This document shows positions 1 to 46,769 of a DNA stretch of 46,769 bases, in pieces. Under the pieces are notes generated by a model, which was not told the DNA's origin, did no database searches, and was given only the letters and a program-made list of their open reading frames with translations. Positions within the stretch are counted from its first letter, which is position 1. Each line of letters begins with the position of its first letter. Location: the NCBI RefSeq assembly GCF_022848905.1, contig NZ_JAFIRA010000031.1, forward strand, positions 1 through 46,769. Reading direction: 5' to 3'. Position numbers and translations under genes: made by a program. The stretch is from Thermostichus vulcanus str. 'Rupite'. GTDB taxonomy: Bacteria; Cyanobacteriota; Cyanobacteriia; Thermostichales; Thermostichaceae.

Positions 1-108
1 CTAAAAGAAGCCGTATCTGTAATGGGTACGGTCGGCTCAGGGGATGGGGTAGTTGGCAATCCCCTGAACTCCATGAATACCTTGCAGTCTAAGGTTGCAA
101 GGGGCTAG
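1..108 (+). CDS. tnpB: TnpB, C-terminal 35 residues (partial)
   Basis: The frame beginning at base 1 and ending with TAG at 106-108 encodes the same tail as the complete TnpB at 14466-15689. The shared parts are [15 protein letters not shown] and the end [10 protein letters not shown] few residues upstream differ (EAVSVMGT against EALPVIGR). The gene begins outside the window. The segment holds no catalytic residues and overlaps the presumed omega-RNA scaffold. Confidence 0.8.
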   Translation, partial: LKEAVSVMGTVGSGDGVVGNPLNSMNTLQSKVARG

Positions 109-147
109 AAGGGAGAATCCCCCGGTTAGAAACCGGGGGAGTGTCAA
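1..147 (+). mobile_element. IS200/IS605-type tnpB element, right end (copy 1, partial)
   Basis: This is the right end of an element whose body lies outside the window. It matches, with a few changes, the right end of the complete copy at 14371-15728. It contains the last codons of tnpB, a hairpin at 81-101 (stem CTTGCA/TGCAAG), a GC-rich terminal palindrome at about 119-139 (arms CCCCCGG/CCGGGGG) and a terminal TCAA at 144-147. TCAA is the right cleavage tetranucleotide known from IS608, and copy 2 ends the same way. The flank starting at 148 would be the guide segment if an omega-RNA is made. Confidence 0.85.
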
Positions 148-183
148 CAGCTAGGGTATTCGCGTAGTGTGCTGTAGGCATAG

Positions 184-387
184 CGTTGGGATGTAGAGCT
201 GGAGGCCCAAATTCGCGGTTTGTCTCTGGAGCAGATCGAATTACTGGGTGAAGCCCTGCTGGAGTTTGGATCCCTAGCTGAGCTGAAAGCTTGGCTGACA
301 GAGCACTCACGAATTTCCAATCGACTCCTTCCGCTACAGAGGCTGGAGAAAACATTCGGGATCCTCTACCGTGCCAAATCCGTCTAG
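184..387 (+). pseudogene. DUF4351-type C-terminal remnant
   Basis: Downstream of the element an open frame with no start codon runs to TAG at 385-387. It includes AQIRGLSLEQIELLGEALL followed by EFGSLAELKAWL. That pattern (a 'LSLEQLEELGEALLDF' helix, then 'SLADLEAWL') is typical of the C-terminal DUF4351 domain of cyanobacterial Rpn/PDDEXK-like putative transposases. An in-frame stop at 181-183 and the mobile element just upstream cut it off from any N-terminal part, so I read it as a dead fragment. The family call is from memory of the motif. Confidence 0.5.
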
Positions 388-423
388 CCTAAGTAACGTT
401 AGGGGTGTGGAGCGGTAAGCGTA

Positions 424-2295
424 ATGAACGGGAAAGTCTGGGGTGCGGTGTTGCTGGGGTTAGGGATCCTCAGCTCGGGAAGAGGCATGGCCCAAACCCC
501 ATCTGCACCGGTACCAGAAACCTCGGTCACCTGTGAGATTTTCATTGCGGGGGGTGGCCTGGGGGGAGTGGCGGCGGCTTACGATGCCCTGCAATTGGGC
601 CGGCAGGTGTGCATGACGGAGATCACCGATTGGATCGGTGGCCAGGTGAGCGCCCAGGGGGTCTCGGCTCTGGATGAGCGGCCTTTGCAGCGAGAGAATG
701 ATATTTTTCCGAGGGGATATAGCGAGTTTCGCCAGCGGGTACGGGCGGAATATGGCGGGGATCCGAATCCGGGTAAGTGCTGGGTGAGTGTGCTGTGTTT
801 TTCACCGCAGGTGGGCCACCGGGTGATCCGTCAGATGTTGGAGCCGTATCTGCAGTCGGGGCAGTTGCAGCTGTTTACCGAAACGGTGGTCAAGGATCTG
901 GAATTGCGCAATAACCAAATTCGCAGCGTGCAAGCGATCCGTAACATTCCCAAACATGCCGGTGTCGAGCCGGAGCAACGGGGGGATCTCTCCAGCTATC
1001 TGCTGGATTTTTATCGCCTAGAACCGACAGAAGATTGGGACAAGGAGATCCTGCGCTTTGTTCCCCCGGTAGGACGACAGAGCCAAACCCTGCCTTGGGT
1101 GGTGATCGATGCCACGGAAACGGGGGAGCTGCTGCCCCTAGCTCGGGTGCCCTACCGCTTAGGAACGGACGGAGAAAGCCGTTGGGAACCCAGCTCCAAG
1201 CCCTATGTGGATCCCTACTGTACCCAGGGCTTTACCTATACCTTTGTCATGGAGCGGTTGCCGCTGCCGCAGCTGCCGGTGAGACCGGAGTTTTACGATG
1301 ACCCGCTGCATGGCCCTTACTACAGCTATGAGCATCCCCGCTTTAGTTTTCCCCTTATTTTTACCTACCGGCGCATTCTCGGTCAGGTACCCGGTTTTGG
1401 GGAAGAAGCGATCCGGGTGGGGGATCAGTCGATGCAAAACTGGACTTGGGGCAACGATTGGCGGATAACGGGGCCGGAGAAAAATCTCATCCTCACCGAT
1501 GCGCAACTGCAAGCCTCCGGGCAACTGGATCCCGGGGGTTGGATGGGGGGGCTACGACCGGAAGCGCTGCTGCGGGGGGAACAACACGCCAAAGGCTTTT
1601 TCTACTGGTTGGTGGCAGGAACCACCGATTTTCTATTGCAACAGGAGGATCCCACCTTTCAGAAGGACTACTACCTGCGCTATGGCTATCTGGAAGGAGC
1701 CGATAGCCCGATGGGATCCGCCAGTGGCCTTTCTAAGTATCCCTACATCCGCGAATCGCGGCGCATTATTGGCCGACCCAGCAAAGCTTACCCGCAGGGG
1801 TTCACGATTTATGAGTCGGATATCACCACGCGAGAATCCGATTTGAACCGGGGTCGCCCGTTTATCTTTTACGACTCAGTCGGCATTGGTCAGTACCCGA
1901 TTGATTTTCACGACTGCCTGTTGCCGGATTTTTCGCTACCCCCCAGCAACAACAAAGACTCACAGGCTCCCACGTATCCCTACCAGATTCCTTTGCGGGC
2001 CCTGATCCCGCAGCGGGTGGATAATCTCTTAGCGGGTAATAAAAATATCGCCACCAGTCGTATTGCCAGTGGATCCTATCGGGTACATCCGGTGGAATGG
2101 GCGATTGGCACGGCGGCTGGACATACCGCTCACTTTGCTCTGGAGCGAGATCTCATCCCGGCGGAGATTGTGCAAGAACCGCTTTTGGATTTGCAGCTTT
2201 TGCCCGCCTTGCAAGCCCAGATCCAGAGTTTGGGCAACCCGATCCAATTTCCCGGTACCACCATTACTGCCACTGAATGGGCGGATCCCCGCTAG
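424..2295 (+). CDS. Exported FAD-dependent oxidoreductase
   Basis: The protein has 623 residues. It starts with a probable signal peptide: a basic start, a hydrophobic stretch to about residue 20, and an 'MAQ' cleavage-like end. A Rossmann FAD-binding fingerprint follows at about residues 39-52 (IAGGGLGGVAAAY) and then an acidic strand end (MTEITDWIGGQ). Near the C-terminus, NLLAGNKNIATSRIASG resembles the second FAD-contacting region of the FAD_oxidored (PF12831) family. The substrate is unknown. The next gene begins 6 bp downstream and the third overlaps it, so this is probably the first gene of a three-gene operon. The ATG start is supported by the signal peptide. Confidence 0.82.
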   Translation: MNGKVWGAVLLGLGILSSGRGMAQTPSAPVPETSVTCEIFIAGGGLGGVAAAYDALQLGRQVCMTEITDWIGGQVSAQGVSALDERPLQRENDIFPRGYSEFRQRVRAEYGGDPNPGKCWVSVLCFSPQVGHRVIRQMLEPYLQSGQLQLFTETVVKDLELRNNQIRSVQAIRNIPKHAGVEPEQRGDLSSYLLDFYRLEPTEDWDKEILRFVPPVGRQSQTLPWVVIDATETGELLPLARVPYRLGTDGESRWEPSSKPYVDPYCTQGFTYTFVMERLPLPQLPVRPEFYDDPLHGPYYSYEHPRFSFPLIFTYRRILGQVPGFGEEAIRVGDQSMQNWTWGNDWRITGPEKNLILTDAQLQASGQLDPGGWMGGLRPEALLRGEQHAKGFFYWLVAGTTDFLLQQEDPTFQKDYYLRYGYLEGADSPMGSASGLSKYPYIRESRRIIGRPSKAYPQGFTIYESDITTRESDLNRGRPFIFYDSVGIGQYPIDFHDCLLPDFSLPPSNNKDSQAPTYPYQIPLRALIPQRVDNLLAGNKNIATSRIASGSYRVHPVEWAIGTAAGHTAHFALERDLIPAEIVQEPLLDLQLLPALQAQIQSLGNPIQFPGTTITATEWADPR

Positions 2296-2301
2296 CCTAG
2301 G

Positions 2302-2679
2302 ATGGAGAGCATTCTGGCGTTGAGCTTGAGCATGGAGCCCGGTGGGATGGTGGTGCCTTGGGAGATGATCCGCCCCTCTTTGTGGGCAGGTATGGCGCTG
2401 TGGTGCTTGGGGTTAATGTGGGGCTTTTCGCCGTTGCATCGACGGTTGCAGTCGAGTTGGGAACAGCGGATCCCGTTTGACCCCACCGGGGCCTTGGCCT
2501 CGCTGCTTAGCCTCACCCCTTTTCTGCTGGGATCCATCCTGGTGGTGGCGCTGACGGAGCTGTCTTTGGGCAAAAGCTGGGGGGTATCTTGTGGGTTGAT
2601 TGCCTGTGTTAGTGGCGGTCTGTACGAATTGGGGCGCCGGGATATTACCCGCGGATCCTCTGCGGAAGAGGAACCATGA
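2302..2679 (+). CDS. Small membrane protein of unknown function
   Basis: A 125-residue protein with hydrophobic segments at about residues 22-42, 66-86 and 90-108, and a charged C-terminal tail. I do not recognise the family. It lies 6 bp after the FAD oxidoreductase, and its TGA overlaps the ATG of the following ATPase gene as ATGA. It is therefore probably translationally coupled within that operon. A role in membrane association of one of its neighbours is possible but only inferred from position. Confidence 0.6.
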   Translation: MESILALSLSMEPGGMVVPWEMIRPSLWAGMALWCLGLMWGFSPLHRRLQSSWEQRIPFDPTGALASLLSLTPFLLGSILVVALTELSLGKSWGVSCGLIACVSGGLYELGRRDITRGSSAEEEP

Positions 2680-3926
2680 CCCCTCTAGAAAAAGCTGCCG
2701 AGGCGGCAGCTGAACTGCTGGTGTTTCGGGACATCCTGCGGGATCCGATGCTGCTGGCTTGGCAGGCGCTGATTCAACAGTTGGCGGAAGGGGATCCCTT
2801 GCTGGGTCTGCAGGCGTATGGCCGGTGGTTTGAGTTGCTGGCTGAGCAGAACTTGAGCTGGCGGGAATGGCTGATTCAGGCAATCCGACTGGCGGATAAC
2901 CCCTTTTCGCGGGCAGCCCTGCGACCGCAGGGGATCCCGGCGCCCCTGATGCAGGCGGCTCGACATGACCTGAAGTGCCTGCAAACCCTGGCGGATAGCC
3001 AAGAGCCCATTTGGGAACAGGTGCAGGCGCTGGGCTTAGGGATCCACTGGCCGGATGGGGAAGTCGGAACGGGCTGGGATCCGCGCCACTTTCCCGATTG
3101 GGGGCTGAGTCTAGAGGGGTTGATCGCCCATTATCGGCAGGTGGGAGTGGGGTTGTGTGGGCAATACCGAGCTTTTCGCTGGGGAGGAATTGGGTTGCAA
3201 GGGATCCCGACCCCTGATTTGCCCGATTGGGATGGGATCTACGGCAATGAGCGGCAAAAACAGCAGCTAGCGGCCAATACTGAAGCGCTGATGCGCGGGG
3301 ATCCCGCCTTGCATGTGTTGCTGTATGGGGCACGCGGCACGGGCAAATCATCCCTGGTGAAGGCACTGCTTAGTCGCTATGGCGGGCAAGGGTTGCGCCT
3401 GTTGGAGCTAAACCGGGCCGATCTGATCCACTTGCCAGAGATTCTGCAGGATCTGCGCACACGGGTGCTGCCCTTCATTTTGTTTGTGGATGATCTGTCG
3501 TTTGAGGCGGATGAGACTGACTTTAAGCAGCTCAAGGTGCTGTTGGAGGGGGATATTGCCGCGCAACCGCCGAATGTACGCCTCTATGCCACCACCAACC
3601 GCCGCCATTTGATTCGGGAGTTCTTCCCGGATCGGCCCAACCCTGAGGATCAAGAGGTGCACGCCTGGGATACGGTTCAGGAGAAACTGTCGCTGCGGGA
3701 TCGCTTTGGCCTCACCCTCACCTTCACCCCCTTCACCCAAGCCGATTACCTGGCCACAATTGAGCACTTGGCCAACCAACGGGCTCTTACCTATGATCCC
3801 AAAGCCCTGCGCCGCCAAGCTTTGATCTGGGCACAGCAGCAAAACGGCTTTTCCGGTCGCACCGCCCGCCAGTTTTTGGATGCCATCGGAGCCGGTTTGG
3901 TCAAGGTTGCAGGAGTTGAGGAATAA
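2676..3926 (+). CDS. DUF815 family AAA ATPase
   Basis: The 416-residue protein has a poorly conserved N-terminal half and then an AAA-type ATPase. The pre-Walker region contains GIYGNERQKQQLAANTEAL. Walker A is GARGTGKSS at about residue 218, Walker B is ILFVDDLSFE at about 265, and a sensor-like 'YATTNRRHLI' sits near 308. This arrangement is characteristic of DUF815 (PF05673), a bacterial ATPase family of unknown client. The start ATG overlaps the preceding stop as ATGA. It is the last gene of the operon and converges on the DUF3067 gene. Confidence 0.82.
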   Translation: MTPLEKAAEAAAELLVFRDILRDPMLLAWQALIQQLAEGDPLLGLQAYGRWFELLAEQNLSWREWLIQAIRLADNPFSRAALRPQGIPAPLMQAARHDLKCLQTLADSQEPIWEQVQALGLGIHWPDGEVGTGWDPRHFPDWGLSLEGLIAHYRQVGVGLCGQYRAFRWGGIGLQGIPTPDLPDWDGIYGNERQKQQLAANTEALMRGDPALHVLLYGARGTGKSSLVKALLSRYGGQGLRLLELNRADLIHLPEILQDLRTRVLPFILFVDDLSFEADETDFKQLKVLLEGDIAAQPPNVRLYATTNRRHLIREFFPDRPNPEDQEVHAWDTVQEKLSLRDRFGLTLTFTPFTQADYLATIEHLANQRALTYDPKALRRQALIWAQQQNGFSGRTARQFLDAIGAGLVKVAGVEE

Positions 3927-3932
3927 GAAGCA

Positions 3933-4250
3933 TCACAGCAGCCACTCCGAGGCCCGTTCCCCCATCCCAGCCAAGTCAAGCGGGATGGTTACCGCTTTGC
4001 CCATGCGGGGTTTTTGGCGGGTGGCTTTGATTTCCCTTTGAACCGCTTCCCATACTCCCCAAGCTTGCAAGTGAGCAACAATGTCCTGCAAATGGGCAAG
4101 ATACTCAGCTTCGCTCATCGGAAAAGACGGTTGCTCTAGGTAGCGCCACATCACCAGCAGCACCACCTTTTGGTTGACGCGCCGCAGTTGCACATCGTAG
4201 GAATGGCCCCATTTCTCCTGGAGCAAAGCTTGAAAGTCGGATCCCGTCAT
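3933..4250 (-). CDS. DUF3067 family protein
   Basis: This is a 105-residue protein. The pattern LLQEKWGHSYDVQLRR, then VMWRYLEQPSFPMSEAEYLAHL and a C-terminal KAVTIPLDL...ERASEWLL is, from memory, the signature of DUF3067, a family confined largely to cyanobacteria and chloroplast-bearing organisms. The protein looks soluble, with no signal peptide. The gene lies upstream of and divergent from petC, about 136 bp away, which is a recurrent neighbourhood and may hint at a link to photosynthetic electron transport. No biochemical function can be deduced. Confidence 0.82.
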   Translation of the reverse strand: MTGSDFQALLQEKWGHSYDVQLRRVNQKVVLLVMWRYLEQPSFPMSEAEYLAHLQDIVAHLQAWGVWEAVQREIKATRQKPRMGKAVTIPLDLAGMGERASEWLL

Positions 4251-4386
4251 CAGGTTTGGCCCATTGTCTGCACACTCCCCGCGGGAGAGCTGTTGTATTT
4301 CTTAACGATATTGGTGGGAGGGGTCAGTTAGGATGAACTCGTTTATCAACGAACATTAAGACAATCTCAGGTCTGCACTCGCCATT

Positions 4387-4905
4387 ATGACGGAAGCCGT
4401 TCGCAACTTTGAAGCGCCCCCCATGGGCCGACGTGTCTTTATGAATGCCCTCCTGAGTGGCTCTGTGGGGGTTGTGGTGCTGGGTGCCCTCTACCCGGTG
4501 GTGAAGTATTTCATTCCGCCTTCTTCCGGGGGAGGCGGTGAGGGGCTGTTGGCCCAGGATGCCCTTGGTAAACCGATCCGTGTCAGCGAGCTGCTGGCCA
4601 CTCATGCCAGCACCGACCGGGTGTTGGCCCAAGGTTTGAAAGGGGATCCCACCTACATCGTGATCAATGACGGTGCTATAGCCAACTATGGCCTCAATGC
4701 CGTTTGTACCCACCTCGGCTGTGTGGTGCCCTGGAATGTGGGGGAAAACCTATTTAAGTGTCCCTGCCATGGATCCCAGTATGCGGCCAACGGCAAGGTG
4801 GTACGGGGGCCAGCACCCCGCTCTCTGGAGCTGGTTAGTGCCACCGTGGAAGGCGACAATGTTCGCTTTAGCCCCTGGAAAGAAGCCGACTTCCGTGATG
4901 CCTAA
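4387..4905 (+). CDS. petC: Cytochrome b6f Rieske iron-sulfur protein
   Basis: PetC transfers electrons from plastoquinol to cytochrome f in the thylakoid b6f complex. The 172-residue protein has an N-terminal membrane anchor at about residues 20-44 after a twin-arginine-like 'GRR'. It carries the two Rieske cluster-binding boxes CTHLGC and CPCHGSQY, each giving one Cys and one His ligand plus the disulfide cysteines. A glycine-rich hinge (SSGGGGEG) links the anchor to the soluble domain. It is followed 104 bp later by petA, the usual cyanobacterial petCA operon. Confidence 0.97.
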
Positions 4906-5009
4906 GGCCGGTTGACCTGAGCTGAGAACAGCGGCAAAAGCTGTAACTCAACTTAACGACCCAGTTGCACTCCGCTGATGCGAACCCTTTTGAAAGTCTG
5001 AGCCGAGAT

Positions 5010-5993
5010 ATGAAGCGAATTTGCTTGGCCCTGTGTGCGTTGCTGCTGCTATTAGGGATGGGAACTCGTCCGGCGGCAGCCTTCCCCTACTACGCCCAAA
5101 TGGCCTACGACAACCCCCGTGAAGCGACCGGAAAGATTGTTTGCGCCAACTGCCACCTGAATGCCATGCCCACCCGCGCTGAGGTACCGCAGGCGGTGAC
5201 TCCCGGTCAGGTGTTCGATATCAAAGTCGGGATCCCTTACGACCTCAGTAAACAGCAGCTGCTAGCTGATGGCAGTAAGGGAGGATTAAACGTGGGGGCG
5301 GTGGTGGTGTTGCCGGAAGGCTTCCGCCTCGCCACCGAAGAGGAAATGACCGAAGCGCAGCGGGAAGAAACTGCCGAAACCTACATTACTCCCTATAGCG
5401 ATGAGAAGCCTCACATCCTTTTGGTGGGGCCACTGGCGGGAGAGGAGCATCAAGAAATTGTCTTCCCCGTGGTTGCCCCCGATCCGGCTGAGGATCCCTC
5501 GGTGGCCTTCATGAAATACAAGGTGTTTGTGGGAGCGAATCGGGGACGCGGCCAGCTCAACCCCGATGGCAGCCTCAGCAACAACAACGTCTTCCGCGCT
5601 CCAGCCACAGGCCGCTTGGTCAGTGTTGCTTTAATCGAGTCGGATATCAGTGATTTACCGGCTGATTTGGCCAGTTTGGTTCCCCCTGAATACGAGCTGC
5701 CGGGCACCCGAGTGCTCAGCTTCGAGACGGAAAACGGGATCCAAAACCTGGTATTACCACCGGGCCCAGACCTAATAATCAACCTTGGCGACAGTGTGAA
5801 GGAAGGGGATCCCGTTACCAACAACCCCAATGTGGGTGGCTTCGGACAAGTGGAGCGGGATCTGGTGCTACAAAGCCCGGATCGGGTGAAGTGGCTCCTG
5901 GCCTTCCTGGCGGCAGTGTTCATCGCTCAGGTGGTGCTGGTGCTGAAGAAGAAGCAGGTGGAGCTGATCCAAGCGGCGGAGATTCTTGGCTAA
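5010..5993 (+). CDS. petA: Cytochrome f (apocytochrome)
   Basis: PetA is the c-type haem subunit of cytochrome b6f and donates electrons to plastocyanin or cytochrome c6. I chose ATG at 5010 because it begins a classic signal peptide (MKRICLALCALLLLLG...PAAA) cleaved before FPYYAQ. An in-frame TTG at 4965 would add 15 residues. The haem motif CANCH is present. The mature N-terminus is Phe, where Tyr is usual, though the ligand is the backbone amine. A C-terminal transmembrane segment (WLLAFLAAVFIAQVVLVL) precedes KKKQVE. A hairpin terminator at 6071-6100 follows. Confidence 0.96.
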   Translation: MKRICLALCALLLLLGMGTRPAAAFPYYAQMAYDNPREATGKIVCANCHLNAMPTRAEVPQAVTPGQVFDIKVGIPYDLSKQQLLADGSKGGLNVGAVVVLPEGFRLATEEEMTEAQREETAETYITPYSDEKPHILLVGPLAGEEHQEIVFPVVAPDPAEDPSVAFMKYKVFVGANRGRGQLNPDGSLSNNNVFRAPATGRLVSVALIESDISDLPADLASLVPPEYELPGTRVLSFETENGIQNLVLPPGPDLIINLGDSVKEGDPVTNNPNVGGFGQVERDLVLQSPDRVKWLLAFLAAVFIAQVVLVLKKKQVELIQAAEILG

Positions 5994-6070
5994 GGGATCC
6001 TCAATCCACCTCCCCCTCACCCCTTGGGTTCACCTTGTATCAATCGCATCCAACCGCATCGATTATAAGC

Positions 6071-6100
6071 AGCACCCTAGAGCCTTCTGGGGTGCTTTTT
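6071..6100 (+). terminator. Rho-independent terminator after petCA
   Basis: The stem AGCACCC pairs with GGGTGCT around an 11-12 nt loop, and a run of five T follows immediately. It lies about 78 bp after the petA stop and just before the convergent PhzF-family gene, as expected for the end of the petCA transcript. Confidence 0.75.
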
Positions 6101-6114
6101 CCCTTCATCTTCTG

Positions 6115-6942
6115 CTAGTTCAGCAAAAGCTCTCCCACAATCACCAGCACGGCATATCCAGCGATTTCCACACGAGATCCGAGATCTCGACAAAACAACT
6201 CACCCCCACGCGCAGAAACTTGGCGGGCCGTCAGTTCAGATTGGCCCAGCCGTTTGGCCCAGTAGGGTATGAGCAGGCAATGGGCTGCTCCTGTCACCGG
6301 ATCCTCCGGGATCCCCAGTTGTGGGGCGAAAAAGCGAGAGACAAAATCCAGCTCCTCTCCATCTAACTCCTCTGCGGGAGCGGTGACGATCAACCCTGTG
6401 CTGGCCAGGGCCTTGATCTCGGCCATATTCGGCTGCAGCTGCTGCACTTGCTGGGCAGAGGCCAAGACCGCCAACCCTAGTCCCCCTTGATACAACTCCA
6501 GAGGCCTAACCCCCAACGCTGCTGACACCCTCTCCAGTGCTTCCGGCCATGGCTCCAAGGCTTGGGCGGGAAAGTCCATCACCAAACGCTCCCCTTGGCG
6601 CCGCACCCGCAACAGACCACTGCGGGTAGAAAACTCGACCACCTCCGCCTGCGGATCCACTTGGGTAAACAGCACATGGGCACTGGCCAAGGTAGCATGA
6701 CCGCACAGATCCACTTCTGTGGTCGGGGTAAACCAGCGCAGTTCGTAGTGGAGAGTGGTGCCTTGGGATCCCTGGGGCAGCAAAAAGGCAGTTTCCGAAA
6801 GATTATTCTCGGCGGCAATCTGCTGCAGGAGCGGCTCCGCCAACCCCTCTTTTGTGAGCAAACAAACGGCGGCTGGATTGCCCGCAAAGGGCTTCTGGGT
6901 GAAAGCATCGACTTGAAAGAACGGGATCCGCACACCCTCCAT
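6115..6942 (-). CDS. PhzF family isomerase/epimerase
   Basis: I start at ATG 6942 because a purine-rich ribosome site (GAGAGGG) sits just upstream and the family's N-terminus (VDAFTQKPFAGNPAAVCLL) begins there; a longer frame reaches 7032. The 275-residue product has the family hallmarks: the acidic catalytic site in NNLSETAFLLP, 'TPTTEVDLCGHATLASAHVLF', and a second half ending in 'EDPVTGAAHCLLIPYWAKRL'. PhzF-like proteins are two-domain epimerase-fold isomerases. The true substrate is unknown outside phenazine producers, and no phenazine genes are nearby. The gene is convergent with petA. Confidence 0.88.
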   Translation of the reverse strand: MEGVRIPFFQVDAFTQKPFAGNPAAVCLLTKEGLAEPLLQQIAAENNLSETAFLLPQGSQGTTLHYELRWFTPTTEVDLCGHATLASAHVLFTQVDPQAEVVEFSTRSGLLRVRRQGERLVMDFPAQALEPWPEALERVSAALGVRPLELYQGGLGLAVLASAQQVQQLQPNMAEIKALASTGLIVTAPAEELDGEELDFVSRFFAPQLGIPEDPVTGAAHCLLIPYWAKRLGQSELTARQVSARGGELFCRDLGSRVEIAGYAVLVIVGELLLN

Positions 6943-7007
6943 AAACCCTCTCTTCAGGACAAAATTTCCCTCATGAATAATCTGAATCTGCGCCAGCCTT
7001 CCCACTC

Positions 7008-7403
7008 TTGCACAGCATTGACTTGCACTCAAACGTATCTAAGTTACGGCAAACGCTGGCCCGACAGTTGGAGCGTGCCGGCTACGAGGTGGTCCAAGCC
7101 CGAGATGGACAGGAGGCCCTAGCTCAACTGGAACAGCAGCAGCCCGCCGATTTGATCCTCTGTGATGTGGAAATGCCACGCATGAATGGCTTCGAGTTTC
7201 TGAATCAACGGCGCAAAGTCTCCCACTTGGCCGGGATCCCGGTGGTCATGCTCACCTCCCGCAGCGGCCAAAAGCACCGTCGTCTGGCCATGCAACTGGG
7301 GGCCAATGCTTACCTGACCAAGCCCTGCCTGGAATACGAGCTGCTCAACCAAGTAGAAGCCCTGCTGCCCAGCCGCCAGAGGCAAAAAGTTGCAGATTAT
7401 TAA
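7008..7403 (+). CDS. Receiver domain, N-terminally degenerate (CheA-hybrid type)
   Basis: The protein is a lone receiver domain of about 130 residues. The phosphoacceptor region ADLILCDVEMPRMNGFEFL, the switch threonine region VVMLTSRSG and the lysine region AYLTKP are intact. Sequence style (RRLAMQLGANAYLTKPCLEYELL) resembles receivers at the C-terminus of cyanobacterial CheA/PilL hybrids. The first strand and acidic pair are missing: where VVDDS is expected the sequence reads SIDLHSNVS. The only in-frame start is a weak TTG at 7008, and an ATG at 6973 is in another frame. I read it as a truncated or frameshifted remnant; Mg2+ binding would be impaired. Confidence 0.6.
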   Translation: MHSIDLHSNVSKLRQTLARQLERAGYEVVQARDGQEALAQLEQQQPADLILCDVEMPRMNGFEFLNQRRKVSHLAGIPVVMLTSRSGQKHRRLAMQLGANAYLTKPCLEYELLNQVEALLPSRQRQKVADY

Positions 7404-7463
7404 AGGTTTCTCTTGCAGGGGGAGCAACCTACTTGTGCGTTCTGTTGCCTGCTAGCCTGAGTA

Positions 7464-8795
7464 ATGCGTCGCATTGAGTCCGTTATGACCAGCACCCTTC
7501 ACCCCACCTCCTTTAACACCACCCAATCCAAGCAAATTTTTGCCCAGGCCAAAACCTTGATGCCGGGCGGGGTCAGTTCACCGGTGCGGGCCTTTAAGTC
7601 GGTGGGTGGGGATCCCGTTGTTTTCGACCGCGTCTCAGGGGCCTATGCCTGGGATGTAGACGGCAATCGATACATCGACTACATCGGGAGCTGGGGGCCT
7701 GCCATTGTCGGCCATGCCCACCCGGAGGTGATTGAAGCGCTACAAAAAGCCCTCAGTAAAGGCACCAGTTTTGGCGCTCCCTGTGTTTTGGAAAACCAAC
7801 TGGCGGAACTGGTGATCGAGGCAGTGCCCAGCGTGGAGATGGTGCGCTTTGTCAATTCGGGTACCGAAGCCTGTATGGCGGTGCTGCGCCTGATGCGAGC
7901 CTACACCGGTCGGGAAAAGGTGATCAAGTTTGAAGGCTGCTACCACGGCCATGCGGATATGTTTCTGGTGAAAGCGGGATCCGGAGTCGCTACCCTGGGG
8001 CTGCCGGATTCCCCTGGGGTACCGAAAGCGGTTACCAGTGCTACCCTAACCGCACCCTACAACGATCTTGAAGCGGTTAAGGCCCTATTTGAGCAAAACC
8101 CTGACTCGATTGCGGGCGTGATCCTGGAGCCGGTGGTGGGCAATGCCGGCTTTATCCCGCCGCAGCCGGGCTTTTTACAAGGTTTACGAGACCTGACTCA
8201 ACAGTACGGGGCGCTGCTGGTGTTTGATGAGGTGATGACCGGGTTTCGCATCAGCTATGGCGGTGTTCAGGCCAAGCTGGGGGTGACCCCCGATTTAACC
8301 ACCCTAGGGAAAGTGATTGGCGGTGGCTTGCCGGTGGGGGCCTATGGCGGTCGGCGGGAGATTATGGAGTGGGTGGCTCCAGCAGGGCCGATGTATCAAG
8401 CAGGGACCCTATCGGGCAATCCCTTGGCCATGACGGCAGGGATCCAGACGCTGCAAATTCTGCGTCGTCCCGGCACCTACGAGTACTTGGAACGGATCAC
8501 TGAAAAGCTGGCCAATGGATTATTACAGGTGGCCCAAGAAACTGGGCATGCCGCCTGTGGGGGCTATTTGCCGGGCATGTTTGGCCTGTTTTTCACCGCC
8601 GGGCCCGTTCGCAATTATGAAGAGGCCAAAACCTCGGATCTGCAAAAGTTTGCCCGCTTCCATCGCGGCATGTTGGAGCAGGGGATCTACCTGGCTCCTT
8701 CTCAATTTGAGGCAGGCTTTACCTCCCTAGCCCATACGGAGGCGGATGTGGAGCAGACCTTGGCGGCAGCGCGGCAGGTGTTGAGTACCCTGTAG
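7464..8795 (+). CDS. hemL: Glutamate-1-semialdehyde 2,1-aminomutase
   Basis: HemL converts glutamate-1-semialdehyde to 5-aminolevulinate in the C5 tetrapyrrole pathway. The 443-residue length is typical. Recognisable family blocks are [18 protein letters not shown], the PLP-site stretch [41 protein letters not shown], and the PLP-lysine loop [16 protein letters not shown] with Lys near residue 282. ATG at 7464 and a second in-frame ATG at 7485 are both possible starts. Together with hemF at 43480-44490 it shows chlorophyll/haem precursor synthesis in this genome. Confidence 0.97.
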
Positions 8796-8837
8796 ACGGG
8801 ATCCCCTGGTAAGCAGTCACACCTAGGTCTTCCCCCG

Positions 8838-8879
8838 GCAGCAGCGAAGAGTTTTGCGAAGACGCTGGGGGGCTGCTGC
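8838..8879. other. Inverted repeat between hemL and the P-type ATPase gene
   Basis: GCAGCAGC at 8838-8845 can pair with GCTGCTGC at 8872-8879, enclosing a 26-nt loop. No T-run follows on the plus strand, so it is not a standard intrinsic terminator. It may end the hemL transcript weakly or act in the ATPase leader. Confidence 0.3.
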
Positions 8880-8939
8880 TCAACCTTGCAACTGGAGAGG
8901 GATCCGTAAGCTAGCGTACAATTTGGCAAGAACCCTTGA

Positions 8940-11768
8940 GTGGCCATGATGATCCCTGCTGCTGGATCCCCTGTTTCTTCTGCTCCTGCTTGGCATACCC
9001 TCACCCTGGCCGCCACCGCTCAGAAGCTGCAAACGGATCCCGATCGCGGCCTAACCACTCAGCAGGTGCTCCAACGACAGCAGGAGTACGGCCCCAATGA
9101 GTTGATTGCCACCTCTGGCCGCAGTCGCTGGCAGGTATTGCTTGACCAATTCAGTAACATCATGCTGCTGATGCTGATTGCGGTGGCGGCGGTTTCAGCG
9201 GCTTTGGCCATAGAAGAGGGAGAATTTCCGAAAGATGCCCTGGCCATTCTGCTGATTGTCGGGTTAAATGGCGGCCTGGGTTACCTGCAGGAAAGTCGGG
9301 CGGAAAAAGCACTGGCGGCCCTGAAAAAACTGGCTTCCCCCAGTGTACGGGTAGAGCGAGACGGGTTGTGGCAAGAGATTCCTGCCAGCAAGTTGGTGCC
9401 AGGAGATCGAGTGCTCCTAGAGGCTGGGGTACAGATCCCGGCGGATGGACGGTTGGCGGAAGCCGTCAATTTGCAGGTGCGCGAAGCTGCCTTGACTGGT
9501 GAGGCGGTGGCGGTGGTTAAGCAGGCGGACTGTGTGCTCCCGGCAGACACCGAGCTGGGGGAGCGGCGTAACATGGCCTTTATGGGTACAGAGGTGCTGC
9601 AGGGGCGCGGGATCCTCTTGGTCACCAGTACCGGTATGCGCACCGAGTTGGGCAAAGTAGCAACTCTGTTGCAATCGGTGGAGACCGAACCCACCCCTCT
9701 GCAACGGCGCATGAACCAACTGGGGAATGTGCTGGTATTCGGTTCCTTAGCCCTAGTGGCGGTGGTGGTGGTGGTGGGTTTGTTGCAGGCGGGGAATATG
9801 GCCCCCTTTACTTCCCTGCTGGAAACCTCCTTGAGTATGGCGGTGGCGGTGGTACCGGAGGGGTTGCCGGCAGTGATCACCGTCACCCTAGCGATTGGCA
9901 CCCAACGCATGGTGCGGCGGAATGCCCTGATCCGGCGCTTGCCAGCTGTAGAAACCCTGGGATCCGTCACCACGATTTGCTCCGACAAAACCGGCACCCT
10001 CACGGAAAACAAGATGGTGGTCACCGAGATTGTCACGGCCTCCCATCACTACCACCTGACCGGCACAGGCTACATTCCGCAGGGATCCTTTTACTGCAGG
10101 GGAGAACCGGTGGATCCGCAGGGAGCCCCGGATTTGTTGGCGGTGTTGCGGGCAACCGTGTTCTGTAATGATGCCTTGTTGCAGGCCAACATCCAGCCGG
10201 CTGGGGTGCGCAATCCCCGTTCTGCCGTCTCATCCCAACCTCCCTCACCCACCTGGTCGATCTTGGGGGATCCGACGGAAGCAGCCTTACTGGTGGCGGC
10301 GGCCAAAGCCAATCTGCAAAAAGCCTCTCTACAAGAGCAATGCCCACGGGTACAGGAGTTGCCCTTCAGCTCCGAGCGCAAGCGCATGAGCGTGGTCATT
10401 CAGGAGAAAGGTGGCTTCCGCGTTTACGTTAAGGGATCCCCGGAACTGGTGCTGGAGCGGTGTGATCGCATTCAGAACGCCGAGGGTTGGCGTTGGCTTT
10501 CGGAAGAGGTTCGCCAGGATATTCTCAACACCAACGACCAAATGGCAGCTCAGGGCACACGGGTTTTGGGAGTGGCCACCCTAGAGTTGGAATGGATCCC
10601 AAGCAACCTAGAGGAAGTAGAACAAAACCTGATCTGGCTCGGATTGGTGGGAATGCACGATGCCCCACGACCGGAAGCACGAGAAGCGGTGGCTCGCTGC
10701 CAAGCGGCTGGGATCCGCACCCTGATGATCACCGGTGACCATCAACTGACGGCTGTCGCCATTGCCCGTGACCTGGGCATTATCGGGCCAGACGACCGAG
10801 CGGTGGAAGGGCGTGCCCTCTCCCGCATGAGTGCCGATGAGCTGCTGGAAACCGTACGCACCGTCAATGTGTATGCCCGTGTTGCCCCCGAACACAAACT
10901 GCGCATTGTACAGGCGCTGCAAAAACAGAACCAGTTTGTAGCCATGACCGGCGATGGGGTGAATGATGCCCCGGCTCTGCGTCAGGCGGATATCGGCATT
11001 GCCATGGGTATTACGGGCACCGACGTGAGCAAAGAAGCCAGCGATATGGTCTTGCTGGATGACAATTTCGCCACCATCGTTGCCGCCATTGAAGAGGGAC
11101 GAGTGGTCTACAGCAATATCCGTCGCTTTGTGAAATATATTTTGGGCAGCAACATCGGTGAGGTATTAACGGTGGCAGCCGCGCCAATTTTGGGTCTTGG
11201 GGCTGTGCCTTTGACCCCACTGCAAATTTTGTGGATGAACCTCGTCACCGATGGTTTACCTGCTTTGGCTTTGGCCATGGAACCGGCTGAACCGGGGGTG
11301 ATGGATAAACCCCCCTTTAGCCCTAAGGAGAGCATTTTCGCCCAGGGCCTGGGGGCTTATATGGTGCGCATCGGGGTCTTCTTTGCCATCACCACAATCA
11401 TCATGATGCTCATTGTGGAGAATTATACCCTCCATTGGCGCACGATGGTATTCACAACCTTGTGCGTTGCTCAGATGGGTCATGCGGTTGCGGTGCGCTC
11501 CAACAACAAGCTGATCGTTGAAACCAATCCTTTTTCCAATCCCTACCTGTTTTGGGCGGTGTTGGCTACCCTTCTCCTTCAATTTGCCCTTCTTTATGTG
11601 CCCTTCCTGCGAAATTTCTTTGGCACCGAAGCCTTGACCCGCGATGAACTTTGGATCTGCATGGGCTTCAGCAGCCTGATCATGGTTTGGGTGGAGATGG
11701 AAAAACTTTATTTCCGCTGGCGACAAGGATCCCGGCCCTCACAACCCGAGCCTGCCCCCACAACCTAG
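8940..11768 (+). CDS. Cation-transporting P-type ATPase, type II (Ca2+-ATPase-like)
   Basis: This 942-residue integral membrane pump has the P-type core in order: actuator loop LTGEAVAV, the M4 ion-site segment [19 protein letters not shown], phosphorylation motif SDKTGTLTE (Asp about 349), nucleotide-binding KGSPE, and hinge [11 protein letters not shown]. Six C-terminal membrane segments follow, including [17 protein letters not shown], typical of type IIA pumps such as PacL. PEGLPA in M4 favours Ca2+ but does not prove it. Start choice is among GTG 8940 and ATG 8946 or 8949; the N-terminus is about the same. The gene appears monocistronic. Confidence 0.9.
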
Positions 11769-11947
11769 CCAGGAACCAAGCCCATCCCGACTCGAAGGTG
11801 GGCCATCCTCAGCTCTTTGTAAAAAAGAACACGCCCCGATAAAGTCACTCGCTAAGATCAAGCTGGGCCATACTGAGGCTATTTCCGTAGGCAAGCTAGC
11901 TAAAGTAGGGTCAAGCGGCTCCGTTGGCTGGTCTGACTTTTTACAGT

Positions 11948-14413
11948 ATGCACAGGTGGGCTTGGGTAGCACTGGCAACCCTGGGCATGGGAAACTTTGG
12001 GATCCCTGCCCCTTTGTCATTGGCCAGTTTGGATGTCTGTTGGGAAACTGCTGGCTGGGGTTGGGCTGCCTTTGGGCTGCTGCTGCTGGTTAATCTGGGC
12101 CTGTGGGGGCGGCAACGCTTTCTTGTTTTCAAAACAACAACAGACAAAGCAACAGGTACTGTTTCAAGTCTTGACACCCGCTTCCGGGCTGCGATTGAAG
12201 CCAGCTTGGATGCCATTTATCTGTTGGATGCGGTACGGGATCCCCTCAGCCAAGAGATCCTGGATTTTGTTTTTGTGGATTTGAACTCGAAAGGGGCGGA
12301 ACTGGTCTCCCTCCCGCGCGAGGCGATCCTCGGCCAACGCCTGTGCGAGCTGCTGCCGATCAACCGCTCGGGCGGGTTCTTCGAGAAGTACAAACAGGTG
12401 GTGGAAACCCAAACCAGCCTGGAAGAAGAATTTCCCATTTCTGGACAGCCGGGCTTGGTGGCCAACTGGCTACATCATCAGGTGGTGCCGATCGGGGATG
12501 GCATTTTGATCACCAGCCGCGATATTAGCGAGCGCAAGCACCAGGAAGCACTGCTGCAAGAGCGACAGGCCCAGTACCAGGCCATGTGGGAGGTCATTCC
12601 CGACTTGATGGCTCGCGTCAGTCGAGAGGGGGTTTACCTCAGTTATTCCCACACCACCGTCTTTAACGACCTAGTGCCCAGCGATGTGGATCCGATCGGG
12701 AAAACAATCTTCACCTACTTGCCGCAGGAGGTGGCCCAAAAGCAGTGGGATGGGATCCAAGCTGCCCTCAATACCGGCCAGTTGCAACTCTACGAGCAGC
12801 AGATCCCGCTTGGTGACAGGGTGCAGTACCAAGAGGTGCGCATTGTCCCCAGTGGCCCCGATGAAGCCCTGATCATTGTACGGGACATGACCGATCGGGT
12901 CAGGTCAGAACAGGCGCTGCGGGAAAGCGAGCTTCGCTACCGCGCCCTTTACGAAGCCATCCCGGACATGATTCTGGAGGTGACCCGTGCCGGATACATT
13001 CTCAGTTGTAAAGCGCCACACGGGTTCCCCACTCACTATCCCGCCGAGGCCTATGTAGGTCGGTATGGACAGGAACTCTTTCCAGCGGCGGATGTAGAGC
13101 AGTACCAAGCGCTGATTAACCAGGCTCTAGATACCCAGCAGATCCAGTATTGGGAATACAAGACGGAGTTTCTAGAAGGGATCCCACAGTACCGCGAAGC
13201 CTGTGTGGTACCCCAGGGAACCGATAAGGTTTACGTCTTGGTGCGAGATATCACCGAGCGTAAACAAGCGGAGCTAGCCCTGAAGGAAATTGAAAATACA
13301 CAGCGGGCCATTTTGCAGGCCATTCCCGATCTAATCATGCGCTTCGACGCACAGGGCACCTGTTTGAACTTTATTTCCGGTGGAGATATTCGTTTGCGCG
13401 GCACCCTCCAGGAGGCTCTGCACCAGTCCATCTATACCATCCTGCCCCCCGACTTAGCGGATCAACGGATGCTGTTTATTCAGTTGGCCCTTTCCACCCA
13501 GGAGCGGCAAATCTACGAATACAGCATTGAGGTCACAGAAGGGGAATTGCGCCACGAAGAAGCCCGTGTTGTTCCTCTCAATGAGCATGAGGTGATGGTG
13601 ATCGTGCGGGATATCACGGATCGGGTGATCGCCGAGCAGTCTCTCTGGGAGAAAACCAAGCAACTGAGACAGGCCCAACGGATTGCCAAACTGGGCAACT
13701 GGTCTTATGAGGTGGCTAGCCAGCAGATCACCTGGTCAGAAGAAATTTTTCACCTGTTTGGGTTGTCACCAGAACAGCCGCCCCCCAGCTTTGCAGAGCA
13801 CCTAGAGCAAATTTACCCCGAAGATCGCCAACTCTGGCTGAAGTATGTGCAGGCCACCCTTGAACAAGGGATCCCGCAAAGCTGTGACTTCCGCATTCTG
13901 CGTGCCGACGGAGAAGTTCGCTACCTGAGCGCCCGTAGCCAAGCGGAACAGGTGGATGGAACGGTTGTGCGTATTTTTGGCACGGCCATGGATGTCACGG
14001 AGAGAAAGCTGGCGGAACTTGCCCTGCAAGAAAGCGAACAACAATTCCGCGCCCTCTTCGACAATGCTGCCGTTTCCATCATGATTCATGATGCCGAAAC
14101 CGCCGAGATCATCGATGCCAATCCGCGTGCCATCGCCTCCTATGGGCTGTCTAGCTTGGAGGAATTGCAAGCCTACGACATCTTCGATACCTCCCCCTAC
14201 AGCTATGCGGATGTGCTGCCCTACCTAGAGCAGGTGCGCCAAATGGGAGCGGTGCGGTTTGAGTGGCGGTCGCGGCGGGCGGATGGCCAGATCTTTTGGG
14301 AAGATGTGTTTGTCCAGCCGATGTTGCTGCGCGGGATCCCGCGCTTGGTTTCCACCGCAGTGGATATTACGAAAAGCAGCGTAAAGCCCCCGGTTTCCAA
14401 CCGGGGGATATGA
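11948..14413 (+). pseudogene. Hybrid histidine kinase, N-terminal PAS part (split by tnpB element)
   Basis: ATG at 11948 begins two hydrophobic segments (about residues 5-25 and 35-52; a TTG at 11924 would add 8 residues). About six PAS/PAC modules follow, each linked by a helix of the DITERK type. The central three are close tandem relatives, sharing 'AIPDLI/MI..V', 'QYWEYKTE'-like and 'VRDITERKQAE'-like stretches. The frame enters the tnpB element after base 14370 and stops at 14411-14413, so its last 15 residues are element-encoded. Joining base 14370 to 15729 restores the reading '[13 protein letters not shown]', continuous with the fragment at 15676-17634. This half has sensor modules only and cannot phosphorylate. 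Confidence 0.85.
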
Positions 14414-14465
14414 GCGCACAGGCTGAATTTATTCAGCAACAGAAATAGTACATACAATAGTCTGC

Positions 14466-15689
14466 ATGAAACGGGTCACCACCACACTCAAGCTCAAGTT
14501 TCTTGACCTCAATGGTGCTCCGCACCGCCCGGAGGGCGATGCGGTCAAAGCAGAGATGTTCGACCAGACGGTTTGTGCGACAACCGAACTGGCAAACGAA
14601 CTGCTCCGCATCAGTCCGAAGGAACGAAAAGCATTAACAACCGCCAAAGTGGTGACACCACTCAAGTCGGCCCTCTCCAACCAGGTGATTCGTGTCCTGA
14701 AGGGGAAAGCCGGCCAGCGGGTCAAACACTTCAAAGTGTTCTGGCCAGAGGTCAACAACCAAAACTGGAAGCTGCACAAAGTAGGTAGCACCTACTCGGT
14801 GAGTTTTCCCACGATTCAGGGTGACAAGCGGGTTCCCCTTGAGGTTGGCAGTTCCTACTATGCCGAGCGTCTTGAGCGCATCCTGGCCGAGCAGGATTGT
14901 GAACGGGGAACCTTGAAACTCATGAAGCTACGGGGCTGTTGGTACGCGGTTGTATCTATCACTTGGGAAGTTCCCGAAGTGAAGAGTACGGAGCGACTGG
15001 GTGTTGACCGGGGGCAGAACCGTTTGGCAGTGGCGGCCACCCGTTGGGGTCGGGCGGTGTTTTTTGGGGGTGGAGAGGTAGCCTATCGTCGTCGTCGTTT
15101 CCAGAAGCGTCGTGCCCAGTTGCAACAGGCGGGTAAATACCGAGCACTCAAGCGACTGGAGCGCAAAGAAGCCCGTTGGATGAGGGCGGTCAACCACACC
15201 GTTAGCCGTCGCATTGTGCGGTTTGCCAATGCGGTAAATGCAGATGTGTGGATGGAAGACCTCTCAGGTATCCGCCAATCCAGACAGAGCCAGAAGGCGC
15301 GTTCGGATGCCGGGAAATCGCGCCATACCTGGTCGTACTACGACCTGGAGTGGAAGGTTGCCTACAAGCTGGAGATGGCAGGTAGAACTCTACACAAGCG
15401 CCCTGCTGCCTACACATCCAAAACCGACCACAGGACAGGATTGATCTGCTCCGCAGGGCCGGAGGCCATTGGGAAAAGGAGTGGGCATCTGTTCACTGGG
15501 CAGGACGGGTATTGCTGTGATGCCGACTGGAATGCCGCAATGAACCTAGCCCAGTGGGACGGGTTTTCGTGTCCCTTGAGTCTAAAAGAAGCCCTGCCCG
15601 TAATAGGTAGGGTCGGCTCAGGGGATGGGGTAGTTGGCAATCCCCTGAACTCCATGAATACCTTGCAGTCTAAGGTTGCAAGGGGCTAG
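14466..15689 (+). CDS. tnpB: TnpB RNA-guided nuclease homologue
   Basis: The 407-residue protein has an OrfB-type N-terminal domain, a basic bridge-helix-like stretch and a RuvC fold. RuvC-I is [13 protein letters not shown] (Asp 181), RuvC-II is WMEDLSGIR (Glu 264), and RuvC-III is [10 protein letters not shown] (Asp 352/354). The zinc-finger region reads [15 protein letters not shown]...GYCCDAD, so the usual four-cysteine ribbon is largely missing, as in one IS605 subgroup. TnpB proteins cut DNA using an omega-RNA derived from the element's right end. All three acidic residues are present, so it may be active. It splits a kinase gene. Confidence 0.9.
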
Positions 15690-15728
15690 AAGGGAGAATC
15701 CCCCGGTTTCTAACCGGGGGAGTGTCAA
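15661..15728 (+). ncRNA. Predicted omega-RNA 3' scaffold of tnpB copy 2
   Basis: In studied TnpB systems the guide RNA spans the tnpB 3' end and the right end, with the guide just past the element. Here a hairpin (CTTGCA/TGCAAG, 15662-15682) overlaps the tnpB stop and a second GC-rich hairpin (15700-15720) lies before TCAA. The predicted guide starts at 15729 (CGAGCGCAAATTGG...) and the predicted target-adjacent motif is TTAC or a one-base extension of it. The 5' limit of the RNA cannot be set from sequence. Confidence 0.5.
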
Positions 15729-17634
15729 CGAGCGCAAATTGGCCCAAGATGAGCTGGATTACCGTTCCCGCCTGGAGCGGCTGTTGATCGATCTTTCGAT
15801 GCAGTTTATTAATGCCTCGGAGGCGGCGCTGGACGAGCGTATTCAGCAAGCTCTCCAGGAAGTGGGGCAATTTGTCGGGGTGGATCGGGCCTATTTGTTC
15901 ACCTACGACTTCGAGCAAGGGATCACCTGCAATACCCACGAGTGGTGCCAGGTGGGGATTGAGCCGCAAATCGAGCACTTACAGGCTGTTCCCCTAGAAG
16001 TAGTATCCCAGTTTCTCGACCGTCATCGGCATGGGGAGCCCTATATTCTGCCGGATCTGTTTGCCCTTCCCCCAATGGATCCCTTACGGCAAGTTCTGGA
16101 ACCGCAAGGGATCCGGTCCCTACTCGCCATTCCCCTTTACTTTGAGCAAACTTGCCTGGGCTTTGTCGGGTTTGATGCTGTGCGCCAACAGCGCCAATGG
16201 CAAGCCGGTGATATTACCCTGCTGCAAATTTTGGCGGAGCTTTTTGTCAATGCCCACCTAAAGCAGCGCAATGAAGCCTTTATCCGCGAAGCGCAAGCTC
16301 AGCTGCAAGCTTCCACACGGTTGGCCCAGCAAATGGCCGAAGCCGCCGAAGCGGCGAACCGAGCCAAGAGCGAATTTTTGGCCACCATGAGCCACGAGAT
16401 CCGCACCCCCATGAATGCGGTGATCGGCATGACGGGTCTGCTGCTGGATACAGAGCTGAACGAGCAACAGCGGGACTTCGTGCAAACGATTCGCCACGGC
16501 GGTGAGGTACTGCTCAGCCTGATCAACGACATCCTTGATCTGTCCAAAATCGAGTCGGAGCGCCTAGAGCTGGAGGAAAACCCCTTCTCACTGCGGCAAC
16601 TGGTGGAAGATCTCCTGGATCTGATGGCGATTCAAGCGCGAGACAAAGCCATCGAACTGGCCGCCCTAGTCGATCCCACCCTGCCCGATACCCTGATCGG
16701 CGACTCAGCCCGTTTGCGCCAAATCCTGGCCAACCTGCTCAGCAATGCCATTAAGTTCACCCCCGCCGGAGAAGTGGTGCTCACCATCCAGTCCGGCCAC
16801 TGGGATCCCGAGGCCCATCGGCAAGAGCTGTGTTTCCAGGTGCGAGATACCGGCATTGGCATTCCCCCCGAAAAACTGCATCGGCTCTTCAAGCCCTTCA
16901 GCCAGGTGGATGGCTCCATCAGTCGGCAGTTTGGCGGCACAGGACTGGGCTTGGCCATCAGCCAACGGCTCTGTCAGCTCATGGGGGGTGAGATCACGGT
17001 CGTCAGTCAACCGGGCGAGGGATCCAGCTTCCGTTTTCGCCTATCCTTTGAGGTGTCCACTACCCCTTTACCCCAACCGCAACTGAACCTGACGGGCAAA
17101 CAGGTGTTGGTGGTGGATGATAACGCCACCCATCGTCAGATTTTAACCCTCCAGGCGAAAGCCTGGGGCATGGAGGTGGTCGCCTGTGCCTCAGCCGCCG
17201 CCGCCCTCACCCTAGAAAACCATCCCTTCGATCTGGCCATCCTCGACTACCACATGCCGGATATGGATGGACTGACTTTGGCTGCTGCCCTGAAAGCGGG
17301 GGATCCGCAACTGTCCCTGATTTTGCTTACCTCCCGCGACCAACATTCCCTCACCCAACACCCCGCCATCTCCGCCTGCTTGACCAAGCCGGTGAAAGCC
17401 TCGCAATTGCGCAACCTGGTGCAGCAAATCTTGGGCCGTGACCGGGATGGAGAATCCGCCCATGGGCACACCCGCTCCACTGGCTCCAACTGGGATGTGG
17501 AAATGGCCCAACACTATCCGCTGCGGATTTTGGTGGCGGAAGACAACCCCATCAACCAAAAAGTAACTCGCCTGACGTTGGAGCGACTGGGTTACCGACC
17601 GGACATTGTTGCCAATGGCTTAGAAGCCGTCTAG
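15676..17634 (+). pseudogene. Hybrid histidine kinase, middle part: GAF, HisKA, HATPase, REC (split)
   Basis: Genuine coding sequence resumes at base 15729/15730; the open frame's first 18 residues come from the element. A GAF domain follows (about residues 30-195, e.g. [11 protein letters not shown]). The HisKA H-box is [19 protein letters not shown] and the HATPase domain has N-box [21 protein letters not shown] and [11 protein letters not shown] complete receiver is next ([25 protein letters not shown]), then the start of a second one ([13 protein letters not shown]). The frame is cut by TAG at 17632-17634 inside that second receiver, and the same frame continues at 17635. The stretch has an intact kinase core but lost its PAS sensor half. 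Confidence 0.85.
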
Positions 17635-18333
17635 GCTCTGTACCTGCGCCCCTACGATCTGGTGCTGATGGATATGCAAATGCCGGAGTTGAATGGCATC
17701 TCAGCCACCCGCCGGATTCGTGCCGAACTGTCCCCAGAGCGCCAACCCCGTATCGTTGCCCTCACCGCCAATGTGCTAGCAGAAAGCCGCGAAGCCGCAG
17801 AAGCTGCCGGGGTGGATGATTACCTGACCAAACCCCTAGAGCGTGCCCCTCTATTGCGCGTTCTCCAGGGATCCGTTCCTCAGCCCTCCTTGTTCAGATC
17901 TGGCTCAACAGTCCTATCTACAGTCCCAGCAGAAGATACGCCAGATGCGATTGATGCAGCCACATTCAATGCCCTGAGAGCAGTGATTGGCCCAGAGGAT
18001 CAAGCGGTTCTCCAGGAGATGATCAGCATCTACTTGCAAGAGGGACAGACCCAGCTGGGATCCCTGCAAAAAGCCCTTAGCGAACGGGATCCGCAAGCCT
18101 TGTTCCGATTGACCCACCGCTTCAAAGGCAGCAGCAGTACTTTGGGGGCGAAAGGGCTGAGCCAGCTCTGCCAGGAGATAGAGGCACTGACCCGAACAGA
18201 ACCGATAGACTGGAATCTCACCCAGTCGTTGCTGAATCAAATACAAGTCGAATATCAGCGCGTTGCCCTCAGCCTTGCTGCCCTTACCGAACCTTATCTC
18301 ACCCCCCACTCCTCTCCCCATGCCGACGCTTGA
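17635..18333 (+). pseudogene. Hybrid histidine kinase, C-terminal REC/Hpt part after in-frame TAG
   Basis: The frame directly continues the second receiver after the amber codon: ALYLRPYDLVLMDMQMPELNG supplies the phosphoacceptor Asp, and VDDYLTKPLE the lysine region. If translated alone it would begin at ATG 17662 and lack the first strands of the receiver. An Hpt domain follows (about residues 100-190 of the fragment) with the phosphorylatable histidine in LTHRFKGSSSTLGA. The TAG is one change from CAG (Gln). The following kinase gene starts at 18320, overlapping this end by 14 bp, consistent with an ancestral operon. Confidence 0.8.
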
Positions 18334-19654
18334 ACTACCGGAACTCGATTCTTTGCCGGTCGCTGAGGCACCGCAGGGGGATAGCTTCCCTGACTCAGCC
18401 GCCGCAACCAGGGATCCCTCAACTCCCTTGCACACGGATTTGGATGGGGATCCTGACCTACCCTCCACCATTGCAGACAAGACGCCCTCTGGCCAATCCC
18501 AACCGTTGCTGTTAATCAGCGATGATGACCCCAACCAGCGGTTGTTGATCCGCCATGTCATGGGCAAAGAAGGCTATAGGGTGATCGAAGCCAGCGATGG
18601 GGAGAGCTGTCTGGAGGCGTTCGCCACTCATCTGCCGGACATGGTCTTGCTGGATGCGGTGATGCCGCAGTTGGATGGGTTTGAGTGTTGCCGCCGCCTG
18701 CATGCCCAAAATCCGGATCTGCCAATTTTGATGGTAACCGCCCTCGATGATGAAGCCTCCGTGGCCAAGGCCTTTGCGGCAGGAGCCACTGACTACATCC
18801 CCAAACCCATTTATTGGCCAGTTTTGAAGCGGCGCATTCGTCATCTGCTCGAAGCCAGCCGTGCCCGCCGTCGCCTACAGGAACTGAACCAGGCCCTAGA
18901 AGAGAAAGTTAAAGAACGCACCGCCCAGTTGGCCTGCCAGGTGGAGGATCTGCAACACCTGCACCGCCTCAAGGATGACTTTCTGGCGACCGTGTCGCAC
19001 GAGCTGCGCACCCCCCTGACCAAGGTGGAGCTGGCCCTACAACTTTTGGGTCGCACACCCTTGAACGAGAAACAACAGCAATATCACCGCATCGCCTTAG
19101 AGGAATGCCACGCCGAGATCGATCTGATTGACAAATTGCTGGATTTACAACGGCTAGAAAACGAGGAACTGGCGGCTTCCGTCTCAGCCATCGATCTGAA
19201 CGGTCTTTGGGTGAGCCTACTTGGCCGAGTACAGGAACGGGCACAGGCGCGACACTTAACCCTGCAGATAGCCGAACTACCGCCTGCAGCCGTAATTCAT
19301 ACGCATCGGCAGCACCTCAGCCAAATTTTGCAGGAACTGCTGGAAAATGCCTGCAAGTTTACCCAACCCGGTGGAACCCTTCGCCTCGAGGCCCAACCCA
19401 TGCCGGGGGGGTTTGAATTCAGGGTGGGAAACACAGCCCAGATTCCCGCTGCCGAGCTGCCCCGTCTGTTTGATCGCTTTTACCGAGTTCCCTCTGCGGA
19501 TCCCTGGGCGCAACAGGGAAGTGGCCTAGGGTTGGCGTTGGTAAAGCAATGGGTGGAGTATTTGCAGGGGCAGATTCGGGTCACCAGCCAAGCGGGATGG
19601 ACCTGGTTTATCCTCAGGCTGCCAGACCTAAAGCTACCCAATTCCAACTCCTAA
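18320..19654 (+). CDS. Response regulator-histidine kinase fusion
   Basis: ATG at 18320 gives 444 residues; the longer frame from TTG 18263 only adds low-complexity proline-rich sequence. After a variable N-terminus comes a receiver domain (LLISDDDPNQRLLIRHV; phosphoacceptor in MVLLDAVMPQLDG; lysine in TDYIPKPIYWP), a coiled linker (LEEKVKERTAQL), a HisKA domain (FLATVSHELRTPLTKVELAL) and an HATPase domain (ELLENACKFTQPGG; GSGLGLALVKQW). The order REC-HisKA-HATPase suggests a relay partner that takes phosphate from the adjacent hybrid kinase. That upstream kinase is broken, so the relay may be orphaned. Confidence 0.9.
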   Translation: MPTLELPELDSLPVAEAPQGDSFPDSAAATRDPSTPLHTDLDGDPDLPSTIADKTPSGQSQPLLLISDDDPNQRLLIRHVMGKEGYRVIEASDGESCLEAFATHLPDMVLLDAVMPQLDGFECCRRLHAQNPDLPILMVTALDDEASVAKAFAAGATDYIPKPIYWPVLKRRIRHLLEASRARRRLQELNQALEEKVKERTAQLACQVEDLQHLHRLKDDFLATVSHELRTPLTKVELALQLLGRTPLNEKQQQYHRIALEECHAEIDLIDKLLDLQRLENEELAASVSAIDLNGLWVSLLGRVQERAQARHLTLQIAELPPAAVIHTHRQHLSQILQELLENACKFTQPGGTLRLEAQPMPGGFEFRVGNTAQIPAAELPRLFDRFYRVPSADPWAQQGSGLGLALVKQWVEYLQGQIRVTSQAGWTWFILRLPDLKLPNSNS

Positions 19655-19952
19655 CGGGGTTTACACGTTCGAAATCTTGTATCAAACTTGTATCAAGCTC
19701 AAGATGATACAATCGGTAAAAGACTTCCACCATGATTTAAGGGTGGATGGTGCAATGCTCACACCATCATGCCGCCAACCTCAAGGAGGCAGAAGCCCAA
19801 ACCCTAGAACTCCTGGGCTCTTAGGATAGATGGATTGGGGCTCCTCAAGTGAAGGGGATCCCTATTTTTTGCTCTTGCAAAAGCTCCACCCCGACACCCC
19901 ATCCCATCTGCCAAAACCTAGCTTTTATGGGATCCGACAGTGGATATCCCAA
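19655..19952. other. Convergent intergenic region with phased TTGTATC repeats
   Basis: No convincing gene lies between the 3' ends of the kinase (plus) and the desulfurase (minus). CTTGTATCAA occurs at 19676-19685 and 19687-19696, exactly 11 bp apart, and an inverted GATACAA is at 19706-19712. That operator-like cluster precedes a 25-codon frame (19747-19824; ATGGTGCAATGC start) with a CSHHH motif that I do not recognise. A GGGATCCC-type site follows near 19858. I see no clear terminator on either strand. Confidence 0.35.
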
Positions 19953-21128
19953 TCATGAGGAATGGAGAGCTTTCAAGATCTGGTGAACGGCTGAAATGAG
20001 AATCTCCGCTGCCCGATCTACTTCCTGATCTGTTGTGAATTTCCCTAATCCGATTCGCAAAGCTCCTTCGATTACTTCGGGCGATAAGTTCATAGCCGTA
20101 AGTACATGAGACGGGGCTTCAACTCCACTGGAACAAGCGGATCCCGTGGAGATGGCTAGCTGATGCCGGACTCTCGCAATCACCGCACTGTTTGGGATCC
20201 CTGGGATCGATATATGCAAATTCCCGGCTAGCCGATTGTCCACATCTCCATTGACAACTAAGTTGGGGATCCCTTCTTGGAGTAGAGTTTGCAACCGATC
20301 CCGTAAACATGAGATCCGAACTTCATCCTCAGTCATTTCCAAAGAGCGCAAACAACAGGCTTCCCCTAGTCCAACAATTCCTGGAACATTGAGCGTACCA
20401 GGACGGATCCCGCGTTGATGTCCACCTCCATACATGAGTGGTTCCAGTCGCTGCCCTTGCTTGATAACCAGCGCCCCCACACCTTTTGGAGCATAGAATT
20501 TGTGACCTGAAATGGCAAGAAACGTAATGCCCCATTCCTCAAAGTTAATCGGGATCTTTCCCACAGCCTGCGATCCGTCACAGAGAAAGGGGATCCCATA
20601 TTGTTGGGCAATTTCACCAACCTGTTGAATAGGATAGATTGTCCCGACTTCATTATTGGCAGCCATGACGGAGAGTAGATCAATACCTTCAGAGCAAATT
20701 TTATCGAGATGATCTAAGTCCAGTTGTGCTTGGGAGTCAACCTTTAGAAAGGTGATCTCAGCTAATCCCTTCTTACTTAGTACTGTGCAGGTATCGAGAA
20801 CAGCTTTGTGTTCTGTGGGAAGAATCGCTACTTTGAAGATCTTACCTGTAAGGACTGAGTTTTGCAGGACGAGATTAATACTTTCGGTTGCTCCAGAAGT
20901 GAAGATGACTTCCTTGGGTAAAGATCCTATGAGTTGAGAAACTTGCTTAGTCGCTTGGAAGACAGCATTCTCTGCTTCATCACCAAAAACATGATCAATG
21001 CTACTTGGATTCCCAAATTCTTCTGTCATGTGCCGCAGTACTATGCTGGCAACTCGCGGATCTGTAGGCGTAGTCGCGTGATAGTCCAGATAGATAGGCT
21101 TGGGGAGGGTACTTGCTCGCTCGTTCAT
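19953..21128 (-). CDS. dndA: Cysteine desulfurase, DndA/SspA type
   Basis: This PLP enzyme should mobilise sulfur from cysteine as a protein persulfide for DNA phosphorothioation. The 391-residue protein has the NifS/IscS hallmarks: YLDYHATTPTDPRV near the start, FTSGATESINLVL, the PLP-lysine motif SGHKFYAPKG (Lys 210), GGGHQRGIRPGTLN, and the catalytic cysteine in TGSACSSG (Cys 332). The gene starts 8 bp after the dptH stop, so it appears last in the minus-strand operon. General IscS roles cannot be excluded by sequence, but position argues for phosphorothioation. Unlike dptFGH upstream it contains five GGATCC sites, all in its 3' half. Confidence 0.85.
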   Translation of the reverse strand: MNERASTLPKPIYLDYHATTPTDPRVASIVLRHMTEEFGNPSSIDHVFGDEAENAVFQATKQVSQLIGSLPKEVIFTSGATESINLVLQNSVLTGKIFKVAILPTEHKAVLDTCTVLSKKGLAEITFLKVDSQAQLDLDHLDKICSEGIDLLSVMAANNEVGTIYPIQQVGEIAQQYGIPFLCDGSQAVGKIPINFEEWGITFLAISGHKFYAPKGVGALVIKQGQRLEPLMYGGGHQRGIRPGTLNVPGIVGLGEACCLRSLEMTEDEVRISCLRDRLQTLLQEGIPNLVVNGDVDNRLAGNLHISIPGIPNSAVIARVRHQLAISTGSACSSGVEAPSHVLTAMNLSPEVIEGALRIGLGKFTTDQEVDRAAEILISAVHQILKALHSS

Positions 21129-21136
21129 GCCCCAAA

Positions 21137-24100
21137 TTATAGGTTAGGAAGTCCTTGTAGGGTTTGCCATTGCTGTTTAATGATTTCGGCGATTGCAGCC
21201 ATCTCCTCATCCGATAGGAATGGCACCTGAGCGTAAATGAGATCAGATTGGTTAGTTAGGCGGGCAGCTAGATGTCCTTTACCTAAAAGGTCTTCTGCTC
21301 CTTTTTGACCCAGTGAAATTTCCGAAGTGCCCACGCTCTCGACTCTCAGGATTAAACGATTTCCTAAGTTGTCTCGAAGCTGTACCGGAAGGACATTCGC
21401 ATCAGGACGCTGGGCAGCAAAGATAAGATAAATCCCTGCGGCTCTTGCCTTTACCCCCAAACGTTGTACTGCCGCCGATACAGCCGCTTTATATTCATCG
21501 ACCAGCATCCATTCAGCAAATTCATCGTGAACCAGCCATAGCACCGGAAGCCTATCCTGCTCAGGCACTTTACTATTGTAGTCTTGCAACGATTTCGCTT
21601 TCTGAGGAAGAAACTTGCGGTATCGGTTGTCCATTTCCTCGACCAAAAGCTCTAAAACCTCGATTGCACGGTCTTGGTCAATAATGATTCCTTCTTTGAG
21701 ATGATGTAGGTCGCTGATGTTGGCATAATCAACGCCCATTTTGGGATCGATTAGATAAATGCTTGCCAGTTTGGGAGAGTTCGTTGCACAAATATCAAGA
21801 AGGAGATTTTGCAACAGAACCGATTTACCGCTGCCTGTGGCTCCAGCAATCAGCGTATGTGGAGCGTGTTGTTCTAAATTCTCGAAACTACTGCCTAGAT
21901 TAAGGTAAAGCAATTCACCATCCAGTTCTTTAACCCCAATGACAAAGCTAAGGTTCACACCCGAAGGCGATCGATTGATTTTTCGTTTTGCCCACACTTC
22001 CCGTAAAGAAATCGTTTGACGCTGGGGGCGGGCAACGGTGACCACAATTTCACCAGGCTGACCATAAACGCTAATAATATTCAGGGCGTGAGTGGTCAGG
22101 AGTTGCGATCGCTTCTTCTCGATGTCATCCAACTTTAAATTGTCCGAGCCTTTGAAGCGGACGATCGCTGCATTTGGAGTCAGGCGTTTACCTTCAATTT
22201 TGGCTTGCAGGTTATATCCCAATAGAGCCGTCCGCAGTTTTCCAGCCACTTCCTCCAGCCATTTTTCTGCCGCTGCGTCGCCTTGGCGGGTTTGTGCTTG
22301 TCCCTGCTGCCACCAAGAAACCAACGCTGGACTCGCCCAACTATCTACGCTTTCAATAGGTGAGTCACCCGGAGAGACAGTCGTTTCAGGTTCAACTGGC
22401 TGGTCAGATAGGGGCTGAAGTGGACTGTCATGATTCTCAGACGGATTAATTTTTGCAGGTTTTGTTAGAGGAGACGCTGCTATGTCTACTTTCCCAATTT
22501 CTAAAACCCATGTGACTCGATCCGCAGGTTGTAATGCTTTTGCGACTGTCCAGGGCTTGTCGTCGCCAATCTGTTCACGTATTGGGAAGAGTGGTTGTCC
22601 TGCTTCGTAAGCCAGAACCAGTTTGCGGACAGATTCTCGATTGAACACTTCTTGGAAGCAGCGTTCCACCTTAGGAATCGGCAATCGCTCCCCTTCCACA
22701 TTGCTCTCATTCGTCCCCGACACAAAAACTTGGGAGTAACCAGATAGGTCAATCCGGAGTGTCCCTGAACGGATTTGTTCGCGCCATTGCTCAATGTTCA
22801 GTTTGTTATCGGAACTAAATTCGATGCCGTCGAGTAGAAGATCGCTGAGGCGAGATAGCCAGAGGTCCCGATCAAGACGACCTGGACTGATAAAGAGGGC
22901 ATTGGCAATGCGATCGACTGTTTGCCGGAGTTGGTTCTGTGAAGTCTTGCGAGCATCAGCCAAGCCCGCTACATCAACGTATTTTGCTTCAGAAATAATG
23001 ACTTTCAGAACAGGCTCACCGTCCACATGCTGCGGTGAAATAGCCATGATGTCAGCAATTTGACCTTCTTTTTGTCCTAACCAGGAGGCGTAGTCATCTA
23101 GGAAGTACCAGCCAATTGGGTTTTGCGCTCCTATCTCTGCTGTGATTAAGGCTTTACTGAGAACAACGCCCATTAGCTCGCTGGCAAATCTGCCACATTT
23201 TGCGGCTCGTAACACGATGTCACCAGAAACGGCGTTGGCTTCGTTAATTAGGCGTTCTACCAGTTTGTCTATCCGGTTACTTTCTAAACCTAAATTCAAG
23301 GCTTCCAAGCGTTTTCTAACCAGCACCTTGAGTACATTCAGAGATGCGTCCGAGGAGACGAGGAAGTTCCGTTCATCAGTACGGTTCTGTTGATAGCGAA
23401 TGACCTTGACGCCCTGGTTAACAAGTTGTCGTCGTTCCAGCAAATCATCGTAATTGACTACCCACTCTCCTAAACGGTGGCTTTCGTCAAAAGCTGTCTT
23501 TGTCGTTTCTTCCTGAAAGGAGATTTGACGAGCAGGTAAAAAGTGCTGGTCAGGAGAGCAATCTTCACCCTGAATCAGGCTATGTACCATATCGAGGTAG
23601 GCTTGACCCACTGCCGTCTGCTTGGGACAGGTCAGATAAACAGTGGATTTAAGCTCGCCTTTATCAGATGGGCGTTTCCGTGCCCAACGAGCAGGAGAAT
23701 GGATTAAGATTTCAGCGGTGTTGCTGTCAAACGGTGAACGCTGCCAAACCACTTTTGCCTGCCGGGAGATTGCATCTTGCAGAAACACAATGTCGGCAAA
23801 TTTGCCTTCTCTGGGGGTTGTGGAAGGAACATCGCTGGACATGACTGAGATTCGCAGTCTTGCCATAAAGTCTTGAGAAACCTCACTGGCAAGGAACGCA
23901 TTGGGATCAGCGTCCGAGCTTTCCAACATCTGCTCATAGAGTTGAGCGAGTTTTTGCCTATTCCGATGGCGCAGAACAACCTGACAACGAACTTCTTCCC
24001 GATCGTCTTGCAGTTCTTCACTCAGCTTGTTAACGATCGCCTGAGGTAGCTTGATCGAGTCAGTTTGGTATAGAACAACGCTCAGATTCGTTTTCTCATG

Positions 24101-26461
24101 GGGCAGCAGTTCCACGTAGCGGCGGATGATCCCTAATAAGCGATCGGCTGCTTCAGCCGGATTTTCGTTGGTCGTGAGATCGCTCTCGTCTCGTGTGGGG
24201 CGCTCCATCAGGCTGTAATCGTTGACCATATCAGACACAGAGAGCAATTCGGGCTGCTGACCCTGGTAGCCAACACAGACCTCGGGATAGTAAGGGTGGT
24301 CGAGTTCGTTCCGTAAATCAGCAAAGAATAGGCGAGAATCGCCAAATTTGACCTCTGGCGTAGAAATAATGTACCGAAGGAGTCCTGCTAATTGACGGGC
24401 TTTGACAGCTAGGGAGGCTAATCGTAGTGGATGCCAGGGGGCGATGATGGCGGCAGGCTTACCACGCTCCACTCGAATGCAGCCCAAGCGCAAGATGGGT
24501 TGATAGAAGTCAATGCGATTGAGATCGCCTTTGACGTGTTCTAAAACAGTCTTGAGTAGGTTGCCATAGGCTCTATACTGGTGCAACAGATCCGGACTAG
24601 CAATCCCTTGCCCTTCATCTGTGAAGCTGGCGATCGCTGCCCTGTATCGTTCTGCAAAAGTTTTCCAGGCGGCGGTGATTGCTTCACCCGCATTCTGCGA
24701 GAGACGACCATCCGCGACAGCTTGTTCAATTTTGGTGGGAAGGGTTTTGTCCAGGTCGCTCTTGCAATCGTACTTACTGACCAAGGAACCCCGGTCTTGA
24801 CGATAGGCTGCCATCAGAGTGCCAACGTCTGACAGAGCAATCCCCTGCAACCGCCCCTTTTTACTGACTAGCTCTCTTGATACCTGAGAGAGTTGGAAAG
24901 GGGAGTCTTTAAGTAGCCGTTCTAGATCATTGCCCAACTCCATTCCAATTGCATTTGGATTACACCGCCAGACCAGTTGCGTCTTAGCAATTAGAGCCTG
25001 GGTGCTATCCCGCATTTCGACGTAGAATTTGATTTCTGTCGCAGCTCTTGCTATAGAAGTGTTCTCGCGGTACTTTGCCTTCTTCTGGGATTCTTTTAGC
25101 AGGGCATCGTACTTAAACAGCCAGTGAGTTTCCCATTCAATGTGAGGGGCAGTCAGTTGTTCAATGCCTCGGTAGCGAGTACAAAAATACCGACCCACGT
25201 CAGCATTGAGCTCCAACCATTTGCTTTTGGAAGCTTTTTTCTGGGTTTCAATTTTGAGGGATTTGACGCTAGCAACCGTCTCCGCCTGGTCAAAAAGTCG
25301 CTCAAAGGCTTGTAGTAAACCAATTAAAAAATCTTTACACTCGATCGGCTGTCCGTAGACAAATTTATCCCACTTTGCTTTGAGTTTGCGATCGCCCTCA
25401 AGTTCTTGACGGTGCGCGTCATAAAACTCCCGATCCTCGTCTAGCGCCTCACGTTTATTGCGCTTTTTCAGAGCATTAAGGTACTGGGTTTCTGACTCCG
25501 TTAGAGTATTGGGATATTCATCATTAAAGAAATCCAGGGTAAGAGAAGCAATGTCTGTCTTTTGAGCTTGTAACCCAGAAAACAGCGTGTTGATATTATC
25601 CGATTCCCACTCAAACTTAGAAAGGGCTTCAGCTTCAGAAGTCCAGCCAGCAGAACTGCCAATAAAGGAATGAATAGTAGGATGGGCGATCGCAGGAATG
25701 TCATCCTTTACCTTGTCAAAGGCGGTTTGAAGGTCCTGCTCATCGATGGGTTTACGGCTAGGAGTTTGCTTTAGTAGTAAACACGCACGTTTTGCAAAAG
25801 CTTGCTGAAATAGCTTCTCCCAGCGCTGGGTTTGTCCTAATTGAGTTTCAGGGATGGCACGAAAGTAGCCAGAATCACGGGGAAGCCGCAGGGCAGGCAG
25901 TGCCCATCCAAGTGCGTCTATGACTGGAAGGCTTTCTTCAAGGATGCGCGATCGCGTTTGAACAATGTATTCCGCAAAATTTTCCAGACTAGGTGTACTA
26001 ACTTTCTGGAGTCCATTTAAGGCTTTACGCCAGTGTTCAATCTGCTCAGCAGGAATCGCTAGGTCTTTTGCAGCCAGATTAATCCAGCACTCAATCTGTC
26101 CCTTCAGTTCTTGAGCGCCAATAGAGGTGATGTCATTCAGAGATTGGGCTTGGTCGTCGCTGATGTTAGCAAGTAGTAGCGCAGGGCGATCGCAGTCTGA
26201 ATGGCGCAGGTGAACGGTGCGTTCATCAGTCAAAATTTCGTCAGGTAAGCCGAAGCCTGCCACGAGATCTCGTGGAACTTGAATCTTGATGAGCGGGGCA
26301 AGTTCCGAATCCTGGAGAATGGCTTGACAGATAGCGGCAACCTGATGAGCAGTGAGCCGATTTAGCAGAAACCGTGCAATTCCCTCGTTGGTTTCGTCGG
26401 TTTGAATTGAGCGTTTCAGGAAGTCAGCCGCAACTTGACCAATCAGTTCAATGGTCTGCAT
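21137..26461 (-). CDS. dptH: DptH/SspH-like FtsK/HerA-type ATPase of phosphorothioation-dependent restriction
   Basis: ATG at 26461 has a strong GGAGGTGA ribosome site and shares one base with the dptG stop (TAATG), giving 1774 residues. The large N-terminal region has no motif I recognise. The C-terminal 250 residues are an FtsK/SpoIIIE-like motor: Walker A GATGSGKS at about residue 1538, IYLIDPKMGVDYANI, Walker B LWLVHDEFAEW near 1640, and IFAAQRPDANVLP. Size and neighbours match DptH of Dnd systems and SspH of SspABCD-SspFGH systems; these restrict DNA lacking phosphorothioates. Several GCGATCGC sites and no GGATCC lie inside. Confidence 0.85.
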   Translation of the reverse strand: MQTIELIGQVAADFLKRSIQTDETNEGIARFLLNRLTAHQVAAICQAILQDSELAPLIKIQVPRDLVAGFGLPDEILTDERTVHLRHSDCDRPALLLANISDDQAQSLNDITSIGAQELKGQIECWINLAAKDLAIPAEQIEHWRKALNGLQKVSTPSLENFAEYIVQTRSRILEESLPVIDALGWALPALRLPRDSGYFRAIPETQLGQTQRWEKLFQQAFAKRACLLLKQTPSRKPIDEQDLQTAFDKVKDDIPAIAHPTIHSFIGSSAGWTSEAEALSKFEWESDNINTLFSGLQAQKTDIASLTLDFFNDEYPNTLTESETQYLNALKKRNKREALDEDREFYDAHRQELEGDRKLKAKWDKFVYGQPIECKDFLIGLLQAFERLFDQAETVASVKSLKIETQKKASKSKWLELNADVGRYFCTRYRGIEQLTAPHIEWETHWLFKYDALLKESQKKAKYRENTSIARAATEIKFYVEMRDSTQALIAKTQLVWRCNPNAIGMELGNDLERLLKDSPFQLSQVSRELVSKKGRLQGIALSDVGTLMAAYRQDRGSLVSKYDCKSDLDKTLPTKIEQAVADGRLSQNAGEAITAAWKTFAERYRAAIASFTDEGQGIASPDLLHQYRAYGNLLKTVLEHVKGDLNRIDFYQPILRLGCIRVERGKPAAIIAPWHPLRLASLAVKARQLAGLLRYIISTPEVKFGDSRLFFADLRNELDHPYYPEVCVGYQGQQPELLSVSDMVNDYSLMERPTRDESDLTTNENPAEAADRLLGIIRRYVELLPHEKTNLSVVLYQTDSIKLPQAIVNKLSEELQDDREEVRCQVVLRHRNRQKLAQLYEQMLESSDADPNAFLASEVSQDFMARLRISVMSSDVPSTTPREGKFADIVFLQDAISRQAKVVWQRSPFDSNTAEILIHSPARWARKRPSDKGELKSTVYLTCPKQTAVGQAYLDMVHSLIQGEDCSPDQHFLPARQISFQEETTKTAFDESHRLGEWVVNYDDLLERRQLVNQGVKVIRYQQNRTDERNFLVSSDASLNVLKVLVRKRLEALNLGLESNRIDKLVERLINEANAVSGDIVLRAAKCGRFASELMGVVLSKALITAEIGAQNPIGWYFLDDYASWLGQKEGQIADIMAISPQHVDGEPVLKVIISEAKYVDVAGLADARKTSQNQLRQTVDRIANALFISPGRLDRDLWLSRLSDLLLDGIEFSSDNKLNIEQWREQIRSGTLRIDLSGYSQVFVSGTNESNVEGERLPIPKVERCFQEVFNRESVRKLVLAYEAGQPLFPIREQIGDDKPWTVAKALQPADRVTWVLEIGKVDIAASPLTKPAKINPSENHDSPLQPLSDQPVEPETTVSPGDSPIESVDSWASPALVSWWQQGQAQTRQGDAAAEKWLEEVAGKLRTALLGYNLQAKIEGKRLTPNAAIVRFKGSDNLKLDDIEKKRSQLLTTHALNIISVYGQPGEIVVTVARPQRQTISLREVWAKRKINRSPSGVNLSFVIGVKELDGELLYLNLGSSFENLEQHAPHTLIAGATGSGKSVLLQNLLLDICATNSPKLASIYLIDPKMGVDYANISDLHHLKEGIIIDQDRAIEVLELLVEEMDNRYRKFLPQKAKSLQDYNSKVPEQDRLPVLWLVHDEFAEWMLVDEYKAAVSAAVQRLGVKARAAGIYLIFAAQRPDANVLPVQLRDNLGNRLILRVESVGTSEISLGQKGAEDLLGKGHLAARLTNQSDLIYAQVPFLSDEEMAAIAEIIKQQWQTLQGLPNL

Positions 26462-28032
26462 TATCTCACCTCCGAGGCAAATGGATTTTGAACGTAGGCA
26501 CAAGCATCGGAAAGGCGTTTGAGTAGCCCAATGCTGGCAAGGCGACGTTCAAGCCGTTCGGCATTGGCTACAAAATCTTCGCGATCCGCATCACCGGAGT
26601 TGATTAAATCTGTAGCTTGGCGATCGCCAATAATAAACCCATATTTCTGGTGCAGTTTCGCCAAAAACTCCTGAAACTCCATACGAGTTGGTACAGAAGC
26701 GAGTACCAACGTCCTCAGTAAGGAATCAGTCGGGGCATAACGAGTCCGACGGCTGCCCCGACTGGACGACAATCCGATTTCGCGTGACCAAGTTCCATGA
26801 AACTTGCCGAGGTGTTGCTGATGCCGTTTGACTGCCCTCTCTCGTAGCGAACTTAAAAGATCTGCTGGTGAACCTGAACCATCTGAATCCTCGTCTTTTG
26901 CAGGCCAGGCAAAACGCTCTTGTAGCAAATCGATCGCATCTTCAATAGGGGTGTCGGAGTTGAGGCAAGCCTGCCACTCTGGTGAATCAGCGATGCTACA
27001 AATGGTATATTCTACTGCTCGTTCAGGCAGATCATTGTTCTTCTGAAATTCGTCAGAAGCCAACTCACGCACTGTTGTTTTCTTAGGTGCGACAATCTCT
27101 AGCACAAACTGTGGTGGGGTAGACTCACCCAATGTCGCCTTGGCGCGGCTTAACAGATAGATAATCAGGTGTAACCCAGTAATGGTGACGATATGAGGCA
27201 GGGAGTCGTAGTCGGGTAGGTCACACTGTAAAACATTGAGCCAGTCGTCAGCTAGTTGTTCATATTCGGGCAGCTTCTCATAGGGAAGATAGGGTGGGCT
27301 GCCACTAGTTCTGGGTGCGCTCCGATCCGCAGGAGATTGAAGAGCAAGGACTAGCTGATTCCACTTGGAACCTCGATACTCACTGGAGTAGTTGCGGGAA
27401 ATTATTCCGGTACTTTCCAGACGGGAAAGAATTTCCTCGCCCCGACTGCTCCGGCACAGCATCAGATATAAAAGTTCGCCCGTTCTCCCAAAGAAGCGAC
27501 GATCGTTGCTTACTTTGTCGTCCGTTACTCGTAAGTCTTCATATAGGCAGTCAGGACCGTATGGAAAAACGAATTTAGAACTCCATCGTTTGTTACTATC
27601 GCCCTCAATGGCACTTGATTGAAGAAACTTGACGATTTCTGCAAAGTCCTTGAAGGATTCAAAGCGGGATTTCAGGTAGCTAAAGTCAGGTGAAGCTAGC
27701 CCACCCACGTTACTAGCAATCGCATCCATCCACATCTGCCATCGCTTATTGTCATCTAACCCTTCTGTGGCGATCGCCTCAATGTGAGGGTTGTTGAATA
27801 AGATATTACGGAGATAGAGGCGCGGATAGATTTCGTATCTAAGGTCGTTCAGCTTGCTCTCCACAAAAGCCCGTCCGTTGCTTGCTTCTGATTGCGTAAT
27901 GCAGAGCATTTCCAGAATGCAAAGCCAGGGGGTTTGCTCATCGTACAGCCGATGACCCCAGATGGACTCGTCAACCCACATATTGAGTTGAGACTGCTCG
28001 ATCTGTTGAGGGCGTGGGAGAATTTTAAGCAT
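26461..28032 (-). CDS. dptG: DptG/SspG-like phosphorothioation-dependent restriction protein
   Basis: The 523-residue protein has no catalytic motif I can recognise. I assign it from its place between dptF and dptH and its size, which is close to DptG. Its ATG shares one base with the dptF stop (TAATG at 28030-28034), and its own stop does the same with dptH, so all three are translationally coupled and probably form one complex. It is hydrophilic, with no membrane segments. GCGATCGC sites occur near 26619 and 27769, and no GGATCC is seen. Confidence 0.72.
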   Translation of the reverse strand: MLKILPRPQQIEQSQLNMWVDESIWGHRLYDEQTPWLCILEMLCITQSEASNGRAFVESKLNDLRYEIYPRLYLRNILFNNPHIEAIATEGLDDNKRWQMWMDAIASNVGGLASPDFSYLKSRFESFKDFAEIVKFLQSSAIEGDSNKRWSSKFVFPYGPDCLYEDLRVTDDKVSNDRRFFGRTGELLYLMLCRSSRGEEILSRLESTGIISRNYSSEYRGSKWNQLVLALQSPADRSAPRTSGSPPYLPYEKLPEYEQLADDWLNVLQCDLPDYDSLPHIVTITGLHLIIYLLSRAKATLGESTPPQFVLEIVAPKKTTVRELASDEFQKNNDLPERAVEYTICSIADSPEWQACLNSDTPIEDAIDLLQERFAWPAKDEDSDGSGSPADLLSSLRERAVKRHQQHLGKFHGTWSREIGLSSSRGSRRTRYAPTDSLLRTLVLASVPTRMEFQEFLAKLHQKYGFIIGDRQATDLINSGDADREDFVANAERLERRLASIGLLKRLSDACAYVQNPFASEVR

Positions 28033-29888
28033 TAGAAGTAAACCTCAAGCGTTCGTTCACTTGCGATACCAGCACTATTCATTTCTAGCAGCCGAATATT
28101 GATCGCCTCTTCCCCATCCTCATCCTCGTTATCTAAAGACCGTCGGACTGCAAGCTGCTTAAATACTTGGGTTTTGAAGGCGAGGACATCTTCGTAGCAC
28201 TCCTGTGAAAAGCTACTTGGAAGAGCACCTTCAGCAACTCTGCTCAGATATTCGTATCGAGTTAGGGTTAGGTTGAAACGAATTGGCTCAACGTTTGAAG
28301 CGAGATTAACAACTAAACTTGGCTTCTTTCGGCTTTGATCTAACTCCACTGACACACTTTCACCCCGTTTCCGAGAAACGGAGACGGATTCTTCGTATAC
28401 TTTGCTAATTCGGGCTTGGGAGTAGCTCCCAGAAGTTGCTAGAAGGAGTTCGTCTTGATTATTGACCAGCAACCCTGTAAAGATACGATTAAGTCCCCTG
28501 ATCAGACGTGAAGTAATGGGCTTAGGAACCTTCTTATCTTCTTGTAAAGCCCTGTAAAGGTCGTTCAAATACTCTCCGGCATACTGAAAGATCGTGAGAT
28601 CCCAGAGCTTCATATCTGTTGTGCGATCGCCAGGAATAGTAAAAAACAACCGCTGCCGTTGGGCTTGAAGAACGCCAAGAAACTCTTCTCGTCCCTTAGC
28701 AGCATCCCCTTCCAAATAAGAACGCTGTTGAGCCTGGTATTTTAAGTCGGCTCCGTAGAATGAATCAGATAACACTAAGTCAGCGTACAGTGGCTGTAGT
28801 TCTGGATCGTCTGCTCCAAAGATCAGAATATTGTCAATCTGGTTACTGGTTTCAGCGCCAATACCAAAGCCACGTAGGACTTTGAAAACCTCGGTTGATT
28901 CACGCCGCCGCTCCGGTAGGTTCTCGCCGAAGATATTGCGGTAGAGGCTGGCACGCGATGTTGTATCAGCCGCAATCACATCAGGAACTTGCCGACAATT
29001 GAGTAACCGATCTTTTGCGTCTGGATGACCTAATAGTGCGTTGGCAACCAGTAGAAGCAACTGGCGAACTGGAAGATGCATCTGGTTTAGTTCGCACAGT
29101 TCGAGCAGATCGGTCAACCGTTCTTGTGTGGTTCGATCCGCATCAGTTCCCTCTAGACGCTGTTTGTTTTGCCAAATCGGGCATCCTTGGCTCTGATAAG
29201 CACACTGATTGCAGTCGCCCCAACCCGGATGCTCCAGAACCGCTTTCAGAATCCGGGGAAACAAGACGGCAGCACTTTGGCGACTCAGGTTGTAGAGTTT
29301 GACTTGGAAGCCATCTAACTCACGTAAGTCGCCTACTAAAAGATCCTCGATCGCCTTTCGTACTGGCTTCATTTCTTCAATTTGTGCTGCTTCTGTCCAT
29401 GCTTCCACTAGCTGTCCGTCGTTCGCTGCAATCAGATAGACCTTGGAAGTGTCCTTACCCAAGATGGCAGTTGCAATTTGTGGCAGGAGTGACTGCTTCT
29501 CTTTTAGAGTGAGTTCACTCAAATCCTTAATGACGATTAGCTGGCGTACCGAAGGGCTGCTTGCAGCATCGCCCAATGCCAAGCGTTGAATCTTGCTATC
29601 CTTTTGCCAATCATCAACAGACCCACCAAACTCTTCCCAAATCTGCCGACAATAGTAGGTTTTTCCATCCCCAGCCGTACCCGTCAAAATAACCGTCTTG
29701 GGCGAAGCTGAACGGAAGTTATCAAGCAATTCACCTAGATACTCAGTTTCAAAAGTAATCGGTTGAAGTTTTTTCCGTCGTAAAGTTCGTTGAATCACCT
29801 CATCATACATATTGTCATTACGGGGAATGGGTCCGTATTGCCGAAGGAAATCGATCCACGTCGAAGTTCTACAGGTCAAAGAATCCAT
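28032..29888 (-). CDS. dptF: DptF/SspF-like P-loop ATPase of phosphorothioation-dependent restriction
   Basis: The 618-residue protein has Walker A GTAGDGKT at residues 70-77, a Walker B-like LIVIKDLSEL near 117-126, and a sensor-like 'YLIAANDGQLV'. A cysteine cluster (C226-x2-C229-x6-C236 in GDCNQCAYQSQGCPIW) could bind metal. The GTAGDGKT P-loop and the downstream dptG-dptH order fit DptF of Dnd restriction or the equivalent SspF. Its ATG (29888) lies 25 bp after the sulfurtransferase stop, so modification and restriction genes are physically joined. HIP1-type GCGATCGC occurs near 28623. Confidence 0.82.
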   Translation of the reverse strand: MDSLTCRTSTWIDFLRQYGPIPRNDNMYDEVIQRTLRRKKLQPITFETEYLGELLDNFRSASPKTVILTGTAGDGKTYYCRQIWEEFGGSVDDWQKDSKIQRLALGDAASSPSVRQLIVIKDLSELTLKEKQSLLPQIATAILGKDTSKVYLIAANDGQLVEAWTEAAQIEEMKPVRKAIEDLLVGDLRELDGFQVKLYNLSRQSAAVLFPRILKAVLEHPGWGDCNQCAYQSQGCPIWQNKQRLEGTDADRTTQERLTDLLELCELNQMHLPVRQLLLLVANALLGHPDAKDRLLNCRQVPDVIAADTTSRASLYRNIFGENLPERRRESTEVFKVLRGFGIGAETSNQIDNILIFGADDPELQPLYADLVLSDSFYGADLKYQAQQRSYLEGDAAKGREEFLGVLQAQRQRLFFTIPGDRTTDMKLWDLTIFQYAGEYLNDLYRALQEDKKVPKPITSRLIRGLNRIFTGLLVNNQDELLLATSGSYSQARISKVYEESVSVSRKRGESVSVELDQSRKKPSLVVNLASNVEPIRFNLTLTRYEYLSRVAEGALPSSFSQECYEDVLAFKTQVFKQLAVRRSLDNEDEDGEEAINIRLLEMNSAGIASERTLEVYF

Positions 29889-29913
29889 GAATCAAGATCT
29901 TTACTTTAATCTT

Positions 29914-30708
29914 TCATAGGTGACAAGCAAAACAAGGTACATTCTCATCTTGACTATCTAGAACAGTGTCTAATGCCTGTGCAAGAAATTTTAAGTCTGC
30001 TCTCTTCTGTTCTATAGTAAGCATCCTCTTATGATCGGTAATAATCTCATCTTTTCGTTCTAGCAACTCAAGAAGAGTTTCCCCTTGAGTCCAGGTGTAG
30101 GTCCTGCCATCGCTGTGTTCCTGTTCATACCTGACTGCTTCTGCAAACAGATCAGGATGCTCCTCAGCCAACATCACCCATTCATACTTGCGCTGAAAGA
30201 AACAGAAAAAGCACCCAGATCGGGATCGCCAACGGTAATAATCCGGCAACCCGATTCCACTTTCATCCAAGAGCCGCAAAATATCCTCTTTCACTAATCC
30301 CCGCTCTTTGAATGGGAAAACAGGTTTGATATTAGGCTTAGTGGAGATATACCCATCCCGATTCTCATCAGCACGGATCCCGACATAGCTGATCGCCTCA
30401 TCATCCCCGACCCATTTCTCCAGAGGCTTGATCTTCATCTGTACCGTACACCAGCGCATCTTGGGTGAAGGCAAAACCCCACCATAGACATCCAGCCAGT
30501 GATCAAACCCCCGCTCAGACTCTAGGTAGGTGATTTTGATCCCCAACCGCGCCTTGAGCCGATCCAGGTAGTCGTAAGTCTCCTGTAGCTCCTTACCCGT
30601 GTCACAGAAGAAATACTCCATCTCAGGGATCTCCTTGTGCAGCAGGATCGCCAAGGCAGTGCTGTCCTTGCCACCCGATAGTCCTAAGATGTGCCTGACC
30701 TGTCCCAT
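29914..30708 (-). CDS. sspD: PAPS reductase-family sulfurtransferase, SspD/DndC-like
   Basis: The protein should adenylate the DNA backbone (ATP pyrophosphatase) and pass on sulfur. ATG 30708 places the PP-loop SGGKDS at residues 11-16; a TTG at 30717 adds three residues. Later motifs are YFCDTGKELQETYDYLDRL, KMRWCTVQMKIKP and YVGIRADENRDGY, all typical of PAPS reductase-like enzymes. Cysteines occur in SGCFFCFFQ and a C-terminal CFAC pair, possible Fe-S or persulfide sites. At 264 residues it is much shorter than DndC (about 500), which supports the Ssp-type assignment. One GGATCC lies near 30370. Confidence 0.82.
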   Translation of the reverse strand: MGQVRHILGLSGGKDSTALAILLHKEIPEMEYFFCDTGKELQETYDYLDRLKARLGIKITYLESERGFDHWLDVYGGVLPSPKMRWCTVQMKIKPLEKWVGDDEAISYVGIRADENRDGYISTKPNIKPVFPFKERGLVKEDILRLLDESGIGLPDYYRWRSRSGCFFCFFQRKYEWVMLAEEHPDLFAEAVRYEQEHSDGRTYTWTQGETLLELLERKDEIITDHKRMLTIEQKRADLKFLAQALDTVLDSQDENVPCFACHL

Positions 30709-30826
30709 CAAGTGCAACCTCGCAACCCAGGGAGCCCCTCCCTGAACAGTTTAGAGGCTCATTTGAAAACTGTCATGCGGCAGCTACCGGCAGCTACACC
30801 CAAGTTTACTGGGGAAGCACTGACCC

Positions 30827-30855
30827 GCTGCGCTACGCGCCGCTGACGCGAACAG
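30827..30855 (+). repeat. Short dispersed repeat (GCTGCGC...GCGAACAG), copy 1
   Basis: A GC-rich 29-bp segment, GCTGCGC then a variable centre then GACGCGAACAG, recurs at 31669-31690 and, inverted, at 36183-36212. The flanks are constant while the centre varies in length. It lies in the gap between the sulfurtransferase start and the Uma2 gene. It resembles the small dispersed repeats of cyanobacteria. Confidence 0.55.
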
Positions 30856-30922
30856 GGATCCCGAACAGCAAAATGCTCCTTGGCTGCCCTGTCTTCCCTG
30901 TGTCTTGGAGTAGGATGCACAA

Positions 30923-30966
30923 CTATACATTGAATCTATACATTGAATAGAATCTATACATTGAAT
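30923..30966 (+). repeat. Three copies of CTATACATTGAAT at the Uma2 gene end
   Basis: CTATACATTGAAT occurs at 30923-30935, 30936-30948 and 30954-30966; the last two are separated by AGAAT. The final copy encodes, on the minus strand, the last residues and stop of the Uma2 gene (F-N-V-stop). The other two are duplications of that gene end in the spacer. Confidence 0.8.
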
Positions 30967-31559
30967 AAAGACTCAGCTTTAAGCTCTTGTCCCGAAAAGT
31001 ATGAAGACTGGATTCTCTCTATGCCTTTGAACTGAGAAGCCTGATAATCACGTCCATTCTGTAAAGTAAAAACAGTAACCTTCCCTTCCTCAGGATCTAC
31101 AACCCAATATTCAGGGATCCCTAATTCTTGATATTCCTTGGTCTTGATCTCATAATCACGTTCTCGATTCTCCTCACCGGGGCTGACGACTTCTACCACC
31201 AAGAGTGGAGGACGTTCCACGATGGCTGATTTGGGGTTTTGCTTGCGAAGTGCTTCCCAGTCCTCAGCGTGAATGATACAAAGATCTGGCTCCCGTGAGG
31301 TTCGGATCCCCGTTCGGATCCCGATGCCCGTGGCAAAGACCTTATCCTTGCGACCCAAGCGCCCTATTTCTTGGTTCATCCATAAGAAAAGCAAGCGGAT
31401 GATCTCTGCATGCAGAGGGCTGGCTGTCGGTATAATGATGATATTCCCATCTTCTAATTCGTGGCGAAAATCAGTGCCATCGTTGTAGTCAAGATACTCA
31501 GCAAAGGTAACTTTTTGGTTTGTGCCTGCGTGCCCCTGACGAATGGGTGTGCGAGTCAT
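30954..31559 (-). CDS. Uma2 family endonuclease (between sspC- and sspD-like genes)
   Basis: ATG 31559, preceded by AGGGGTACTAAG, begins a 201-residue protein; the longer frame to 31703 starts in non-conserved sequence. The PD-(D/E)XK-like core of Uma2 (DUF820) is visible: EPDLCII (Asp), PPLLVVEVVSPGEENRERDYEIKTKEY (E...K) and LGIPEYWVVDPEEG. Uma2 genes are abundant in cyanobacteria and their target is generally unknown. Here the gene is collinear with the phosphorothioation operon and sits between ATPase and sulfurtransferase, so it is probably cotranscribed. Whether it is part of the system or a passenger cannot be told. Confidence 0.85.
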   Translation of the reverse strand: MTRTPIRQGHAGTNQKVTFAEYLDYNDGTDFRHELEDGNIIIIPTASPLHAEIIRLLFLWMNQEIGRLGRKDKVFATGIGIRTGIRTSREPDLCIIHAEDWEALRKQNPKSAIVERPPLLVVEVVSPGEENRERDYEIKTKEYQELGIPEYWVVDPEEGKVTVFTLQNGRDYQASQFKGIERIQSSYFSGQELKAESLFNV

Positions 31560-31668
31560 CTTAGTACCCCTGTTTTTTACTATCCGTTCCGTTAGCACAG
31601 CCTGCCGTAGGTAATGAACTCTATCACCATAGCCAGATCTGCCCTCTACGCATAGTCGCTGTATTAAA

Positions 31669-31690
31669 GCTGCGCCGCCGACGCGAACAG
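31669..31690 (+). repeat. Short dispersed repeat (GCTGCGC...GCGAACAG), copy 2
   Basis: A 22-bp shorter version, GCTGCGCCGCCGACGCGAACAG, with the same flanks as copies at 30827-30855 and 36183-36212. It lies upstream of the Uma2 start at 31559, in a stretch that otherwise shows no gene. Confidence 0.5.
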
Positions 31691-31718
31691 CAGACCGAGC
31701 CAAAGCCGCTAATTTGTC

Positions 31719-31811
31719 CTACTTGACTAACCGCGAAGCCACCTCAATAATTTCTAGCCGCTCCTGGTTGAGCAGTTGCTCCAAAGCAATGAGGATTTCC
31801 GTCTTTGTCAT
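31719..31811 (-). CDS. Tiny ORF, possible antitoxin-like fragment
   Basis: This 30-residue frame (MTKTEILIALEQLLNQERL..., ending IIEVASRLVK) has a good ribosome site (AGGGGA) 4 bp before overlapping ATG codons at 31814 and 31811. It starts 8-11 bp after the ATPase stop. Amphipathic helix content resembles the beginning of small antitoxin-like proteins next to Uma2 or PIN genes. The frame may be the remnant of a longer gene. I cannot assign a function. Confidence 0.35.
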   Translation of the reverse strand: MTKTEILIALEQLLNQERLEIIEVASRLVK

Positions 31812-31821
31812 CATGGTTCCC

Positions 31822-34800
31822 CTACTTGAGATGAAATCTGAGCCTGTCATCACTTGGATCCTGTCTGGGCTTTTTATGGCCCAACACATCTGTAGGCTCT
31901 TCGGCGGCAAAGATTGTCTCCGTCAAGCCTGTTACTAACGCCTGTTGGATCTGGGGATCCCTACACTCCCTTAGGATCTTGTCGATCATCGGCTGGACTG
32001 TGGCATGGATCCCTTCATCCATCCAAACCATGCGGTGGGTTTCCTTCCCGTCCGGTCGGGTAATCGTAATCCGCCGTGCCGCTACGCACGACCCTTGGTC
32101 TACAAACCCTTCTTTTTTGGATGCCCTCACCTCAGATTGCAACGCTTCCAGATTCTTAAACCGCCGCGCCAGATCGCTCAGATTCACCTCAAACCGAGTT
32201 ACATCCTCATCCGACCACGACTCAGCAGGCTTATCTGCCACAATCATCAACAACGACTCCAGCCACTCGTGATCTGGTTTGATCTCATCCACTGCTGCCA
32301 ATACAAAACTTCTCAGGGTGGGCTCTAACACCTGCCCAACCAAATAGTTAGCCCTGATCTTCAAGTCAGCCCGAAGATTATCCATAGGAGAACGGATCCC
32401 GAATGCACTGTAAAGCAACTCCTGACTGTCTGTAACCAGCCGCTCGTAGCAGGTTTGGATCTCGTGAAGTGCCTGCACTAATTTTTTGCGAAAGATCCGA
32501 GCCGTAGAGCCATCATCCTCCAGTCCTGAAACGAAGGGATCCATTCCAACCGCTTTGGGCAACGCCGTGAAGAGTAATTCATCCGGCTCCTGAGCCTGCA
32601 TCAAGGTCTGCAACACCGCTTGAGACTCAGAACTCAACCGAGTCGTCTTGCGAGTATGAGCAGGCAGTTTTTTAACAAATTGGAATAGGGGCTTCACCAC
32701 TGATAGCAACGTCAGATTACGGATTCCCTGCCCCGTGGGAGCCTTAGACCGTAACACATCCTCAAGCTCCTGAAACACCTGTGACCGCAGTCCGGTAATC
32801 TCGAAATACTTCACCGCAAACCGAGAGGGATCCTTGACCAACAACTCAAAATGCTCCGCCCCTAGCACTGGGATAAACGTCCCATCTTTGTAAACACTCA
32901 CATCATCCACATGATGCAGCAACACCGCCGCCAGCAAGACCGGAATGGATCCCCGCTTCACCCCATAGGGAGGCGCCTCTAGGTGAGCATACAGTTCCCC
33001 TAAACTGCGCTGTTGCTGGGATCCCAAACAAAACCCCTCAATGGCCTGCCAAACTCTCGCTACTCCCTCATCGGTTGGAGGATAAAAACCCCAAGTTCCG
33101 TCCATCTGCCGGTGGATCCCTGACTGAGCAAGCAGCGAGTCATACATACTCACCTCAGGCCCATGCCCCTCCAACCCCAAACGAGGGATCTCGGCCTTCT
33201 CCAGCATCCCCTCCAGCAATACCCGCCGTGCCTTTGCCCCCTGAGAGGTCAGCTCCCGCCGATTAATCAATTCATTCCACAGCACCAACCCTTGGTCATA
33301 CACCTGGTCGCACACTGCCGAAAGTTGGGCATTCAGTTCCCGTTCATGGGTAAACACCACCGGGATCCCCTGCACCCAACACTGAGCCTTGCCCACATCA
33401 AATCCCATCGCAATCGCCTCATCCAGCAAAGCTTTTGCCTGAGACAGCCGCTGCCGCACCTCCAATCGCGCCACCCCATCCGTTTGTAGCTCTGGGGCTT
33501 TTCTCACCTGCTGCAACGCCCCATACTCCTGAGCCGTCACCCGGATCCGTCCCAAGCCCGTCACCGATACCATCACCAATGGCTTGCCATCTTTTGTCTG
33601 AGCAGGGACTTCCTCTGGCAGTTCTTCCGTCACCCAGTACCCCAGTAGCCCATCCGCATCGGTGCTCTCACAAGCCAACTCTGCCAACGACTCACCACCA
33701 TCCAGATACCGCCGCTCAAAGTAGCGCAACGTCCCTGTCTCATAGCTATGCCGCTGCACCACCACCGGCTTGAGGGGATGGTAGGTCGTCAACAAATCCA
33801 CTAAGGATCCCTGTTCCTGTTGCAGATACTCCTGCAGCTGTAACTCCACATCAAAATCGGATCCCTGCCAGAGCCGCAACTCATCCATCAGCCGCCGATG
33901 AGTCACCTGCCCCTTATCCACTAGATGTTGAATAATCTCCTGCCAGTAGTTTTGACTCTCAGGATTCGGCTCATCGCACAACGCCAAGGCCACCACTGAG
34001 CGCTTGGCCCGCAGGGATCCCGTCGTGGTCACTAGGTTGAGCACCCCAATGGTTTTCAGCACCTTCACCCAATCGGGATCCCAATGCCGCGCATCCTCCA
34101 CCCGTTCCTGAACCTCCAGCCAACGTTGCGACTTGGATCCCTTGCCCACCGACTCCACAAAGTAGTCGTAGACCTGATGGAGTTGCAGAGTGGGCCAATG
34201 GCCTGAACTGAACAGGGTCGTTCGCAGAAACTCCTGAAAGGAAAACGGCTCCTCACTGGTCAAGAACGTAAACAGCGAGCGGTCATTCTGGGCATAGCGT
34301 AAACAAAGCTGGGGTAACGCCAACGCTGCCAGGGGATGTAACGGATAGACCCGTCCCAAAGTCTCCCCCGTCCCCACATCGGGTATCTCAGCCTTAAGCT
34401 GCTCATACCAAGTGGATCCCCAATCACTAAAGTCTTTCGCTTGGATAATGGCGCGTCCCATCACCTGCACCATCTGCTCAGCCGATTCTACAAACGGGAT
34501 CTCCTCAAACCGCCCCTGAATCTTGGCCCACTCTTGCCGCTGTGTTGTGGCCAACCGTGCCCCATAGTCGGTAAATCCTTGATGCAGGATCCCTAGGACA
34601 TAGACCTCCCGCCCCTGCTCCGCCAACTGCTGCAACAGATAGACATCCTCCTCCCCCTGATGCTGGGCGGTATACTCCAGCGCCTTGCCCAACTCATCCA
34701 GCACCAACAGGACGGGAACCCCTGCCGCCTTTTGGATGGCTTCCACCAGCTTCAGTACCTCCACATTGGTAAGACTGGCTCTCTTGTCCAGCTCCCCTTC

Positions 34801-35289
34801 CAAGTCCTTGAGATCTACAATCGCTCGCCATGCCTCAGGTCGCTGATGAACGGGCCAAAACTCTTCAATCCCTCTTTCCAAGGCGCGCAACACCGTATGG
34901 CTGATGGGTTCTCGTTGCGCCGCCACCACCGCCCGGATCCAGCCCTGCTGCGGCACTCTCTCCAGTGTTTTGATGCTCTCGGATTCTGCCCCCAAAGCTT
35001 GAGAAGCAATCACCATTGCCTTCTGACGCATGGGATCCCTGTGCTTGCCCAGCAATGCGGTCAAAAAGTGAGCAAATGCCGACTTCCCGGTTCCATACAC
35101 CCCCGTCAGTGTCCAAGCCCGTGCCTGTTTGCGCTGGGTACCCACATCCCTCAGGATCCGCTGTAGTGCTAACACCGCCCGCTCCGTCGGGATATACCCC
35201 TCCAGACTCTCAGGATCCCCCATGTCCCGCTCCAAATTAATGGAACGGCTGTAGCGGCGATTCACATGGATCAGCTCAGACAGGCGCAT
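31822..35289 (-). CDS. sspC: Large P-loop ATPase, SspC-like
   Basis: ATG 35289 gives 1155 residues starting MRLSELIHVNRRYSRSINLE; an upstream in-frame TTG at 35316 is possible. Counted from that TTG, Walker A GVYGTGKS is at 72-79 and Walker B PVLLVLDELG at 201-210. The remaining roughly 950 residues lack motifs I recognise. The ATPase sits with a DUF4007 gene and a PAPS reductase-like gene, the SspB-SspC-SspD trio of single-strand phosphorothioation systems. BrxC-like ATPases of BREX have a similar P-loop start, but no PglZ is present. It is rich in GGATCC (about 20 sites by eye), so it looks long resident in this genome. Confidence 0.72.
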   Translation of the reverse strand: MRLSELIHVNRRYSRSINLERDMGDPESLEGYIPTERAVLALQRILRDVGTQRKQARAWTLTGVYGTGKSAFAHFLTALLGKHRDPMRQKAMVIASQALGAESESIKTLERVPQQGWIRAVVAAQREPISHTVLRALERGIEEFWPVHQRPEAWRAIVDLKDLEGELDKRASLTNVEVLKLVEAIQKAAGVPVLLVLDELGKALEYTAQHQGEEDVYLLQQLAEQGREVYVLGILHQGFTDYGARLATTQRQEWAKIQGRFEEIPFVESAEQMVQVMGRAIIQAKDFSDWGSTWYEQLKAEIPDVGTGETLGRVYPLHPLAALALPQLCLRYAQNDRSLFTFLTSEEPFSFQEFLRTTLFSSGHWPTLQLHQVYDYFVESVGKGSKSQRWLEVQERVEDARHWDPDWVKVLKTIGVLNLVTTTGSLRAKRSVVALALCDEPNPESQNYWQEIIQHLVDKGQVTHRRLMDELRLWQGSDFDVELQLQEYLQQEQGSLVDLLTTYHPLKPVVVQRHSYETGTLRYFERRYLDGGESLAELACESTDADGLLGYWVTEELPEEVPAQTKDGKPLVMVSVTGLGRIRVTAQEYGALQQVRKAPELQTDGVARLEVRQRLSQAKALLDEAIAMGFDVGKAQCWVQGIPVVFTHERELNAQLSAVCDQVYDQGLVLWNELINRRELTSQGAKARRVLLEGMLEKAEIPRLGLEGHGPEVSMYDSLLAQSGIHRQMDGTWGFYPPTDEGVARVWQAIEGFCLGSQQQRSLGELYAHLEAPPYGVKRGSIPVLLAAVLLHHVDDVSVYKDGTFIPVLGAEHFELLVKDPSRFAVKYFEITGLRSQVFQELEDVLRSKAPTGQGIRNLTLLSVVKPLFQFVKKLPAHTRKTTRLSSESQAVLQTLMQAQEPDELLFTALPKAVGMDPFVSGLEDDGSTARIFRKKLVQALHEIQTCYERLVTDSQELLYSAFGIRSPMDNLRADLKIRANYLVGQVLEPTLRSFVLAAVDEIKPDHEWLESLLMIVADKPAESWSDEDVTRFEVNLSDLARRFKNLEALQSEVRASKKEGFVDQGSCVAARRITITRPDGKETHRMVWMDEGIHATVQPMIDKILRECRDPQIQQALVTGLTETIFAAEEPTDVLGHKKPRQDPSDDRLRFHLK

Positions 35290-35389
35290 AGATAAAGTGA
35301 CCGAGAGTAGGCTCAATCCTAAGAATAACGGCCATCCTCTGTCGGAACCCTCTGAGCTAGAGTAAAGCTGTCCATCTCAACGGATCTGC

Positions 35390-36079
35390 ATGACTCCAAC
35401 CTTTGAGGTGACCTCTCAAACAAACCTTCCTCAACCTACCCCCCCAGACATCAGTGATCTCGTCATCGAGGACGATCAACCTGTGGACAGCCTCTACTCC
35501 GAAAAACTGCAACGGCTGCTCACTAACGCCCTCTATGCCTCCTTCAAGCCAGGGATCCCGTTTTTAGTCACGGCCAATGTGGGACTGTTTTATGCCCTGA
35601 AAACCAATCCCCTTGTGCCGGATGTGATGCTGAGTTTGGGGGTCTCTGCTCCCACTAACTTTGAGCGTCGAGAAGACCGCACCTACTTTGTCTGGGAAAT
35701 GGGCAAACCCCCCGAAGTGGCCATCGAGATTGTCTCCAATCGCAAAGGTCACGAACTGGGATCCAAACTCACCGCCTATGCCCATGCCGGAGTCAGCTAT
35801 TACGTGGTCTACGATCCCCTAGTACAACTGAAGGAATTACAGGGATCCCGTTTAGCTATCTTCGAGCGGCAGGGATCCCAACTTGTCCCCTATGACTCCA
35901 CCTGGATGCCAGATGTGGGTCTGGGGCTGACCCTGTGGCAGGGATCCTTTGAGGGGGTGACGGTCGAGTGGCTACGCTGGTGTGATCAAGAGGGGCAGAT
36001 TCTATTGACTGGTGAAGAACGCTCCGAACAACTGCTGGAACTGCTGCGTTCCCATGGCATCACGCCCCCAGAGAACTAG
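35390..36079 (+). CDS. Uma2 family endonuclease (opposite strand, between sspC- and sspB-like genes)
   Basis: The 229-residue protein shows the Uma2/DUF820 core: a conserved Asp in LVPDVMLSLGV, PPEVAIEIVSNRKGHELGSKLTAYAHAGV (E...K) and YYVVYDPLVQL. It diverges from the ATPase gene 100 bp away, and its last 20 bp overlap the end of the DUF4007 gene on the other strand (36060-36079). This places a plus-strand gene in the middle of a minus-strand operon, so the DUF4007 gene and the ATPase gene must be transcribed across it or separately. The gene contains six or more GGATCC sites, like the host. Confidence 0.85.
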   Translation: MTPTFEVTSQTNLPQPTPPDISDLVIEDDQPVDSLYSEKLQRLLTNALYASFKPGIPFLVTANVGLFYALKTNPLVPDVMLSLGVSAPTNFERREDRTYFVWEMGKPPEVAIEIVSNRKGHELGSKLTAYAHAGVSYYVVYDPLVQLKELQGSRLAIFERQGSQLVPYDSTWMPDVGLGLTLWQGSFEGVTVEWLRWCDQEGQILLTGEERSEQLLELLRSHGITPPEN

Positions 36080-37010
36080 CGTAATAGCTGTCTAGTAGAT
36101 TCTCTGCCAGAACCTCAGGGCTTCCCACAAAGCTCATCTGAATCAATCCGGCACTCTCTGACAAGCGAATCTCCGCTCTCTTCTGTTCGCGCCAGCGCGC
36201 CTTTGGCGCAGCCACCCGTTCAATCGCCTCTGATAGAGCACTCTCGGATAGCTTGAACACCAAGCCAGGGCTATTCACCTCATACAGCAGCCGACTCAGG
36301 GACACTGTTCCCCCACCCTTAAGCTCTTCATCTGGCCCACCGGCTACAAACTGCAAACATGCCGCCACCACCACTTCTGGTGGCAGATTCACCTTCAATC
36401 CCGTCCCAAATCGGTAACCTTTCTCTTCCGCCCGAATCAGCCCCAGCTCCGCAAAGGGACAGTCCAAACTATCCTCCGTTGGCCCTGCTTTGGCCTTGCC
36501 GCTCTGCGCTCCATACATCCGCAGCAGGCACGTCAGATCTTTGTGCAGGGATCCCGTCGCCACCCGCTTGCCCATCTGAGCGCAATAGTCTTCTAATGCC
36601 CGCAGCAGATCCTCAGCCGTAAACTCCACCTGGCGAAACTGATTGAACGCCACCCACCAGGCCGTTGCCACACAAGGAGGTCGCAATAGGTGCCAATGCA
36701 GCAACCACAAAGAGGCCGGATCTTCTAGATAGGGATCCCATTGCCCCAATAACTTGTGGCCAAAGTCCGTGGGTCTGTCGCCCTCTGTCAACTTGAACGC
36801 CTCGCACCAATAGCGGATAGAGCGCACCATATTCTTACCCACCCCCAGCCGCACCGGGGCATCCTCCCGCAGAAAAATCTGGGGATCCTTCTTGGCTGCC
36901 TCAAACCCTTTTTTCAGCCAGCCATAGCGGGGATGGAAGGTCTCATGACGGGCAAAGGCCAGACTCGCCCCGGCTCCCTGTGGGAGATCTAACAAAACCT
37001 GTTGTTTCAT
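36060..37010 (-). CDS. sspB: DUF4007 family protein, SspB-like
   Basis: The 316-residue protein begins with the DUF4007 pattern: FARHETFHPRYGWLKKGFEAA, then VRLGVGKNMVRSIRYWCEAF and LWLLHWHLL. From memory, SspB of SspABCD systems is a DUF4007 protein with DNA nicking activity needed for single-strand phosphorothioation; that is the basis of the symbol. Its ATG overlaps the preceding small gene's stop as ATGA (37007-37010), so it is translationally coupled to the PIN-associated pair. A dispersed GC-rich repeat (36183-36212) is embedded in frame near residues 267-276 (RVAAPKARWREQ). Confidence 0.78.
   Translation of the reverse strand: MKQQVLLDLPQGAGASLAFARHETFHPRYGWLKKGFEAAKKDPQIFLREDAPVRLGVGKNMVRSIRYWCEAFKLTEGDRPTDFGHKLLGQWDPYLEDPASLWLLHWHLLRPPCVATAWWVAFNQFRQVEFTAEDLLRALEDYCAQMGKRVATGSLHKDLTCLLRMYGAQSGKAKAGPTEDSLDCPFAELGLIRAEEKGYRFGTGLKVNLPPEVVVAACLQFVAGGPDEELKGGGTVSLSRLLYEVNSPGLVFKLSESALSEAIERVAAPKARWREQKRAEIRLSESAGLIQMSFVGSPEVLAENLLDSYYASSLGA
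36183..36212 (-). repeat. Short dispersed repeat (GCTGCGC...GCGAACAG), copy 3, inside the DUF4007 gene
   Basis: On the minus strand this 30-bp segment starts GCTGCGCC and ends GGCGCGAACAG, like the two intergenic copies at 30827 and 31669. It is inside the coding sequence and keeps the frame, contributing about ten residues (AAPKARWREQ). Confidence 0.5.
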
Positions 37011-37210
37011 ATATCCCCTTCAGCAGCCCTGTTTGATTGGATAGCCTGAGTAATATCCTCAAGGGTTACGTCTGACAGCCACTGTTGACGCTCCTTCGTA
37101 TAGTCTCCCTTCCCGGTCTCAAACTGCTGGAGGAATCGCACCATTCCCACATACCCTAGTTCCTTAGCCAACGCATCTAATCCACGCTGCCGCAATTCAG
37201 TTGTGTTCAT
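37007..37210 (-). CDS. Small partner of the PIN protein (putative antitoxin)
   Basis: ATG 37210 gives 67 residues (MNTTELRQRGLDALAKELG...). It starts 2 bp after the PIN gene stop (37213), and its TGA overlaps the DUF4007 ATG. A small helical protein of this type is recurrent next to PIN genes in cyanobacteria, so I infer an antitoxin. The order toxin-then-antitoxin is the reverse of the common arrangement. No DNA-binding domain is evident. Being fused by overlap to the modification gene, it may simply ride on, or drive, its transcription. Confidence 0.68.
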   Translation of the reverse strand: MNTTELRQRGLDALAKELGYVGMVRFLQQFETGKGDYTKERQQWLSDVTLEDITQAIQSNRAAEGDI

Positions 37211-37212
37211 CG

Positions 37213-37665
37213 TTATGTTTCCTCCATTGGTTGCCCCATCAGCCACGACACCGGGTTATCCACTGTGACAGATACAGTTGCCGCCCGTCCCACTTGCCGT
37301 AGCAGCCTATCATCAACCGTCAAAAAGACATCAACCTGTCCCTGCTCGGCAGAGGCCACGTGCAAACTATCCAACAGTTGGATCCCCACAGATTGCAATG
37401 CTTGACCGCGCTGCACTACTGTCTCGTCTAAGGGGATCCTAGCCTTGGCCACCTGCAATGACCTCAGCAATCGTTCCCGCCGTTCAGGATCCGGTGTGGC
37501 CCGCATCTCAAACTCCACCACGTCGCTCGTGAACAGCAAACAGTCCCCACTCTCACAACGGCTTAGGATCAGTAGCACCGCCTCTGCCTCTAGCCGGATT
37601 CGCTCTTGGCTCTGGTCATCAAAGGGGCGATTCAAACAACAGACATCCAGATAAATCCGTTGCAT
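37213..37665 (-). CDS. PIN domain ribonuclease (toxin-like)
   Basis: This 150-residue PIN domain has the acidic residues expected for Mg2+-dependent RNA cleavage: Asp 7 in MQRIYLDVCCLNRPFDD, Glu 51/53 in DVVEFEMR, Asp 99 in LLDSLHVASAE, and Asp 118/119 in FLTVDDRLL. It is the first gene of a minus-strand run PIN-small partner-DUF4007. Its start codon overlaps, on opposite strands, the start codon of the methyltransferase gene (37664), so no space remains for a promoter outside coding DNA. A VapC-type toxin is the likely class. Confidence 0.85.
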   Translation of the reverse strand: MQRIYLDVCCLNRPFDDQSQERIRLEAEAVLLILSRCESGDCLLFTSDVVEFEMRATPDPERRERLLRSLQVAKARIPLDETVVQRGQALQSVGIQLLDSLHVASAEQGQVDVFLTVDDRLLRQVGRAATVSVTVDNPVSWLMGQPMEET

Positions 37666-39724
37666 GAATGGGATCCCTCACGCCACCATCGCCAAGCTGT
37701 GCCAGTCTAGCCCAGTGGGGAAACGCCTGCCGGATGCTCTCTACGTCCACCATTCGGCTCTTTGCCACCTGGATCCCCAGCTTCAGTGCCTCGAACAGTC
37801 CGCCCGTCAACACCTGCCCTCCCCCAACGGCTTCACCCTGGTCAAGTTCTCCCTCACCCAACCCAAACTCTCCTATCTCACCTACCCCGACTTCGATACG
37901 GATCCCCATCCAGCTTTGCACCACAGCACCCAGGTGGATCTCAGCACTGGACAGGTGAGCGAGCAAGACTACAGCCGCCGCCCCAATCCCCCCATCCTGC
38001 ACCGCAAAGAAGCCTTCGTTGCCCCCGACTATCCTCACTTTGAAACTTTTCAAGCTCTCACCCAAGCCGAAGAACGCCACGAGCTTCTGAAAGACTCCCA
38101 CCACATCGGCACTCAACAGGGCTGGAATGCTCGCCTGCAACAACACGGGATCCACATTCAAAATCATCAACTCAGCCACTCCCCCCGCTCCTGCCCCACC
38201 ATCCACCGCCACCGCGCCGCCATCGTCCGCCCTGACTTATCCAAACCTGTCCGGGTCGCCCTCGAAGCCGGGATCCTCACCCCCGCCACCACCTTCTTCG
38301 ACTACGGCTGTGGTCACGGCAATGACCATCAACGGCTAGCCCGCCAAGGATTTACCTCAGAAGGCTGGGATCCCCACTTTCGCCCCCATACTCCCAGGAT
38401 CCCAGCTGATATCGTCAATCTGGGCTATGTCATCAATGTGATTGAGGATCCGGCAGAGCGGCGAGAAGCCCTGCTCAATGCCTGGAACCTCACCCAACGA
38501 GTCCTGATTGTGGCTGCCCAAGTGCTGCTCGACAATGCCACCCAGGGCCAAATCGCCTATGGAGACGGCATCATCACCCGCCGCAACACCTTTCAAAAGT
38601 ATTTCGACCAACAGGAACTCAAAACCTACATCGACCAGGTGCTAGAGGTTGACGCCATCCCCGTCGCCCTGGGGATCTACTTTGTCTTCCGTGATGAAGC
38701 CCAAGCCCAGAGCTTCCGCGCCTCCCGCTTTAGATCCCATGCCACCACCCCCCGCATCCGCCTTCAGGTCAAACGCTTTGACAATTACCGGGAACTGCTC
38801 ACCCCCCTGATGGATTTCGTTACCGAACGGGGACGGATGCCCATCAAAGGGGAATTGCCCACAGAGTCCGAGATCGTCCAAGAGTTTGGATCCCTGCATC
38901 GTGCCTTCCAGGTGATTTTGCAGGTTACCGACCAAGCCGAGTGGCATCAAATCGCAGAACGGCGAAAACAGGATCTGATGCTCTATCTGGCACTGAGCAA
39001 CTTTGGTCGCCGTCCCAAACTCAGCCACCTGGCTCCCGAAACCCAAACCGACCTCAAATCCCTGTTTGGCAGCTACCGACAAGCCTGTACCGAAGCGGAT
39101 GCCATGCTCCACAGCTTGGGAGATTTGAGTCTGGTGGCCCAAAAATGTCAGTCCAGCCCCGTAGGGCTCCAGGGATCCCGTTCCTTTATGGTTCATGTCT
39201 CTGCCCTGGAGAGGCTGGATCCCGTCTTGAGGCTCTACGAAGGCTGCGCTAGTCGCACCATTGGCCGCCCGGATGAAGCCACCTTGGTCAAGTTTCAGAC
39301 CCAAAAGCCCAAGATTGCCTACTTGTTTGTCCCCGACTTCGACCGGGATCCCCATCCTGCTATCCACACCCGCATGGAAGTTGATCTTCGCACTCTGCGC
39401 GTCCATTACCAAGATTTCAAGCCGGAAGAAAACCCCCCCATCCTGCACCGCAAAGAAGCCCTGGTCGCCCCCGACTATCCCCTCTACGAGAAATTTGCCA
39501 AACTTACCCGCCAGGAAGAAGACTGGGGACTGCTGGATGATGAATCTCTGATCTCCAAACGTTGGGGCTGGGAACGCTGCTTAGCTGACCATTGTGCCAC
39601 TCTGCAAGGGCATCGTCTGGTTTGGCGTAAAGATGGGAATCCCTACACCATCAAGATCCTCCGCTCTCAGATGCGCGCTCGGCAGAAACAACGACCGGAT
39701 TCAGCGGGGGATGATCCTGGCTAG
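37664..39724 (+). CDS. Phosphorothioation-associated putative methyltransferase
   Basis: This 686-residue protein looks like the family annotated as 'DNA phosphorothioation-associated putative methyltransferase', found mostly in cyanobacteria with Dnd/Ssp genes (from memory). The middle has a SAM-binding motif FFDYGCGHGND at about 209-219, then EGWDPHFRP and IVNLGYVINVIEDPAERREAL. It is bracketed by two related domains: residues about 9-170 and 485-680 share CQSSPVG, a short HxSAL element, 'TLVKF', 'DRDPHPAIH'-like and NPPILHRKEAxVAPDYP blocks. The substrate is not known. It is rich in GGATCC. Confidence 0.8.
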   Translation: MNGIPHATIAKLCQSSPVGKRLPDALYVHHSALCHLDPQLQCLEQSARQHLPSPNGFTLVKFSLTQPKLSYLTYPDFDTDPHPALHHSTQVDLSTGQVSEQDYSRRPNPPILHRKEAFVAPDYPHFETFQALTQAEERHELLKDSHHIGTQQGWNARLQQHGIHIQNHQLSHSPRSCPTIHRHRAAIVRPDLSKPVRVALEAGILTPATTFFDYGCGHGNDHQRLARQGFTSEGWDPHFRPHTPRIPADIVNLGYVINVIEDPAERREALLNAWNLTQRVLIVAAQVLLDNATQGQIAYGDGIITRRNTFQKYFDQQELKTYIDQVLEVDAIPVALGIYFVFRDEAQAQSFRASRFRSHATTPRIRLQVKRFDNYRELLTPLMDFVTERGRMPIKGELPTESEIVQEFGSLHRAFQVILQVTDQAEWHQIAERRKQDLMLYLALSNFGRRPKLSHLAPETQTDLKSLFGSYRQACTEADAMLHSLGDLSLVAQKCQSSPVGLQGSRSFMVHVSALERLDPVLRLYEGCASRTIGRPDEATLVKFQTQKPKIAYLFVPDFDRDPHPAIHTRMEVDLRTLRVHYQDFKPEENPPILHRKEALVAPDYPLYEKFAKLTRQEEDWGLLDDESLISKRWGWERCLADHCATLQGHRLVWRKDGNPYTIKILRSQMRARQKQRPDSAGDDPG

Positions 39725-39786
39725 CTCCACCCCATGAGCTGACACCGTTACATGGACCGTTGGGAGCCACTAACGCTCGTTAATGC

Positions 39787-41115
39787 TTATCCCAGGGATC
39801 CGGTCACTCGCTGTAACGTGGGGATGAAATCTGGGTAAGAAATGCGGGCACAATCCGCCCCAGCCAAAGTTGTGGATCCCTGGGCGCCCAAAGCCGCCAC
39901 CATTAGGCTCATGGCAATGCGGTGATCCTCATGGCTATCTACCTCCGCTCCCTGCAGAGGGATCCCTCCTTGGATTTCTAAGCCATCAGGATGTTCCCGC
40001 ACCCGCGCCCCCAGACGACCCAGCTCCTGTGCCATAGCGGCCAACCGATCACTTTCTTTCACCCGCAGCTCTGCCGCATCTCGAATCACCGTCACCCCCT
40101 CTGCAAAAGCTGCCGCCACCGCCAACACCGGGATCTCATCGATCAACGTCGGGATCCGGTCGCCCGCAATGGTGCAGCCCCGTAAGGGAGCCGAACGCAC
40201 CCGCAAATTGCCCAAAGGCTCACCCGCAATTTCTCGCGCATTCTCGATCTGAATATCTGCCCCCATTTCCCTGAGCACCTCCAATACACCGGTGCGGGTG
40301 GGGTTCAAGCCGACATTCTCCAGAAGCAATTCACTCTCGGGCAGAATCGAGCCGGCCACCAACCAAAAGGCCGCCGAACTGATATCCCCCGGTACGGTCA
40401 CCGCTTGCCCCCGCAACCGGGATCCCCCCACAACGGCTACGGTTTTCTCCTCCGGATCCGCCTTGATCTCGGCCCCAAAGGCCCGTAGCATCCGCTCAGA
40501 ATGATCCCGCGAAAGCGCCGGTTCCGTCACTTGCGTGGTGCCTTCCGCCAACAGACCCGCCAACAAAAGGCAAGATTTCACTTGGGCCGAGGCTACCGGA
40601 GAGTGATAGTGAATCCCTTTGAGGGATCCCCCCTGCACAGCCAAAGGAGCGAGATTTCCTCCGGCCCGACCCCAAATCTGTGCCCCCATCAGTCGCAAGG
40701 GATCCACCACTCGTCGCATCGGTCGGGAACGCAGGGAGCCATCCCCCGTCACGGCAAAAAAGCGCCCGGCATGGCCAGCCAGGATCCCCAACATCAGCCG
40801 CATCGTCGTCCCAGAATTGCCCGCATTCAAAACATCCATCGGTTCTTGCAGCTGGCCCAAACCAATCCCCTGGATGCGCACCCAGTCCGTATTCAGCTCA
40901 GAAATCTCCGCCCCCATGGCCCGAAAGCACGCAGCCGTACTACGGGGATCCTCCCCCAGCAGCAGCCCTTGAATCGTGGTTTCCCCTTCCGCCAGGGATC
41001 CCAGCATCAAAGCCCGATGGGAAATGGATTTATCCCCAGGAATACGGACTTGGCCCCGCAGACCAGAAACAGGGGACACAATCAGGGCACGGGCAGAAGA
41101 ATCGGTTTGCAACAC
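39787..41115 (-). CDS. aroA: 3-phosphoshikimate 1-carboxyvinyltransferase (EPSP synthase)
   Basis: AroA joins phosphoenolpyruvate and shikimate-3-phosphate in the shikimate pathway. The 442-residue protein has the N-terminal substrate loop [14 protein letters not shown], the PEP-binding [40 protein letters not shown] with its catalytic acidic residue, [13 protein letters not shown] and the C-terminal [11 protein letters not shown]. Length and all motifs are normal. Convergent with the methyltransferase, 62 bp away; it marks the right-hand edge of the defence island. Confidence 0.96.
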
Positions 41116-41402
41116 AGCAGACGTTACAGAAGTTCAGGCAGTCTCAATCATACTCGTACCCGTGCTGGCGATTCCCTCCAGGTTGCGGGTCACCGTTGCC
41201 ATGACCCTGACCGGCTTGACAGGCTGTCTTTTGACGGGATCCGCCGCTGTTGTGGAGGATAAACAGTAACAACATGGATTCCTAGGTCGAGGTTGGCCTC
41301 GGCCTTTTATTTTGGTTATTTGGGTGGGGTTTTGCGCCCTTTGCCCACAAGACAAGTCTGAGAAATCCTGATTAAAATCAAGCAAATGCCTCTAACGAAG
41401 TC
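41116..41402. other. Intergenic region between aroA and the DUF4332 gene
   Basis: Holds the aroA promoter region, a hairpin terminator in plus orientation (41285-41313) and the leader of the DUF4332 gene. A short plus-strand frame ending at 41269 (MTLTGLTGCLLTGSAAVVE... from ATG about 41201) is hydrophobic in part, but I cannot assign it. Its position just upstream of the terminator makes a tiny gene conceivable. Confidence 0.3.
41285..41313 (+). terminator. Hairpin terminator with T-rich tail
   Basis: GGTCGAGG (41285-41292) pairs with CCTCGGCC (41297-41304), including one G-T pair, around the loop TTGG. TTTTATTTT follows. On the plus strand this is a good intrinsic terminator, yet no recognised plus-strand gene lies upstream, so it either ends an unannotated small transcript or blocks antisense transcription. 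Confidence 0.6.
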
Positions 41403-41861
41403 GTGTCTTCCTCTAGCCAGCCTGTAGAGCCTCTCCCCGCGCCTGTCGATTGGCCATTGAGTCGGATCCCGGGGATTAGCGCTGCCGATCAATCTGCCTT
41501 GAAGAAAGCGGGCATTGAATCGACCCAGCACTTGCTGGATTATTGTTCCACGGCAGCGCAGCAGCAAGCCCTTTCCACCCAACTGAAGATCCCTTTGCGC
41601 TTTATTCACAAATGGGTGGCGCTAGCGGATTTGGCCCAGATACCTTCGGTGGGGCCAGAAGGTTGTGGGCTACTGTTACATGCAGGCATAGTGTCGGTGG
41701 AGCAGTTGGCGCAGGGATCCCCGCAGGCACTGCATCGCAACCTTTGCCGTCTTCAGGTGAGATCCCTGGGACAACGGGGGAGCCAACTGAGTTTTGCACA
41801 AGTCACAGAGTGGATTCGCCAAGCGCAACAAAGAACCCAGGGAATCTCCAGTGGATCCTGA
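41403..41861 (+). CDS. DUF4332 domain protein
   Basis: GTG at 41403 opens a 152-residue protein made of helix-hairpin-helix-like modules. 'LSRIPGISAADQSALKKAGIESTQHLL' is followed by 'LADLAQIPSVGPEGCGLLLHAGIVSVEQLA', the tandem pattern of DUF4332 (PF14229). Such modules resemble those of nucleic acid-binding proteins, but a function is not established. It is 36 bp upstream of a polysaccharide deacetylase gene on the same strand. Confidence 0.78.
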   Translation: MSSSSQPVEPLPAPVDWPLSRIPGISAADQSALKKAGIESTQHLLDYCSTAAQQQALSTQLKIPLRFIHKWVALADLAQIPSVGPEGCGLLLHAGIVSVEQLAQGSPQALHRNLCRLQVRSLGQRGSQLSFAQVTEWIRQAQQRTQGISSGS

Positions 41862-41897
41862 ATGAGGACTCTAATCTCTAACTGGGAATAAAGCATT

Positions 41898-42578
41898 GTG
41901 GTTCCTCCTCCTCAAGTTCTACCCCCATTCCTTTACCCGCCTCTGCATTGGGGGCTGAAAACCCTTTTCCCAGACTGTTTGTGGGAATTACCGATCCTCC
42001 CGAAGACTCAGCCGGTTGCCCTCACCTTTGACGATGGCCCCCATCCCGACTACACCCCGCCTCTGCTGGAGGTTTTGGCGCACTTTCAGGTACCTGGCAA
42101 TTTTTTTGTCCTCGGCGAACGGGTGCAGCGCTGGCCTCATCTGGCTCAAGAGATCGTCCAGCAAGGCCATCACATCGGCCTCCACGGTTGGCAACATCAC
42201 TCCTTTACCCAACTGACTCAGGAAGCACTGCACCAAAGCCTAACCCGAACCCAAGCTGCTTTGGCCGAAGCGTGTGGCGGGATCCCCGGTGATTACCGGG
42301 ATGTGCGCCCGCCCAACGGCTTGTTTTGGCCACAAACCCTTACGCATCTGCGGGAGTGGGGGTTGCGAGTGGTGATGTGGAGTGTGGTTCCAGAAGACTG
42401 GTTAGCTCCGCCGGTAGAGGTGGTGCTGGAGCGCATTCTCACTCAAGTGCGGGCGGGATCCATCATCGTGCTTCATGATGGGAGCCAGGGGGGATCCCAG
42501 GTGGCTGCCATCACCCAGCAGTTGATCCCTAAGTTACAGGAACGGAGCTTTCAGTTGGTTCGCCTCTCGGATCCCTGA
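41898..42578 (+). CDS. Polysaccharide deacetylase (NodB homology)
   Basis: The 226-residue protein (GTG start 41898) has NodB motif 1 TFDDGPHPDYT with the catalytic and metal Asp pair, motif 2 HIGLHGWQHHSFT with the metal histidines, motif 3 DVRPPNGLFWP, and motif 5 IIVLHDGS. It should deacetylate N-acetyl sugars of a surface polysaccharide or peptidoglycan. There is no clear signal peptide, only a short hydrophobic N-terminus. It follows the DUF4332 gene on the same strand. Confidence 0.9.
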   Translation: MVPPPQVLPPFLYPPLHWGLKTLFPDCLWELPILPKTQPVALTFDDGPHPDYTPPLLEVLAHFQVPGNFFVLGERVQRWPHLAQEIVQQGHHIGLHGWQHHSFTQLTQEALHQSLTRTQAALAEACGGIPGDYRDVRPPNGLFWPQTLTHLREWGLRVVMWSVVPEDWLAPPVEVVLERILTQVRAGSIIVLHDGSQGGSQVAAITQQLIPKLQERSFQLVRLSDP

Positions 42579-42643
42579 GAACTATTCCGGTTGGGTGAGA
42601 AATTGAATACAGTAAAGTCAAGCACAGGCATGGGAGCAAGGCC

Positions 42644-43423
42644 ATGGGCGCACGCAAAGTCATCTACGGCATTTTCGGGCAACGGGCGGGCAGCGTCATT
42701 GTCGGCACCTGGAACTGGCTGTGGGGGATCCCTGTGGATAAGGGCGGTACTGGAGCGGTGATGGTGGCGGAAGAATCCCTGCGCACCATGCAAGAATCCG
42801 TCCAGCGCCTCACCGAAGCTGTGGCCACTCAGGTGGCGGCCTACCAGCGGGCCGAGCAGAAGTACATGCAAAAGGTACGTGAGTATCAATCTCTGGAGAA
42901 CAAGGCTCGTCTTGCCGCCCAACGGGGAGATCAAGAGGCGGCCCGGTTGGCCATGGCGCAAGCCCTACAAATTGAAGCGATCCTCGGCCCCCTCAAGGAA
43001 AATGTCGAAACTGCCGACCGCTACGTTACAGCGGCCAAGCAAAAACTGGCCCGCGAGAAAGAAAAGCTCACCACCTACAAGAATGAGCTGAGCAACATGA
43101 AGGACATCAACGAGGTAAACCAAGCCCTCGAACAGATGACCCGTGTGAACAATGCCTACAATATCGACTCTGCTAAGTCCCAATTTGAAGCAGCCAAAAA
43201 CGCAGTCCAGGCCCGACAGTTCAAAACCCGCGCCATGAGCGAACTTTCGGAGGATCGCAGCGAACAGATCGCCGCCCAACTGGATAACATGGCAATGGAT
43301 GATGAGGTGTCGCGCCGTCTGGCTATGTTAACGGGGCAGAGCAACCCCCAAGCAAATCTGCCAATGCCGGATCTGGACTTTGAGGTGAAGTCCCCCCAAC
43401 AGCGGCAGCAGCCTCCTCAGTAG
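42644..43423 (+). CDS. PspA/IM30-like coiled-coil protein
   Basis: A 259-residue protein dominated by charged helices from residue 40 to about 220 (e.g. SVQRLTEAVATQVAAYQRAEQKYMQKVREY), resembling PspA/IM30 (Vipp1) membrane-remodelling proteins. The N-terminus differs from typical PspA: it has a hydrophobic GSVIVGTWNWLWG segment rather than the amphipathic helix, and the C-terminus is a polar Q/P-rich tail. The family call is by overall composition and pattern; another coiled-coil family is possible. Confidence 0.68.
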   Translation: MGARKVIYGIFGQRAGSVIVGTWNWLWGIPVDKGGTGAVMVAEESLRTMQESVQRLTEAVATQVAAYQRAEQKYMQKVREYQSLENKARLAAQRGDQEAARLAMAQALQIEAILGPLKENVETADRYVTAAKQKLAREKEKLTTYKNELSNMKDINEVNQALEQMTRVNNAYNIDSAKSQFEAAKNAVQARQFKTRAMSELSEDRSEQIAAQLDNMAMDDEVSRRLAMLTGQSNPQANLPMPDLDFEVKSPQQRQQPPQ

Positions 43424-43479
43424 GTTGGTTCAGTAGGTCGGTAGCCCAGTCCCCTGTAACTCCACTCTGTCACACTCTG

Positions 43480-44490
43480 TCACGACACTCCCCAATCGCG
43501 CGGATGGCGTAGCACCTCGTAGAGCTTCGCTTCCCAGGTGTTGGGTTCCGGTTCATAGCCGTATTCCCAGCGCACCAAGGGTGGCAAGGACATCAAAATC
43601 GATTCCGTCCGTCCCTGGGTCTGCAAGCCAAAGATTGTTCCCCGGTCGTATACCAAGTTGAACTCCACGTAGCGTCCGCGACGATACAACTGAAACTGCC
43701 GCTCCCGCTCTCCCCATTCCATTTGCTGCCGCCGTTCCACAATCGGCACATAGGCGGGCAAAAAGGACTGGCCACAAGCCTGAACCAACTGAAACAGATG
43801 TTCCCAACTGCGGGATCCCACCCGGACTTGTAAAGACGGAGGTTGCGGATCCCCGTCCACCTGACCCTCAGGTCGGTACACCAAACCGGCCCGTTCGTCC
43901 TGATAATCGAAGAAAATACCCCCAATGCCGCGGGCCTCACCCCGATGGGGCAAGAAAAAGTACTGATCACACCATGTTTTGAAAATAGGGTAGTAGACAG
44001 GATCCAGCGCATCACAGGCTGCCCGAATCGTCCGGTGGAAGTGAACAGCATCCTCCTCGAACAGGTAGTAGGGGGTGAGATCCATGCCACCGCCAAACCA
44101 CCACACCGACCCCGCTTCAAAATAGCGATAGTTCAAATGCACCGTCGGCACATACGGGTTGCGCGGATGCAACACCATCGAGGTACCTGTGGCATAGAAG
44201 GAGTGACCTTCTGCCTCTGGGCGTTGTTTCAGGATCGAGGGCGGCAAATGGGATCCGAAGACCTCAGAAAAGTTAACGCCTCCTTGTTCAAAAACCCGCC
44301 CCTGCTGAATCACCCGCGAGCGCCCGCCACCGCCACCGGGCCGTTCCCAACGATCCTCCCGGAACTGGGCTTCACCATCCACAGCCTCCAAACGGGCACA
44401 GATGTCATCCTGGAGCTGCCGCAGGAATTGACCCACCTGTTGGCGGGCATCCACCGGCAGACCTACGGGGCTTGAGGTCAGCATTGTCAT
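43480..44490 (-). CDS. hemF: Oxygen-dependent coproporphyrinogen III oxidase
   Basis: HemF decarboxylates coproporphyrinogen III to protoporphyrinogen IX using O2. The 336-residue protein contains [26 protein letters not shown] in two readable blocks, [41 protein letters not shown], the signature [16 protein letters not shown], and [28 protein letters not shown]. All are diagnostic. The ATG at 44490 is used, although the family core starts shortly after. ycf34 lies upstream on the same strand, separated by about 109 bp. Confidence 0.97.
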
Positions 44491-44599
44491 CGCAGATCGT
44501 TATTGGGAGAGTATTGGAAAGTTGCTTGGGAAAAGGACGCTGCCACTCGCCTCCCTCGACAAGCTGGTTCGACAGAGTGTTGCAGTGACCAGAGCCATT

Positions 44600-44842
44600 T
44601 TAGGTGGGAACCGCCTCATAAGGACGCAGCCGTGCCCATTTGTTACGTTCTTCCTGAAAGCTTTGGCAACCTACCACATCCCATTCCATTTCCGTGCCAC
44701 CGTTGCGAATATTCACATTGATCTGGGGCCCTTGCGGTTCAAAATCGGGAGTTAGAGTCAGGTGAGGCTGTTGGTGCTGAGCTTCAACCGCGTGATAGGT
44801 GGTGCAGCGATCCACATAGTGGCAGTGAATACAAATACACAT
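44600..44842 (-). CDS. ycf34: Ycf34 family protein
   Basis: The open frame extends to TTG 45052, but the family begins at ATG 44842: MCICIHCHYVDRCTTYHAVE, followed by QPHLTLTPDFEPQGP, INVNI and MEWDVVGCQSF. This gives 80 residues with the conserved cysteine set (2, 4, 7, 13 and one near 63) that is thought to bind an Fe-S cluster. Ycf34 is conserved in cyanobacteria and plastids and has been linked to photosynthetic electron transport. The upstream 70 codons of the longer frame are low-complexity and not part of the family. Confidence 0.85.
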   Translation of the reverse strand: MCICIHCHYVDRCTTYHAVEAQHQQPHLTLTPDFEPQGPQINVNIRNGGTEMEWDVVGCQSFQEERNKWARLRPYEAVPT

Positions 44843-45222
44843 GGCTGTCGCCTTGACGATACACTGCAAGACCTTGACGATAACATTTCCGCCTCTGGGG
44901 GGCGGGGGATGTCTAGTTTTGTAAACCTTGCTTGAGACATTTCTTCGTAACACTTCTTTGTAAAGATGGGCATCCCGTTGGGACTTGTCTAAAATCTCGA
45001 CATACTCTCGGCATACTTCTGCTATCAGGGGCTCGATCCAGACTAGGATCAAGCGAACTCTTTTGAGTGGGCTGGGGACGGGGATCCCACGGTTAAGTGG
45101 CTTCTGGGACTACTGCTTGTCTTTCGGCACATCTGCAACACCCTGGAGAAAGCACGTTTTGTTGATCTCGTTTTGTTGATTTCATAAAGTCATAAAGAAA
45201 CCCGCATTCAGGAGGCACCCCC
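44843..45222. other. Intergenic region upstream of ycf34 and the small membrane protein gene
   Basis: This 380-bp divergent spacer should hold promoters for both ycf34 (minus) and the gene at 45223 (plus). Near the plus-strand gene, GTTTTGTTGAT occurs twice at 45156-45166 and 45170-45180, and CATAAAG twice at 45183-45189 and 45191-45197. I see no RNA gene and no terminator. One GGGATCCC-type site is present at about 45081. Confidence 0.4.
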
Positions 45223-45525
45223 ATGAATACCCACGACCGCTATCGCTTCATCTGCACCCTCTCCTTTGGGGATATCTACGGGCAGATCATCATTTGGCTG
45301 ATTGTGATCTTTGCCAGTTTGGCGGCAGCCCTTTCCCTGATGAATAGCCCTATCTATGCTTTTCTCACCATTGGTCTAATTTTGGTGATTTCTTTGCCTT
45401 TCCTGCTCTTTGCCTTTGTTACCACCTTGCTCAACCACATCGAGTTTGCGGTGGTTCCCCCCGAGGAAGAGAAAAGTCCGGCGACTTCCCCTGCTGCGCC
45501 GCAGGCGGCTGTTGGCCAAGCTTAA
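45223..45525 (+). CDS. Conserved small membrane protein of unknown function
   Basis: ATG 45223 follows an excellent AGGAGG ribosome site. The 100-residue protein has two transmembrane helices (about 20-40 and 46-70), starting YRFICTLSFGDIYGQIIIWLIVIF and ending LLFAFVTTLLNHIEF, then a polar P/A/E-rich tail. I recall similar small proteins in cyanobacteria, but I cannot name the family. It sits between ycf34 and a pentapeptide-repeat gene. Confidence 0.72.
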   Translation: MNTHDRYRFICTLSFGDIYGQIIIWLIVIFASLAAALSLMNSPIYAFLTIGLILVISLPFLLFAFVTTLLNHIEFAVVPPEEEKSPATSPAAPQAAVGQA

Positions 45526-45623
45526 ATGGGCACTATTACGCTATTTCAGTGTTATTTGGGTTACAGCCTGTGAGCTAAACTGCTTTGGAACACCCCTGCG
45601 AGACCTTCTCAGTGGAGCCGAGC

Positions 45624-46026
45624 ATGGATTCTGGAGCAGCGGGCATCACCGTTGCTGAGCTACTGCGTCGATATGCCCAAGGAGAACGAGACTTCCCCAA
45701 TGCCGTGCTGTTTGGGGCGGATCTGAGCGATCAAGATCTAAAAGGGATTTGCCTAACCCAGGCGTTTCTCAGCCAAGCCAACTTGGTGGGGGCCAATCTA
45801 TGGCTGGCGGATTTAAGTGGGGCCAGCTTGGCAGGCGCTAACTTGAGCGGGGCTTGTTTAAGTGGAGCCAGCTTGCGAGAGGCCAATTTGACGGAGTCCC
45901 ACCTACAGGAGACCGATCTGAGCGGGGCCAATTTGGGAGAAGCGAACCTGTTCATGGCCGACCTCCAGTATTCCTGCCTCAGCGGGGCGGAGATGTGGGG
46001 CAGTGTGCTGTGGCGGGCCAGCTTGT
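45624..46026 (+). pseudogene. Pentapeptide-repeat protein, interrupted by tnpB element copy 3
   Basis: ATG 45624 opens a short N-terminal helical cap (TVAELLRRYAQGERDF) followed by about 20 A(D/N)LXX pentapeptides (e.g. ANLVGANLWLADLSGASLAG), which fold as a right-handed quadrilateral beta-helix. After WRASLF (about codon 134) the sequence enters the inverted element at 46027. The frame then runs on in antisense tnpB sequence to 46262, which is not real protein. The rest of the gene would be beyond the window. Function of the intact protein is unknown. Confidence 0.8.
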
Positions 46027-46769
46027 TTGACACTCCCCCGGTTAGAAACCGGGGGATTCTCCCTTCTAGCTCCCCACAGCTTGAAGCTGTGAGGGATTCA
46101 TGGAGTTCAGGGGATTGCCAACTACCCCATCCCCTGAGCCGACCCTGCCTATTACGGGCAGGGCTTCTTTTAGACTCAAAGGACACGAAAACCCGTCCCA
46201 CTGGGCAATGTTCATTGCGGCATTCCAGTCTGCATCACAGCAATACCCGTCCTGCCCAGTGAACAGATGCCCACTCCTTTTCCCAATGGCCTCCGGCCCT
46301 GCGGAGCAGATCAATCCTGTCCTGTGGTCAGTTTTGGATGTGTAGGCAGCAGGGCGCTTGTGCAGCGTCCTACCCGCCATTTCCAGCTTGTAGGCAACCT
46401 TCCACTCCAAGTCGTAGTACGACCAGGTATGGCGCGATTTCCCGGCATCCGAACGCGCCTTTCGACTCTGTCTGGATTGGCGGATACCTGAGAGGTCTTC
46501 CATCCACACATCCGCATTTACCGCATTGGCAAACCGTACAATGCGACGGCTCACGGTGTGGTTGACCGCCCTCATCCAACGGGCTTCTTTGCGCTCCAGT
46601 CGCTTGAGTGCTCGGTATTTACCCGCCTGCTGCAACTGGGCGCGACGCTTCTGGAAACGCCGACGACGATAGGCTACCTCTCCACCCCCAAAAAACACCG
46701 CCCGACCCCAACGGGTGGCCGCCACTGCCAAACGGTTCTGCCCCCGGTCAACACCCAGTCGCTCCGTAC
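46027..46769 (-). mobile_element. IS200/IS605-type tnpB element, inverted (copy 3, partial)
   Basis: The right end, read on the minus strand, finishes with TCAA (46027-46030, seen as TTGA on plus). The same GC-rich palindrome (arms CCCCCGG/CCGGGGG, 46034-46054) and tnpB body as copy 2 follow. The left end is outside the window. The element sits inside a pentapeptide-repeat gene in antisense direction. In place of the CTTGCA/TGCAAG hairpin of copies 1 and 2 it has a different one (CACAGCTT/AAGCTGTG, 46075-46091). Confidence 0.88.
46066..46769 (-). CDS. tnpB: TnpB, C-terminal two-thirds (partial at window edge)
   Basis: The minus-strand frame runs off the window edge at 46769. It matches copy 2 almost residue for residue from [20 protein letters not shown] through the RuvC-II ([10 protein letters not shown]) and RuvC-III ([10 protein letters not shown]) motifs, with only small changes such as MNIAQW for MNLAQW. 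The last residues differ (NPSQLQAVGS in place of [10 protein letters not shown]) because the terminal hairpin was replaced. All three RuvC acids are present, so the nuclease may be functional if the unseen N-terminus is intact. Confidence 0.88.
   Translation of the reverse strand, partial: TERLGVDRGQNRLAVAATRWGRAVFFGGGEVAYRRRRFQKRRAQLQQAGKYRALKRLERKEARWMRAVNHTVSRRIVRFANAVNADVWMEDLSGIRQSRQSRKARSDAGKSRHTWSYYDLEWKVAYKLEMAGRTLHKRPAAYTSKTDHRTGLICSAGPEAIGKRSGHLFTGQDGYCCDADWNAAMNIAQWDGFSCPLSLKEALPVIGRVGSGDGVVGNPLNSMNPSQLQAVGS

What the first reader, a model, noticed from the sequence alone, without database searches (positions are those of the whole stretch)
21137..29888. Palindrome signature switches from GGATCC to GCGATCGC exactly over dptFGH
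Seen: outside this block GGATCC (mostly GGGATCCC) occurs several times per kb on both sides, e.g. about 20 times in the 3.5-kb ATPase gene. In the 8.75 kb of dptF-dptG-dptH I find none, but about nine GCGATCGC (near 22085, 24630, 25388, 25687, 25949, 26186, 26619, 27769, 28623), a site I do not find elsewhere in the window. The last GGATCC on each side are about 20598 and 30370. Inference: the restriction module alone was imported from a GCGATCGC (HIP1)-type cyanobacterium and joined to a resident modification locus.
Basis: partly seen in the sequence, partly recalled or inferred. Interest (0 to 1): 0.8.

Follow-up and report, generated by a model that had tools for sequence, protein, structure and literature searches.

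The report
Swapped-in DNA-cutting module in cyanobacterial defence locus
In this hot-spring-type cyanobacterium, the three phage-attacking genes (sspFGH) of a DNA-sulphur defence locus were recently imported from an unrelated cyanobacterial lineage and recombined into a locus whose other genes have a different ancestry, which shows that the attack half of such a system can be exchanged independently of its self-marking half.

Summary
GGATCC occurs 150 times in the window but never between 20,591 and 30,375. All nine GCGATCGC (HIP1) sites lie at 22,105-28,623. The inference also largely holds, with corrections. The locus is SspABCD-SspFGH, not Dpt/Dnd. The host genome is GGGATCCC-rich (4,959 copies) with background HIP1 (80). 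Its FGH genes are 92-96% identical in protein, dS 0.3-0.5, to those of Phormidium tenue FACHB-886, a HIP1 genome. SspA, B, C, D and AroA are near or at synonymous saturation in the same pair. Eight of the nine HIP1 sites sit at the same positions in P. tenue. The trees reject a common history for FGH and the modification genes. The foreign segment runs from about codon 17 of sspF (~29,838) to about codon 29 of sspA (~21,041); both edges lie in conserved coding motifs, pointing to homologous recombination and probably replacement of an older sspFGH. A second family member (SM2_3_2) has the same mosaic with FGH from a different HIP1 lineage. Across cyanobacteria FGH is far less diverged than the BC genes beside it. 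SspFGH, GGGATCCC genomes and module shuffling were known; this is a well-resolved new case. Activity is not shown.

The parts
21041..29838 (-). imported HIP1-type segment: sspF from about codon 17, sspG, sspH and the first ~28 codons of sspA
   Evidence: maximum-segment test on 1695 informative sites, 29,838 to 21,042, score 596 against a permutation maximum of 476 in 2000; left breakpoint ML 21,041 (interval 21,024-21,052); 88-90% DNA identity to Phormidium tenue FACHB-886
28032..29888 (-). sspF, 618 aa, Walker A GTAGDGKT at residue 70
   Evidence: PADLOC SspF 5e-245; motif
26461..28032 (-). sspG, 523 aa
   Evidence: PADLOC SspG 1.7e-209
21137..26503 (-). sspH, 1788 aa ORF as called from TTG; PADLOC match begins at residue 15, an ATG at 26,461; C-terminal FtsK/SpoIIIE domain, Walker A GATGSGKS at 1554
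   Evidence: PADLOC SspH E=0; Pfam FtsK_SpoIIIE
19953..21128 (-). sspA, cysteine desulfurase, 391 aa; chimeric: first ~28 codons P. tenue-like, rest nearest to SM2_3_2; SGHK lysine and SACSS cysteine motifs present
   Evidence: PADLOC DndA/SspA; breakpoint; motifs
29914..30717 (-). sspD, PAPS-reductase-like, SGGKDS motif; 94% identical to SM2_3_1 SspD
30954..31703 (-). Uma2-family ORF between sspD and sspC; no homologue at 60 bits or more in the fetched relatives' ssp loci
   Evidence: Pfam Uma2 2.1e-35
31822..35316 (-). sspC, ATPase, 1164 aa, Walker A GVYGTGKS at residue 72; 22 GGATCC
   Evidence: PADLOC SspC E=0
35390..36079 (+). second Uma2-family ORF, opposite strand
   Evidence: Pfam Uma2 2.1e-13
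36060..37010 (-). sspB, DUF4007 protein
   Evidence: PADLOC SspB 1.8e-109; Pfam DUF4007
37664..39724 (+). DNA phosphorothioation-associated putative methyltransferase (TIGR04096); homologous DNA lies beyond sspB in several other ssp loci
   Evidence: NCBIfam 2.4e-262

Best explanation
The block is the restriction (effector) module of an SspABCD-SspFGH phosphorothioate defence system. It entered a GGGATCCC-type genome from a HIP1-type cyanobacterium related to Phormidium tenue FACHB-886 and the uncultured Leptolyngbyaceae bin N1. The foreign segment runs from about codon 17 of sspF to about codon 29 of sspA. Because both edges fall inside conserved coding motifs (FLRQYGPIPRN in SspF, LDYHATTPTDPR in SspA), the most likely route is homologous recombination that replaced an older sspFGH in a locus already carrying sspB, C, D and A of GGATCC-type ancestry. 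The swap could be tolerated because, as shown in E. coli with Vibrio SspFGH, a heterologous SspBCD that makes the CPSCA mark protects against SspFGH damage. Expected function, inferred from that paper: SspABCD writes single-strand sulphur marks, and SspFGH damages unmarked phage DNA. Shown here: the foreign ancestry, the mosaic and its breakpoints, intact frames and key motifs. Inferred: homologous recombination, replacement rather than insertion, and activity.
For: Motif switch. dS window-P. tenue: F 0.48, G 0.29, H 0.42; A, B, C, D saturated. Fourfold-site identity in that pair: AroA 31.6%, BC 32.4%, FGH 74.4%. FGH tree joins window with P. tenue and Leptolyngbyaceae N1 (SH-aLRT 99); AU rejects window+SM2_3_2 as an FGH clade (p 4e-45) and window+P. 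tenue as an SspC clade (p 2e-47). BC, D and FGH topologies reject each other, with or without the window. 8 of 9 HIP1 sites sit at the same positions in P. tenue. The FGH-bearing cyanobacteria outside the family whose genomes were counted are HIP1 genomes with 3,122-13,152 copies. Breakpoints. SM2_3_2 shows the same mosaic with another donor: 93-98% DNA identity to G010 over the 3' half of sspG and the covered part of sspH. D-F spacing and sspF 5' end match SM2_3_1 and SM2_3_2. Cross-compatibility of SspFGH with a foreign SspBCD: PMC8092258.
Against: Replacement is not proven: no relative with an older GGATCC-type sspFGH was found, and the SM2_3_1 contig ends 103 codons into sspF. The right breakpoint is less sharp than the left; SM2_3_1's sspF fragment is about as close to the window as P. 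tenue's. sspD of the window and SM2_3_1 are also unusually close (dS 0.46 against 1.48 for sspC), so D and F may have moved together at some stage. P. tenue is a relative of the donor, not the donor itself (about 10% DNA divergence), and the two MAG relatives have low coverage (3.7-3.8x by contig name).
Confidence: 0.85

Rival explanations
1. The FGH module was inserted beside a modification locus that had no restriction module before, by end-joining or a mobile element rather than replacement of an older FGH.
For: ssp loci without FGH exist: G031 has B, C, D and no FGH; G019 has other genes between D and A. Wang et al. report most sspBCD without FGH or E (PMC8092258).
Against: Both junctions lie inside coding sequence in conserved motifs of sspF and sspA, and sspA is chimeric. 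The family-specific D-F junction is shared by three family members.
Confidence: 0.3
2. The D-FGH block reached this genome in two steps: FGH first joined a GGATCC-family D in another relative, then D-FGH moved together into this lineage.
For: SspD is 94% identical to SM2_3_1 (dS 0.46) while SspC is 69% (dS 1.48), SspB saturated and AroA 68-69%. sspA, sspD and the Uma2 ORF are AT-richer than the host.
Against: SM2_3_1 has only 103 codons of sspF, too few to place. It is compatible with the main explanation and only changes the order of events.
Confidence: 0.4
3. No import: FGH is as old as the rest of the locus and lacks GGATCC because of its lower GC or some constraint, with HIP1 arising by chance.
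For: From the block's own composition only 1.9 GGATCC are expected, so zero alone is unremarkable.
Against: 9 HIP1 against 0.14 expected; 8 shared in place with P. tenue; dS and tree discordance; sspA is just as GC-poor and has 5 GGATCC.
Confidence: 0.02
4. Assembly chimera or contamination: a HIP1-organism fragment was wrongly joined into the contig.
For: Draft genome of 120 contigs.
Against: No N in the window; the same architecture in an independent genome, SM2_3_2; the chimeric sspA keeps an intact frame; listed contamination 0.94%.
Confidence: 0.03
5. Transfer went the other way, from the GGGATCCC lineage into HIP1 cyanobacteria.
For: Closeness alone gives no direction.
Against: The window's FGH carries HIP1 and no GGATCC, and FGH copies across HIP1 genomes carry HIP1; FGH is found in many HIP1 genomes and, by SspG search, in only one other genome of the family.
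Confidence: 0.02

Closest known systems
SspABCD-SspFGH phosphorothioate defence (Wang et al. 2021, PMC8092258)
   Same: All seven proteins match PADLOC Ssp models; SspF has Walker A and SspH a C-terminal FtsK/SpoIIIE domain, as in the Vibrio anguillarum FF-93 system; FGH beside BCD.
   Different: Cyanobacterial; sspA lies in the operon after sspH; Uma2-family ORFs and a TIGR04096 protein are interleaved or adjacent; FGH and the rest have different origins, with mapped junctions.
HIP-type iterated palindromes in cyanobacteria (Elhai 2015, PMC4390886)
   Same: GGGATCCC is the dominant octamer in Synechococcus JA-3-3Ab and JA-2-3B; GCGATCGC in most other cyanobacteria; both patterns are seen here.
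   Different: That paper describes genome-wide signatures; here a switch between two signatures inside one operon marks an import.
Detection of gene transfer by oligomer frequencies in cyanobacteria (PMC3497702)
   Same: Uses octamer make-up, strongly affected by HIP1, to flag foreign genes.
   Different: Here the signature was backed by orthologous-site, dS, breakpoint and tree tests.
Patchy pairing of sspBCD with sspFGH, sspE or none (Wang et al. 2021, PMC8092258)
   Same: They inferred possible horizontal transfer because the BCD tree does not follow the restriction partner.
   Different: No individual event, donor lineage or junction is described in the passages read; this locus provides them.

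Membership tests
SspABCD-SspFGH system | SspB (DUF4007), SspC ATPase, SspD PAPS-reductase-like protein and a cysteine desulfurase encoded together | tested here: met
   PADLOC and Pfam; SspC Walker A, SspD SGGKDS, SspA lysine and cysteine motifs
SspABCD-SspFGH system | SspF with Walker A, SspG, SspH with C-terminal FtsK/SpoIIIE similarity, adjacent to BCD | tested here: met
   definition from PMC8092258
SspABCD-SspFGH system | single-strand phosphorothioate at 5'-CPSCA-3' | not testable with these tools
   needs mass spectrometry or PT sequencing of the strain
SspABCD-SspFGH system | SspFGH damages DNA lacking the mark and restricts phages | not testable with these tools
   needs expression and plaque or TUNEL assays
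   F and G match only SspF and SspG models, H only SspH plus weak MADS/HerA models, and SspC only SspC and BrxC models in PADLOC; shared features are the cysteine desulfurase and weak DndC similarity of SspD
HIP1-type sequence signature (imported block) | GCGATCGC strongly over-represented | tested here: met
   in the block: 9 against 0.14 expected; the host genome as a whole is at background, 80 against control 69
GGGATCCC-type genome signature (host) | GGGATCCC strongly over-represented genome-wide | tested here: met
   host 4,959 against control 67; five other genomes of the genus 3,094-4,511

The most novel reading that the evidence does not exclude
SspFGH behaves in cyanobacteria as an exchangeable cassette in the slot between sspD and sspA: it spreads across orders by homologous recombination at its conserved edges, independently of the mark-writing genes, because those writers share one motif. 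It was captured at least twice in this one small family, and other effector genes can fill the same slot.
Probability: 0.55. Interest if true: 0.65.

Novelty: new member of a known kind. Interest (0 to 1): 0.5.

Why it matters
A restriction module that attacks unmarked DNA should harm a cell that receives it without a matching writer. This locus shows, at the level of DNA, that such a module moved without its own writer into a locus with a distantly related one (BC about 55% identical between donor relative and host). That fits the view that the mark, not the writer protein, is what the effector needs, and it makes the view testable by mixing defined pairs. It also shows that a switch of iterated palindromes can mark imports inside a single operon; two other such islands in this genome overlap or adjoin defence genes.

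Tried and rejected
SspG was used as query against viral contigs: no relative found. Plasmids gave one good match, Pseudanabaena ABRG5-3 plasmid ABRG53b at 67% DNA identity, too distant to be the donor but showing that a full locus can ride on a mobilizable plasmid. GC content was considered as the boundary marker and rejected because it dips over sspA, sspD and a Uma2 ORF as well. Chance absence of GGATCC was considered: by the block's own composition it is not surprising, so it was not used as proof. Synteny with genus relatives was checked: G003 matches the aroA side up to 39,797 and then diverges, so the age of the whole locus in this genome stays open. No structure prediction was run: families were clear by sequence.
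Full report
OBSERVATION. Exact counting confirms the finding. The window has 150 GGATCC and none between 20,591 and 30,375; it has nine GCGATCGC, all between 22,105 and 28,623. Flank density is 4.06 GGATCC per kb; in 400 kb sampled from the same genome it is 3.2-3.8 per kb, and the longest GGATCC-free gap there is 4,260 bp against 9,784 bp here. Genome-wide GGGATCCC occurs 4,959 times and GCGATCGC 80 times, the latter close to its reversed control of 69. From the block's own first-order composition 1.9 GGATCC and 0.14 GCGATCGC are expected. The zero is therefore the absence of host enrichment, while nine HIP1 sites are a real excess.

WHAT THE GENES ARE. PADLOC identifies, on the minus strand, sspB (36,060-37,010), sspC (31,822-35,316), sspD (29,914-30,717), sspF (28,032-29,888), sspG (26,461-28,032), sspH (21,137-26,503) and sspA (19,953-21,128). 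SspB is the DUF4007 protein. The 686-residue protein at 37,664-39,724 is the phosphorothioation-associated putative methyltransferase TIGR04096. Two Uma2-family ORFs are interleaved. Frames are open and Walker A motifs in SspF, SspH and SspC, the SGGKDS motif in SspD, and the SGHK and SACSS motifs in SspA are present. The name dptFGH is wrong: this is SspFGH, which its discoverers report has no sequence homology with DndFGH (PMC8092258).

WHERE FGH COMES FROM. The closest relatives are Phormidium tenue FACHB-886 (92, 96 and 94% identity for F, G, H by tblastn) and an uncultured Leptolyngbyaceae bin, N1. The FGH-bearing cyanobacteria outside the host's family whose genomes were counted are HIP1 genomes with 3,122-13,152 copies and at most 61 GGGATCCC. 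Eight of the nine HIP1 sites are present at the aligned position in P. tenue, which has eleven in its FGH. dS between window and P. tenue is 0.48, 0.29 and 0.42 for F, G, H, while A, B, C and D are saturated. At fourfold sites the pair shares 31.6% in aroA, 32.4% in BC and 74.4% in FGH.

TREES. The window's FGH groups with P. tenue and N1 (SH-aLRT 99). FGH of SM2_3_2, a genome of the host's family with 5,581 GGGATCCC, groups with Leptolyngbya FACHB-60 and G010 (100). Holding window and SM2_3_2 together for FGH is rejected (AU p 4e-45), as is holding window and P. tenue together for SspC (p 2e-47). For B, C, D and A the window joins family members SM2_3_1 or SM2_3_2. On twelve taxa the BC, D and FGH data each reject the other two topologies, also when the window is left out. 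FGH exchange is thus not peculiar to this genome. For example, P. tenue and G010 differ by 47% in BC and 9% in FGH.

BREAKPOINTS. With P. tenue and SM2_3_2 as references, the P. tenue-like segment runs from 29,838 to 21,042 (score 596; maximum of 2,000 permutations 476). The left breakpoint is 21,041 (21,024-21,052), about codon 29 of sspA, just after LDYHATTPTDPR. The right edge lies near codon 17 of sspF, in FLRQYGPIPRN; upstream of it, the sspD end, the short spacer and the sspF start resemble SM2_3_1 and SM2_3_2. Junctions inside conserved coding sequence on both sides favour homologous recombination, and replacement of an older sspFGH, over a simple insertion. Replacement remains an inference.

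A SECOND CASE. In SM2_3_2 the FGH block also lacks GGATCC, has five HIP1 sites and is followed by a GGATCC-rich sspA. From the middle of sspG through the part of sspH present in both it is 93-98% identical in DNA to G010, except one 90% stretch; G010 has 13,152 HIP1 copies. This is a separate import.

HISTORY OF THE REST. "Resident" is relative. The five other genomes searched in the genus have no SspC match, and synteny with G003 stops at aroA. SspD of the window is 94% identical to that of SM2_3_1 although SspC is 69% and AroA about 69%, so D also moved within the family, perhaps with F. SM2_3_1 itself has about 1.1 GGATCC per kb in sampled contigs but 2.9 in the half-contig holding its ssp genes, so its ssp locus may be acquired too.

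MECHANISM. From Wang et al. 2021 (PMC8092258): SspBCD with a cysteine desulfurase marks CPSCA; SspFGH damages unmarked DNA, is harmful to cells without the mark, and is tolerated when a foreign SspBCD makes the same mark. That makes a swap of FGH alone workable. Whether the present system is active was not tested.

KNOWN AND NEW. SspFGH, GGGATCCC in Synechococcus JA-3-3Ab and JA-2-3B (PMC4390886), oligomer-based detection of transfer (PMC3497702) and patchy pairing of sspBCD with restriction partners were known. New here, as far as the literature searched shows, is a mapped exchange of the restriction module alone, with donor lineage, junctions and an independent repeat.

Noticed in passing
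G000:C1:255,741-261,122 (L059): Another GGATCC-free stretch with five HIP1 sites at the contig end; its ORFs include a type I restriction HsdR and an HsdS-like protein.
   Followed up: partly
G000:C11:18,219-31,900 (L060, L061): GGATCC-poor stretch with eleven HIP1 sites; HmaA helicase and HmaB methylase matches in PADLOC fall within it.
   Followed up: partly
G000:C25:41,787-42,951 (L062): Three HIP1 sites within 1.2 kb, in a 907-residue ORF not identified.
   Followed up: no
L055:14,680-17,641 (genome G019): Between sspD and sspA, in place of FGH, a 223-residue ORF and a 762-residue protein with a weak DndB (PF14072) match: possible alternative effector in the same slot.
   Followed up: no
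L038:7,644-9,895 (Phormidium tenue FACHB-886): A 593-residue HATPase protein (weak MzaB match) and a 155-residue ORF lie between sspD and sspF; the window has only a short spacer there.
   Followed up: no
L122 (NZ_AP017562.1, Pseudanabaena ABRG5-3 plasmid ABRG53b): Mobilizable plasmid carrying a phosphorothioation-associated methyltransferase, DUF4007 protein, Uma2, FGH-like genes, a DUF262 protein, a kinase and a cysteine desulfurase.
   Followed up: partly
L047 against L125-L130 (genome G006, SM2_3_1): The ssp-bearing half-contig has 2.9 GGATCC per kb, other sampled contigs 0.4-1.4: acquired locus or mis-binned contig.
   Followed up: partly
L052 (G007:C206): sspC matches residues 11-106 directly followed by about 900-1116 at a contig end: internal deletion or assembly artefact.
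   Followed up: no
window 14,466-15,689 (+): IS605 OrfB / TnpB-like protein (Cas12f-like nuclease domain match).
   Followed up: no
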